Shown: positions 1 through 49,403 of the stretch, in pieces
Numbering within the stretch: the stretch's first letter is position 1
How the letters are laid out: every line of letters begins with the position of its first letter
From: an uncultured Verrucomicrobiota bacterium
Lineage (GTDB): Bacteria; Verrucomicrobiota; Verrucomicrobiia; Opitutales; Opitutaceae
NCBI GenBank assembly: GCA_903876795.1
Contig: CAIRBK010000095.1
Coordinates: forward strand, 1-49,403
Reading direction: 5' to 3'
Length of the DNA: 49,403 nucleotides
Notes under the pieces: model-generated
The model's database searches: none
What the model was told of the DNA's origin: nothing
Seen by the model: the letters and a program-made list of their open reading frames with translations, nothing else
Position numbers and translations under genes: made by a program

Positions 1-114
1 CCCAGTAGACTATTTTTCGGTGTTTTGAATTGAATTTTATCATTGGAATGTGGTCTCAAAGCAAATTTGACTGTAGTTTGGCTTTATTGTTTCGTATAGG
101 TTTTATCTCATTTT

Positions 115-217
115 GCCGAACGTTTAAGCTCAGCGATGAACGTGCTTGGCGCGGAGCGTGCTGCTCGGAGCAAGATCCGTGACAAGCATGTTCATTCGCT
201 GTAGCGCTTGGTTCGGC
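115..217 (-). other. integron attC recombination site
   Basis: The ends are perfectly complementary core sites: GCCGAAC (115-121) and GTTCGGC (211-217), each one mismatch from the RYYYAAC/GTTRRRY consensus. Inside them lies a second inverted repeat (131-148 against 183-201) that pairs almost fully except for one extra base. Unpaired spacers separate the inner arms from the outer core sites, and the loop is 34 nt. Read on the minus strand the extra base lies in the arm next to the cassette gene, as expected of the L'' arm. The site sits 34 nt past the stop of a minus-strand gene, the normal place for attC in a cassette. No integrase gene is in the window, so whether this is an array or a lone site cannot be seen. 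Confidence 0.75.
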
Positions 218-251
218 TCAGTACGGCTTGGGTTTCTGGTTCCGGCGATAT

Positions 252-488
252 TCATACGCTTTGGTTCGGCTCAATATTCATTTTGTATTTTTCGCCGATA
301 AGCATTCGAATAACAGCATACATGCGAGCAAGAACGCCGATAACAATAAGAATGACCCCGTATTTTATAGCCACGAATGGAATCCCCTGCGCTTTCGGCA
401 TATACCAATTAAAAAATGACGCCAAAATAACGCAATAGCCTAGTAGAATAACGGCAGAAAAAGGGGTCGGGGTGTTACATGGATACAT
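252..488 (-). CDS. small two-helix membrane protein, probable integron cassette gene
   Basis: Predicted 78-aa protein of unknown function. Two hydrophobic stretches stand out: about residues 9-29 (FSAVILLGYCVILASFF and following) and 37-58 (FVAIKYGVILIVIGVLARMY), ending in a short polar tail IEPNQSV. It is probably an inner-membrane protein. The ATG at 486-488 lies inside a short dispersed repeat (453-515). An in-frame start farther upstream would only add low-complexity residues, so this one was preferred. The base composition is clearly more AT-rich than the rest of the window, and the gene is followed directly by an attC site. Both fit a mobile cassette. The tail codons overlap a second copy of the attC half-site. 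No family recognised. Confidence 0.55.
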   Translation of the reverse strand: MYPCNTPTPFSAVILLGYCVILASFFNWYMPKAQGIPFVAIKYGVILIVIGVLARMYAVIRMLIGEKYKMNIEPNQSV

Positions 489-515
489 TCTGATGGCTCC
501 TCGCCAGCGCTGCAC
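453..515 (-). repeat. 63-bp dispersed repeat, copy 1
   Basis: Matches 833-895 over the same 63-bp length: identical over the rightmost 27 bp or so (ATTCTGATGGCTCCTCGCCA and following) and diverged in the middle. It includes the start codon chosen for the cassette gene. Its nature is unknown. Confidence 0.7.
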
Positions 516-603
516 AGAACCGCTCCCCATGCCTGGATCGCGTCCAAACCGGGCTCTGCCTAGCCCATCTCCCTCACAATTAGACTGTTTAAGTTTCAAT
601 TTA

Positions 604-621
604 AGAATGTACCTATGTAAC
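604..621 (+). repeat. 18-bp core of the dispersed repeat, inverted copy
   Basis: AGAATGTACCTATGTAAC matches the core of the 63-bp repeats (AGAATGTATCCATGTAAC on the minus strand of copy 1) at 16 of 18 positions, but lies in the opposite orientation. It may be a remnant or an opposite end of the same element. Confidence 0.5.
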
Positions 622-832
622 GGTCGATCACCCCTTAGGATTGATCGCGTAATTGCCCATGCGCAGGCGGTTATTGAGCCTGATGCCGATGGGTTGAAAA
701 GCCTGAACAGCCGGGATGTTCATTTTTCACGAACGGGCGGGGTCGGAGCGGCGGAGAATGGGCGCGGCCTGACGAGGCGGATTTTCTGCTGGCGATCCAC
801 TGACGCGAAGCGACTCCGTCGCTCCGCTACAG

Positions 833-895
833 GGCAGAAAACGGGGGCAGTTCGTTACATACATCCATTCTGATGGCTCCTCGCCAGCGCTGCAC
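833..895 (-). repeat. 63-bp dispersed repeat, copy 2
   Basis: Second copy of the repeat at 453-515, same orientation and length, 380 bp away. A short hairpin-rich segment (about 806-832, CGAAGCGACTCCGTCGCTCC) precedes it and resembles the hairpin repeats at 40839 and 43740. Confidence 0.7.
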
Positions 896-1119
896 TAGTG
901 CGTGGCAGTCGAAGGCGGAGCAGCGGGGTAGGATGGCGAGCAGATCGGCGGTGAATGACCAAGTACGGAGCGAAGCGGTGATGGCGAAGCCCGGAGCCGA
1001 AGGCGGAGCTTGAGCTCGCAGGGCGAACAATACCCCGTCGGGTATTTCGCCGGGAATGAAACACCGAAAGGTGCCGTCAGATTACCTCGATACGACCCTC
1101 TCGACTGCATTTCTCCAGC

Positions 1120-2664
1120 TCAGGCCAGCTTGATCAGCTCGGACGTCGCGGGGACGTCTTTGATGATCTGGGACGGCTCGGGGCCGACGCCGAGGTAGCG
1201 CAGGTTGGGCAGTTTGGCGGCGGGCGGCAGCGGTTCGCCGTGGCAGGCCACGTCGAGCAAGGATTTGACCATCGCGGCGACGTAGCGTTGCGCGTTCAAG
1301 GGAAGGTCGGCGAAGCGGCGCACCTGGGAAACATCCTCGGTCCAGCCCGGGTGGCGGGTGTAGACGGGCTTGAGCGTCTTGCGCACGGCGTCGTTGCGCG
1401 GGACGTGGTGGTGGCGTTTGCCGGAGGCGTCCTCGTAGCAGGTGCAGATGAGCAGGTCGGAGTTCCACGCGCCCCGGTGGGTGAGGGCGTCGAGCTTGTT
1501 GATCATCACGTCCTGGAAACCGCCGTAGCGCAGGGCGTCGCCTTTTTCCACGGCGTCATACCAGCCGACCATGCGCTGGCGGCCCGTCGAGGTTCCGAAT
1601 TCGAGCTTCTTCAACAGGTCGGAGAGCGGGTGCGCCTCGTCCATCTGGGTGATGAAGACGTGGGTGCCGACCTTGGTGTCGTAGGCCTTGGCCACGCCGA
1701 AGGTGTGGATGGGCTGCACGGGGATGCCGGCGCTCTCGAAGAACTCGGGCGTGAAGGTGTGCGAGGCGGTGACGTTGGGCGAGAAGCCGTGGCGCTTGTC
1801 GAGCCAGTAGGCCTGGCCGAACTCTCCGATGATGGTGTGGCCGGAGCGGATTTCCTTGAGGATCAACTCGCGGACTTCGCCGATGTTTTGGGCGAGACGG
1901 CGGCCGGCTTCCCAGTAGACGGCGGTGAGGGTGTCGAGGTTGAGCGTGAAGGGCTCGGCGCCGCGGAAGACGGTGAAATCGAATTCGTCCCTGGTGAACA
2001 CGCCGAGTTCGAGGGCCTCGGCGTTGGCGCGCAGTTCGGCCTGGGTGAGCTTGTCGAAGAAGCCGGCGAAGGTCTCGGGGGAGACGCGGCACACATGGCG
2101 GATGGTGGCGAGGGCGCGGTCGGCGCGCTGGGCGAGCTTGCGGGCGAAGTAGTTGGGGCCGCCGAGGAAGTCGGCGTAGGTGATCTGCCACTGGCCGACC
2201 TCGTCCAGGTAGGACGGGGTGATGCCCCGGCCGGTGGAGCCGCGCGGCTCTTCGAGAAGGACGTTGGCGCGGTAGTCTTCCCAGGCGAGGTCGAGCAGGC
2301 GGTGGGTGAGGTCGGAGACGAGCGTGCGCTCGTCGATGACCAGGCGGGCGAGGACGTTGTAGCCCTTCTTTTCGAGGGGCATGGCCTCCCACCAGGCCTT
2401 GCGGGGATCGGCCACGACGCCGGCGCCGATGGCCAGGTGGGCGAGCTCCTTTTCGACGACGCCGGAGGGCAGGAGGTTGAGCTTGATGCCGGCGGCGGTG
2501 TGGCCGGAGTTGGCCCCGCCGTTGACCTTCAGGACGGTGGAGACAGGGGTGGCGGTGTCGCGCAGCTCGTGGACGACCTCGGGGATCAGGCGGCCTTTGC
2601 CCTCGTCGCCGAGGGAGATGCCGACATCGGCGATAAGCTGGCTGGAGAAAGGAAGGAGCGACAT
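1120..2664 (-). CDS. purA: adenylosuccinate synthetase, divergent form
   Basis: Joins IMP and aspartate using GTP to give adenylosuccinate, the first committed step to AMP. The 514-aa protein keeps the family landmarks: GDEGKGR (19-25, GTP/catalytic Asp loop), NGGANSGHT (48-56), [10 protein letters not shown] (143-152), an EFGQ-containing segment near 281 where the family usually has [20 protein letters not shown] (355-370, matching GATTGRPRRxGWxD) and INKLDAL. It is about 80 residues longer than usual (near 430) and the first motif starts [10 protein letters not shown] rather than the usual TQWGDEGKGK. It could be this lineage's main PurA or a paralogue acting on a related nucleotide. Last gene of the tyrA-aroA-cmk-plsC-purA series; ATG at 2664 chosen because the motif-bearing N-terminus starts there. 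Confidence 0.85.
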
Positions 2665-2747
2665 GGGGAACGGTATAAAAAAGCGGATGGCGGCGGGTGG
2701 TTCAATGTCCAACTTGCCGTGCGGTGGCGGCGGCAAGGCGCGAGGGG

Positions 2748-3410
2748 TCAGACAATGACCGGGCGGGGTGCCTGCAAGGCGGCGATGGCGGCCATGATTT
2801 TTTCGGAGGCGAGCTGGTAACGCTCCTTGCCGGCCTTGGGATCGTCGTAGTCGGCCGGTTGGAGGGGCCGGCCGTAAACGATGGAAACGCGCGTGCCGAG
2901 GCGGAGTTTGCCGTCTTTGCCGAAGGCGATGTGGGAGTTGAAAATCCGCGCCGGCAGCACCGGCACGCGGGAGCGGCAGGCGATCATGCCGACGCCCGAC
3001 TTGGCGGGCTGGAGGGTGCCGTCGGGCGAACGGGTGCCCTCGGGGAAGAGGGTGAGGGCCTTGCCGGACTGGAGGGTGCGCAGGACGTTTTTGATCGCGC
3101 TCACATCGGAGCCGCCGTCGCGGTCCACGGGAATCGCGCCGACCCCGTCGAGCCACTTGCTGGCCAGGCCGGGTTTCCAGAGTGTCTTGCGGGCGAAGAA
3201 GGCCATCTGCCGCCAGATGTGGCATCCGACCAGGGGCGGATCGAGGTGGCTGGCGTGGTTGGAGGCGACCAGAAACGGGCCGGTTTGGGGCACGTTTTCG
3301 ATGCCGACGATTTCTCCGCGGAAGAGCGCGTCGTAGGCAACCGTGATGAGGTAGTGGGAGATGCCGTAGAGGAAGCCCATCTCGCCCTGGGAATGGCGGC
3401 GTTGCAGCAT
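2748..3410 (-). CDS. plsC: 1-acyl-sn-glycerol-3-phosphate acyltransferase
   Basis: Transfers an acyl chain to lysophosphatidate to make phosphatidate for membrane lipids, at the inner face of the membrane. The 220-aa protein shows the acyltransferase HX4D motif NHASHLD (51-57, His52/Asp57), FPEGTR (122-127) for the glycerol-phosphate site, and a hydrophobic N-terminal segment around residues 12-30. Length fits PlsC. An internal ATG at 3380 (MGFLYG) is an alternative start. It lies 18 bp after cmk and 83 bp before purA on the same strand, so co-transcription is likely. Confidence 0.9.
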
Positions 3411-3428
3411 GAAGAACCGGAGGGCGGG

Positions 3429-4091
3429 TCAGCCGAGTTTTTCGGCGATGAGGGCGGAGAGTTTGTCCACGACCTGTTCGAGATTGAGGTAGGTGCTGTC
3501 GATGTCGATGGCGCCCGAGGCGAGGACGAGCGGGGAGGTCTTGCGGGTGGCGTCGAGGCGGTCGCGTTCGGCGACGGCGTCGGCGCGGCCCTCGAGTTCG
3601 CGGCGGCGGGCGCGGGCCTCGACGTCGGCGTGCAGGAAGAAGCGCAGATCGGCGTTGGGGAAGATGACCGAGCCGATGTCGCGGCCTTCCATGACCATGC
3701 CGCGGAAACCGTGGGCGCGGGCGACCTCGGCCTGGCCGCGCTGGTAGGCGAGGAGGGCGGCGCGCACCTCGGGGATGGCGGCGAAATGGGAGACGGCGGC
3801 GGTGACCCCGGGGCCGCGGATCTCGGGCTCCGGCACGACGCGCCCGCCAATCTCCATGCGGGCGGCGCGACCCTCGACCCGCGTGCCGAAGATCAGGTCG
3901 GGCAGGGCGGTTTTGACCGCGTCGAGCTGGTCGGTGCGCAGTCCGCGACGGAGCAACTCGGCGGTGATGGCGCGGTAATAGGAGCCGGTGTCAACGTGGA
4001 GGAAGTTGAACCGCTCGCCGAGGGCGCGGGAGGTGGAGGATTTGCCGGAGGCGGCTCCGCCGTCGATGGCGACGATGAGGAAGGAGGGCAT
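3429..4091 (-). CDS. cmk: cytidylate kinase
   Basis: Phosphorylates CMP and dCMP to the diphosphates. The 220-aa protein has a P-loop GGAASGKS at 11-18, the following [10 protein letters not shown] segment typical of the CMP-binding face, and the lid-type sequence [18 protein letters not shown] near 136. Length matches bacterial Cmk. Its ATG shares one base with the aroA stop (TGATG), so the two genes are translationally coupled; plsC follows after 18 bp. The aroA-cmk order is common in bacteria. Confidence 0.95.
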
Positions 4092-5434
4092 CAGGAGGAG
4101 AGGGAGTGTTGGCGCAACGATTCGAGCAAGGCGAAGAAGTGCGGGAAGGTCTTGGCGCAGCAGGCGGGGTCTTTGATGGAGAGCCAGGGGCGGCCGTCGC
4201 CGTGGAGGTCGTGGCAGCCAAGGATGCCGAAGCTCATGGCGAAACGGTGGTCGCCGTAGGTCTCGATCTCGACGCCGGACTTCAGCGGACGCGGCGTGAC
4301 GGTCAGCCCGTCGCCGTCGGCGTGTTCATCGACCTCCTGGCCGAGCTTGCGGAGTTCGCGCACCATGCCGGCGACGCGGTCGGTCTCCTGTTTGCGCGAG
4401 TGGGCGATGCCGGTGATCGTGGTTGGGCCGGAGAGCAGCGGGGAGATCGCGGCGAGGGTGAGGAAGGTGTCGGAAAACTCGTTGAAGTTTTCGGTGACGC
4501 CGGTGCGCGGCGATGGCGGGGTGAACGACACGTCGAGCCCGCGCGGTGAAGCGGCGGCGGCGAGCCCCGCGCGTTTCATGACGTCTACAAATCGGGTGTC
4601 TCCCTGGAGTCCTTGCTGCAGGTTCAGGAGCGTGAGCGCGCCGCCGGTGACAAGCGGAAGCGCTGCGAAATAACTGGCGGCGGTGGCGTCGGGCTCGATG
4701 GCGTAGGCTCCCTCGAAGGAGTAAGGTCGGGTGCCGACCTGCCAGGACCGGGCCTCCGGGACGAAGGTGGCTTGGCCGCCGAATTGATCCATCATGCACT
4801 TGGTCATTTGCACGAACGGCTCGCGGACCTTGGTCGAGAGCCGTATGCGGATGGGCGCCTCGGCGAGCGGGGCGACCATGAGCAGCCCGGACAGCATCTG
4901 GCTGCTCTCGCTGGCGTCGATGGCGACTTCGCCGCCGCGCAGACCCTTGGCGTGGATTTCCAGAGGGAAAAAGCCCTCCACACCCGTGCAACGGATGTCG
5001 GCGCCGAGCGAACGCAGGGCGTCGATCAGGCCCTTCATGGGGCGCTTGCGCATCTGCGGGATGCCGTCGATGCGGTAGACGCCGCGCGGAGCGGCGGCGC
5101 AGAGCGCGGTGAGGAAGCGTGCGGCGGTGCCGGCGAGACCGACGTGGAGATCGACGGGTTCATTTTGGGTGAAGCCCTTGTCTTGATCGGAGACCTCGAT
5201 GGTGCCGGCCCCGGCGTCGGCTTTGACGGTGAAGCCGAGGGCCTTGAGCGCCTCGACCATCAGGTGGGTGTCTTCGCTGAACAGCGCGCCGGTGAGCACG
5301 ACTTTGTCCTTGCACAGAGCCGCAAGGAGGAGGGCGCGGTTGGTGAGGCTTTTGGAGCCGGGCAGCGTGACTTCGCCGCGCACGGGGCGGGTGAAGGGCT
5401 GGATCGGGAGGACGGCGGGAAGCGACGGGGACAT
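4091..5434 (-). CDS. aroA: 3-phosphoshikimate 1-carboxyvinyltransferase (EPSP synthase)
   Basis: Adds the enolpyruvyl group of PEP to shikimate-3-phosphate in aromatic amino acid synthesis. From the ATG at 5434 the protein has 447 residues. It carries GSKSLTNR (26-33, substrate-binding Lys/Ser), the LAGTAARFLTAL segment matching the family NAGTAMR motif, and near the C-terminus a GDHRFAMSF segment. A TTG farther upstream would add seven residues and was not chosen. tyrA lies 69 bp upstream on the same strand and cmk overlaps by one base, placing two steps of aromatic biosynthesis together. Confidence 0.95.
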   Translation of the reverse strand: MSPSLPAVLPIQPFTRPVRGEVTLPGSKSLTNRALLLAALCKDKVVLTGALFSEDTHLMVEALKALGFTVKADAGAGTIEVSDQDKGFTQNEPVDLHVGLAGTAARFLTALCAAAPRGVYRIDGIPQMRKRPMKGLIDALRSLGADIRCTGVEGFFPLEIHAKGLRGGEVAIDASESSQMLSGLLMVAPLAEAPIRIRLSTKVREPFVQMTKCMMDQFGGQATFVPEARSWQVGTRPYSFEGAYAIEPDATAASYFAALPLVTGGALTLLNLQQGLQGDTRFVDVMKRAGLAAAASPRGLDVSFTPPSPRTGVTENFNEFSDTFLTLAAISPLLSGPTTITGIAHSRKQETDRVAGMVRELRKLGQEVDEHADGDGLTVTPRPLKSGVEIETYGDHRFAMSFGILGCHDLHGDGRPWLSIKDPACCAKTFPHFFALLESLRQHSLSS

Positions 5435-5503
5435 GAAGGGAGGACGTTCGCGCAAACCGGCGGGACCGCCAAGGGGATTTTACGGGCAAACGCAGGGGCG
5501 GTT

Positions 5504-6352
5504 TTACGGGCGGAAACCGTCGCGCCAGGCCTTGCCGCGTTCGAGGCGGGCGCGGATCTCCGGCCAGTCGCGGTTGGCGAGCGCCGTTTTGAAGCCGTGC
5601 AATTCGTCCTCGAACGCCGAGAGCGCGCGGAGCACCTCGTCGCGGTTTTGCTGGAAAATCTCGATCCACATGGCGGCGTCGCTGCCGGCGATGCGGGTGG
5701 TGTCGCGCAAGCCGTTGCCCGAGAGGTTGCGCCAGCCCGGGTTTTTCCCCGAGAGGAACGTGCCGAGCGTCGTTGCGACCGCCTGCGGGAGATGGCTGAT
5801 GTGAGCGGTGATCTCGTCGTGCTGGTCGGGGGACACCGTGGTGACTTCCGCGCCCAGATCGTGCCAGAAACGGACGACGGCGGCGACGGCGGTCTCGTCG
5901 GAACCGGCGAGCGGGGTGACGAAGCAGACGCGTTTATCGAAAAGGGAGTCGGTGGCGTTTTCCCAGCCGGTTTTTTCGCTGCCGGCCATGGGGTGGGCTC
6001 CGACGAAGCGGGCGTGGGGTGCGAGGGCGGCGTGGCAGGCGCGGCAGAGCTCGCCCTTGACGCTGCCGACATCGGTCACGAGCGCGCCGGCGGGGAGGTG
6101 CGGGGAGATTTGGCGGGCGAGCTCGATGATCTTGTCCACCGGGGCGGCGAGCACGACCAGGGAGGCGTCGCTCACGGCGGCCTCGGGCGTGTCGGCCACG
6201 GCGGAAACCCAGGGTTGCTCGCGCAGATTGAGGCGCGCTTCGGGGCGGCGGGCCCATACCGTGATGCGACGGGCCAGGCCGCGCGAGTGGGCGGCGCGGG
6301 CGACGGAGCCGCCCAGCAGGCCGGGGGCGAGGATGACAAGGTGGTCCAGCAC
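5504..6352 (-). CDS. tyrA: prephenate dehydrogenase
   Basis: Oxidatively decarboxylates prephenate to 4-hydroxyphenylpyruvate for tyrosine. Started at GTG 6352 the protein has 282 residues and begins VLDHLVILAPGLLGGSV, a Rossmann NAD(P)-binding loop (GLLGGS, 11-16). Later come the conserved VTDVGSVKG, the substrate segment GAHPMAGSEKTGWENA and the SHLPQAVAT segment. Starts farther upstream only add a low-complexity leader running into the divergent promoter region. No ACT domain is visible. First gene of the minus-strand aromatic/nucleotide series; divergent from the gene at 6479. Confidence 0.9.
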   Translation of the reverse strand: MLDHLVILAPGLLGGSVARAAHSRGLARRITVWARRPEARLNLREQPWVSAVADTPEAAVSDASLVVLAAPVDKIIELARQISPHLPAGALVTDVGSVKGELCRACHAALAPHARFVGAHPMAGSEKTGWENATDSLFDKRVCFVTPLAGSDETAVAAVVRFWHDLGAEVTTVSPDQHDEITAHISHLPQAVATTLGTFLSGKNPGWRNLSGNGLRDTTRIAGSDAAMWIEIFQQNRDEVLRALSAFEDELHGFKTALANRDWPEIRARLERGKAWRDGFRP

Positions 6353-6478
6353 GCCCCCGTGAAAACGGCTTTCAGGGGCGGTGTCGAGTGTGCTCCCGCC
6401 TTTATCGCGGTCATGGCGGGGAACACGTTGCAATTTATTCGGCCGGGTCTTTGGTTTGCAGCCCTTCACCCCTTTTTC

Positions 6479-8188
6479 ATGTCGGCCTTGCGCTCCACAC
6501 ATCGTTTCTGGCGGATCATCCGCCTCTGGCTCCTAGGCGGAGCCGGTCTCGTCGCTCTCGGTCTGCTCTATTATTTTTTGGCCAACATCGGGCCCAAGCC
6601 GGTGGGGCAGGGATCGGTCTCGGTCAGCTCCCCCGATGATCCGGCTCTGGCGCGTCTTTCGGCCGAGATCGGCGAACTGGAGCGGCAATACCAGAAGGCC
6701 GCCGAAGCCAAGATGGTCACGGAGGAAGCCGCCGCCGCCCTCGCCGACGCCATCGTAAAGCAGAAGGAATTGTTGCGCGGCCACCCCAACGCCGGGCTCG
6801 ATCAATCGACCCGTCTGGTGCGGCTGGAGACGGAGTTGGACACCCTGCGGGCCCGCGACAAAATGGTGCTTGTGGAGCGTCTCCAGGCCGACGGCGAGGA
6901 GCTGCTCACCGCCGGCAAGATCGACGAGGCGGGTGAAAAGCTGCGCGAGGCGTTGAAAATCCAGAAGGAGATCAACCTCAGCTCGGCCGGTTCGCGTTTT
7001 AAGAATTACGTCCGGGAGACTTCGCTTACCCAGGCGGTGGCGGCGGTCGAGGCCGCGCCTTTGCGCCGCGAGATGGAAGCGTCCCTCGCGGCCGCCCGGC
7101 AGGCCGCCGCCGAGCAACGCTGGGCCGACGCATTGGTAGCTTACACGGCCGCCCGCGACGCCCAGGCGCGCATCAACCGCGAATACGGCCGCACCCGTTA
7201 CGCCGACCTGGCCGAGGCCGACCGGCTCACCGCCGAGATCGAGTCCTTGAACGCGGCCGGCGTCGCCGCAGAGATCGACAGCAAGGAAAAGACGGGCGAC
7301 GACGCCTTCGGCCGCGGACGCTTCGACGAGGCGGTCGAGCTGTTCGCCGGCGCGGGCACCTTGCAGTTGCAGGTCAACCAGAACTATCCCCGCAGCCGTT
7401 TCGTTTCCTCGCAGCGTATCGAAAAGCTGGAGATCAAGCGGCAGACCGCGGCCTCGTCGCCTCTGGCCGACACCCTGGCGGCCCACGACCGCGAAATCTC
7501 GGCCCATCTCGCCCGGCGCCAGGTCGTGGCCGCCGACCAGAAGTTGGTCCAGGCCGGACCCCTGGTGGAGAAGTTGTTCAAGGATTTCCCCAAGAGCACC
7601 CGCCTGGACGGGGCTCTGCGCATCAAGATCGCCTATCTGACGCTTCGCCGTCCCGACCTGCGGGTCCTGCAGGACGAAGTCTACGACCGGCTGCTCCCCC
7701 TCCCGGGAATGATGGAGCGACAATTGCTCAAGACCGAAGTGTCCCAGTTCTTTTATGTTCTCGTGATGAACACCAACCCGAGCCGCAATCCCGGCCGGAC
7801 CCTGCCGGTGGACTCGGTCAACTGGACGGATGCCCAGGAGTTCTGCACCCGCTTGTCCTGGATGCTCGGCGTAAAAGTGCGCCTGCCCACGCTCGACGAG
7901 TATCGCGTGGCCTTGGGCGGCGACGGCGGCGGAGAGTTCTGGAGTGTTCGCAACAGCGAGGGGCGCAGCCGCGAGGTCGGCAGTCTCAAGCCCAACCCCG
8001 CCGGGTTTTTCGATCTCACGGGCAACCTGGCCGAGTGGGTCGAGGTGGATCCCGCGGCGGACCGGGCGCCGGTCTTTGGCGGGAGCTATCAGGATTCCGC
8101 CGAGAGTCTTTCCAAACTGCCGACGGTTTTGTTCAACAAAAGCGACCGGGCCCGCAATATCGGTTTCCGCATCTTGGTCGAGTTCTGA
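6479..8188 (+). CDS. membrane-anchored coiled-coil/TPR-like protein with C-terminal FGE (SUMF1) fold
   Basis: Predicted 569-aa protein. A single transmembrane helix lies near residues 13-36 (WLLGGAGLVALGLLYYFLA), so most of it probably faces the periplasm. Residues about 50-390 are charged, alanine-rich and helical, with repeated units resembling TPR or coiled coil. Residues about 400-569 match the formylglycine-generating-enzyme fold: LPVDSVNWTDAQEFCTRLS, RLPTLDEYRVAL, GFFDLTGNLAEWVE, GGSY and a final NIGFRIL. The active-site cysteine pair of true FGE is absent, so this is probably a binding or structural module rather than a sulfatase activator. The open frame extends far upstream, but that part is antisense to aroA/tyrA; ATG 6479 begins the recognisable protein. 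Confidence 0.8.
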   Translation: MSALRSTHRFWRIIRLWLLGGAGLVALGLLYYFLANIGPKPVGQGSVSVSSPDDPALARLSAEIGELERQYQKAAEAKMVTEEAAAALADAIVKQKELLRGHPNAGLDQSTRLVRLETELDTLRARDKMVLVERLQADGEELLTAGKIDEAGEKLREALKIQKEINLSSAGSRFKNYVRETSLTQAVAAVEAAPLRREMEASLAAARQAAAEQRWADALVAYTAARDAQARINREYGRTRYADLAEADRLTAEIESLNAAGVAAEIDSKEKTGDDAFGRGRFDEAVELFAGAGTLQLQVNQNYPRSRFVSSQRIEKLEIKRQTAASSPLADTLAAHDREISAHLARRQVVAADQKLVQAGPLVEKLFKDFPKSTRLDGALRIKIAYLTLRRPDLRVLQDEVYDRLLPLPGMMERQLLKTEVSQFFYVLVMNTNPSRNPGRTLPVDSVNWTDAQEFCTRLSWMLGVKVRLPTLDEYRVALGGDGGGEFWSVRNSEGRSREVGSLKPNPAGFFDLTGNLAEWVEVDPAADRAPVFGGSYQDSAESLSKLPTVLFNKSDRARNIGFRILVEF

Positions 8189-8231
8189 GGAAGAAAGCAG
8201 CCCGGCCGCACCGGAGCGGGCGGGGCCCCGT

Positions 8232-8645
8232 TCAAAGCCCGCCGAGTTTGGCGATGCTTTTAAACTCGGCGGCGGTGAGCGGCATGACCGAGAGGCGGCT
8301 TTGTTTCAGAAGAGCCGTATCCTTGAGGGCGGGGGTGGCCTTGATTTGCTCCAGAGTCACCTGTCGCGTCAAAGTTTCCACGGGTTTGAGCTCCACGGCC
8401 ACCCAGCCCTCCTCGTCGGCCGTGGTGTCGGGAAAAAACGCGCGTGAAACCTCGGCCAGGCCCAAGACGGCCTTGGTGGTCACGCTGGCGTAGAAGAACA
8501 CGAGGTCGCCCGGAAGCATGGATTTGAGGTGGTTGCGGGCCTGGTAATTCCTGACCCCGGTCCAGTCGGTGCGCCCGTCGCGGAGGAGATCGCTCCACGC
8601 GTAAGCCTCGGGTTCGGATTTCACCAGCCAGTATTGGGTTGTCAT
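8232..8645 (-). CDS. EVE domain protein
   Basis: The 137-aa protein is essentially one EVE (PUA-like) domain: YWLVKSEPEAYAWSDL at the start, TDWTGVRNYQARNHL, then LPGDLVFFYAS and the AVLGLAEVSR strand. EVE domains bind modified bases in nucleic acids and are related to YTH readers; the substrate here cannot be told. The ATG at 8645 gives exactly the family start; the frame continues upstream only into the 172-bp repeat. Convergent with the FGE-fold gene, 43 bp apart. Confidence 0.9.
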   Translation of the reverse strand: MTTQYWLVKSEPEAYAWSDLLRDGRTDWTGVRNYQARNHLKSMLPGDLVFFYASVTTKAVLGLAEVSRAFFPDTTADEEGWVAVELKPVETLTRQVTLEQIKATPALKDTALLKQSRLSVMPLTAAEFKSIAKLGGL

Positions 8646-8674
8646 GCGAGCGGTCAAAATGTGCAGTTGAACTA

Positions 8675-8846
8675 GGGTGTGTTTCTGAAATAACTCAGGC
8701 AGTCGAACCCAACGAGTGAGACGACAAGCAGGCTGGGCCGGCGTTGCCCTCGACGGCACGACCCTCTGGGTCGCCTCCGTCTCGGCCGCCTTGGCCGAGC
8801 CCGCTTTTCCTCTCACGCCGCCCCGATTTATTTCAGAAACACACCC
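8675..8846. repeat. 172-bp palindromic intergenic repeat, copy 1
   Basis: Ends are inverted: GGGTGTGTTTCTGAAATAA at the left and its complement at the right, extended here by CTA/TAG. Internal hairpins include ACCC-TCT-GGGT and CTCGGCC-GCCTT-GGCCGAG (8781-8799). Same length as the copies at 14265 and 43820 and one base longer than the copy at 40662. It sits between the divergent EVE and PIN/TRAM genes. No long coding capacity; MITE-like or REP-like. Confidence 0.85.
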
Positions 8847-8926
8847 TAGATGAAGCCCCTCGCCGATGGAAAGGGAAAAGCCCCGGTCGCTCAGGCGGGC
8901 AGCCTTTTGGGGAAGAGACTCGATTC

Positions 8927-9928
8927 ATGAAAAACACCCTCTTGCCGATCCGCATATTGTTTGTGGTCCTCTGCGCCGCCGTCGGATGGCTGGTGTGTTA
9001 TACCGTGCGTGATTGGGACAGTCATCGACTGATGGCGGTTTTTATCGGCCTGGCCATCGGCCTGCTGGTCGTTCTCGTCGATATCATGCTGAAGGGTTTT
9101 TCCCTGCGGGGACTCTCGGCGATCACCTTCGGCATCGGAGTGGGCATGCTCATCGCCTATATGATTGGATCCTCTCCATTGCTGGACGAAGGGGATCCGC
9201 AGATCGTCTTTCTGGTCCGGCTCGGGCTCTTTCTGATTTGCACCTACTTGGCCACCGTGATCGCGCTGCGCGGCAAGGACGAGTTCAACCTGGTCATCCC
9301 CTATGTGCGTTTTGTGCCGCACGACGTGGAGACGCCGCTGTTGGTGGTGGATGTGAGCTCGTTGATCGACGGACGCATCTCCCGGGTCGCCGCCACCGGT
9401 TTCCTCGGTGCGGCGATGGTGATCCCTCAATTTGTGGTCAAGGAGCTGCAGTCTCTGGCGGAATCGGCCGATCCGAGTCTGCAGACCCGCGGGCGTCGCG
9501 GTCTCGAAACCCTCGGAGCGCTGCGCAGGATCCCCAACATCGATCTGCGGATTCACGAAAGCGATCTGGGCAAACGCACGGACATCGACGCCAAGCTGGT
9601 TTTTCTCACGCAATCAATGCGGGCGCGGCTGCTCACGAACAGTTACAACCTGGCGAAAATGGCGGAATTCAACGGGGTGACCTGCCTCAATCTCGGGCAA
9701 TTGGGCAGGGCGCTTCGTCCCGAGCTGGTGGCCGGTGAAATGCTCGAGGTGGAACTGCTCAAGCCCGGCAAGGAGGAGGGACAGGCGATCGGTTATCTGG
9801 ACGATCAATCACTGGTCGTCGTCAACGGCGGCCGCGGCTACATCGGCCGCAAGGTCAACGTGGAGATTGTCAGCGTCCTGCCGTCGTCTGCGGGCAAGAT
9901 GGTGTTTGCCCGTGTGGTCGAAGCGTAG
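8927..9928 (+). CDS. PIN/TRAM domain integral membrane protein (YacL type)
   Basis: A 333-aa protein with about four N-terminal transmembrane helices (residues 7-27, 35-54, 60-82, 95-115), a PIN nuclease-fold domain (about 140-265) and a C-terminal TRAM domain (about 275-333, GQAIGYLDDQSLVVV then GRGYIGRKVNVEI). This is the architecture of Bacillus YacL. PIN residues retained: Asp in VVDVSSLIDGR, Glu in FVVKELQ, Asp in DIDAKLV. The family TNDFNL motif is TNSYNL here, so the last acidic ligand is Ser and nuclease activity is doubtful. ATG 8927 precedes the first helix. Its 3' end overlaps the convergent MOSC gene by 59 bp. Confidence 0.9.
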   Translation: MKNTLLPIRILFVVLCAAVGWLVCYTVRDWDSHRLMAVFIGLAIGLLVVLVDIMLKGFSLRGLSAITFGIGVGMLIAYMIGSSPLLDEGDPQIVFLVRLGLFLICTYLATVIALRGKDEFNLVIPYVRFVPHDVETPLLVVDVSSLIDGRISRVAATGFLGAAMVIPQFVVKELQSLAESADPSLQTRGRRGLETLGALRRIPNIDLRIHESDLGKRTDIDAKLVFLTQSMRARLLTNSYNLAKMAEFNGVTCLNLGQLGRALRPELVAGEMLEVELLKPGKEEGQAIGYLDDQSLVVVNGGRGYIGRKVNVEIVSVLPSSAGKMVFARVVEA

Positions 9929-10394
9929 CTCCGGCGGCATCCGTCCGCAGGAGGCCGCCCGAGAGAATCTTCGCCCGAAGGCCGCCGCGTCCCTTGAGCG
10001 AGGCCTCGGCGCCTGGGGCGAAGGCTTCATTCATCCAATGGCAGGGCGAGCATTCGGCGGTGCCGAGAAACGTGACGCCCTGCACGGTGAAGGTCTGGCC
10101 GATGAGCGTGTTGAGGTCGATGCCTCGGGTGATGACGTTGCGGCGAAACACCGACGGCGCGCGGTCCCGCGTGTCGAGCGCGATGCAGAGTTCGTCGTAG
10201 ATCTCGGCGGCGAAGAACGTGATCTGTCCCTTGTAGTTGGGCTTAAAATCGAAAAACCGGTCGCCGCGCAGGCCTCGGCCCGCCACGCATTCGATCTCGG
10301 GCACGGCGATGACGGGGTGTTCGCCGGCGGCCTGACCATGGTGACCGAAGTAGTTGTGGCCCGGTGACAGGTAGAGATGCTCGATGAGGAACAT
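9870..10394 (-). CDS. MOSC domain protein
   Basis: A 174-aa protein with a MOSC (molybdenum cofactor sulfurase C-terminal) domain: early VAGRGLRGDRFF, then RRNVITRGIDLNTLIGQTFTVQGV and the cysteine-containing segment AECSPCHWM. MOSC domains bind pterin-molybdenum cofactor or carry sulfur for it. Placed last in the moa/moe/mog run, 2 bp after mog, which supports a role in cofactor maturation or handling. The last 25 residues are low-complexity and lie in the region overlapping the convergent PIN/TRAM gene. Confidence 0.85.
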   Translation of the reverse strand: MFLIEHLYLSPGHNYFGHHGQAAGEHPVIAVPEIECVAGRGLRGDRFFDFKPNYKGQITFFAAEIYDELCIALDTRDRAPSVFRRNVITRGIDLNTLIGQTFTVQGVTFLGTAECSPCHWMNEAFAPGAEASLKGRGGLRAKILSGGLLRTDAAGATLRPHGQTPSCPQTTAGR

Positions 10395-10396
10395 GG

Positions 10397-10870
10397 TCAG
10401 GAGCCGTTGAGGTGTTTAAGGCATTCGCGGATCGCCGGGAGGAGCGGCGGCAGGCATTCGCCGATGGCGCGCGGATTGCCGGGAAGATTGACGATCAGGG
10501 TGCGGCCGCGTGTGCCGGCGGTGGCGCGGGAGAGGATGGCGGTGGGAACCTTGGCGAAACTCACGGCGCGCATGGCCTCGCCGAAGCCGGGCAACTCGCG
10601 GTCGATCACGTCGCGCGTCGCCTCCGGGGTGACGTCTCTCGGGGCGGGACCGGTGCCGCCGGTGGTGACGACAAGATCGCAGCCCTCCTCGTCGCAGAGC
10701 GAGCGCAGGGTGTCGGCGATCATCGCGCGGTCATCCGGTATCAGGCGGGAGATGATGCCAGGTTCATTGACGAAGCCGGCCCGGAGCACTCGCTCGATCT
10801 CGGGTCCACTCAGGTCGGCGTAAACGCCGGACGAAGCGCGGTCGCTCAGGGTGACGCGGGCGATTTTCAT
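10397..10870 (-). CDS. mog: molybdopterin adenylyltransferase
   Basis: Adenylates molybdopterin before metal insertion. The 157-aa protein has the MogA/MoaB signature [20 protein letters not shown] (about 65-84) and a C-terminal NLPGNPRAI segment. Length near that of MoaB/MogA. It overlaps moaC by 4 bp (ATGA) and is followed by the MOSC gene after 2 bp. Whether it is closer to MogA or MoaB needs an alignment, but with MoeA present the MogA function is expected. Confidence 0.92.
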
Positions 10871-11319
10871 GACTTTTCCTTGGTGGTCACGCGGACTTCG
10901 CCGATGACCATGTGTTTATCCACGGCCTTCATCATGTCGTAGAGGGTGAGCGCGGCGACGGAGACGGCGGTCAGGGCCTCGATCTCGACGCCGGTTTTAC
11001 CCGTGAGCCGGGCCTCGGCGGTGATGAGGATGCGGTCGCGCCTGACGGTGAAATCGACCGACACCTTGTCCAGGGCGAGCGGGTGGCAGAGCGGGATGAG
11101 GTCGGCGGTTTTTTTGGCGGCCATGATGCCGGCGAGACGGGCGCAGGCGAGCACATCGCCTTTCGGGAGGGCCTGTTTTTTGAGGAGACGGATGGTTGCA
11201 GGAGCGCAACGCAGTTCCCCCGAGGCGACGGCGCGCCGGAGCTGGGGCGGTTTGGCGCCGACATCGACCATCGTGGCGGCGCCGGTTTCGTCGAGGTGGG
11301 AGAATGTCTTGGTTTTCAT
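10867..11319 (-). CDS. moaC: cyclic pyranopterin monophosphate synthase
   Basis: Converts the MoaA product to cyclic pyranopterin monophosphate. The 150-aa protein shows TMVDVGAK (16-23), [13 protein letters not shown] (69-81) and [20 protein letters not shown] followed by KAVDKHM with the catalytic Asp/Lys region. Length typical. Starts at ATG 11319, overlapping the moeA stop by 4 bp, and itself overlaps mog by 4 bp, so the three are coupled. Confidence 0.96.
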
Positions 11320-12497
11320 CGGCAGGGGAGAACATCGACTTCGGCCCCGGCCGCAGTGGCGGCGGGGACGCGCAACAGACCCTCGGCCGCGCCCAGCACG
11401 GTGAGGTCGGACGAGTCGCGCCAAGGGAGCGGCTTTGCGCGACGCTGGGTGCCCTCGTCGGCCCAGACGCAGGGCCACCACGTCTCGCGAGGGTCGGGCC
11501 GCACCTCGCTGCCGGGGGCCAGCCGCGCGCGCACGAGGGGCACGGGCGCGGTCCCGGCCAGGCGGGCGAGCACGCGGCGCACAAACAAATGGAAACAGAC
11601 GAAGTGCGAGAGCGGGTTGCCCGGCAGGCCGAAGGCGAGCCGGCCGTCGCGGGAGGCGGCGATGAAGGGTTTGCCGGGACGGCTGGCGACCTTGTCGCAA
11701 TGAATCGTGAAACCCCGCGCGGCGAGCAGAGCGCCGGTGTGGTCGTGGTCGCCGACGCTGGCTCCGCCGCTGACAAGAATGACATCGGCATCGGTGGCCA
11801 AGGCGGCGTCCAGGGCCGCGGCGGTGTCGTGGCGGGAGTCCCCGACCCGTTGTTGCCAGATCAATTCGGCGTGAGCGTCGCCGAGCAGTCCGGCGATGAG
11901 CGTCGAGTTGGAATCGCGAATCTGGCCGGGGGCGGGAGATTGTTCCGGCGGGACCAGTTCCGCTCCGGTAACGAGATGGGCGATACGGGCACGCCGGGAG
12001 ACCAGGGGCGTGGTGGCCCCCACCGAGGCCAGCAGGGCCAGGGCGCCGGCGTTGAGGAGTTGTCCGGGTGCGAGCAAGGTGTCGCCCGCCCGGGCCTGGG
12101 ATGCGCGGCGACGGACGTGCCGCGGCGACGGCGGCTGCAGCAACATGAGCTGGCCAGTGTCGTTAAGGTGGGTGTCTTCCTGCATGACCAGCGCGGCGCA
12201 CCCGGAAGGCAGCGCGCTGCCAGTGAGCACGCGCAAGGCGGTGCCGGGCACCGGGGCGCCCGAAGGAGCCGGCCTGCCGGGCGGAACGGTGCCGACGAGG
12301 CTGACGAGTCCTGCGGGTTGCGACGGGTGCACGAGGTATCCGTCGATGGCGGAGCGGTCGAACGGCGGCTGGTCTTCGGGCGCGAGCAGGGGTTCTCGCA
12401 GCACGCGACCGCGGGCGGAGGCGAGCGGGATACGTTCGGTGGGTAGAGGAGCCGCGAGGCCGTCGAGGCGTGCCCAGAGATCGGTGACGGTGATCAT
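11316..12497 (-). CDS. moeA: molybdopterin molybdenumtransferase
   Basis: Inserts molybdate into adenylylated molybdopterin. The 393-aa protein has [12 protein letters not shown] (45-56), a central MoCF-binding domain with [16 protein letters not shown], and [13 protein letters not shown] followed by the C-terminal domain IV. Length fits MoeA. It overlaps both neighbours by 4 bp: moaE upstream at 12494-12497 and moaC downstream. No fusion to other domains. Confidence 0.95.
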
Positions 12498-12877
12498 GCG
12501 GGCAGGGTGTCCGTTTTCCAGATGGGGACGTCTTGTTTCAACCGGTCCATGAAGGCGGCGAGCACTGCGAAGGCGGGAGCGCGGTGGCGGGCCTGGACGG
12601 TGATGTGGATGGCGGCTTCGCCTACCGGCACGACTCCAATGCGGTGTTGGACAAAGACTGAGTGGCAGGAGTGGGCGGCGGCGAGTTCCACCAGCAGCCG
12701 GTGCATCACGGTCTCGGCCATGGGTTGATAGGCTTCGTAAACAAGGGCGGTGATGGGGTGGCCGTTTTCCTCGCCGCGCACGGTGCCGGTGAACGTGGCA
12801 ATTGCGCCTACGCCGGAGACCGCAGGCGGGGCAGTCGGGATGATGACGGCAGATGAAATGAGAACTTCGATGCGCAC
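12494..12877 (-). CDS. moaE: molybdopterin synthase catalytic subunit
   Basis: With MoaD it adds the dithiolene sulfurs to cyclic pyranopterin monophosphate. From the GTG at 12877 (VRIEVLISS) the protein is 127 residues. It contains GAIATFTGTVR, YEAYQPMAE, the HRIGVVPVGEAAIHI segment, RHRAPAF and the catalytic-lysine motif DRLKQDVPIWK near the end. No ATG fits; starts farther upstream would run through moaD in another frame. It lies 13 bp after moaD and overlaps moeA by 4 bp. Confidence 0.93.
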   Translation of the reverse strand: MRIEVLISSAVIIPTAPPAVSGVGAIATFTGTVRGEENGHPITALVYEAYQPMAETVMHRLLVELAAAHSCHSVFVQHRIGVVPVGEAAIHITVQARHRAPAFAVLAAFMDRLKQDVPIWKTDTLPA

Positions 12878-12890
12878 GGATGGGGGATAT

Positions 12891-13130
12891 TCAGCCGCCG
12901 GAGACGGGCGGAATGAGGGCGATTTCGTCGGTTGGGCCGATGAGTGCGTCGGCGGGCAGGAAGTCGTTGCAGCGGGCGAGTCGCGAGCTGGTGCGCAAGG
13001 CGGCGAGGGCGGGGTGGCGTTGGAGCAGTTTCTCCCAAAAGTCGCCCGAGGAAAGCGGGACATCTGCGGGAATTTCCTCCTGGGAGACACCGGTGATGCG
13101 GCGGGCATGGGCGAAGTAGAGGACAGTCAT
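12891..13130 (-). CDS. moaD: molybdopterin synthase sulfur-carrier subunit
   Basis: Small ubiquitin-fold protein that carries sulfur as a C-terminal thiocarboxylate to MoaE. The 79-aa product ends in Gly-Gly (PPVSGG), the required tail, and has the expected beta-grasp pattern with EIALIPPVSGG as the last strand. No MoeB-type activating enzyme is in the window, so that activity must be encoded elsewhere. Confidence 0.92.
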   Translation of the reverse strand: MTVLYFAHARRITGVSQEEIPADVPLSSGDFWEKLLQRHPALAALRTSSRLARCNDFLPADALIGPTDEIALIPPVSGG

Positions 13131-13149
13131 CGAAGAGTAAGGGGCGGAT

Positions 13150-13175
13150 AAAGTGTCACCTAATAGGTGACGCTT
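13150..13175. promoter_or_regulatory. palindrome between moaA and moaD
   Basis: Arms AAAG(T)GTCACCT and AGGTGAC(G)CTTT face each other across AAT in the 54-bp gap between the moaA stop and the moaD start. It could be a weak terminator or attenuator, a processing site, or an operator for moaD. No long T tract follows on either strand beyond CTTT. Confidence 0.55.
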
Positions 13176-13184
13176 TGGATTGGG

Positions 13185-14156
13185 TCAGCCGCCGATGGCG
13201 GTCATAGGGCGGGCGGGTTGGTAGTCGGCCTGGAAGGTGTGGTCTTCCGGTTTGTTGGCGATGGCGTCGCGGAGGAGGGCGTCGAGGTCGGCGTGGCCGG
13301 CGCGCAGCGGGGCGAGCAAGTCGATCTCGCCGTGGCGCCCGAGGCAGGGGCGCAGTTTGCCGTCGGCGGTGAGGCGGAGCTTGTTGCAGGCGCCGCAGAA
13401 ATCGGTGGTCGTCAGCGCGCCGATGAAACCGACGACGGCGCCATTGGCGGCGCGGGCGTAACGGGCGGGGCCGTGTCCGGCGCGGTAGTCGGGGAGTGTT
13501 TCGAGCGGGCCGAGTTCCGACTCGATGCGGGCGCGGGCGTCGCCGCAGGAGAGGAAATTGTTCGTATTAAGAACATCGGTGCGGGTGAGAGGCATCAACT
13601 CGATGAAACGCACGGGCGTGCGGTGCTCGGCGGCGAAGCGGACGAGGGGGACGAGCCGGTCTTCGTTGACGCCGCGCATGAGGACCACGTTGAGCTTGAC
13701 CGATTCGAAGTCGCACGAGAGGGCCGCGTGGATTCCGGCCAGCGCCTCATCCAGACGACCGCCGGTGACGCGGCGGTAGATGTCGGTGTCGAGGGCGTCG
13801 AGGGAGACGTTGACCGAGGTGACGCCGGCGGCGCGGAGCTCGCGGGCGGCGTCGGCCAGGCGGGTGCCGTTGGTGGAGAGGCCGAGGCTGCGTGTCGCGG
13901 GCAAGGCGGCAATGCCGGCGGCGATGGCGACGAGGTCGGGGCGGAGGAGCGGCTCGCCGCCGGTGAGGCGGAACTTGCGGAATCCGAGCGCGGAGGCGGA
14001 GGCGGCGATGCGCACGAGTTCGTCGGCGGTGAGGTGGTCGGGGCGTTGGGCCCAGCCCTTGTAGCCCTCGGGCATGCAGTAGAGGCAGCGCTCGTTGCAC
14101 CGGTCGGTGACGGAGATGCGCAGGTAGTCGATGGTGCGTCCGAATGGGTCAGTCAT
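13185..14156 (-). CDS. moaA: GTP 3',8-cyclase
   Basis: Radical SAM enzyme that starts molybdenum cofactor synthesis from GTP. From ATG 14156 the protein is 323 residues. The N-terminal SAM cluster motif is CNERCLYC (Cys20, 24, 27), followed by FRLTGGEPLLR; the C-terminal substrate cluster is CGACNKLRLTADGKLRPC (CX2CX13C). It ends TAIGG, the conserved Gly-Gly tail. The frame continues upstream but only into spacer. First structural gene of the cofactor run, with moaD, moaE, moeA, moaC and mog following. Confidence 0.96.
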   Translation of the reverse strand: MTDPFGRTIDYLRISVTDRCNERCLYCMPEGYKGWAQRPDHLTADELVRIAASASALGFRKFRLTGGEPLLRPDLVAIAAGIAALPATRSLGLSTNGTRLADAARELRAAGVTSVNVSLDALDTDIYRRVTGGRLDEALAGIHAALSCDFESVKLNVVLMRGVNEDRLVPLVRFAAEHRTPVRFIELMPLTRTDVLNTNNFLSCGDARARIESELGPLETLPDYRAGHGPARYARAANGAVVGFIGALTTTDFCGACNKLRLTADGKLRPCLGRHGEIDLLAPLRAGHADLDALLRDAIANKPEDHTFQADYQPARPMTAIGG

Positions 14157-14264
14157 GGAATCAAATGGTCGTCTATGATGCGCGAATTTTTTTTTCGACC
14201 AGCCGTACGGCAATCAAGGCCGGCGATGCGGAAACGGCCGTCAGGATCAATGCCCGATGACCTT

Positions 14265-14436
14265 GGGTGTGTTTCTGAAATAACTGAGGTCGTCGAACTC
14301 TGCGAGTGAGAGGATAAGCAGGCTGGGCCGGCGTTGCCCTCGACGGTACGACCCGCCGGGTCGCCTCCGTCTCGGTCGTCTTGGCCGAGCCCGCTTCTCC
14401 TCTCACGCCGGCCCGATTCATTTTAGAAGCACACCC
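14265..14436. repeat. 172-bp palindromic intergenic repeat, copy 2
   Basis: Same family as 8675-8846. Terminal repeats GGGTGTGTTTCTGAAAT and its near-complement at 14418-14436, internal hairpin CTCGGTC-GTCTT-GGCCGAG with a G-T pair. It lies in the leader between the ModE-type palindrome and moaA. The dinucleotide TT flanks both sides; copy 1 is flanked by TA. Confidence 0.85.
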
Positions 14437-14775
14437 TTGGCCGATTTGAATTCGCAGGTGCATTCCGGGGGAGTGGGTTGCCGTGCAATCCGTAACAAGA
14501 TACGCGCTCATGACGGTGGGCCTGAATCCGCCGATTGCGCACGACCCCAAAAGGGTTCCGGCCAAGTGCCCGCCGGCGAGCAGTCGGGAAAAGACCTGGC
14601 CGGGCGGAAGCATGAAAGCGGTGCCGGGAGCGAGGTTGCCTTGCGAGCACCGCGTGTTGAGAAAGGGCGCGTGCATCGCCCGGAAAACGACGAGGAAGCG
14701 GTGGCTCCGAAGAACCGGAAAAACAGGGAAAGCACGGTGTGGACCCTCATCGGCGGCAACGTTCGTCAAAACCTT
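14437..14775. other. 339-bp stretch without a convincing gene
   Basis: A minus-strand frame stays open from 14787 (TTG) through this stretch and the repeat to 14173, with hydrophobic pieces such as LLAGGHLAGTLLGSCAIGGF, but it has no good start, no recognisable family and ends in repeat sequence. It may be a decayed gene or a long moaA leader. I looked for a Moco-type riboswitch and could not recognise one. Confidence 0.4.
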
Positions 14776-14799
14776 CGATATATTCAAAGAAATATAACG
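14776..14799. promoter_or_regulatory. ModE-type operator palindrome
   Basis: CGATATAT, eight bases, then ATATAACG. This matches the half-sites (CGnTATAT...ATATAACG) and spacing of the Escherichia coli ModE operator, with one mismatch between the arms. It lies 38 bp past the ModE-type gene and about 620 bp upstream of moaA, in an AT-rich island within GC-rich DNA. The link to ModE is inference from motif likeness plus the neighbouring regulator gene. Confidence 0.6.
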
Positions 14800-14837
14800 A
14801 TTTTACCCATGAAATCGCTTGATGTTTGTGGTGAGCG

Positions 14838-15209
14838 TCACTGCTTCCCGGGGGGACTGCCTTCGAGGATTTTTTGGAGGCGACCGGCGTGTGTGGCGAC
14901 GGCCTCGCGGGCGCGGCCTTCCATGTCGCGGTAGAGGCGCAGCACCTCCCGGCCGGTGTCGGTGAGGTGCGCGCCGCCGCCGGACGCGCCGCCGCGCGAC
15001 TTGACGATGAGTGGCTCGGGGAAGGCTTTTTCGAGACTGCGGACAATGGTCCAGGCGCGCATGTAAGACATGCCCATGGCGGCGGCGGCCTCGCGGATGG
15101 AGCCGGTGGCGGCGATGTGTTCGAGCAAAGAGGCTTTGCCCGGGCCGAAGGCGAAGGCGCGGCCGGCGTTGATGCGAATGTTCGGTTCGATCGTAAGTGG
15201 CGCGTACAT
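14838..15209 (-). CDS. ModE-type winged-helix regulator (N-terminal domain only)
   Basis: A 123-aa LysR-like winged helix protein of the ModE N-terminal family: RAFAFGPGKASLLEHIAATG, SIREAAAAMGMSYMRAWTIV as the helix-turn-helix, then a glycine-rich wing (SRGGASGGGAHLT) and a C-terminal helix. It lacks the two molybdate-binding MOP domains of full ModE, so it may sense another signal or need a separate molybdate binder. It sits between nasA (44 bp upstream) and the moa genes, next to a ModE-type palindrome, which points to control of cofactor and nitrate genes. Confidence 0.85.
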   Translation of the reverse strand: MYAPLTIEPNIRINAGRAFAFGPGKASLLEHIAATGSIREAAAAMGMSYMRAWTIVRSLEKAFPEPLIVKSRGGASGGGAHLTDTGREVLRLYRDMEGRAREAVATHAGRLQKILEGSPPGKQ

Positions 15210-15253
15210 GGCGGCATCGTTGTCGGCGACGGAAGCGCCGGCAAGCAGGCTGA

Positions 15254-17485
15254 CTACGGGCGGGAGACGCGGACGGCGCAGGCCTTGTAGCTGGGTTGGC
15301 GGGAGTGCGGGTCGAAGGCCGGGAAGGTGAGGCGGTTCACGGTATCGAAGTGCATCGGCATGAAGACCTGGCCGGGTTGCACCGTGGGCGTCACGACGGC
15401 GAAGGCGGACGATTCGCCCCGGCGGGAGCCCACGATGACGCGGTCGTTTTCGCGGATCCCGAGGCGGGCGGCGTCGGCGGGGTTGATTTCGAGGTAGAGG
15501 GAGGAGGGCGCGAGCTTGCGGAGCACGTCGCTTTTGTCGGTGCGGGAGCCGGTGTGCCACTGGGCGGAGGAGCCGCGGCCGGTGTTGAGCAGGAACGGGT
15601 ACTCGGCGCAGGGCGGCTCGGGCATGGGGCGCGGTTCATCGAAGAGGAAGAGCGCGCGTTGATCGGCGGTGAAGAACCGTCCGTCGGCGAAGAGGCGGCG
15701 GTGGCGAACGCCCGGTGGGTTGGCTGGAGCGGTTTGGCTTGATGAACCGGCGGCGGGGCAGGGCCACTGGATGCCGCCCTCGCGCTGGATGTGATCGTAG
15801 CCCTCGATGCCGGTGAAGTCGCAGGGTTGTCCGTGCGAGAGTTCGCGCAGGAGACGGAACGCGGCCTCGGGGGATTCCCAGCGGGTGAAGAGCTCGCCGC
15901 AGCCCCAGGCGGTGGCGACGAGCTTGAAGATGGCGAAGTCGGAGAGCGCCTGGCCCGGGGCGCGGGAGACCTTGCGGGAGACGCCGAGACGGCGTTCGCT
16001 GTTGATGAAGACGCCGTCCTTCTCGCCCCAGCCGGCGGCGGGCAGGACGAGGTCGGCCATCCGTGCTATCTCGGTGGTGCCATACAGGTCCTGCACGACG
16101 AGGAAATCGAGTTTGGCGCGAAGTTCGGGGAAGCGGCGCTGGTTTATCCAGGAGTGGGCAGTGTTGGTGGCGATAACCCAGAGACCCTTGATCGCGCCGG
16201 TGTCGATGCCGTCGAGAATCTGGTCGTAGGCCCAGCTCTTTTCGGCGGGGATGAGGGCGGGGTCGATGCCGAGGATGGCGGCGACGTGTGCGCGGTGGTC
16301 CGGTTTGGCGAAGTCACGACCGCCGAGCAGCGAGGTGGCGTTGCCAAAGAGGCGGGACCCCATGGCGTTGCACTGGCCGGTGATGGAGTTGGCGCCGGTG
16401 CCGGGGCGGCCGATGTGCCCGGTCATCAGCGCGAGGTTGATGATGGCCTGGGCGGTGCGGGTGGATTCGTGACCCTGGTTGACGCCCATGGTCCACCAGA
16501 AGGAGACGCGCTCCTTCGAGGCGATGATCTCGACGACCCGGTGGAGCGTGGCGACCGGCAGGCCGGTCTCGGCGGCGACGCGGTCGGGGGTGAATTTTTG
16601 AACGAAGGCGGCGAAGGCCTCGTAGTTGGACGTGTGGGCTTCGATGAAGTCGCGTTTGACCGCGCCGCGGGCGATGAGGAGGTGGGCGAAGCCGTAGAGC
16701 AGGGTGAGATCGCTCTTGGGGCGCAACGGGACGTGCAGCGAGGCGGCGACGGCGGTTTCGGTGCGGCGCGGGTCGATCACGACGATCTCTGGCTTGCGGC
16801 GGTTCATCATCACGCGCTGCCACATGATGGGGTGGGCGATGCAGGGATTGGCCCCGATGAAAATCAAGGCGTCGCTTTCCTCGAAGTCGGCGTAGGTGAA
16901 CGGCGGGGCGTCGAAACCGAAGGATTGTTTGTAGGCGATGTGCGAGGTGGCCATGCACTGGCGGGTGTTGGAGTCAACGTGCAGCATGCCCATGCCGAAC
17001 TTCGCGAGCGCGCCGAGCAGGGCCATTTCCTCCATGACGATCTGGCCGGTGCTGAGAAAGGAAAGGCTGTGCGGACCGTGCGCCTGCTGGATGTTTTTAA
17101 AGTTGCCGACGAAGGCATCGAGGGCGGCGTCCCAGGAGACCGGTTCGAGTTGTCCGGTGGAGCGGTTCCGCAGAAGCGGTGAAGTCAGGCGGTCGGGAGC
17201 GGCCAGCGGGGCGAGGGACTCCCAGCCCTTGGGACAGGCCATGCCCAGGTTGACGGGGTAGTCGGGATCGGGGCTGAGGTTGATGGCCTGGCCCGAGGCG
17301 TCGAGGTGGACGTTGAGGGAGCAGCCGGTGCTGCAGAAGCCGCAGATGGATTTGGCGGTCCCGGCCGGGGCGAGGCGGGTCGGGACCTGGGGGAGCCCCA
17401 GGCCGTGGGCGGCGGGCGCGCGCACGAGTTCGGCGGTCATGGGGCCGGAGCGGGAGTGGAGCAGATTGTTAAGCACCGAGTTCAT
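15254..17485 (-). CDS. nasA: assimilatory nitrate reductase, molybdopterin catalytic subunit
   Basis: Reduces nitrate to nitrite in the cytoplasm with a bis-MGD cofactor. From ATG 17485 the protein is 743 residues. The N-terminal [4Fe-4S] motif is CGFCSTGC (Cys48, 51, 55) with the fourth Cys in GMACPKGW (Cys84). The molybdopterin oxidoreductase core follows, with [46 protein letters not shown] and [11 protein letters not shown], and a C-terminal dinucleotide-binding domain ends [12 protein letters not shown]. No twin-arginine signal is seen, supporting the assimilatory (cytoplasmic) type. Its start overlaps the DmsBC-like gene by 4 bp (ATGA). It lacks an extra C-terminal [2Fe-2S] domain, so electrons must come from the neighbouring proteins. 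Confidence 0.92.
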
Positions 17486-18933
17486 GCGGAAGGGACGCCG
17501 GGCATCTTCGGGGAATCGACGGCGCGAAAGAAAACGGTGCGCTCGAGGAGTTCGCCCACAACGAGAATCGCCGCGGAGACCGGCGTGGGCAGCAGCGGGA
17601 GGGCGGCGAATGCCGCCACGGCGGCGAGAAGGCGGGCGGAAACGACGAAGCGCAGAGGGCCGCGCTGCAGGCGCGCGGGGGAAGAGGCGCCGCGCAGTGT
17701 GGAAAGTTCGAGCGTCAGCTTGGCGGCGAGCGCGACGGCGGCGGCCAAGGCGGAGAGCGGCGCAAGCGCGGCGATCAACACGGTGCCCGCCATGCGGCCA
17801 AGCGACTGGGACGGACGCCAGAAGAGGCGGCGCGTGTCGATGTAGATCATGGCGGAACAGAACACGCCCAGAGCGGCGACGGAGCTGGCGGCCACGGTGA
17901 TGAGCGGGGTTTGGCGGTCGAGAAAGTCGAGCCAGGGGCCGGCCGCAGCCAGTGCGACCAACGGGAAGGCGGCGCCGAGCACGACGGCTTCGCGCGACAG
18001 CCAGGATCTGCGCAGACCGAGGAAGACACGCCAGGCCCGCAGCGGTTGACCGAGGTGAGCGACGGAGGAGATGAGGCCGAAGGTGAAGAAGGCGGCGGCA
18101 GCGATACGCAGCCACTCGCCGGCGCTCGCGGCACCGAGGGAGGCGATCAACAGGCCGAGACCGATCTGGGTAAAAACGAGGAGGAAAACGAGGGCGTAGT
18201 GGGCAGGTTGCGGACGCAGGGTATCGGCGTCGGCGGCGCGGAGGTTGGCCGGCAGCGGATTCCTGGAGACATAACGGGTGGTGGGGCGGGTGTAGGCCGG
18301 GTCGGGTGCGCACGGGAGCCAATCGCCGGCGCTCGCGGTTGCCGAGGGAACCTTGATGATGGAGATGGCCTCGGTGGGGCAGGCCTGGACGCAGGCGGGG
18401 GCCTCGCCGGCGGAGAGGCGGCCGTGGCACAGGTCGCATTTGCGGACGATGCCCAGGCGGTCGTTGTATTTGGGCACGTCATACGGGCACTTGAGCACGC
18501 AGTAGCTGCAACCGATGCACTGGTCGTCGAGGTGGACGACGATGCCGGTGACGGGGTCCTTCTCGTAGGCCAGCACAGGACAGCCGTTGAGGCAGGCGGG
18601 GTCCTCGCAGTGATGGCAGGCGGTGGTGACCGTCTGTTGGAACGGCAGGGCTTCGCTTCCGCCGAGCACGAGGCCGACGTCTCGCCAGGTTTCCCCCTGG
18701 TCCAGGCCGTTGAGAGAATGGCAGCCGGCGACGCAGGCCTTGCAGCCGGTGCAGGAATCGAGGTCCACCTGGAACGCGTAGTGTTCGCCGGGGCCGGGTG
18801 CGGAAAGGGGGATGAGCTGGGAGCGCGGGGCGGCGCCCATGTCGTGGGCGGCGGCGAAACGCGCGACGGGGGTGTCGAGCCGGCGTTGCGACTCGATGAA
18901 TTCGTCGATGAGAGTGCGGACGGGGGCGCTCAT
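17482..18933 (-). CDS. fused four-cluster ferredoxin subunit and DmsC-type membrane anchor
   Basis: A 483-aa protein joining two subunits that are separate in DMSO-reductase-type enzymes. Residues about 50-195 form a DmsB/NrfC-like iron-sulfur domain: [11 protein letters not shown] (61-71), [24 protein letters not shown] and CDLC...CVQAC, enough for four [4Fe-4S] clusters. Residues about 235-480 are a DmsC-like domain with about eight hydrophobic helices. It overlaps nasA by 4 bp and the diflavin gene by one base (TGATG), so it probably forms the electron relay for NasA, possibly taking electrons from quinol through DmsC or from the diflavin protein. Two linker segments ([21 protein letters not shown]) are encoded by a short repeated sequence. 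Confidence 0.9.
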
Positions 18934-20621
18934 CAATACACGTCGCGCTGGTAACGTCTGGAGGTTTTGAGGGATTGGACGTAGGCGGCGGCGGCCTCAG
19001 GGGATTTACCGCCGGCGGTGACGAACACCTGGTGGAGCGCCGCGTCCACGTCCCTGGCCATGCGACCGGCGTCGCCGCACACATAAAAGTGCGCGCCGGC
19101 CTCCAGCCAGGCGTAGAGCTCGGCGGCCTTTTCCAACATGCGGTTCTGGACGTAGACTTTCTCCTGCTGGTCGCGGGAGAAGGCGACGTCGAGCCGGGTG
19201 AGCACGCCGGAGGCGCGCAGGGCCTCAAGCTCCTCGCGGTAGAGGAAGTCGGTGGCGGCTTTCTGGTCGCCGAAAAAGAGCCAGTTTTTTCCGGTTGCGC
19301 GGGTGGCGGCGCGTTCTTCGAGGAAGGCGCGAAACGGGGCGATGCCGGTGCCGGGGCCGACCATAATCATGGCGACGGAAGGATCGGCGGGCGGGCGGAA
19401 GGCGGGGTTGGCGTGCACGAACACCCCGGCGGTGCCGTGCGCGAGGGCGCGCTCGGCGAGGAAGGTGGAGCACACGCCTTTTCGGGGGATGCCGTTGACC
19501 TCATAGCGCACGGCACCGACGGTGAGGTGCACCCGGCCGGGGTGGGCCTTGGGTGATGAAGAAATCGAGTAGAGGCGGGGTTGGATTTTTTTGAGCGCGC
19601 CGACGAAGAGGGCGGGGGCGGGCTTGGCGGGGGCGGCGAGCAAGGCGTCGAGGACGTGGTGGGGGACCGGTTCGCTCACCCCCAAGAGCGTGAGGAGCGC
19701 GGGGGAGGGTTTGCCGAGGTCGAAGTGCTGGGTGAGGGCCGTGCGCAGCGGCAGTTCTCCGGCGGGCGAGGGGACGGCTTCCTCGCCGTCGCAGCCGAGG
19801 GCCCGGATGACGGCGGAGACGTGGTCGTGACAGTTGTGCGGATACACGCCGAGGGCGTCGCCGGCTTCGTAGGCGAGGCCGGAGCCGGCGAGATCAAACT
19901 CGACGTGGTTGACCTCCTTGGCGGAGCCGGGAGCGTTGAGGTTGCGGACGATGCGGACCGGGGCGGGAAACGGGTTTTTCTTGGAAAAGCCGGCTGCGGT
20001 TTCAGAAGCACCTTCGCTCATGCTCGGAGTTGCGGGTGCGGAGCCGAAGGCGGAAAGCGCGGAGTCGAGCCAGGCAGTGAACGGCCCCTCGTAATCGACG
20101 TCGCAATCGGTGCGCGGGGCGACGCGGCTGGCGCCGAGTTTTTCCAGGTGGGCGTCGAAATCTTTTCCGGCCTGGCAGAAGAGCGTGTAGTTGGTGTCGC
20201 CGAGGGCGCAGACGCTGTAGCGGACGGAGGCGAGTTGAGCGGCTGGCGAGGCGGAGGCGAGGGCGGAATGGAGGGCTTTGGCGCTGTCGGGCGGTTCGCC
20301 GTCACCGTAGGTGCTGGTGATGACGAGGAGGTTGGCGTGGGCGGGCAGTTGCTCGATGGAGACGCCGGCCATGTCGAGCACGGAGGCGGCGAAACCGCGC
20401 TTGCCGGCCTCCTTGGCGGCCTGTTTGGCGAGACTCTCGGCGGTGCCCGTCTGCGTGGCGTAGAGCACGGTGAGCGGCGTAAGCGCCTGCGACCCGGCGG
20501 CGCCGACGGGGGAGCCGGATACGGCGGCGCGGCTGAAGACGCCGGCGAGGAAGCCATTGAGCCAGGCGCGCTGCTCGGCCGTGAAAGGAGCGTTTTCGGG
20601 GATCAGCGGGACGGTGCTCAT
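18933..20621 (-). CDS. diflavin reductase resembling sulfite reductase flavoprotein (CysJ-like)
   Basis: A 562-aa NADPH-dependent FMN/FAD protein. Residues about 48-195 are a flavodoxin domain (LYATQTGTAESLA, STYGDGEPPDSA, ALGDTNYTLFCQAG). Then come the FAD domain (RLYSISSSPKAHPG, GVCSTFLA) and the NADP domain (VGPGTGIAPFRAFLEER, FFGDQ, YVQNRM, YVCGDAGRMARDV), ending in RRYQRDVY with a C-terminal Tyr. It overlaps nirA by 4 bp and the DmsBC fusion by one base. In this context it more likely feeds electrons to nitrate and/or nitrite reductase than to sulfite reductase; the sequence alone does not exclude the latter. Confidence 0.88.
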   Translation of the reverse strand: MSTVPLIPENAPFTAEQRAWLNGFLAGVFSRAAVSGSPVGAAGSQALTPLTVLYATQTGTAESLAKQAAKEAGKRGFAASVLDMAGVSIEQLPAHANLLVITSTYGDGEPPDSAKALHSALASASPAAQLASVRYSVCALGDTNYTLFCQAGKDFDAHLEKLGASRVAPRTDCDVDYEGPFTAWLDSALSAFGSAPATPSMSEGASETAAGFSKKNPFPAPVRIVRNLNAPGSAKEVNHVEFDLAGSGLAYEAGDALGVYPHNCHDHVSAVIRALGCDGEEAVPSPAGELPLRTALTQHFDLGKPSPALLTLLGVSEPVPHHVLDALLAAPAKPAPALFVGALKKIQPRLYSISSSPKAHPGRVHLTVGAVRYEVNGIPRKGVCSTFLAERALAHGTAGVFVHANPAFRPPADPSVAMIMVGPGTGIAPFRAFLEERAATRATGKNWLFFGDQKAATDFLYREELEALRASGVLTRLDVAFSRDQQEKVYVQNRMLEKAAELYAWLEAGAHFYVCGDAGRMARDVDAALHQVFVTAGGKSPEAAAAYVQSLKTSRRYQRDVY

Positions 20622-22417
20622 GCGGAGAGGAATTCCTGGAGTTCCTTGACGGAGTGACGGCGGGACCACTGGGCGAAGGTTTCGCCGGAGGCTTTCCGCG
20701 TCTGGTAGGTGCGGAGGATTTTTTCGGCGAGGGTGTTGACCTCGCCGGCGGGGACGCCGCGGAAGACCTCGCGGGCGATGCCCTGTTCCAGGTCCAGGCC
20801 GCCGCCGAGCACGACATGGTAGCCGTCGGTGCCGTCGGGTTGCCTGGATCCGATAAGGCCGATGTCGCCGCAGTAGTGCTGGGCGCAAGAGTGGGCGCAG
20901 CCGGTGAAGTGGATGTTGACGGGTTGCTCGATGAGCAGGTCGGAGCCGTCGAGGTGTTTGACGAGGGCGGCGGCGGAGCCCTTGGTGTCGGCGGCGGCGT
21001 ATTTGCAGCCGCGGCTGCCGGTGCAGGCGACGATGCCGCCGGTGGTGCTGGAAGCCTCGGTGGTGAAGCCGAGATGCCGTATTTGGCGGCAGACGGAGGC
21101 GACCAGACCGTCGGGGATGTGCGGGATGATGACGTTTTGCCAGACGGTCAGGCGCAGTTCGCCCTTGCCGAAATTGGCGGCAACGGCGGCGAGACCGTGC
21201 ATCTGCCTGGCGGACATGCGGCCGACGGGGATGCCGACGCCGATCGAGGTGAAGCCGCGCTGGGCCTGTTTGTAAGGGCCGATCCAGCCGTGTTTGATCA
21301 GCGGCTTGCGGGGCTCGCAGGCGGCGGCGGGCACGCGAACGAGCGGGAAGGAGAGCTTTTTCCGGGTTTCTTCGAGGAAGCGTTCGAAACCCCACTTATC
21401 GAGGAGGTATTTGAGGCGGGCTTTTTTGCGGTTGGTGCGGTCGCCGTGTTCGACGAAGACGCGGACCATCGCTGCGGAGACGGCGGCGGCTTCGGACGGT
21501 TTGATGAGCAGGCCCGTGTCACGGGCGAAGTCCTGGTGGCCGGTGATGCCGCCGAGGAGGACGCGGAAAAAAACGCCCGGGGCGGGCGGATTTGAGATTT
21601 CAGATTGGAGATTTGAAATCGCGTCTCCGCAGACGACGCGGGTGGCGATGAAGGCGATGTCGTTGGTGTCGGCGGCGACGGTGAGGCTGCCGCCGTTGTC
21701 GAAGGAGATGTTGAACTTGCGAGGCAGGCCGTAGCAGTCGCGGTGATTGAGAATGTAGTGGTGAACGGCTTTGGCGTAGGGGCGAACGTCGAGCACCTCG
21801 TCGGGATCGAAGCCGCTGTTGGGGGAGGCGGTGACGTTGCGGATGTTGTCGGCACCGGCGCCGCGCGAGGTAAGGCCAAGCTCCTGGACCCGCGTGAGCA
21901 CGGAAACGAGGTCGCGCGGGCGTAGTTCGCGGAGCTGGAGGTTGCCGCGCGTGGTGAGATCGACGTGGCCGTTGCCGAGTTGGGACGACAGGTCGGCGAG
22001 TGCGTGAAACTGGTGCGCGGTTATCTCGCAGGCGGGCACGCGCAGACGGATCATGAAGCTGTCCTGGGCCGGGGCGACGTGGAAAAGCCCGTGGGTTTTG
22101 AACCGATACATGTTCTCCGCATCGGGAAACTTGTCGGCTTCGACGTGGGCGAGCAGACGCTCCCAGGCGTCGAGGGGATTTTCCGCGTGTTTCCAACGCT
22201 CCTCTTTGCAGAGATCGGCCAAGGGGGTGCCGTGGACGGACGGCTCGCTGGCGCTCGCCGTTACCCCAGACGGGCCGGAGGCTCCGGCGGTGGTGAGCGG
22301 GAAACGGCCGGAGGCGGCCACGCCGGCCATAAAGCCCTGCAGGTATTCTTTCTGCTCGGTCGAGAAGGGGGCGGGGGAGGGATCGGAGGCGGCGTTCACG
22401 GGGTTCGAAAAGAGCAC
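20618..22417 (-). CDS. nirA: assimilatory nitrite reductase, siroheme/[4Fe-4S] (NirA type)
   Basis: Six-electron reduction of nitrite to ammonium. The 599-aa protein has duplicated nitrite/sulfite reductase half-domains and the siroheme-cluster cysteines CTGSRGC (CX5C) and TGCAHSC (CX3C) near residues 464-509, plus LTTRGNLQLREL for siroheme. The related sulfite reductase cannot be fully excluded, but linkage to nasA, transporter and cyanase favours nitrite. Start: GTG 22417 or GTG 22399; no suitable ATG exists. Two odd insertions are seen: residues 266-282 (AISNLQSEISNPPAPG) encoded by an AT-rich 32-bp segment, and residues about 43-62 (TAGASGPSGVTASASEPSVH). Overlaps the diflavin gene by 4 bp. 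Confidence 0.88.
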   Translation of the reverse strand: MLFSNPVNAASDPSPAPFSTEQKEYLQGFMAGVAASGRFPLTTAGASGPSGVTASASEPSVHGTPLADLCKEERWKHAENPLDAWERLLAHVEADKFPDAENMYRFKTHGLFHVAPAQDSFMIRLRVPACEITAHQFHALADLSSQLGNGHVDLTTRGNLQLRELRPRDLVSVLTRVQELGLTSRGAGADNIRNVTASPNSGFDPDEVLDVRPYAKAVHHYILNHRDCYGLPRKFNISFDNGGSLTVAADTNDIAFIATRVVCGDAISNLQSEISNPPAPGVFFRVLLGGITGHQDFARDTGLLIKPSEAAAVSAAMVRVFVEHGDRTNRKKARLKYLLDKWGFERFLEETRKKLSFPLVRVPAAACEPRKPLIKHGWIGPYKQAQRGFTSIGVGIPVGRMSARQMHGLAAVAANFGKGELRLTVWQNVIIPHIPDGLVASVCRQIRHLGFTTEASSTTGGIVACTGSRGCKYAAADTKGSAAALVKHLDGSDLLIEQPVNIHFTGCAHSCAQHYCGDIGLIGSRQPDGTDGYHVVLGGGLDLEQGIAREVFRGVPAGEVNTLAEKILRTYQTRKASGETFAQWSRRHSVKELQEFLSA

Positions 22418-22531
22418 TCAAGGTGCCAGCGGAGGCGGTCCAATAGATTAGGCGGGTGAATCTATTTTCGTTAAATAATGAAGGACGCTCATCATTTGAC
22501 GAACGCCCTTCGTTGAGGGGCCTGAGGCGGG

Positions 22532-22975
22532 TTACCAGGTTTTGTAGCCGAGGAACTTGCCGCACATCTCGATTTTGACGCGGTCGCCCTTGGGGTCGGC
22601 GACGCGGTCAACGGACATGGTGAAGTCGATGGCGCTCATGATGCCGGGGCCGAATTTTTCCTCGATGAGGGCCTTCAGCGTGGGGCCGTAGACGTAGATG
22701 ATTTCCTGGAAGCGGTATTGGAGGGGTTCCTTGGAGATGGTGGAGGCGGCCTCGCCCTTGTTGCAGAATTCCACAAGGGCGTCGGCGATGTCCGGGCCGA
22801 GGTCGAGGGCGGTGGCGACGCGGGCGGCGGCGGCGGCCGGGAGGGCGTTTTCACCGAGGCAGGCGGAGGTGGTGTAGACCTCGGAGAGGCCGGCGGCGTT
22901 GGCGAGGGCGGCCCAGGTGAGGTGTTTGGCTTTTTTGGCCGCGAGGATGGCGGCGGTCATGGAGGCTTTGGTCAT
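22532..22975 (-). CDS. cynS: cyanate hydratase (cyanase)
   Basis: Decomposes cyanate with bicarbonate to ammonia and carbon dioxide. The 147-aa protein has an N-terminal helix-turn-helix-like domain and the C-terminal cyanase domain PLQYRFQEIIYVYGPTLKAL. The catalytic triad is present as Arg88, Glu91 and Ser114, offset by eight from Arg96/Glu99/Ser122 of E. coli. It ends GKFLGYKTW. A strong terminator for the upstream porin lies just before it, so cynS may use its own promoter. Its place between transporter and nitrite reductase suggests the ABC system may also carry cyanate. The 114 bp to nirA holds an AT-rich stretch and no gene. Confidence 0.96.
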   Translation of the reverse strand: MTKASMTAAILAAKKAKHLTWAALANAAGLSEVYTTSACLGENALPAAAAARVATALDLGPDIADALVEFCNKGEAASTISKEPLQYRFQEIIYVYGPTLKALIEEKFGPGIMSAIDFTMSVDRVADPKGDRVKIEMCGKFLGYKTW

Positions 22976-23003
22976 GGTGGTAGGGTGTGGGTTAGGGAAA
23001 GAA

Positions 23004-23044
23004 TCAAAAAAAGCGGCGTGGCGTCCGTGGGGATGCCGCGCCGC
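23004..23044 (-). terminator. intrinsic terminator after the porin gene
   Basis: On the minus strand a long GC stem (GCGGCGCGGCATCC paired with GGACGCCACGCCGC, with two mismatches) around a CCAC loop is followed by seven T. It stands 27 bp past the porin stop. Confidence 0.85.
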
Positions 23045-23071
23045 TGGTTTCAGGCGAAGGATCCCGGGGGA

Positions 23072-24607
23072 TCAGAGGTTGAGGGTGAGTTGGAGGTAGA
23101 CGTAGGAGGCGTCCTTGGAGCCGCCGTTGTCGGCGAGGGATTCCTTGATGTAGTCGCCGCGGAAGTAGTGGGAGACGCCCAGTTCGACGTGGGTGTGGAT
23201 GGCGGGATACCAGCCGATCACCAGGTCGAGTTCCTGGCCGAGATTGGTGCTGGAGCCCACGGCGGCGGTGCCGGGGACGCCGTAGCCGCCGCCGTTGCGG
23301 GCGACGCCGGCGACGTTGTACCAATAATCCTGGGCGGTATCGAGGAACTGCTGGTGGGCTTCCAGGGCGATGGTGACCGTGGAGACGGGCTTGAAGGTGT
23401 AGGCCAGTCGGAGGTCGTGAAGGTTTTGCAGGCTGTTCAGGTCCATGTAACCATAGTGGAGGTGGGTGGTGGCGAACAGGTTTTGGAAGGTGCCGCTGGT
23501 GCCATCGAGGCGGTCTTTGTCACCGGAGGCATAGCTGTAGATGAACGCCAGGCGGGGCTGCATGGTGCTCTCGGTCCAGGTGTAGCCGAGGCCGAGGATG
23601 GCGGCGTAGGCCTCTTGCTCGCGCTCGCGGGCGGCGGCGATCGCGGCGGGGGTGCCGGCCGGACCGACGTAGGCGCCGGCGGCGGTCTGGTTGTTGATGG
23701 TGCCGAACTGGTGCATGACCTCGGCGCTGTAATCCCAGGGGCCGTAGGCGCCGGGCTTGGACTTTACGCGCAGGCCGGCGCTGTAGAGATCCTGGATGTT
23801 CGGGTTGCGGAAAGGGGCGGCCACGCCGCCGTAGTTCTCCTTGACCGTGTCTTCGTTGACGTTGCGGTTGTAGATGAACGCTTCGACCGTCTCGTTTTTG
23901 GCGACGGTGGGGAAGTTGAAGTAGGCGCCCGAGAACAAATCGGTGCCGTAGCGGGAGTCGTTGAAGTTGTGGTTGTCGTTGGAGACCAGGCCGCCGGTGA
24001 AGGCGTCGACGCCGAGCCATTTGTTTTGGTAGCGGACCTTGGCGGCGTCGAACGTGCGGGCGTTGTTGTTCCAGCGGAAGTGACCGAGCTGGCGCTGGTC
24101 GCCGTAGACGAGCTCCTGGCGGCCGAGCTTGAGGGAAACGGGGAACTCCTTGTGGTTGCCGACGAAGACGAAGGCCTGGTGGAGGTTCAGGTCGGAGTCG
24201 TGCTCGGTGAGGCCCTTGCCGGGGGCGGCGCGGTTGACGTCGCGCTCGTCGTCCAGGGATGAACTGGTGCGGCCTTCGGCGAAGACCTGATACCACTTGT
24301 CGGTGAAGCCGACGCGGGGCATGGCACGGGTGAGGAAGTAGCTGTTGTTGTTGTCCTGACCATTGGCGGTCGCCAAGTCCCAGTTTGAGCCGGCCGAGGT
24401 GAAGCCGCCGCCTTCCTTGTCCTCAAAGCGGCCGCGGACGTTCACGCCGATGTCCCACTGGTTCATGTAGGGATCGGAGGCGCGGAGTTTGTCGTTGATG
24501 TAGCCCGGATAGGGACGCGGGGGAGCCGGCGAGTATTGGGCCAGGCTGCTGGCCGCGGTGGCAGTCAAGCCGAGGCAGATGAGACTCAGGTTAAGCGAGC
24601 GTTTCAT
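23072..24607 (-). CDS. outer-membrane porin, alginate-export family type
   Basis: A 511-aa protein with an N-terminal signal peptide (MKRSLNLSLICLGLTATAASSLAQ, likely cut after the Ala-Gln region near 24) followed by alternating aromatic/polar beta-strand patterns to a C-terminal strand YVYLQLTLNL, typical of an outer-membrane barrel. Segments such as VSLKLGRQELVYGDQR and FDAAKVRYQN resemble the alginate-export (AlgE-like) family, often found in nitrate clusters of Planctomycetes and Verrucomicrobia; that last point is from memory. Between nrtD (39 bp upstream) and cynS, it is a good candidate for the outer-membrane channel for nitrate or cyanate rather than alginate. Confidence 0.8.
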   Translation of the reverse strand: MKRSLNLSLICLGLTATAASSLAQYSPAPPRPYPGYINDKLRASDPYMNQWDIGVNVRGRFEDKEGGGFTSAGSNWDLATANGQDNNNSYFLTRAMPRVGFTDKWYQVFAEGRTSSSLDDERDVNRAAPGKGLTEHDSDLNLHQAFVFVGNHKEFPVSLKLGRQELVYGDQRQLGHFRWNNNARTFDAAKVRYQNKWLGVDAFTGGLVSNDNHNFNDSRYGTDLFSGAYFNFPTVAKNETVEAFIYNRNVNEDTVKENYGGVAAPFRNPNIQDLYSAGLRVKSKPGAYGPWDYSAEVMHQFGTINNQTAAGAYVGPAGTPAAIAAAREREQEAYAAILGLGYTWTESTMQPRLAFIYSYASGDKDRLDGTSGTFQNLFATTHLHYGYMDLNSLQNLHDLRLAYTFKPVSTVTIALEAHQQFLDTAQDYWYNVAGVARNGGGYGVPGTAAVGSSTNLGQELDLVIGWYPAIHTHVELGVSHYFRGDYIKESLADNGGSKDASYVYLQLTLNL

Positions 24608-24646
24608 GGTGTGGTGTTGGTGTGTGGACGAAGGGAAAGTGGCGAC

Positions 24647-25465
24647 TCAGGCATGGGCCAGGGCGGGCTGGCCGTTTTTGCCGGGGCGGTGGTGGGAGCG
24701 CTCGTTGAGGAAGTGGATGAGGTATTCGCGCAGGCGGTAATACTCGGGGTCCTCAAGGAGCTGCCTGCGTGTGCGCGGGCGGGGAAACTTGACCTCAAGG
24801 ATGTCGCCCACGGTGGCCTCGGGGCCGTCGGTCATCATGACGACGCGGTCGGAGAGGTAGAGCGCCTCGTCCACGTCGTGGGTGACCATGAGGGCGGTCT
24901 TCTGGTCGCGTTGCCAGAGGTTGAGGAGCACGTCCTGGAGCTCGAACTTGGTGAGCGAGTCCAACATGCCGAACGGCTCGTCGAGGAGGAGCATCTTGGG
25001 GGAAAGGGCGAAGGCGCGGGCGATGCCGCAGCGCTGGCGCATGCCCTGGGAGAGTTCGCCGGGGCGTTTGTGCATGGAGTCGGCCAGGCCGACGAGGGAG
25101 AGGTAGTATTCGGCGATCTGGGTGCGTTCGAGTTTGGAGGCGGTGTAGTAAACCTGGTCGATGCCGAGCATGACGTTCTCAAACGCGGTGAACCACGGCA
25201 GCAGGCAGGGTGCTTGGAAAACCACGCCGCGGTCGGGGCCGGCGTTGGTGACCTCCTTGCCGGCGAGTACGATGACGCCGCCGGTGACATCGCTGAGGCC
25301 GGCAATCATGGAGAGCACGGTGGATTTGCCGCAGCCGGAGTGGCCGATGACGGTGATGAACTCGCCCTTTTTCAGGCCGAGGTCAAAGTCGCGGACGACG
25401 GTAAGCGGCCCCTTCGGGGTGGGGAAGGTTTTAACCAGCTGGGTGATTTCCAAAAACTTGCTCAT
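24647..25465 (-). CDS. nrtD: nitrate/cyanate ABC transporter ATP-binding protein (NrtD type)
   Basis: A 272-aa ATPase of the nitrate/sulfonate/taurine ABC family. Walker [10 protein letters not shown] (41-49), signature LSQGMRQR (138-145 region), Walker B MLLLDEP (158-164) and the switch His in MVTHDVDEA (His197) are all intact. The C-terminal tail is the NrtD-type region with [21 protein letters not shown]. It pairs with the second ATPase at 25496, 30 bp upstream, to form the motor of the permease at 26393. Confidence 0.92.
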
Positions 25466-25495
25466 GTGGTGGGACGGGGGGCCGGTGGCGGTTGC

Positions 25496-26386
25496 TCAGG
25501 CGATGGTGACGTTCTCGCTTTTTTCCTCGGAGAGGCGGCGTGGCGGGCGGTGGACGCGAGGTTTGTCGAGGTCTTCCGGCAGGATGTCGGGAAGGATGAG
25601 CTTGCGGGTGAGGGTCGTCTGGCGGGTGGAGTTAAAGCTGAGGAGTTGGTTGGTGACCTGGGCGCGCAGGCGTTTGAACTCGGGGTCGTGGTTGAGCTCG
25701 GTGCGGTTGCGCGGGCGGGCGAGGTTGACAGGGACGGTTTCACCGAGTGTGGCGCCGGGGCCGATGGTGAGCGGGATGATGCGGTCGGCGAGGAGGAGGG
25801 CCTCGTCCACGGAGTTGGTGATGAGGATGACGGTCTTGCCCTCGGACTGGCAGATGCCGCCGATCTCGTCCTGGAGGGTGGCGCGGGTGAGGGCGTCGAG
25901 GGCGCCGAGCGGCTCGTCGAGCAGCAGGATGCGCGGCTGGATGGCGAGGGTGCGGGCGACGGAGACGCGCTGTCTCATGCCGCCGGAGAGTTGCTTGGGC
26001 AGGCGGTCCTTGGCGTGGGAGAGCTTGACCATCGCGATGTATTTATCGACGTGGGCCTGGCGGGTCGGGGCGTCCCATTGCGGGAAGACCTGCTCCACGG
26101 CGAGGGCGATGTTTTCGTAAACGGTGAGCCAGGGCAGGAGGCTGTAGTTTTGAAAAACGAGACCGCGATCGGGTCCTGGGCCGGTGATGGGCGTGCCATC
26201 CAAGGTAACGGTGCCCGAGTCGGGCTTGAGCAGGCCGGCGATCATGGAAATGAGCGTGGTTTTGCCCTGGCCGGAGTAGCCGACGATGGCGACGAATTCA
26301 CCCTCGCGGATCGACAGGTTGACGTTGGTGAGGACGCTGTGCCCGCCGAAAGACTTGGAGACGTTTTGGAGGTCGAGGAAGGCCAT
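25496..26386 (-). CDS. nitrate/cyanate ABC transporter ATP-binding protein (NrtC-like, no sensor domain)
   Basis: A 296-aa ATPase paralogous to the neighbour. Walker A GYSGQGKTT (36-44), signature LSGGMRQRV (133-141) and Walker B LLLDEP (154-159) are present. The switch position reads LITNSVDEA, with Asn191 where His is expected, so this site may be weak in hydrolysis. Cyanobacterial NrtC carries a large C-terminal substrate-binding domain; here only about 70 extra residues follow the ATPase (ending RLSEEKSENVTIA). It begins 6 bp after the permease gene, so all four transporter genes are likely co-transcribed. Confidence 0.88.
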   Translation of the reverse strand: MAFLDLQNVSKSFGGHSVLTNVNLSIREGEFVAIVGYSGQGKTTLISMIAGLLKPDSGTVTLDGTPITGPGPDRGLVFQNYSLLPWLTVYENIALAVEQVFPQWDAPTRQAHVDKYIAMVKLSHAKDRLPKQLSGGMRQRVSVARTLAIQPRILLLDEPLGALDALTRATLQDEIGGICQSEGKTVILITNSVDEALLLADRIIPLTIGPGATLGETVPVNLARPRNRTELNHDPEFKRLRAQVTNQLLSFNSTRQTTLTRKLILPDILPEDLDKPRVHRPPRRLSEEKSENVTIA

Positions 26387-26392
26387 GACGGT

Positions 26393-27235
26393 TTAGCTGG
26401 TGGCCTTGAAGCGGGCTTCGACGAGGGACATGAGGCGGTCGAGGATGAGGCCGACCAACCCGATGGTGAGGATGGAGAAGATGATGTGCTCGTAGATAAG
26501 GGCGTTGTATTCCTGCCAGAGGAAACCGCCCGCTCCGGGGCGGCCGGTGAGCATTTCGGCGGCGACGATGGCGAGCCAGGAGATGCCCAGGCTGAGACGG
26601 AAGCCGGTGAACATGTAGGGCAGGGTGGCCGGGATGAGAATCTTGGTGAGCATCTTCCAGCGGGAGAGTTTCAGCACGCGGCCCACGTTGAGGTAATCCT
26701 GGGGGACGGCGCGCACGCCGACGGCGGTGTTGAGCACGGTCGGCCACATGCCGCAGAGGGCGATGGTGAACAGCGCGGCGTAGGTGCCGGCCTCGGGGCC
26801 GGCGCGCATGAAGAGCACCAGGCCGAGTGGCAGCCAGGCGAGCGGGGAGACGGGGCGCAGCACCTGGATGAGGGGGTCGAACATCTTGGTGAAGGTGGGC
26901 GACAGGCCGAGGAAGAAGCCGAGCGGCACGCCGATGATGAGGGCGATGGCGTAGCCTTGGGCGACGAGGACGAGGGAATACCAGGTGAAGCGCAGGATGC
27001 CCTGGTCCATCTCACCGCGTTTGGCGAACGGCTCTTTGATGTAAGGCAGGCTGGAGGTCCAAGTCTCGACGACGTTGGGCAGATCGGGGATGAGGCCGAT
27101 GCGCTTCTCCTCAATGATCGCGCCGGCGGCGTCGGTGACGAAGATCTTTTTTCCGGCCACACCATGCCATACCGAGAGCACGATGAGGACGCCGACGAGC
27201 GGCAGGATGAGCCAATCAAACTTGAACTTGTTCAT
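26393..27235 (-). CDS. nrtB: nitrate/cyanate ABC transporter permease
   Basis: A 280-aa inner-membrane permease with six or so hydrophobic helices, starting near residues 7-25 (WLILPLVGVLIVLSVWHGV). The cytoplasmic coupling motif region reads AVPQDYLNVGRVLKLSRWKMLTKILIPATLPYMFTG, the binding-protein-dependent transport signature of the NrtB/SsuC group. ATG 27235 was chosen as it directly precedes the first helix. Between the 76-aa protein (25 bp upstream) and the ATPase (6 bp downstream). Confidence 0.92.
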   Translation of the reverse strand: MNKFKFDWLILPLVGVLIVLSVWHGVAGKKIFVTDAAGAIIEEKRIGLIPDLPNVVETWTSSLPYIKEPFAKRGEMDQGILRFTWYSLVLVAQGYAIALIIGVPLGFFLGLSPTFTKMFDPLIQVLRPVSPLAWLPLGLVLFMRAGPEAGTYAALFTIALCGMWPTVLNTAVGVRAVPQDYLNVGRVLKLSRWKMLTKILIPATLPYMFTGFRLSLGISWLAIVAAEMLTGRPGAGGFLWQEYNALIYEHIIFSILTIGLVGLILDRLMSLVEARFKATS

Positions 27236-27260
27236 AACGGGAAAAGGCAGTGGCCGGTGG

Positions 27261-27491
27261 TTAACGGGATTCGGCGCGGGTGGAGGCGGCGGAGACGAAG
27301 GCGATGAGGAAAGATAGCGTCGGCGATAGAACGGACTTGGCGACAACCGTGAAGGTGACGGCTCCGGCGAGCCAAATGTCGCCCTGGTTGAGGACGACCT
27401 GGGCGACGCCGACGGGGAGGCCCAGCTTGGCCGCGCGCCTCCAGACGGAGACGTCGCGGCAAGCGGCCCAGAACCGGTCGGACGGGTTCAT
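27261..27491 (-). CDS. 76-aa conserved-looking small membrane protein of the nitrate transporter operon
   Basis: A small protein of unknown function. It starts MNPSDRFWAACRDVSVWRR, followed by a basic-amphipathic stretch, a hydrophobic region (VAQVVLNQGDIWLAGAVTFTVVAKSVLSPTLSFLIAFVSAAS, about 29-70) able to form one or two membrane helices, and a short charged end. Tight spacing (19 bp after nrtA, 25 bp before nrtB) and a clean ATG make it a real gene. It may be an accessory subunit or regulator of the permease; no family was recognised. Confidence 0.7.
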   Translation of the reverse strand: MNPSDRFWAACRDVSVWRRAAKLGLPVGVAQVVLNQGDIWLAGAVTFTVVAKSVLSPTLSFLIAFVSAASTRAESR

Positions 27492-27510
27492 GGCAAGGGG
27501 CGACGAAGGA

Positions 27511-28800
27511 TCAGCCCTTGATGTTTTTGACGGCGAAACCCTTGGCGTAGGACTCGGGGTCGGCGGGGTTGAAGGTGACGCCGTCGAACAGCGTCTCTGG
27601 CGTGTTGTCGAGGCCGCCGTGGATGACCCCGATTTCCTTCATGGCCTCTTCGTAGATGTCGCTGCGGAGAACCTTTTTGTTGATCGCGGCGTAATCGGGC
27701 GCACCGGTGACCATGCCCCAGCGGCGGAACTGGGAGAGGAACCAGGTGCCGTGCTTGGGCTGCGGGTAGTTGCAGTTGCGCTTGCTGAAGTGCATGTAGA
27801 ACTCGTCCTGCACCTTGCGGCCGTCCCCGTAGTCGAGCTCGCCCATGAGGCGGCCGAGGATGACTTCGGGGGCGCAGTTGATGTAGGTGGCCTTGGACAC
27901 GATCTGGCATTGTTCGGCGCGGTTGTTGAGGTCGTCGAGCCAGACACTGGCCTCGTGAAGGGCCTTGAGCACGGCCTTGACGGTCTTGGGGTTCTTGTTG
28001 GCGAACTCCTCGGTGAAGGCGCATACTTTCTCGGGATGATCCTTCCAGATGTCCTGCGTGGTGACGGCGGTGTAGCCGATCTTGTCGGCGATGGCGCGGG
28101 CGCCCCAAGGCTCGCCGACGCAGAAGCCGTCCATCTTGCCGATCTTCATGTTGGCGACCATCTGGGCGGGCGGGACGACGATGAGGTTGACATCCTTGTC
28201 GGGATGAATGCCGCCGGCCGCCAGGTAGTAGCGTATCCACATGTTGTGGGTGCCAGGCGGGAAAGTCATGGCGAAGGTGAGCGGTTCGCCGAGGCTTTTG
28301 GCCTGATCGACGAAGGGTTTGAGGGATTTCGGATCGGCACCAACCTTGCCCTTCCAGTCGGTTTTGACGGTGATGGCCTGGCCGTTGCGGTTGATGACCC
28401 AAGGGATGATCATGGGTTTTTTGGGCGAGCCCGCGAGGCCCATGGTGGAGGCGAAGGGCATGCCGTAGAGCATGTGGGTCGCCTGGATGGAGCCGGTGGA
28501 AAGGTTGTCGCGGATGGCGGCCCAGTTGGCGCCCTTGGTGACCTTGGAGTTGATGCCGTATTTTTTAAACAGGCCCTTTTCGTGGGCGATGACGATGGGG
28601 GAGCAATCGGTCAGCGCGATCATGCCGAAGTTGAGGTCGGTGGTCTCGGGTGCCTCGGAGGCTCCGGCGTCGGGCGCGGCCCAGCCCTGGGGCAGATTGG
28701 CGAGGAGGGCGGTGGCACCGAGGCCCTTGGCGGCGGTGGAGAGGAAGGCGCGGCGGTTGAGGCGGCGCAGGTTGAGGGAATCAGGCTTGGACGAGTTCAT
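27511..28800 (-). CDS. nrtA: nitrate/cyanate ABC transporter substrate-binding protein
   Basis: A 429-aa periplasmic binding protein. The N-terminus RRLNRRAFLSTAAKG followed by a hydrophobic run and AAPDAG is a twin-arginine-type signal peptide. The mature part matches NrtA/CmpA: NFGMIALTDCSPIVIAHEKGLF, GANWAAIRDNL, PWVINRNGQAITV, VVPPAQMVANMKIGKMDGFCVGEPWGARA. Its start overlaps the end of the preceding sensor-like gene by 20 bp, and the 76-aa gene follows after 19 bp. Whether it prefers nitrate, nitrite or cyanate cannot be told. Confidence 0.92.
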   Translation of the reverse strand: MNSSKPDSLNLRRLNRRAFLSTAAKGLGATALLANLPQGWAAPDAGASEAPETTDLNFGMIALTDCSPIVIAHEKGLFKKYGINSKVTKGANWAAIRDNLSTGSIQATHMLYGMPFASTMGLAGSPKKPMIIPWVINRNGQAITVKTDWKGKVGADPKSLKPFVDQAKSLGEPLTFAMTFPPGTHNMWIRYYLAAGGIHPDKDVNLIVVPPAQMVANMKIGKMDGFCVGEPWGARAIADKIGYTAVTTQDIWKDHPEKVCAFTEEFANKNPKTVKAVLKALHEASVWLDDLNNRAEQCQIVSKATYINCAPEVILGRLMGELDYGDGRKVQDEFYMHFSKRNCNYPQPKHGTWFLSQFRRWGMVTGAPDYAAINKKVLRSDIYEEAMKEIGVIHGGLDNTPETLFDGVTFNPADPESYAKGFAVKNIKG

Positions 28801-29869
28801 GGTCTTGGCGTTTACGGGATGATTTCTGGGCGAGTTGGTAGAGGTCGGAACGGAAAGCGCGGCGGCCGAGGTCGGCCGGCGTGGTCATGCTGGCGGGCAG
28901 GAAGCGGTGGCGGTTGAAGCCCTCGATCAACCAGGCGGCCTTGGCGGCGGTCGGATCGTTGGCGCCGTCGCGATGGAAACGGATGAAATCAACGGCGGGC
29001 ACGGTGCGGCCGTGGCCCGCATCGAACGGTCCGACCAGGCTGGATTGGATGACCCGGGCGGCGACATTGATGTATTCACGGCGGGCCAGCAGCCCGCACA
29101 GCTCGGGACGGAAGTCGGGCTGGTCGCAGAGCGCGGCGGCTTCGGAAAGGGCGGCGATCAGGGCGAGATGTTCGCCGGAGCGCGTCTCGGCAAAGTCCTT
29201 GCGCACCATCAGGACCTTCTCGGCGTGGCCGGGGCCAAGGTCGGGGCTTACGGCCGGGCACCAGCCGATTTTTTCGCGCACGGCCAGGGAGTTCCACGGG
29301 TCGCCGACACTGTAGCCGTCGATCGTGCCGGCGGCGAGATTGCGGAAAAGCTGGGGCGGGGGAACGACCACGATGCGGACGTCTTTCTCGGGGTCGATGC
29401 CACCGCCGCGCAGCCAGTCGCAGACATGGATGCGGTGGGAGGAGTGGGCGAAGACCACGGCAAAGACGTAGGCGCGCTCATGGCGCGAACGCACGATCTC
29501 TTCGCGCATGGTGTCGGCGTCGCGCACGCCGCGTTTCCAGAGTTCCTCGGAGAGGGTGATGCAGTTGCCGTCGCTGTTGAGCACAAAGGCCGTCAGGCAC
29601 TCGCAGGGCAGGCAGTTGATGCCGAGATTGGTGCTGATCACCATCGCGCCCAGCGCGTGGGCGGCGTCCAGTTCGCGGTGGATGATCTTGTCGCGGATGG
29701 TCGCCCAGCCGACCTCGCGGCTCAGTTCGACATGCAGGCCGTGTTTCTTAAAGAAGCCGTTTTCGTGGGCGACGATGATCGGGGCGGCGTCGTTGAGCGC
29801 GATGAAGCCGATCCTCAGCGGGCGCTGGGTCAAGGGGCTGGCGGCGGTCCTGCGGTTGCTCGTGGACAT
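28781..29869 (-). CDS. cytosolic NrtA-like protein, probable NasS-type nitrate sensor
   Basis: A 362-aa paralogue of NrtA (LRIGFIALNDAAPIIVAHENGFFKKHGL; VVVPPPQLFRNLAAGTIDGYSVGDPWNSLAV) but with no signal peptide: the N-terminus MSTSNRRTAASPLTQRPL is short and polar. This is the form of NasS, which senses nitrate in the cytoplasm and controls the antiterminator NasT. No NasT-like ANTAR gene is visible in the window. First gene of the long minus-strand nitrate run, 102 bp from the divergent LysR gene, and overlapping nrtA by 20 bp. It might instead be a lipid-anchor-less transporter component; the sensor call is inference. Confidence 0.75.
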   Translation of the reverse strand: MSTSNRRTAASPLTQRPLRIGFIALNDAAPIIVAHENGFFKKHGLHVELSREVGWATIRDKIIHRELDAAHALGAMVISTNLGINCLPCECLTAFVLNSDGNCITLSEELWKRGVRDADTMREEIVRSRHERAYVFAVVFAHSSHRIHVCDWLRGGGIDPEKDVRIVVVPPPQLFRNLAAGTIDGYSVGDPWNSLAVREKIGWCPAVSPDLGPGHAEKVLMVRKDFAETRSGEHLALIAALSEAAALCDQPDFRPELCGLLARREYINVAARVIQSSLVGPFDAGHGRTVPAVDFIRFHRDGANDPTAAKAAWLIEGFNRHRFLPASMTTPADLGRRAFRSDLYQLAQKSSRKRQDHELVQA

Positions 29870-29971
29870 GGCTGGAAGTCCTTGCCTCCAGCGTTCGACG
29901 TGCCATGCACTGAGTCAGTAACGAGAAAGACCTTTCAAACATTTAATCAAAATGATGAGAGCCATTCATCC
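29870..29971. promoter_or_regulatory. divergent control region between the nitrate operon and its LysR gene
   Basis: 102 bp shared by the two start regions. It is AT-richer than its surroundings and holds the inverted repeat CATTT-AATCA-AAATG (29940-29954), 18 bp before the LysR ATG, plus TGCACTGAGTCAGTAAC-like sequence at about 29906. The position is typical for a LysR-type operator controlling both directions. No confident -35/-10 pair was assigned. Confidence 0.5.
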
Positions 29972-30901
29972 ATGAACAACACCCTCGACAGTCGGCAGAT
30001 GTTGGCGTTCGTCACGTTGGCGCGGCGCGGCAGTTTCACGCAGGCCGCCAAGGAGCTGTTTTTGACGCAGTCGGCCGTGAGTCACACGATCAAGACGCTG
30101 GAACGCGACACCGGGGTGGCGCTTTTTGATCGCGTGGGCAAAAAAGCGCACCTGACCCAGGCGGGTGAGCAGCTGCTGCCGCACGCTGAGCGGATTCTGC
30201 GCGAGATGCGGGATGCGCGGACCTCGCTTGAGGAGCTGCAGAACTGGGGGCACGGACGCCTTCGGGTGGGAGCCAGCACCACGGCGTGTCACCATATTCT
30301 TCCTACGGTGTTGCGCGAATTCAAGCAGAGCTTCCCCGGATGCGTGATCAAAATCGAATCGGGAGACCAGCCGCGGCAGCTGGAGTTGCTCCGCAGCAAC
30401 CAGGTGGACATCGCCCTCACGCTCGAATCGGAGGTGAACGCGGCCGATCTTCAGTTCCGCCCGTTGTTCGAGGATGAACTGCGTTTCCTGGTGTCGCCCA
30501 TGCACCCCTGGGCGGAAAAGCGCCGCGCTCCCCGGGAGGAGATAGCCGGGGAAACCCTGGTGCTTTACAACAAGAGCAGCCACACGTTCCGGCTCGTGGA
30601 CCAGTATTTTCGCGAGGAGGGCGTGGCGCTTCAGAACGTCATCGAGCTGGGCAGCATGGAGGCGATCAAGGAGTTGGTGAAAATCGGCATCGGCGCGGGT
30701 GTGCTGGCTCCGTGGATCGCCCGCGACGAACTGGCCAAGGGGCTGCTGGTGTCCGTGCCGCCGGGGAAGCGCAAACTCAAGCGCCGCTGGGGCGTGTCGT
30801 TCCTCAAGGGGCGCAAGCTGCCACTGGCCGAAGAAACGTTCGCCGGCCTGTGCGAGGCAGTGACGCAGGACTTCGGGCGGGTGCAGGAGAAGTACTCCTG
30901 A
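29972..30901 (+). CDS. LysR family transcriptional regulator
   Basis: A 309-aa LysR-type protein: N-terminal winged helix with MLAFVTLARRGSFTQAAKELFLTQSAVSHTIKTLER (10-45), the linker helix, and a C-terminal effector domain (about 90-300; GRLRVGASTTACHHILPTVL, IGAGVLAPWIARDEL). Divergent from the nitrate gene cluster, it is the likely activator of nitrate assimilation, like NtcB, Nac or CbbR-type regulators, but the effector is unknown. The frame extends far upstream antisense to the sensor gene; ATG 29972 starts the recognisable domain. Confidence 0.93.
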   Translation: MNNTLDSRQMLAFVTLARRGSFTQAAKELFLTQSAVSHTIKTLERDTGVALFDRVGKKAHLTQAGEQLLPHAERILREMRDARTSLEELQNWGHGRLRVGASTTACHHILPTVLREFKQSFPGCVIKIESGDQPRQLELLRSNQVDIALTLESEVNAADLQFRPLFEDELRFLVSPMHPWAEKRRAPREEIAGETLVLYNKSSHTFRLVDQYFREEGVALQNVIELGSMEAIKELVKIGIGAGVLAPWIARDELAKGLLVSVPPGKRKLKRRWGVSFLKGRKLPLAEETFAGLCEAVTQDFGRVQEKYS

Positions 30902-30903
30902 AT

Positions 30904-30921
30904 CCGGCCCGCGAGGGCCGG
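30904..30921. terminator. hairpin between convergent LysR and trpE
   Basis: Perfect stem CCGGCCC-GCGA-GGGCCGG in the 26 bp between the two stop codons. There is no T tract on either side, so it is a weak candidate for a bidirectional stop. Confidence 0.5.
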
Positions 30922-30927
30922 CCGCGA

Positions 30928-32430
30928 TCAGAAGCGCTCGGCCATGGCGACGGCTTTGAAGAGCGCGGAGGCTTTGTTGACGGTTTCCAGGTATTCCGAG
31001 GCGGGCACGGAGTCGGCGACGACGCCGGCGCCGGACTGGATGTGGATCAGCCCGTCCTTGATCAGGGAGGTGCGCAGCATGATGCAGGTGTCGCTGTTGC
31101 CGTCGTAACCGAAATAGCCGAGGGCGCCGGCGTAGAAGCCGCGCCGGGACGGTTCGTTTTCGGCGATGAGCTGCATGGCGCGGATTTTGGGCGCACCGCT
31201 CACCGTGCCGGCGGGGAAGGTGGCTCGCATAAGGTCGTAGGCGGTTTGGCCCTTGGCGATGCGGCCTTCGACCTGGGAGACGATGTGCATGACGTGCGAG
31301 TAGCGCTCGATCACCATCATTTCGGGGACGGTGACGCTGCCGTATTCGCACACGCGGCCGATGTCGTTGCGGGCGAGGTCCACGAGCATGAGGTGCTCGG
31401 CGCGCTCCTTGTCGTCGGCGAGCAGGTCTTTTTCGAGGGCGAGGTCTTCGGCGTGGGTGAGCCCGCGTTTGCGGGTGCCGGCGATGGGGCGGAATTCGAC
31501 GAGTCCGTCGGTGAGGCGCACATGGACTTCGGGGGAGGCTCCGACGATGGCGAAGTCGCCGGCCTCGAGGATGAACATGTAGGGCGAGGGGTTGACGGTG
31601 CGCAGCGCCCGGTAGAGATCGAGCGGGGTTTTGGAGAACGGCTTGGTGAACCGCTGTGAAGGGACGATCTGGATGATGTCGCCGGAGCGGATGAACTCCT
31701 TGGTGCCCTCGACCACGGATTCAAAGGCCGGCTGGGAGAAGTTGCCCGGCGGGACGGTGATCGGGCCGGTTTCAATCAACGGCGCCGGCGCGAGGGCGCT
31801 GGGTTCGCGGAGGAGAGCGTGGAGTGAATTGAGCTCGGCCACGGCGGCGTCGTAGGCGGCGGAGGCTTCGGCGGCGCCGCGCAGGTGGGCGTTGACGCAG
31901 AGGCGGAGGGTTTGTTTGGCGCGGTCGAAGATCAGCAGCGAGTCCGACAGCATGAAGTAGAGCAGGGGGAGGCCGAGTTCGTCCTTCTGGGCCGCAGGGA
32001 CCGAGGGTTCGATGCGGGTGACGTATTCGTAGCCGATGAAGCCGACGGCGCCGCCGGTGAAGCGGGGCAGTCCCGGCAGGCTTACCGGGTGGTGGCCGGC
32101 CATCTCGGCCTCGATGAGGTTGAGCGGGTCCTGCGGGGTGGGGACGGTTTCGGAGCGGGCGGGCCGGCCGGCCGCCGCAGGGTGGCGGATCTCGGTGGTC
32201 TGCGGCCCGCAGATGAAGACCTTGCGGGGGCGGCAGCCGATGAAGCTGTAGCGGGAGAGTTGTTCGCCGCCCTCGACGGATTCGAGCAGGTAGGAGGGGC
32301 CGGCCGACTTGAGTTTGGCGTAGGCCGAAACGGGTGTTTCGAAGTCGGCCATTAGATCCGTGTAGACGGGGATGACGTTGCCCTGGTTGGCGAGCTTCAG
32401 GAAGTCGTCGCGGTGGGGGAAGATGTTCAT
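30928..32430 (-). CDS. trpE: anthranilate synthase component I
   Basis: Makes anthranilate from chorismate with glutamine-derived ammonia from TrpG. The 500-aa protein has the N-terminal LLESVEGGEQLSRYSFIG segment (tryptophan feedback site in the family), and the chorismate-binding core with FRPIAGTRKRG, HLMLVDLARNDIGRVC, HIVSQVEG, FPAGTVSGAPKIRAMQLI and GAGVVADSVPASEY. Length typical. No trpG follows: the next gene downstream is the convergent LysR, so the amidotransferase must lie elsewhere. glmS is 97 bp upstream on the same strand. Confidence 0.95.
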   Translation of the reverse strand: MNIFPHRDDFLKLANQGNVIPVYTDLMADFETPVSAYAKLKSAGPSYLLESVEGGEQLSRYSFIGCRPRKVFICGPQTTEIRHPAAAGRPARSETVPTPQDPLNLIEAEMAGHHPVSLPGLPRFTGGAVGFIGYEYVTRIEPSVPAAQKDELGLPLLYFMLSDSLLIFDRAKQTLRLCVNAHLRGAAEASAAYDAAVAELNSLHALLREPSALAPAPLIETGPITVPPGNFSQPAFESVVEGTKEFIRSGDIIQIVPSQRFTKPFSKTPLDLYRALRTVNPSPYMFILEAGDFAIVGASPEVHVRLTDGLVEFRPIAGTRKRGLTHAEDLALEKDLLADDKERAEHLMLVDLARNDIGRVCEYGSVTVPEMMVIERYSHVMHIVSQVEGRIAKGQTAYDLMRATFPAGTVSGAPKIRAMQLIAENEPSRRGFYAGALGYFGYDGNSDTCIMLRTSLIKDGLIHIQSGAGVVADSVPASEYLETVNKASALFKAVAMAERF

Positions 32431-32527
32431 GTCGGAGCGCGTTTTTTAAAGTCGGGAGCCCGTTGGCCGAAGGCGGGGACGAGTGAATTTGACGATGCGG
32501 GGAATCGCCCGTGAACGGGTGCCCGCC

Positions 32528-34381
32528 TTACTCGACGGTCACGGATTTCGCGAGGTTGCGGGGTTTGTCCACGTCGCAGCCGCGTTCGCAGGCGATGTAG
32601 TAGCTGAGGAGTTGGACGGGGATGGTGGCGACGATGGGCAGGACGGCTTCGTGGCACTCGGGGATGGTGATGACGGCGTCGGCCAGGGCCGGGGGCAGTT
32701 CGCAGCCCTCGGTGACGATGGCGATGACCGGGCCCTTGCGGGCCTTCACCTCCTGCATGGAGGAGACGACCTTGTTGAAGATCTCGCCCCTGGGGGCGAA
32801 GAAGACGCTCGGGCACTGCTCGTTGATGAGGGCGATGGGGCCGTGCTTCATCTCGGCGGCGGGGTAGCCCTCGGCGTGGATGTAGGAGATTTCCTTGAGT
32901 TTGAGCGCACCCTCCAGGGCGATGGGGAAGAGGGAAAGGCGCCCGAGGAAGAGCATGTCGTTATACTGCGCGAAACGCTTGGCGACGGTCCGGATGTGGG
33001 CGGCCTGTTCGAGGGCCTTGCGCACGAGGGCGGGGGCCTGCTTGAGGGCGTTCACGTATTCGACGCCGTCGGCGAAGCTCATGTCGCGCATGCGGGCGAC
33101 GTGGAGCGCGAGCATGGCGCCGATGAGGAGCTGGGAGGTGAAGGCCTTCGTGGAGGCGACGCCGATTTCGGGACCGACGTGCTGGTAGATGCCGCCGTCG
33201 GCCTCGCGGGCGATGGTGGAGCCGACGGTGTTATTGATCGAGAGCACCTTGTAGCCCTTGCGCTGGGCCTCGCGGAGTGCGCCGAGTGTGTCGATGGTTT
33301 CGCCCGACTGGCTCACGACGAAGAACAGCGGGTTGCCGGAGAGCGGGGCGTTGCGGTAGCGGAACTCGGAGGCGTAGTCGACCTCGACGGGCACGCGGGC
33401 GAACCGCTCGATGAGGTGTTCGGCGACCAGGCAGGAGTGCCAGGCGGTGCCGCAGCCGAGGAAGGCGAAGCGGTCGATCTGGCGGAAGTCCACCGGGCCG
33501 AGGTTGAGGCCTCCGAATTTGGCGGTGGAGCCGTCCTCGGAGAAGCGTCCGCGCATGGAGTTTTCGAGCGCGGCGGGCTGCTCGAAGATCTCCTTTTCCA
33601 TGAAATGCGCGTAGCCGTTGAGGTCGGCGGCGTCGACGGCCCAGGTGACCTTGTCGACCACCGGGGAGATGTCCTCCATGTCGAGGTTGGAGATGGAGAA
33701 TTGTCTGGCGGTTACGTGCACGACCTCGCCGTCCTTCAGGTAGACGACGTTTTGCGTGCGGCTGACCAGGGCGGAGACGTCGGAGGCGAGGATGTATTCG
33801 TTTTCACCTACGCCAAGGATGAGCGGGGAACCCTTGCGGGCGGCGACGATCTCGCCGACGCAGTCCTTGCAGAGAACGGCGATGCCGTAGGTGCCCTCGA
33901 CGTGGCGAAGGGTTTTGCGCACGGCGTGGAGGAAGCGGCTTTCTCCGGCGGGGGCCGCAGGTTCCTTGGCGTAGTGGTAGGCGATCAGGTTGGAAAGAAC
34001 CTCGGTGTCGGTCTCCGAGCTGAACGTGTAGCCCCGGGTTAGAAGGAATTTTTTGATCGCCGAGTAGTTTTCGATCACGCCGTTGTGCACGAGGGCGATG
34101 ACGCCGTCGCTGCTCAGGTGGGGGTGGGCATTGGCCTCGGTGACGCCGCCGTGGGTGGCCCAGCGGGTGTGGGATATGCCCGTGGTGCCGGTGAAGCGGT
34201 GTTTTGCGGCCTCCTTCACAAGGTTGTCCACCCGGCCCACCTTGCGGGCGAGCTCGAGGCGGCCGTCCTGTTGCACGGCTATACCTGCGGAGTCATAGCC
34301 GCGGTATTCCAGGCGTTTGAGGCCTTCGAGCAGGATGGGGGATGCCTTTTGACGGCCGACATAGCCTACGATTCCACACAT
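32528..34381 (-). CDS. glmS: glutamine-fructose-6-phosphate aminotransferase
   Basis: Makes glucosamine-6-phosphate, the entry to peptidoglycan and lipopolysaccharide sugars. The 617-aa protein starts MCGIVGYVG with the nucleophile Cys2; the glutaminase half has GISHTRWATHGGVTEANAHPH, and the isomerase half has two SIS domains (FFVVSQSGETIDTLGALREAQ; MLFLGRLSLFPIALEGALKLKEISYIHAEGYPAAEMKHGPIALI is the second). It ends KPRNLAKSVTVE, the family tail. No glmS ribozyme-like leader fits the short 103-bp upstream region, which instead holds a perfect palindrome. Confidence 0.97.
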   Translation of the reverse strand: MCGIVGYVGRQKASPILLEGLKRLEYRGYDSAGIAVQQDGRLELARKVGRVDNLVKEAAKHRFTGTTGISHTRWATHGGVTEANAHPHLSSDGVIALVHNGVIENYSAIKKFLLTRGYTFSSETDTEVLSNLIAYHYAKEPAAPAGESRFLHAVRKTLRHVEGTYGIAVLCKDCVGEIVAARKGSPLILGVGENEYILASDVSALVSRTQNVVYLKDGEVVHVTARQFSISNLDMEDISPVVDKVTWAVDAADLNGYAHFMEKEIFEQPAALENSMRGRFSEDGSTAKFGGLNLGPVDFRQIDRFAFLGCGTAWHSCLVAEHLIERFARVPVEVDYASEFRYRNAPLSGNPLFFVVSQSGETIDTLGALREAQRKGYKVLSINNTVGSTIAREADGGIYQHVGPEIGVASTKAFTSQLLIGAMLALHVARMRDMSFADGVEYVNALKQAPALVRKALEQAAHIRTVAKRFAQYNDMLFLGRLSLFPIALEGALKLKEISYIHAEGYPAAEMKHGPIALINEQCPSVFFAPRGEIFNKVVSSMQEVKARKGPVIAIVTEGCELPPALADAVITIPECHEAVLPIVATIPVQLLSYYIACERGCDVDKPRNLAKSVTVE

Positions 34382-34434
34382 AATTTTTTGCCTGATTAAG
34401 CTCGCGAATTTACGGGCTCGTTCAAACGTGGCGC

Positions 34435-34455
34435 AAGGTAATACCCTATTACCTT
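34435..34455. promoter_or_regulatory. perfect 9-bp-arm palindrome between glmS and glgC
   Basis: Arms AAGGTAATA and TATTACCTT around CCC, in the 103-bp divergent gap, 29 bp before the glgC start. The shape suggests an operator for a dimeric regulator that could act on either gene; a promoter element with an AT-rich core is also possible. Confidence 0.55.
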
Positions 34456-34484
34456 GATCCCCAAGTTATCCCCTAAGAACTCAT

Positions 34485-35771
34485 ATGAGCATGCAGAAAA
34501 AAGTCCTGGCTGTGGTCATGGGTGGCGGTCGCGGCACCCGCCTCTATCCTTTGACAATGGAACGGTGCAAACCGGCGGTCCCGCTCGCGGGAAAATATCG
34601 TCTGGTCGATATTCCGATCAGCAACTGCATCAACTCCGACATCAACCGCATTTTTCTGCTCACGCAGTTTCACACCGCCTCGCTGCACCGGCACACTCAG
34701 AGCACGTATAACTTCGACCCGTTCGGCGGAGGTTTCGTGGACATCCTTTCCGCCGAGCAGACCGAGAAAAACACCAACTGGTATCAAGGCACCGCCGACG
34801 CCGTCCGCCGCAATCTGCAGCATTTCCGCAGCTTCCCGCACGATCTCGTGCTGATCCTTTCCGGCGACCAGCTCTACCGGATGGATTTCCGGAAGATCGT
34901 GGCCGATCACATCGCCAGCAAGGCCGACGTGAGCATCGCGGCCATCCCTTTCCCCGTCTCCAAGGTCGAGGGCCTTGGTCTCATGCAGGTGAACGACGAC
35001 CTGTCGATCAACCGCTTTGTCGAGAAGCCGAAGGATCCCGCCGTGATCCAGAGCCTCACCCTCAGCCCGAAGCTCGAGGCGACTCTGCACTCAAGCTCCG
35101 GCGAGAAGCACTGCCTGGCATCCATGGGCATCTATGTCTTCAACCGTCAGGTGCTGGCGGACGCGCTCGACAACAACATGACCGATTTCGGCAAGGAGGT
35201 CATCCCCAGCCTGCTCGGGAAGAAGCGTCTGTTCGCCCACATTTTCGAGGGTTACTGGGAGGACATCGGCACGGTGAAGGCCTTTTTCGACACCAATCTG
35301 GCGCTTTCCGACCCGCTGCCCCCTTTCAACTTTTTCGACCCGACCGCGCCGATTTACACGCAGGACCGCTACCTGCCGGCCTCCAAGCTGAACAAGTGTT
35401 CCATCGACCATGCGGTCATCGGCGACGGATCCATCATCACGGACTGCGCGCTCAAGCGCTGCGTGCTGGGCATCCGCTCGTTTGTCGGCGAGGGCTCGAA
35501 ACTCACGGAGGTCGTGATGATGGGCGCGGACTATTACGAGACGCCAGAGCAGCAGGAGGCCAACAAGGCCAGGGGCATTCTGAACATCGGAGTCGGCCGC
35601 AACTGCGAGATCGAACACACGATCATCGATAAAAACGCCCGCATCGGTGACAACGTGAAGCTCTCCGCCAAGGGCAAGGCCGACGGCGACTACCCCAACG
35701 GGCTTATCATCCGGGACGGCGTGTTGGTCGTGCCCAAGGGCGCGGTCATTCCCAGCGGCGTCGTGCTGTAA
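34485..35771 (+). CDS. glgC: glucose-1-phosphate adenylyltransferase
   Basis: Makes ADP-glucose for glycogen synthesis. The 428-aa protein has the nucleotidyltransferase start VLAVVMGGGRGTRLYPLTMERCKPAVPLAGKYRLVDIPISNCINS (7-51), SGDQLYRMDF, FVEKPKDP, the EDIGTVKAFFDTN segment and a C-terminal left-handed beta-helix of hexapeptide-like repeats (GDGSIITDCALKRCVLGIRSFVGEGSKL). The length fits the bacterial/plant type. Single-gene unit: divergent from glmS, with a strong terminator after it. Confidence 0.96.
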   Translation: MSMQKKVLAVVMGGGRGTRLYPLTMERCKPAVPLAGKYRLVDIPISNCINSDINRIFLLTQFHTASLHRHTQSTYNFDPFGGGFVDILSAEQTEKNTNWYQGTADAVRRNLQHFRSFPHDLVLILSGDQLYRMDFRKIVADHIASKADVSIAAIPFPVSKVEGLGLMQVNDDLSINRFVEKPKDPAVIQSLTLSPKLEATLHSSSGEKHCLASMGIYVFNRQVLADALDNNMTDFGKEVIPSLLGKKRLFAHIFEGYWEDIGTVKAFFDTNLALSDPLPPFNFFDPTAPIYTQDRYLPASKLNKCSIDHAVIGDGSIITDCALKRCVLGIRSFVGEGSKLTEVVMMGADYYETPEQQEANKARGILNIGVGRNCEIEHTIIDKNARIGDNVKLSAKGKADGDYPNGLIIRDGVLVVPKGAVIPSGVVL

Positions 35772-35790
35772 CCCGGCTCCGTTTAAAACG

Positions 35791-35830
35791 AAAAAGGCGC
35801 GACCCCCACCCGGGGGCCGCGCCTTTTTTT
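35791..35830. terminator. bidirectional intrinsic terminator between glgC and ychF
   Basis: AAAAAGGCGCG, a CCCCC/GGGGG stem and CGCGCCTTTTTTT form a long hairpin with A and T tracts, able to stop both the plus-strand glgC and the convergent minus-strand ychF. Confidence 0.93.
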
Positions 35831-35869
35831 GCGCGCATACCAGAACAGGACGGTTGGCCGTCGCGTGGT

Positions 35870-36973
35870 TCAGTTGTTGAAACGGAACAGAGCGACGTCG
35901 CCGTCCTGAAAGACATATTCCTTACCTTCGAGGCGGTATTTGCCGGCCTCACGCGCCCCGGCCGTGCTGCCCAGGCGGGTAAGATCGTCGTAGGAGACGA
36001 TCTCGGCCTTGATGAAACCCTTCTCGAAATCGGTGTGGATCACACCGGCGGCCTGCGGGGCTTTCCAGCCCTTCTTGATCGTCCAGCAGCGCACTTCCTT
36101 TTCGCCGGCGGTGAAGTAGGTCTGCAAGCCCAGCAGGTCGTAGGTCGCCTTGATCAGTTGGGACACGCCCGAGTCGGTCACGCCGAGGTCCTTGAGGAAC
36201 TCCTTGGCTTCCTCCGGGGAGAGATCGATCAACTCCGCTTCGATGCGGGCGCTGATCGGCACATAGGCGGCGTCGTGGTGGGTCTTCACGAACTCGGCGA
36301 CCTTCTTTACGTAAGGATTTTCCTCGGCGGTCGCGAGGTCGCTCTCGGCGACGTTGCAGGCGTAAAGGACGGGCTTCGCGCTGAGCAGATGGAAGAGTTG
36401 CAGGAGCTTCTTCTCGTCGTCGTTCGCCGCCAGGATGTTGGCGGGTTTGCCGGCGTTGAGGTGGGGGACGAGACGCTCCAGCAGGGAGAACTCCGCGATG
36501 GCGTCCTTGTCGCCGGCCTTGGCGAGCTTCTGGGTTTTGTTGAGGCGTTTTTCGACGGCGTCGAGGTCGGCCAGCACGAGTTCGGTGGTGATCACCTCGA
36601 TGTCGCGCACCGGATCGACGGCGCCCATCGTGTGGATGATGTCGTCGTCAACGAAGCAGCGCACGACGTGTACGATGGCGTCGGTCTCGCGGATATTGGC
36701 GAGGAACTGGTTGCCCAGGCCCTCGCCCTTGCTGGCGCCGGCGACAAGGCCGGCGATGTCCACGAACTCGATCGCGGCGGGCACGACCACATTGGTCTTG
36801 GCGATGCCTTTCAGGACGTAGGCGCGCTCTTCGGGCACCACGACGACACCCACGTTGGGGTCGATCGTGCAAAACGGGTAGTTGGCCGCTTCCGCCTTGC
36901 GGGAGCGGGTGAGGGCGTTGAAGAGGGTGGACTTGCCTACGTTGGGCAGGCCGACGATGCCAGCTTTGAGCAT
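35870..36973 (-). CDS. ychF: redox-regulated ATPase/GTPase YchF
   Basis: Universally conserved OBG-family NTPase associated with the ribosome and stress response. From ATG 36973 the protein is 367 residues: GLPNVGKSTLFNALT (P-loop, 8-22), FVDIAGLVAGASKGEGLGNQFL (G3 region), an internal coiled-coil insertion, YACNVAESD in place of NKxD, and the C-terminal TGS domain with FTAGEKEVRCWTI and GVIHTDFEKGFIKAEI. Starts farther upstream add only a proline-rich leader. Divergent from rpsP. Confidence 0.95.
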   Translation of the reverse strand: MLKAGIVGLPNVGKSTLFNALTRSRKAEAANYPFCTIDPNVGVVVVPEERAYVLKGIAKTNVVVPAAIEFVDIAGLVAGASKGEGLGNQFLANIRETDAIVHVVRCFVDDDIIHTMGAVDPVRDIEVITTELVLADLDAVEKRLNKTQKLAKAGDKDAIAEFSLLERLVPHLNAGKPANILAANDDEKKLLQLFHLLSAKPVLYACNVAESDLATAEENPYVKKVAEFVKTHHDAAYVPISARIEAELIDLSPEEAKEFLKDLGVTDSGVSQLIKATYDLLGLQTYFTAGEKEVRCWTIKKGWKAPQAAGVIHTDFEKGFIKAEIVSYDDLTRLGSTAGAREAGKYRLEGKEYVFQDGDVALFRFNN

Positions 36974-37056
36974 AAGGGGGCGCACGTTCGGACCGAGCGC
37001 CGGACTGGTCAAGGTCCGTCTTTCTTTGTTCCGAGATTATCGCATGAAATGGCTGC

Positions 37057-37085
37057 TTGACATCGCTTGGCGCGTTCGGTGGATT
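37057..37085 (+). promoter_or_regulatory. candidate promoter of the rpsP-trmD-rplS operon
   Basis: A perfect -35 hexamer TTGACA (37057-37062), 17 bp, then TGGATT (37080-37085), which matches TATAAT at only three of six positions. The start of transcription would fall about 38 bp before the rpsP ATG. Inference from motif and position. Confidence 0.4.
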
Positions 37086-37129
37086 CCACGGCTTTTCAAC
37101 TCAAGCAACCTGTCCGTCACATCTCTCTC

Positions 37130-37384
37130 ATGGCCCTCAAAATCCGCCTCTCCCGCATCGGCTCCACGCACAACCCGATCTATCACGTGGTCGTCGCCGA
37201 AGCCCGTTCGCGTCGTGATGGCGCTGCCGTCGAAGTCCTCGGCACGCACAACCCCCGTTCCAAGAACGACTCCCTGAAGCTCAATGTCGAGCGTGCCGAC
37301 TACTGGATCAGCAAAGGCGCCACCCCCACGGACACCGCCTTGTCGCTCATCAAGAAGGCCAAGAAGGCCGCCGTCACCGCCTAA
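37130..37384 (+). CDS. rpsP: 30S ribosomal protein S16
   Basis: An 84-aa ribosomal protein starting MALKIRLSRIGSTHNPIYHVVVAEARSRRDG, the S16 family opening, with KLNVERADYWISKGATPTDTALSLIKKA later. Length typical. ATG 37130 chosen over an earlier in-frame start because the family begins there; no clear Shine-Dalgarno precedes it. First gene of the ribosomal/tRNA-modification group. Confidence 0.97.
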   Translation: MALKIRLSRIGSTHNPIYHVVVAEARSRRDGAAVEVLGTHNPRSKNDSLKLNVERADYWISKGATPTDTALSLIKKAKKAAVTA

Positions 37385-37405
37385 GTTTTCGGCATAACCG
37401 CCCCC

Positions 37406-37440
37406 AAATCGCCCGGCCTTGCGGCTCGGGCGATTTTTTT
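37406..37440 (+). terminator. intrinsic terminator or attenuator between rpsP and trmD
   Basis: Ten-base stem AAATCGCCCG against CGGGCGATTT with an 11-nt loop, followed by further T. It sits in the 74-bp gap inside what is usually one operon and would lower trmD-rplS transcription relative to rpsP unless read through. Confidence 0.9.
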
Positions 37441-37458
37441 TGCCGCCACTTTCAACCC

Positions 37459-38133
37459 ATGCCGCTGCACATCGATGTCCTGACGCTGTTCCCGCGGATG
37501 CTCGACGGCTTTTTGGCCGAGAGCATTCTGGGCAAGGGGATCGAGGGCGGGTTGTTGACCGTCAAGGTCCACGACGTGCGCGATTGGGCGACCAGCAAAC
37601 ACAAGAATGCCGATGATCGGCCGTTCGGTGGTGGTGCCGGCATGCTCATGAAGCCCGAACCGGTTTTCGCAGCCATCGAGCAATTGCAGACTCCGGGTTG
37701 CCGCCGGATTTATCTCACGCCCGACGGCGTGCCGTATTCGCAAAAACTGGCCGGGGAGTTGGCCAAGGAAACCCATCTGATCCTTCTGAGCGGGCACTAC
37801 GAGGGGATCGATCAACGCATCCGCGACAAGATCATCGACCAGGAGATCAGCATCGGCGACTATGTGCTCACCAATGGCACGCTGCCGGCCGCCGTGGTCA
37901 TCGACGCATTGGCGCGCTTGATTCCCGGTGTGCTCGGGGAAGAAAAGTCATTGACGCACGAATCCTTCACCGGCAAGTTGCTCGACTTTCCTCAATACAC
38001 GCGTCCCGCCGAATTCTGCGGCATGTCCGTGCCGGATGTCCTCCTCTCCGGCGACCATGCCAAGATCGAAGAGTGGCGAAACGCCCGTCGTATCGAGAAA
38101 ACCCGCCAAGTCCGACCCGATTTACTCAAATAA
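37459..38133 (+). CDS. trmD: tRNA (guanine-N1)-methyltransferase
   Basis: Methylates G37 of tRNAs to hold the reading frame. The 224-aa SPOUT protein has [15 protein letters not shown] at the start, [30 protein letters not shown] and [31 protein letters not shown] (SAM-binding knot region). Length is slightly under the usual 240-250. Follows rpsP directly without the usual rimM; rplS follows after 17 bp. Confidence 0.96.
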
Positions 38134-38150
38134 CCCAACCTTCAACCGTC

Positions 38151-38519
38151 ATGAGCAACCCGATCATCAAAGAAATCACCGCCAGCCAGGTCAAAAAAGA
38201 CCTCCCTCCCTTCAAGGTCGGCGACGGCGTCCGCGTGCACACCAAGGTGCGCGAGGGTGACAAAGAGCGCATCCAGATTTTCTCCGGCATCGTCATCGCC
38301 ATCAAGGGCAGCGGCATCCACGAGACCTTCACCGTCCGCCGTATCAGCTACGGCGAGGGCGTCGAGCGCGTGTTCCCGACCAGCTCGCCCAACATCGACA
38401 AGATCGAGATCGAGCAGACCTCCGAGCCGATGCGCGCCCGTCTCTATTATCTCCGCGATCGTCTCGGCAAGGCCGCCGTCGCCGTCAAGGCCGAGAAGCG
38501 CGAAGCCGCCGCCAAGTAA
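38151..38519 (+). CDS. rplS: 50S ribosomal protein L19
   Basis: A 122-aa ribosomal protein: [58 protein letters not shown] is the L19 core, followed by [11 protein letters not shown] and [15 protein letters not shown] with a basic/alanine tail. Length typical. ATG 38151 lies 17 bp after trmD. A terminator follows 23 bp after the stop. Confidence 0.97.
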
Positions 38520-38542
38520 ACCATCCGGTTCCACGCATGAGC

Positions 38543-38570
38543 AAAGCGAGTCCATCCGACTCGCTTTTTT
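38543..38570 (+). terminator. intrinsic terminator after rplS
   Basis: AAAGCGAGT-CCATCC-GACTCGCTTTTTT: nine-base stem with a six-base loop and a T tract. Confidence 0.93.
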
Positions 38571-38648
38571 CATGCCCTTTGGGCTTCCCCGTTTGCGATA
38601 GAATCTTTAATTCCAACCCCTTCGTCTCAGAAAAGGCTCCTTTTTATC

Positions 38649-40634
38649 ATGCCACTCCAAACTCATATCCTCGCCCTCGCTGCCAACCAGGCCCGCGGCC
38701 TCGCCATCGACGCCGTGCACAAGTGCTCCTCCGGCCATCTCGGTCTCCCGCTCGGCGCCGCCGAGATCGGTGCCGTTCTCTTTGGCAGCGCGCTTTCCTA
38801 CAACCCCGATGCCCCTCGCTGGATCAATCGCGACCGTTTTGTTCTCTCCGCCGGCCACGGTTCGATGTTCATCTATTCCTGGCTTCACTTGAGCGGTTAC
38901 GACCTCTCCCTCGACGAGGTGAAGAACTTCCGCGCCCTTCACAGCAAGACCCCCGGCCATCCCGAGTTCCACGAGACTCCGGGTGTCGAGTGTACCACCG
39001 GCCCCCTCGGACAGGGCGTCGCCAACGCCACCGGCCTGGCCCTCTCCCTGCAAGCCGCCGCCGCCCGTTTCAACACCGCCGAGCACACCCTCTTTGACAG
39101 CCATGTGATCGCCCTCGCCGGCGACGGCTGCCTGCAGGAGGGCGTCGCCCTCGAAGCCATCGCCTTCGCCGCCCACCAGAAGCTCGACAACCTGATCCTC
39201 ATCTACGACTCCAACGACGTCACCCTCGACGCCATGGCCAACAAGTCGCAGAGCGGCGACGACATCAAGCGCTTCAAGGCCCTCGGCTGGGACGTCCAGC
39301 AGATCGACGGACACGACTTGGTCGCCGTCGCCAAGGCCGTCGCCAAGGCCAAGAAAGCCACCGGCAAGCCCCAGCTCATCATCGCCAAGACGATCATCGC
39401 CAAGGGCATTCCCGAGGTCGCCGGTTCCTCCAAGGGCCACGGCGAAGGCGGCGCCAAGTTCTCCGAAGCCGCCCGCGCCGGCCTCGGTCTCCCCGCCGAC
39501 CAGCACTTCTTTGTGAGCGACGACGTCCGCGCCTATTTCGCCGGCCACAAGAAGAAGCTCGTCCGCGCCTACAAGAAGTGGGGCAAGACCTACGAGGCCT
39601 GGAAGGCCGCCAACCCCGATAAGGCCGCCCTCCTCTCCAGCCGCAACGACGCCCCCGTCGCCGCCAAGTTGCTTGAGAAGACCCCGCTCTTCCCGGCCGA
39701 CGCCAAGCTCGCCACCCGCGCCGCCGGCCAGCAGGTGCTCCAGGCCGTCGCCGCCGAACTCCCGCTGCTCATCGGCGGCAGCGCCGACCTCTACGGCTCC
39801 ACGCTCAACTACATCGCCTCGGATAAGGACTTCGACGAGACCAACCGCGCCGGCCGCAACATCCGCTTCGGCATCCGCGAGCACGCCATGGCCGCCATCG
39901 CCAACGGCGTCGCCTACGACGGCATCTTCCGTCCTTCCGTCGCCACGTTCCTGGTGTTCGCCGACTACTCCCGCCCGGCCATGCGCCTCGCCGCGCTGGC
40001 CAAGCTCCCGGTCATCTACATCTACACCCACGACTCCGTCGGCGTCGGCGAAGACGGCCCGACCCACCAGCCCGTCGAGACGGTCTCCGGCCTGCGCGTG
40101 ATCCCCGGCTTCGACGTGATCCGCCCCGGCGACCCGGAGGAAACCGCCGGCGCCTACGCCGCCGCCCTCGAACGCGTGGACGGCCCCACGCTGCTCGCCC
40201 TCAGCCGCCAGGCGATCCCGCTGCTCAACGACATCCCCGCCGCCACCCGCCGCGAAGGCGTGGCCAAGGGCGCCTACATCGCCGTCATGGAAACGGCCGA
40301 ACTCACCCACATCCTGCTGGCGAGCGGCAGCGAGCTCCAATACGCGGTCAACGCCTCCAAGATCCTCGGCGCCGGCGTGCGCGTCGTCTCGGTGCCCTGT
40401 TTCGAGCGGTTCAACCGCCAGCCGGCCGAGTATCGCGAGAGCGTGCTGCCGAAGTCGGTGCGCAAGCGTGTCGCCATCGAGGCGGGCGTGACCAGCCTGT
40501 GGTATCAATACGTGGGCCTCGACGGCAAGGTGGTCGGCATCGACCGCTTCGGCATGAGCGCCCCCGGCGCGACCGTCTTCAAAGAGCTCGGCATCACCAC
40601 CGAGGCCGTGGTCAAGGCCGCCCAGTCGCTGTAA
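38649..40634 (+). CDS. tkt: transketolase
   Basis: Thiamine-diphosphate enzyme that moves two-carbon units in the pentose phosphate pathway. The 661-aa protein has the N-terminal ThDP domain with [55 protein letters not shown] and the ThDP motif GDGCLQEG...DSND. The pyrimidine domain has [19 protein letters not shown] and [16 protein letters not shown], then a C-terminal domain. Codon use is strongly biased to C-ending codons, as expected of a highly expressed gene. Stands alone between the rplS terminator and a repeat island. Confidence 0.96.
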
Positions 40635-40661
40635 TACCAATCGCGGGATGCTTTTGGACCA

Positions 40662-40832
40662 GGGTGTTTTTCTGAAATCACTCGGGTCGTCGATCTCTGC
40701 GGGTGGGAGGAGCAGCAGGCCGGGCCGGCGTTGTCCTCGACGGCACGCCCCGCCGGGTCGTCTCGGTCTCGGCCTCCTTGGCCGGGACCGCTGCTCCTCT
40801 CACGCCGACCCGATTTTTTTCGGAAACACACC
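40662..40832. repeat. 172-bp-family palindromic repeat, copy 3 (171 bp)
   Basis: Same family as 8675, 14265 and 43820. Terminal repeat GGGTGTTTTTCTGAAAT at the left, complement at the right end; internal hairpin CTCGGCC-TCCTT-GGCCGGG with one T-G pair. It starts 27 bp after the tkt stop and is followed 6 bp later by the second repeat type at 40839. Confidence 0.85.
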
Positions 40833-40838
40833 TTGAAC

Positions 40839-40960
40839 GATCTCCAATCCGAAATCGCTCCGCGATTCCGCTACGATGGGAATCCGTGGCGGAACGGCGG
40901 AGCCGTTTCGTCCGGATAGTGTTAATTCGCGCCACCATTGGCATAAAGACCGCCGCCATC
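40839..40960 (-). repeat. hairpin-rich repeat, copy 1 (inverted relative to 43708-43814)
   Basis: The complement of this stretch matches 43708-43814 strongly over 75 bp (two small hairpins of the form ACGGC-TCC-GCCGT and ATCGC-TCC-GCGAT) and more weakly over the rest to about 40960. With copy 3 of the 172-bp repeat it forms a composite unit that recurs in opposite orientation at 43708-43991. Confidence 0.75.
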
Positions 40961-40972
40961 CTCATCGACGCC

Positions 40973-41000
40973 AAGGCGGGCCCTGCGGGCCCGCCTTTTT
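40973..41000 (+). terminator. intrinsic terminator
   Basis: AAGGCGGGCCC-TGC-GGGCCCGCCTTTTT: eleven-base perfect stem, three-base loop and T tract. It could end tkt transcripts that read through the two repeats. Confidence 0.88.
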
Positions 41001-41086
41001 GGTGAATGCCCCCGGGCCGTCCCTTTCCCGGGGCAACCGCGGATCGGGGGTGGTGGCACGGCGCCTGTAGTTGGTGGGTGGACACG

Positions 41087-41114
41087 AAAAAGCCCGGGCG
41101 AGTTGCCCGGGCTT
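41087..41114 (-). terminator. intrinsic terminator after the sugar kinase gene
   Basis: On the minus strand AAGCCCGGGC-AACTC-GCCCGGGCTTTTT: strong stem with T tract, 45 bp past the kinase stop. Confidence 0.92.
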
Positions 41115-41159
41115 GATGCGATGGCGGACCAGTCCGCCGGCTTTCGGGTTGGGTATCGA

Positions 41160-42254
41160 TCAACGCACCACGCGGGCGCTGCCGCCCTTCATGAGCTTCT
41201 CGACTTCCTTCTGCGTGGCCATGGAGGTGTCGCCGGGGGTGGTCGAGGCAAACGCGCCGTGGGCCGCGCCGTAGTCCACGGCGGCCTGCGGATCGTTCTT
41301 GGAGAGGAAGCCGAACTGGAGGCCCGAGGCGAAGGAATCGCCGCCGCCCACGCGGTCGAGGATCTCCAGGCCGGGATACTTGCGGCTCTCGTGGAACTTG
41401 CCGTCGTGCCAGAGGATCGCGGACCAGTCGTTGACCGTGGCGGTGATGACGTGGCGCAGCGTGGTGGCGGCGACCTTGAAGTTGGGGAATTCCTTCACGG
41501 CGGTCTCGATCATGGTCTTGAAGGCGTCGGTCTCGATGTGGCCGAGCGTTTCCTGGCCCTTGACCTCGAAGCCGAGGGAGGCGGTGAAGTCCTCCTCGTT
41601 GCCGATCATGACATCGACATACTTGGCGATCTCGCGATTGACCTCCTGGGCCTTCTTGAGTCCGCCGATGGTCTTCCACAGGGAGGGGCGGTAGTTGAGG
41701 TCGTAGGAGACGACGGTGCCGTATTTGTTGGCGGCCTTTACGGCCTCGATGGTGAGGGCGGCGGTGGACTCCGAGAGGGCGGCGAAGATGCCGCCGGTGT
41801 GGAACCAGCGCACGCCGAGCTTGCCGAAGATGTAATCCCAGTCGAAGTCGCCGGGCTTGAGCTGCGAGGCGGCGGTGTTGCCGCGGTCGGGCACGCCGAC
41901 GGCGCCGCGGATGCCGAAGCCGCGCTCGGTGAAGTTGAGACCGTTGCGCACGGTGCGGCCGATGCCGTCGTCTTCGCGCCACTTTATGAAATCGGTGGCG
42001 ACGCCACCCTGCATGATGAAGTCCTCGACGAGGTGGCCGACTTCGTTGTCCATGAAGGCGGTGCACACGGCGGTCTTCAGGTTGAAGCATTTGCGCAGAC
42101 CGCGCGAGGTGTTGTATTCGCCGCCGCCTTCCCAGGCGGTGAAGTGGCGGGCGGTGCGCACGCGGCCCTCGCCCGGGTCGAGGCGGAGCATGACTTCGCC
42201 GAGCGAGAGCTGGGCGTATTGGCATTCGGAGGCGGGACGGATTTTAAGGCTCAT
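41160..42254 (-). CDS. PfkB family sugar kinase (2-keto-3-deoxygluconate kinase-like)
   Basis: A 364-aa ribokinase-family kinase. Landmarks: LGEVMLRLDPGEGRVRTARHF at the start, WEGGGEYNTSRGLRKCF, SYDLNYRPSLW, VMIGNEEDF and the catalytic GGGDSFASGL (Asp base) near residue 310. The family phosphorylates sugars such as 2-keto-3-deoxygluconate or fructose; LDP, YNTSRGL and DLNYRPSLW resemble KDG kinases, but the substrate is not certain. Single gene, lying between two inverted composite repeats, with its own terminator. Confidence 0.88.
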   Translation of the reverse strand: MSLKIRPASECQYAQLSLGEVMLRLDPGEGRVRTARHFTAWEGGGEYNTSRGLRKCFNLKTAVCTAFMDNEVGHLVEDFIMQGGVATDFIKWREDDGIGRTVRNGLNFTERGFGIRGAVGVPDRGNTAASQLKPGDFDWDYIFGKLGVRWFHTGGIFAALSESTAALTIEAVKAANKYGTVVSYDLNYRPSLWKTIGGLKKAQEVNREIAKYVDVMIGNEEDFTASLGFEVKGQETLGHIETDAFKTMIETAVKEFPNFKVAATTLRHVITATVNDWSAILWHDGKFHESRKYPGLEILDRVGGGDSFASGLQFGFLSKNDPQAAVDYGAAHGAFASTTPGDTSMATQKEVEKLMKGGSARVVR

Positions 42255-42465
42255 AAGCGTTGGGGATGGTGTGGAAAAAGACGAAAAACGGCTGTCACCT
42301 TAGCGGGGTCGGCCAAAGCGGGGAAAGGGCTAAATGGTTCCATTTCTGGATGAAGCCGATGGCCGTTAGCACGCAGGCGACCCAAACCCACCGCCGCCAA
42401 GGATGCACGCGGCGACATCGGCAAACAGATGCAGACGCTGCGGCCCACCGGAACCGCCATAAGAG

Positions 42466-42879
42466 TCATATCACTTCCCAAGTGAACACCCCCCGGGGAA
42501 GATTGCCGGATAAGGACGCCAACTGGTCCGCTCCGGTGAGAGCCTTGTCCGTCAACGTTGGCTCAGGGGCGGCCGATGTCAGCGCCTTGTCGGCCAATGT
42601 CGAAGGTGAGTCCGGCCAAGACGGCGCCTTGTTTGGCAATGTAGCCACCTTGTTGATCAATGTCGGCGGTCTGTCCGGCAACAAAGATGCCCGGGCCGAA
42701 ATTTTTTTTGCTCTGTCAGCCAACAGCGGCGGCTTGTTTGGCCAATGTTTTACACTGTCCGACATTCTTTTATCCAGTCCTTCAATGTTTTGGCTAGTCT
42801 GGCAATGTTTTGGTTTGTCGGCCAATGTTGGCGGATGAGCCCACCTCGCTTTAGGCGTGAACGTTGGGACAAGGGGCAT
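42466..42879 (-). CDS. possible heptad-repeat protein (TLADKAx repeats)
   Basis: A 137-aa frame from ATG 42879 whose residues fall in sevens: TLADKPK, LLADRAK, LLPDRPP, TLINKVA, TLPNKAP, TLADKAL, TLTDKAL and others more degenerate. It is rich in Leu/Asp/Lys with regular spacing, so a helical or beta-solenoid-like fold is possible. No good Shine-Dalgarno lies before the start. The opposite strand is also open across the same DNA with an LSANVGG-type heptad, so the coding strand, or whether it codes at all, is uncertain. Function unknown. Confidence 0.35.
   Translation of the reverse strand: MPLVPTFTPKARWAHPPTLADKPKHCQTSQNIEGLDKRMSDSVKHWPNKPPLLADRAKKISARASLLPDRPPTLINKVATLPNKAPSWPDSPSTLADKALTSAAPEPTLTDKALTGADQLASLSGNLPRGVFTWEVI
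42543..42836. repeat. degenerate 21-bp tandem repeat, about 14 units
   Basis: The core (C)CTTGTCGGCCAATGTNGNN recurs at 42543, 42585, 42606, 42627, 42648, 42669, 42711, 42732 and 42816, always offset by multiples of 21; units between are degraded. The period equals seven codons, so both strands stay open in one frame. The other part of the 42255-42950 gap (42255-42465 and 42880-42950) has no gene that I can support; 42930-42947 includes AAGAAAGGA, the likely ribosome binding site of the next gene. Confidence 0.8.
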
Positions 42880-42950
42880 GTTCTTTGCTTTATTTAACGC
42901 AGGGGTTACGCGTTTGTGATCCCGCGATCTATAAAAAAGAAAGGATACCC

Positions 42951-43709
42951 ATGCCCGATAAATTGATAGCTCAGCCGGCGGCCACGACAGCCACCGCCGC
43001 GCCCTCGCCTAAAACCACTCGTGGCGTCATCAACAAGTCCTACTTGGACGAAGTCCAGGCCGCCCGCAAAGTCGCGGCGGCCGCAGTGCAAAAAGACCAC
43101 GTCGCCGGTCTGGCCGGCGTCGAGTGCGACCCCGGCTTGGCCCCGGCCATCGTGACGCTGGCCGACGAGATCGACGTCGCGCTGGGCCAGCTCACCGGCA
43201 CCCGCGCCGCCAAGAAAACCGCCACGGTGGAGGAAGCCAGCGCTCGCGGGGCTCTGCTCGCCGTGCTCCAGCCGATCCAGACCGCCGCCAAGCGCACCTT
43301 TGCCGAGGACCAGTCCACCCTCCGCGAGGCCTATGGCATCGGCCGGGGGCTTTCCGGCGAAACCCTCGCCAGCGTGCTCACCCTCGCGCGCGGAGTGCTC
43401 GCCCGCCTCACGCCCGGCGAAGGCGGCAAGCCCCCGGTTGACAAGCTCCCCGGCATCACCGCCGACAAAGGTATCGCCGAGCTCGCCGATGCGATCAGCC
43501 GCTACGGTGCGAAAGACGCCGCCCAAGGCGGGCAAAAAACCGTGGCCGCCGCGACGCTGGAGCAAATCGAGATCGACATCGCCAAACTCGCGGACCTGCG
43601 CCGCCAGGTGCAACTGGCCGCCGACCAGGCCTGGCCCTGGCGCACGCCGGGCGTGGTCACGATCCGCAAAAGTTTCCTCCTCCCGCCGACCCGCCCCCTG
43701 AACGAGTGA
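42951..43709 (+). CDS. hypothetical alanine-rich helical protein
   Basis: A 252-aa protein I do not recognise. From ATG 42951, preceded by an AGAAAGGA ribosome binding site, it starts MPDKLIAQPAATTATAAPSP (a low-complexity linker) followed by mostly helical sequence rich in Ala, Leu, Lys and Glu (SYLDEVQAARKVAAAAVQKD; LADEIDVALGQLTGTRAAKK; ATLEQIEIDIAKLADLRRQV). The C-terminus is different, WPWRTPGVVTIRKSFLLPP, and may form a strand or tail. No signal peptide or membrane helix. It lies directly after the heptad-repeat tract and directly before an inverted composite repeat, so it may be part of a mobile or accessory unit. Confidence 0.65.
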   Translation: MPDKLIAQPAATTATAAPSPKTTRGVINKSYLDEVQAARKVAAAAVQKDHVAGLAGVECDPGLAPAIVTLADEIDVALGQLTGTRAAKKTATVEEASARGALLAVLQPIQTAAKRTFAEDQSTLREAYGIGRGLSGETLASVLTLARGVLARLTPGEGGKPPVDKLPGITADKGIAELADAISRYGAKDAAQGGQKTVAAATLEQIEIDIAKLADLRRQVQLAADQAWPWRTPGVVTIRKSFLLPPTRPLNE

Positions 43710-43814
43710 TGCCGTTGGTGGGGTGAATGAAGGCTATGCGGGCGAAACGGCTCCGCCGTTCCGCTACGGATTTCCAACGTGGCGGAATCGCGGAGCGATT
43801 TCGGTTTGGAGATC
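43708..43814 (+). repeat. hairpin-rich repeat, copy 2
   Basis: Starts at the stop of the 252-aa gene and runs to the fourth 172-bp repeat. Contains ACGGC-TCC-GCCGT and ATCGC-GGA-GCGAT hairpins. Matches the complement of 40839-40960; the 75 bp from 43740 are the best conserved part. Confidence 0.75.
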
Positions 43815-43819
43815 GTCCA

Positions 43820-43991
43820 GGGTGTGCTTCTGCAATCACCCAGGCCGTCGAACTCTCCGAGTGAGAGGATAAACAGGCTGGGCCGGCGTTGTCCTCGACG
43901 GCACGACCCGCCGGGTCGCCTCCGTCCCGGTCGCCTTGGCCGGGCTCGCTTCCCCGCTCACGCCGACCCGATTGTTTTCAGAAACACACCC
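43820..43991. repeat. 172-bp palindromic intergenic repeat, copy 4
   Basis: Terminal repeats GGGTGTGCTTCTGCAAT and the complement at 43975-43991. The internal hairpin reads CCCGGTC-GCCTT-GGCCGGG (43926-43944): compared with copy 1 both arms changed together (T-A to C-G), a compensatory change. Confidence 0.85.
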
Positions 43992-44161
43992 TTCGGCGAT
44001 GGTCCGCAAGGCGGTGCCCAACTATCTCCTGCAAGCAGGCTCCTGCCTGGAGGCGTGGCCATGATCGCCGTGTGTGACAACGCCCGTCCCCGGGCGTTTG
44101 GGTTGAGGGGGCAGCGTCCGGGGACGGACGCTGCTGCACCGGGGTAATTCAGAAACACAAC
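43992..44161. other. hairpins and a solo repeat end before the cellulase stop
   Basis: No gene seen. Contains CGCCCG-TCC-CCGGGCG-like (about 44080) and a perfect GCAGCGTCC-GGGGAC-GGACGCTGC hairpin (44111-44134). From 44147 the sequence ATTCAGAAACACAACCTA matches the right end of the 172-bp repeat without any body, and overlaps the TAG stop (44162-44164) of the minus-strand gene. Confidence 0.6.
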
Positions 44162-47100
44162 CTACCGGGCGTTAAAGGCGGCGCTGCCGAAGGCGCGGCG
44201 GCCGTCGGGCCAGGCGACCTCCACTTCGATCCATTGAGGACCGGGGTGTCGCGGCACAAGTGTCCAGCTTGGCCCGATGCCCGGCTCCTGGTCGCGGCCT
44301 TCCCAGACGATGCGTGCTGCGGAGTGATCGAGTCCGGGCGTTTGCACGCTTACAGATACGGGTGAGCCGACTGCCGCGAAATCGGGAGCGTTGATGATGG
44401 CTGCGGCGGGTTTCCACGGTCCGGTGCGCGGGGCCGTAGGCTCCACCAGCGCGGCCAACGCGAGGATGCTGCGCGCCTGGTTTACGGTGATAAACTCCGC
44501 GGTGGTGTTCCAGGCGTCGCTCCAGCGGTCATAGAACGGATAGGGAGCGGACGCCGCCTCGTCGGCAGGAAACGTCAGCGCGCCGAGTTCCCGTCCGTAG
44601 AGCGGAAGCCAGTCGAAGCCCGCCTGGATGTTGCCCAGGGGCAGGCCGGTCGGGGGCAGCCGCCGGCGGTCGTTGTTGGCGAACTGGTGGACGATCACCC
44701 GCGGGCGACGCAGCCCGAGCCCGGAGACAAAGCAGAGGTTGAGGGGGTTGGTGCCGCCTTCGTAGTTAAGATTCCCCACGAGGGCGTCGATGTAGCCGGC
44801 GCGCGGCCAAAGCCGGTGGGCGACGGCCAGGTCGGCGGCCTGATCGAGCGAGAAATACCAGCCGGCGGCGCGAAACCGTTTCATCGCCTCGGGAAATCCG
44901 GTCGCGTAGGCATTCTGGCGGGAGGAGAGCAGGGCGAGTTCGGCGGCGGCGGCGATCTCGGTCTCGCATTTTTTCAAGTGGATGCGATCCAGCTGCTCCG
45001 GGCGCAGGCGTCCGGTGCGGGCGGCGAAGGCGTAGCTGCGGATGGCGTTTCCGTAGGAAAACGCGAGCCGCACCCAGCCCCAGCGGAACGTGGCGGGATC
45101 GCCGGGATCGGGAAACCATTCGAGGAGCTGCCGCCGGTAATCGGCGTCACCGGTGGCCAGATACAGCTCTGTCGCGGCCCAGGACAGTTCGTCGTTGTGG
45201 GCGAATTCGTCGCCGTAGAAGGTGATTTTTTGGTAGGAGCCGGCCAGCCCGTGCTGGGCGATGGCGTCGCTCAAAAAGCTCCAGCCAAGGCGGGCCTTTT
45301 CCAGGTAGGCTTCCGCCTCGGCCGGGTAACGAAGTTTGAAGGCGGGCGACGACGCGCACTGGGCAAGGGCGGCGACCGCCGCAGCCGTGGCGGCGGTGTT
45401 TTTGGGCCAGACCACCTGCGGGTCGCCATCGCGGCCTTCGGTCAGAGGTACATCGTTCTCGTATTCACGGTTCTTGGGATAGACCAGAAAGTAGAAGCCG
45501 CCATCGGCGTCCTGGAGTTTGGCGAGAAGGTCGGCCTCGATCCTGGCCTCCTGCAGCAGATCGCCGATCCCGTCGCCGCTCTCCGGAAGGCCGAGGTTGT
45601 CCAGCGCGCCGACCTCCGGGAAGGCGTCGGCGGTGAACACCAGCGTGTGTACGAGCGCGGCGACGTTGATGGTGTATTTGCTGTAGTCGCCGGCGTCGTG
45701 GTGTCCGCCGGAGACGTCGATGGGGCCTTTGTTGACGAAGGGGTAAAGTTGCGAGGATGGGTCCTTGAGTTGAGGGGCGGTTTGCAAGGGACCGGGCGTG
45801 CTTTTCGAGGCGATGGTGGCCCAGGTGGAGGAATATTCAGGCCCGGCGACCGGCACCCCCGCCGGGGCGAGGTGGCAGGCGTCGTGGGCGAAGCGGGTGA
45901 AGGGCAGGCCGAGGGTGAAGCCGCAGCGCTGGTGGAGCAGGCCGAGCGCGTAGGTGCGCAGCCAGTTTATGGCGACGCCGTCGTCGATCCGAAAGGCGGT
46001 CGAGGCGCCGAGACCGGGCACCACGAGACGGTAACCGCCGGGGGCGGTCACGGCGCTGAAATCGGCCTGAAGCACATTTTGGTAAGGGGGAGGCGTGTCG
46101 GTGTATCCGACGTCGCGGCGCGGCGTGAGCATGCCGGTGAAGACCGTTTCTCCCGTATCAACGCGCGCGATGCGGAAAACCGCCAGATCCCTCACCGGCA
46201 GCTCGCCGAGGTCGCCGAGGTAGTAGCCGATCATCGCCTTCTTGGGGTGGGCGGGGGCGTAGCCCTCCTGGTTTACATGGATGGCCGGGCTATGGCGTAA
46301 CGGATCTGTGGAGACGGCGTAGGTTTCTTTGGCGGGCCAGAGCTGGCCGCCGGGATTTTTCAAGACGACGGACCGGCCTTCGGGCACGGGCTCGGAGAGC
46401 CGGAGGTAGAGCGCGTTGTCGATGCGCAAGTCGCGCACGTTGAGATCGGCAAAGGCGACGCGGCGCTTGAAGCCAATCGCCGCCACTTTTACCGGAACGC
46501 CCTCCACGCTGACTTGAAATTGGGTGTCCGGGGGCGCCAGGAAGCGGCCGGAAGCGGTGACGAAATTCCAAGCCTCGGGTGGTCGCGGATCGGGCGGCTT
46601 GGTCGTGATCCGACGCGCCTCCAGCAGCGTCGGAGTGAGCGCGCGGAGTTCATGATCGCCCGCGGCGGGCGGGCGCAGCCATGACGCGCCATCTTGCCCG
46701 GTCGGCTGGGCGCGCGCGCCGGACGGCGCCTGCAGGGCGACGAGCAGAACCGGCAGCAAGGCGGCCGGAGCGAGCGACGGGCGCGGATCGGGGATCGTCT
46801 CCGCGTGGGTGCCCCGGGCCAGCGAGGGAAAGAGCCGGTCGCGCAGGCGCAACGAGGGATTCTCGATGAGGCGGGCAAAAAACCACCCGGCCAGAATCGC
46901 AACGACGCCGTAGCCCGCCGTGCCGATCACCCAGATCAAGCCCGGAGGCATATCCGTGGTGGCAAGCAGGCGGACAATTTTTTTCACGGGCGTCTGCCCC
47001 AGATCCACATGCCACAGGTAGATCGAGTAGCTCAGGAAACCGATTTCACCGAGCCATGCCGCCGGGCGGCTCGCCACCAGGCGTGCTCCGAAGGCGTGGA

Positions 47101-47986
47101 CGTCGGCCACATGCAGCCAGCCGAGCAAGATCAGGCCGAAGCCGGCATACATGCCCGTGAGCCCCAGGCTTGCGAGCCAGGGACCGGCCTCGGGCGCGAA
47201 GGCCAGCACGGGCGCGGCCAGCAGGATGCCGACCGCGATGAGCGCGAGGGGGTGCCGTGAAAATCCCGTGAGTTTCTCCCGGTGAAAATGCGACCAGTAG
47301 GCCAGCAGCGTGCCGATGAGCAGCCCGTCGAGGCGGAGATGACTGGCGTAAAGATTCATGTTCTCCGCCCCGTCGCGGAGGTAGCTTGCGTGACGCAGAC
47401 CCGCCGACATCGCCAACGCTCCGAGCACGCAGGCCGGCAGCACGCGGAGAAACTCAGCCAGCCGGCGCGCGCGCAGCAGCAGCAGAAAGAAGAGCGCGAG
47501 CCCGAGATAAAAATGCTCCTCAAGGGCCAGGCTCCAGGTGTGGATGCGCGGGGTGTGGAAGTAGTTTTGAACGTGCAGGAGATTCGGCCACAGCTCCCGG
47601 ATGACGCCTTCGTTTTTCCCCTGCCAGTGCTGCCACCCCAGCCAGACGGCCAGCACGGCGAGGTAAACGACGTAGGGCGGCCAGATCTTGAAGCCGCGCC
47701 GTATGACGAAGCGGCGCACATCCACGTCCTGGCGTTGCCGGTATTCCGCGAAAAAAAGCCCGCTTACGAGGAAACCGCTGAGCACGAAAAACAGATCCAC
47801 GGCGGCCCAGCCGACGGCCTTCCAGCCCACGATCAACGGGGTGAGAAACCCCAGGCCGGCCGGTGACATCACATCGTGGCGGCCCAGCACCATGAGCAGC
47901 GCGAACCCTCGCAGCATGTCCAGCGGGAGGGAACGACCGTGTCGCCAGCGGGAGGCCGGGACGGGGAGGTGTGTGGGGCCTTGCAT
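44162..47986 (-). CDS. fusion of acyltransferase-3 membrane domain and GH9 cellulase
   Basis: One uninterrupted frame of 1274 residues from ATG 47986. Residues 1 to about 400 are an acyltransferase-3 (OafA/YrhL-type) domain: RSLPLDMLRGFALLMVLGRHD, AVDLFFVLSGFLVSG, IHTWSLALEEHFYLGLALFF, LDGLLIGTLLAYW and about ten helices. This family moves acetyl or succinyl groups onto sugars across the membrane. A hydrophobic stretch at about 420-440 (PAALLPVLLVALQAPSGARA) looks like an old signal peptide. Then a GH9 N-terminal Ig-like domain (HVNQEGYAPAHPKKAMIGY) and the (alpha/alpha)6 catalytic domain with GGHHDAGDYSKYT (nucleophile/base Asp pair), GGTNPLNLCFVSGLG and the acid Glu region TTAEFITVNQARS. 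A final Ig-like module follows. The hydrolase would sit outside the inner membrane. A TTG start before the signal-like stretch is the main alternative (two genes). Confidence 0.8.
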   Translation of the reverse strand: MQGPTHLPVPASRWRHGRSLPLDMLRGFALLMVLGRHDVMSPAGLGFLTPLIVGWKAVGWAAVDLFFVLSGFLVSGLFFAEYRQRQDVDVRRFVIRRGFKIWPPYVVYLAVLAVWLGWQHWQGKNEGVIRELWPNLLHVQNYFHTPRIHTWSLALEEHFYLGLALFFLLLLRARRLAEFLRVLPACVLGALAMSAGLRHASYLRDGAENMNLYASHLRLDGLLIGTLLAYWSHFHREKLTGFSRHPLALIAVGILLAAPVLAFAPEAGPWLASLGLTGMYAGFGLILLGWLHVADVHAFGARLVASRPAAWLGEIGFLSYSIYLWHVDLGQTPVKKIVRLLATTDMPPGLIWVIGTAGYGVVAILAGWFFARLIENPSLRLRDRLFPSLARGTHAETIPDPRPSLAPAALLPVLLVALQAPSGARAQPTGQDGASWLRPPAAGDHELRALTPTLLEARRITTKPPDPRPPEAWNFVTASGRFLAPPDTQFQVSVEGVPVKVAAIGFKRRVAFADLNVRDLRIDNALYLRLSEPVPEGRSVVLKNPGGQLWPAKETYAVSTDPLRHSPAIHVNQEGYAPAHPKKAMIGYYLGDLGELPVRDLAVFRIARVDTGETVFTGMLTPRRDVGYTDTPPPYQNVLQADFSAVTAPGGYRLVVPGLGASTAFRIDDGVAINWLRTYALGLLHQRCGFTLGLPFTRFAHDACHLAPAGVPVAGPEYSSTWATIASKSTPGPLQTAPQLKDPSSQLYPFVNKGPIDVSGGHHDAGDYSKYTINVAALVHTLVFTADAFPEVGALDNLGLPESGDGIGDLLQEARIEADLLAKLQDADGGFYFLVYPKNREYENDVPLTEGRDGDPQVVWPKNTAATAAAVAALAQCASSPAFKLRYPAEAEAYLEKARLGWSFLSDAIAQHGLAGSYQKITFYGDEFAHNDELSWAATELYLATGDADYRRQLLEWFPDPGDPATFRWGWVRLAFSYGNAIRSYAFAARTGRLRPEQLDRIHLKKCETEIAAAAELALLSSRQNAYATGFPEAMKRFRAAGWYFSLDQAADLAVAHRLWPRAGYIDALVGNLNYEGGTNPLNLCFVSGLGLRRPRVIVHQFANNDRRRLPPTGLPLGNIQAGFDWLPLYGRELGALTFPADEAASAPYPFYDRWSDAWNTTAEFITVNQARSILALAALVEPTAPRTGPWKPAAAIINAPDFAAVGSPVSVSVQTPGLDHSAARIVWEGRDQEPGIGPSWTLVPRHPGPQWIEVEVAWPDGRRAFGSAAFNAR

Positions 47987-48148
47987 GGGAGACGCGGGTG
48001 GCGGCGCACCAGAGTGCCAGTCCCGGAGGCGGGGCCAAATGGGGTGCTCAGCCCAATGCGCACGCGGCGGTTTCGTGTGAGAGTGGCGCAACCGCCACGA
48101 CCGCCGGCGCGGCCGGGTGCAACAACCGATTTTTAACCGCCCCGATCC

Positions 48149-49000
48149 ATGACCACCCGAAACCTGAAAAAACTGCTGCGCACGGTGCAGACCTGTTTTC
48201 CCGCGCTGCTCGAAACCAAGTTCAGGGTGATGCGTTTCTACCGGAACTTTTTCGGTGTTCCGTTTGAAAACGATTTCAACGCTCTCGCGCTTTTCCCCGA
48301 GCAACCGGGCGCCCTCTATCTGGACGTGGGGGCCAATCGCGGGCAGAGCACCGACGCGATCCTGATGAAGCGCGCGGGGGTGAAGATCCAGCTCTTCGAA
48401 CCCAACCACGAGCTGTGCGACGGGCTGGTAAAGATGTTCGGTGAAGTGCCGAACGTGGAGATCAATAACTTCGGTCTCGGTGACGAGTCCGCCGAGGACA
48501 TCCTGGTCGTGCCCTCCTACAAGAAGTGGCTCTTTGACGGACTCGGCTCCTTTCGCGAAGCGGAGGCGCGCGATTGGCTGAGGGGCCGGATGTTTTTTTT
48601 CAAGGAGAAGCACCTGAGGCTGCACCGGAGCCGCAGCCGTGTGGAGCGGCTCGATGATCTGAACTTGGCGCCGTTATTCATCAAGCTCGACATCCAAGGC
48701 TACGAGTTGCGGGCCCTGAAAGGCGGTGAGAAAACCATCGTGACGCACGAGCCGGTGTTGCTGATAGAGTCACCCGGGGACGAATTGGTCGCCTACCTTG
48801 GGGATTTGGGTTTCCACATGTATGCGTTTCGGAGGGGGCGTTTTGTCCCCGGGGAACGCGGTGCGCCCAATACGTTTTTTATGACGTCGAGCCGGGCGGC
48901 GCTCGTGCGGTCGTATATCCGCAACGCGCGGGCCGATTACCCTGCGGCCGCGCCCGGCTACGCATCGGTGCGCAAGTGCCCCGGTTCACTGTTCCGGTGA
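48149..49000 (+). CDS. FkbM family methyltransferase
   Basis: A 283-aa SAM-dependent methyltransferase. The SAM-binding start LYLDVGANRGQSTDAIL (57-73), the acidic loop IQLFEPNHELC and the FkbM strand FIKLDIQGYELRALKGGEKTI (about 176-196) are clear. FkbM-type enzymes O-methylate sugars or other small molecules, often in surface polysaccharide clusters. Divergent from the acyltransferase-cellulase gene across 162 bp, so a joint role on cell-surface glycans is possible but unproven. The C-terminal 50 residues are not typical of the family. Confidence 0.9.
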   Translation: MTTRNLKKLLRTVQTCFPALLETKFRVMRFYRNFFGVPFENDFNALALFPEQPGALYLDVGANRGQSTDAILMKRAGVKIQLFEPNHELCDGLVKMFGEVPNVEINNFGLGDESAEDILVVPSYKKWLFDGLGSFREAEARDWLRGRMFFFKEKHLRLHRSRSRVERLDDLNLAPLFIKLDIQGYELRALKGGEKTIVTHEPVLLIESPGDELVAYLGDLGFHMYAFRRGRFVPGERGAPNTFFMTSSRAALVRSYIRNARADYPAAAPGYASVRKCPGSLFR

Positions 49001-49056
49001 GTGGCGTCCTGGACGGCCCGCCTATGCCAACCGACATTTTTGTTGGTTTAAAATGA

Positions 49057-49403
49057 GTTAAAATCCGCGCCCCGCTCCGAAGAGCGGGGCGACCGGCGGC
49101 GGATCTCGACCACGAGGCGCGGGGCGTGTTTCAATCCGCGCCCCGCTCCGAAGAGCGGGGCGACGGGCACCCTTGGCGGCGTCGGCCGCATCACGGATGT
49201 TTCAATCCGCGCCCCGCTCCGAAGAGCGGGGCGACGCGTGGGATCGGCGGGCGCGTGGGTGGAGGTGCTGGTTTCAATCCGCGCCCCGCTCCGAAGAGCG
49301 GGGCGACGGTCTCCATCAATCGCATTCGCTGGCTTCGCCTGTTTCAATCCGCGCCCCGCTCCGAAGAGCGGGGCGACAGCCACGCGGCCCCAGCGCCTAG
49401 CTC
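49057..49403 (-). CRISPR. CRISPR array (start of), 37-bp repeats
   Basis: Five repeats at 49057-49093, 49128-49164, 49199-49235, 49271-49307 and 49341-49377, with spacers of 34, 34, 35 and 33 bp, and a sixth spacer cut by the window edge. On the plus strand repeats start GTTTCAATCC and end GGGGCGAC; on the minus strand they end GGATTGAAAC, giving an ATTGAAAC 5' handle. Each repeat holds a ten-base stem CGCCCCGCTC/GAGCGGGGCG closed by a TTCG tetraloop. The leftmost repeat differs (GTTAAAATCC), as terminal trailer repeats do, so transcription is probably on the minus strand with the leader to the right of the window. No cas gene is present. Confidence 0.96.

What the first reader, a model, noticed from the sequence alone, without database searches (positions are those of the whole stretch)
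44162..47986. Acyltransferase-3 membrane domain fused to a GH9 cellulase
One frame of 1274 residues joins a ten-helix O-acyltransferase to an Ig-GH9-Ig secreted hydrolase, with a signal-peptide-like stretch at the joint. Such a protein could tether a beta-glucanase outside the inner membrane and acylate the sugars it binds or releases, or modify an own cellulose-like polymer. I know of no described enzyme with this pairing.
Basis: partly seen in the sequence, partly recalled or inferred. Interest (0 to 1): 0.72.

Follow-up and report, generated by a model that had tools for sequence, protein, structure and literature searches.

The report
Membrane acyltransferase fused to GH9 glucanase
In one Opitutaceae genome, two neighbouring genes that are separate in its close relatives, one for a membrane enzyme that decorates sugars and one for a secreted enzyme that cuts sugar chains, have merged into a single gene, perhaps to tailor the cell's own slime polysaccharide.

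Summary
Window 44162-47986 (minus strand) is one open frame of 1274 residues holding Acyl_transf_3 (E 2.9e-18), CelD_N and GH9 (E 2.4e-37). Its origin is now clear. In two genomes of the same genus the same acyltransferase and the orthologous GH9 are adjacent genes that overlap by ATGA. In the window that stop/start overlap is gone and the frames coincide; no ATG or GTG lies in any frame strictly between 46886 and 46692, so no single indel gives back the ATGA-type layout. Matches covering both halves in one frame were seen in this genome alone among 252 of the family and 387 drawn from the phylum (two candidates scored per genome). The former GH9 signal peptide now follows the acyltransferase, where it could act as an 11th helix or be cleaved at ARA|Q (inferred). 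Genes of this GH9 family lie within 15 kb of a polysaccharide export or polymerase gene in 15 of 43 clusters, but the fused locus does not. I read the pair as exopolysaccharide acylation plus trimming. It is a single-genome fusion, a new variant of the known AT3 fusions, without biochemical test.

The parts
44162..47986 (-). Fused acyltransferase-3 / GH9 gene, 1274 codons, ATG start
46874..47923 (-). Acyl_transf_3 (PF01757) membrane domain
   Evidence: Pfam E 2.9e-18; coordinates
47876..47911 (-). R-X10-H motif (R26, H37 of the protein), reported as absolutely conserved in AT3 domains
   Evidence: motif from PMC9833829 passages
47672..47701 (-). RRGFKIWPPY, place (by eye) of the RXXR motif of AT3 domains; reads RXXK here and in both relatives
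   Evidence: motif
46850..46852 (-). In-frame TTG codon (residue 379 of the protein), a candidate internal start
46784..46849 (-). Linker in which the ATGA stop/start overlap of the relatives has been lost
46715..46783 (-). Hydrophobic segment at the joint (former GH9 signal peptide; possible 11th transmembrane helix); holds a second in-frame TTG at 46759
   Evidence: hydropathy; relatives; TTG
46709..46717 (-). ARA, possible signal-peptidase site before Q
   Evidence: A-x-A rule recalled
46007..46294 (-). CelD_N Ig-like domain
   Evidence: Pfam E 5.2e-14
44663..45934 (-). GH9 catalytic domain (Pfam-matched part)
   Evidence: Pfam E 2.4e-37; GH9 fold
45674..45709 (-). GGHHDAGDYSKY, the DAGD aspartate pair of GH9
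   Evidence: aligned to CelD and 3x17; invariant in 12 of 12
44477..44506 (-). TTAEFITVNQ, candidate catalytic acid Glu
   Evidence: nearly invariant Glu; assignment by recalled motif position, outside the aligned part
44168..44419 (-). C-terminal beta-sandwich, probably the PKD/Ig-like domain
   Evidence: strands in the model; PKD chains among Foldseek matches, TM 0.74-0.81 by target, no aligned range given

Best explanation
The gene is a true in-frame fusion of two genes that form an overlapping pair in two relatives: an AT3 membrane acyltransferase and a secreted CelD_N-GH9 glucanase of an Opitutaceae subfamily. The stop/start overlap was lost, and the GH9 signal peptide became an internal hydrophobic segment after the end of the AT3 domain. 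It carries the GH9 part to the periplasm as an 11th helix, or is cut there by signal peptidase so that the two old products are made from one chain. The likely job is tailoring the cell's own exopolysaccharide: AT3 acylates it, GH9 trims it. Shown: sequence, fusion, two-gene layout in relatives, orthology, selection on both halves, link of the wider GH9 family to export and polymerase genes. Inferred: topology, cleavage, substrate, chemistry, and that this copy does the same as its family.
For: Two-gene ATGA overlap in G002 and G012. The window GH9 falls in a clade with those two GH9 genes and G008_C153, support 100/100. Changes sit mainly in third codon positions in both halves: acyltransferase 0.55-0.56 third against 0.20-0.21 second, GH9 0.47-0.51 against 0.19-0.20. 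No ATG or GTG in any frame strictly between 46886 and 46692. GH9 clusters have a Poly_export gene within 5 kb in 7 of 43 (at most 0.60 expected) and a Wzy_C gene within 15 kb in 10 of 43 (at most 1.46). In G008 contig C14 the order is two Poly_export genes, AT3, GH9. The pair stays together while the fetched flanks differ in all three genomes. AT3-SGNH proteins use an 11th helix to place their extra domain outside (passages). A GH9 xanthanase, acting on a bacterial exopolysaccharide, is among the structural matches (6fhj, Z 21.2).
Against: The fusion is seen in one assembly of 103 contigs only. The fused locus and the two adjacent-pair loci are not near export or polymerase genes; the window neighbours are housekeeping genes and an FkbM methyltransferase. 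Wzy_C within 5 kb is at chance, 1 of 43. The AT3-GH9 nearness (5 of 43 within 5 kb) rests on the window-type pair: without that clade it is 2 of 39 against at most 0.43, P 0.07. Genomes in these counts are related. The RXXR motif reads RXXK. No transmembrane, signal-peptide or activity test was possible.
Confidence: 0.47

Rival explanations
1. Two proteins are still made: the GH9 part is started anew inside the frame at a TTG (46852 or 46759), so the fused frame is only a reading-frame accident.
For: In-frame TTG codons exist at both places, and the first would give a basic N-end before the hydrophobic stretch.
Against: By eye, no good ribosome-binding site precedes either TTG. The relatives' GH9 starts also lack one and seem to depend on the ATGA overlap, which is gone here. 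The second TTG lies inside the hydrophobic stretch.
Confidence: 0.2
2. The fusion is an assembly or sequencing error in a fragmented genome.
For: 103 contigs; no second genome of the species seen; no reads available. With one indel a TTG-started GH9 frame (46878) with a long overlap would be conceivable.
Against: No single indel makes the relatives' ATGA layout, because no ATG or GTG lies in any frame of the joint, and the other frames run about 50 residues or more past the joint before a stop. The two halves are neighbours in relatives, so it is no chimera.
Confidence: 0.12
3. The protein is a tethered plant-polysaccharide cellulase whose acyltransferase modifies the sugars taken or released.
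For: GH9 and CelD_N match solved endoglucanases and a xyloglucanase.
Against: Ten neighbouring genes from 30931 to 43706 scanned with Pfam are housekeeping or without a match, with no sugar-uptake gene. The wider GH9 family is tied to polysaccharide export and polymerase genes. The HxR stretch of cellulases reads VHQFA here (motif recalled).
Confidence: 0.13

Closest known systems
AT3-SGNH acyltransferases (OafA, OafB, OatA)
   Same: AT3 membrane domain with a C-terminal extracytoplasmic domain joined through an added hydrophobic segment (passages)
   Different: The added domain is a GH9 hydrolase, unrelated to SGNH; it is a separate gene in two relatives
AT3-alanine racemase fusions
   Same: Another C-terminal fusion to an AT3 domain (passages)
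   Different: Different partner and enzyme class
CelD-type GH9 endoglucanases (C. thermocellum CelD 1clc, 3x17, BoGH9A 6dht)
   Same: CelD_N Ig domain plus GH9 domain, DAGD aspartates, GH9 fold
   Different: Fused to a membrane acyltransferase, an extra beta-rich N-terminal stretch without a match, a C-terminal beta domain, divergent last third of the catalytic domain
GH9 xanthanase (6fhj, 6fhn)
   Same: GH9 fold (Z 21.2); named as acting on xanthan, a bacterial exopolysaccharide
   Different: Low identity (15-16%); no acyltransferase; substrate of the window protein unknown
Exopolysaccharide operons with an acyltransferase and a glycanase (ExoZ/ExoK, GumF/GumG, BcsZ; recalled, no call)
   Same: Acylation and chain trimming of an own polymer
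   Different: Other hydrolase families; no fusion known to me

Membership tests
Acyltransferase-3 (PF01757) | Match to the family profile above cut-off | tested here: met
   66.4 bits against 31
Acyltransferase-3 (PF01757) | R-X10-H motif in helix 1 (called absolutely conserved) | tested here: met
   R26 and H37; motif
Acyltransferase-3 (PF01757) | RXXR motif at helix 3 (called highly, not absolutely, conserved; not taken as defining here) | tested here: not met
   RGFK, i.e. RXXK, by eye in the window, G002 and G012; Lys for Arg, shared with the stand-alone relatives
Acyltransferase-3 (PF01757) | Ten transmembrane helices | tested here: inconclusive
   nine overlapping segments by hydropathy; model failed
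Glycoside hydrolase family 9 (PF00759) | Match to the family profile above cut-off | tested here: met
   129.7 bits against 27.7
Glycoside hydrolase family 9 (PF00759) | GH9 fold | tested here: met
   3x17 Z 25.9, rmsd 3.6 over 328 residues; mean pLDDT of the model 57.7
Glycoside hydrolase family 9 (PF00759) | DAGD aspartate pair | tested here: met
Glycoside hydrolase family 9 (PF00759) | Catalytic acid Glu near the C-end | tested here: inconclusive
   near-invariant Glu in TTAEFITVNQ; outside the aligned part
AT3-SGNH fusion proteins | C-terminal SGNH domain | tested here: not met
   no SGNH match among the four Pfam families listed at E up to 1; a GH9 domain stands there. Not filed under this family
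AT3-SGNH fusion proteins | 11th helix that carries the added domain outward | tested here: inconclusive
   hydrophobic segment 402-424 after a basic stretch; topology not measured
Exopolysaccharide-tailoring glycanase | Gene in or near a polysaccharide export or polymerase cluster | tested here: inconclusive
   15 of 43 clusters of the GH9 family, not the fused locus

The most novel reading that the evidence does not exclude
The fusion stays one chain in the membrane and works as a unit: the GH9 cleft holds the exopolysaccharide and presents or times it for acylation by the AT3 domain, so that a glycosidase domain does for this AT3 what SGNH does in OafB.
Probability: 0.12. Interest if true: 0.65.

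Novelty: new variant of a known kind. Interest (0 to 1): 0.36.

Why it matters
Both the two-gene form with an ATGA overlap and the fused form of the same pair can be read in one genus, so the path of the fusion is visible. The work also points to a GH9 subfamily, found mostly in Opitutaceae here, that goes with exopolysaccharide export and polymerase genes; if so, counting such genes as biomass cellulases in metagenome surveys would mislead. It bears on the question, asked in PMC9558356 (passage), of whether stand-alone AT3 proteins need a partner protein.

Tried and rejected
Rejected: chimeric contig (the halves are neighbours in two relatives); single-indel loss of an ATGA layout. An Rfam element in the window (0 matches) and tRNA genes were not found.

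Led nowhere: AlphaFold of the AT3 half plus joint with two sequences (pLDDT 38). AlphaFold of the GH9 half was only moderate (57.7); Foldseek gave one hit at E up to 0.001, a GH9 with poor superposition, and PKD-domain hits; the second look gave clear GH9 matches over model residues of about 250-768 and tells little about the end domains. Paper searches for the pairing listed nothing on it; searches for exopolysaccharide context and internal signal peptides gave nothing useful. One search mixed protein rows into a DNA database and was repeated cleanly.

Corrected: the nearness count had left out three AT3 rows that passed the cut-off and one Wzy_C row that passed only with its neighbours. One search repeats it with these rows in (53 GH9 places, 107 Poly_export, 109 Wzy_C, 87 AT3) and also without the window's clade. 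The AT3-GH9 nearness did not hold up outside that clade (2 of 39, P 0.07), so I lowered the main confidence from 0.50 to 0.47 and no longer claim a general AT3 link.

Limits: only the two best candidates per genome were scored. The chance level assumes even spread over rounded genome sizes and independent genomes. From, 4 of 57 rows (AT3-only matches) were dropped before the count, 5 of 92 rows and, 11 of 120 rows lay below the cut-off and were dropped. Gene calls come from a simple codon-usage script of my own.

Full report
What is there. The frame 44162-47986 on the minus strand is open for 1274 codons from ATG 47986. Pfam gives Acyl_transf_3 (46874-47923), CelD_N (46007-46294) and GH9 (44663-45934), each above its cut-off (coordinates). 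The AT3 R-X10-H motif is present; the RXXR motif reads RXXK by eye, here and in the two close relatives (motifs from passages of PMC9833829). The GH9 part has the GH9 fold (3x17, Z 25.9, rmsd 3.6 over 328 residues; mean pLDDT 57.7). Its DAGD aspartates align with solved endoglucanases and are invariant in 12 of 12 family members aligned. The candidate catalytic Glu lies outside the aligned part and rests on conservation and a recalled motif. PKD-like domains are among the Foldseek matches; I place this domain at the C-end from the strands of the model, which no alignment range confirms.

Where it comes from. In G002 and G012, two genomes of the same genus, the same acyltransferase (61-62% identical) is followed by the orthologous GH9 gene (68-69%), and the two overlap by ATGA, with no Shine-Dalgarno-like sequence seen by eye before the GH9 start. 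A tree of 16 GH9 sequences puts the window copy with those two and G008_C153 at 100/100 support, apart from the second GH9 copies of G000, G002, G012 and G008. In G008 the clade member starts 49 bases from a contig end with its own ATG and no acyltransferase before it in the stretch held. In the window the overlap is missing and the frames coincide. The in-frame start codons near the joint are TTG at 46852 and 46759; no ATG or GTG lies in any frame strictly between 46886 and 46692 (alignment). A single-base error therefore cannot hide the ATGA layout, though a TTG start at 46878 in another frame with a long overlap remains conceivable. Both halves show the third-position excess of selected genes. 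Between the window, 15 kb around the pair in G002 and the 11.7 kb contig of G012, only the pair itself (and frames antisense to or overlapping it) matched, so the pair kept together while its surroundings changed.

How common it is. Of 13 genomes of the genus, 252 of the family and 387 drawn from the phylum, only the window genome gave a match covering both halves without a stop; searches scored two candidates per genome. A search with the acyltransferase half alone (all or up to seven candidates scored) matched in 25 of 252 genomes; the close ones after G012 and G002 are G018 (56%), G094 (49%) and G184 (44%). Among open frames of the loci then held (L001-L071), only the two copies of the window locus had both halves. 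In the named collection 12 loci encode relatives, 8 of them titled Opitutaceae; one, CANIXX010000088.1, has the length and gene places of G012 contig C88. That the window is Opitutaceae is inferred from this shared genus.

What it may do. In 23 genomes with this GH9 family I counted 53 GH9 places in 43 clusters. Poly_export genes lie within 5 kb of 7 of 43 clusters (expected at most 0.60) and within 15 kb of 8 of 43 (at most 1.44); Wzy_C lies within 15 kb of 10 of 43 (at most 1.46) but within 5 kb of only 1 of 43 (at most 0.60). Poly_export or Wzy_C lies within 15 kb of 15 of 43. AT3 genes lie within 5 kb of 5 of 43 (at most 0.47), but three of these are the window-type pair; without its clade it is 2 of 39 (at most 0.43, P 0.07), so a general AT3 link is not shown. 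The two others, G008 contig C14 and G018 contig C23, have different AT3 genes just upstream of GH9 on the same strand. Against the reading, the fused locus and the two adjacent-pair loci are not among the clusters near export or polymerase genes; the window neighbours are housekeeping genes and an FkbM methyltransferase; and relatives are not independent. I still think exopolysaccharide tailoring more likely than digestion of plant cellulose. A GH9 xanthanase among the structural matches shows that GH9 enzymes named for a bacterial exopolysaccharide exist; other acylation and trimming systems are recalled.

How the fused chain may work. The last AT3 segment ends near residue 372, a basic stretch follows, then the hydrophobic segment 402-424, with ARA|Q at 424-427. 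In AT3-SGNH proteins an 11th helix places the added domain outside (passages only). Here the old GH9 signal peptide would do this and may still be cleaved. This is inference; the model of this part failed.

Literature. I read passages of PMC9558356, PMC9833829 and PMC4928363, and search listings only for the rest. The passages name AT3 fusions to SGNH and alanine racemase, and others in eukaryotes; none names GH9. The library holds open papers only.

Verdict. The fusion is real as far as the sequence can tell, is so far seen in one genome, and has a plain origin. It is a new variant of the known AT3 fusion proteins, of moderate interest.

Noticed in passing
window 43817-43993, 14265-14438, 8674-8847, 40659-40832: Dispersed intergenic repeat of about 177 bases with imperfect inverted ends, one copy just downstream of the fusion gene; 43 matches reported in this genome, itself included, nearly all others at 83-91% (only 40 of 148 candidates scored), and matches in 7 of the 12 other genomes of the genus. 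The minus strand folds strongly, z -5.0. No Rfam match. It looks like a MITE.
   Followed up: partly
window 49050-49403: CRISPR-like array at the contig end, five copies of a 37-base repeat spaced 70-72 bases, the copy at 49050 degenerate.
   Followed up: no
L002 (G000:C65) 2-2944 and 3371-4441: Second GH9 copy of this genome, cut by the contig start, followed by an ORF that looks like Cas3 (name by eye).
   Followed up: no
window 48149-49000: FkbM methyltransferase gene divergent from the fusion gene (Pfam Methyltransf_21, E 4.1e-10).
   Followed up: partly
L038, L040, L043, L071: The same GH9 module sits in very large proteins (open frames of 1680-2534 aa); Pfam scans of three of them (not L071) show Big_7 Ig domains in two. 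The module often changes its N-terminal partner.
   Followed up: partly
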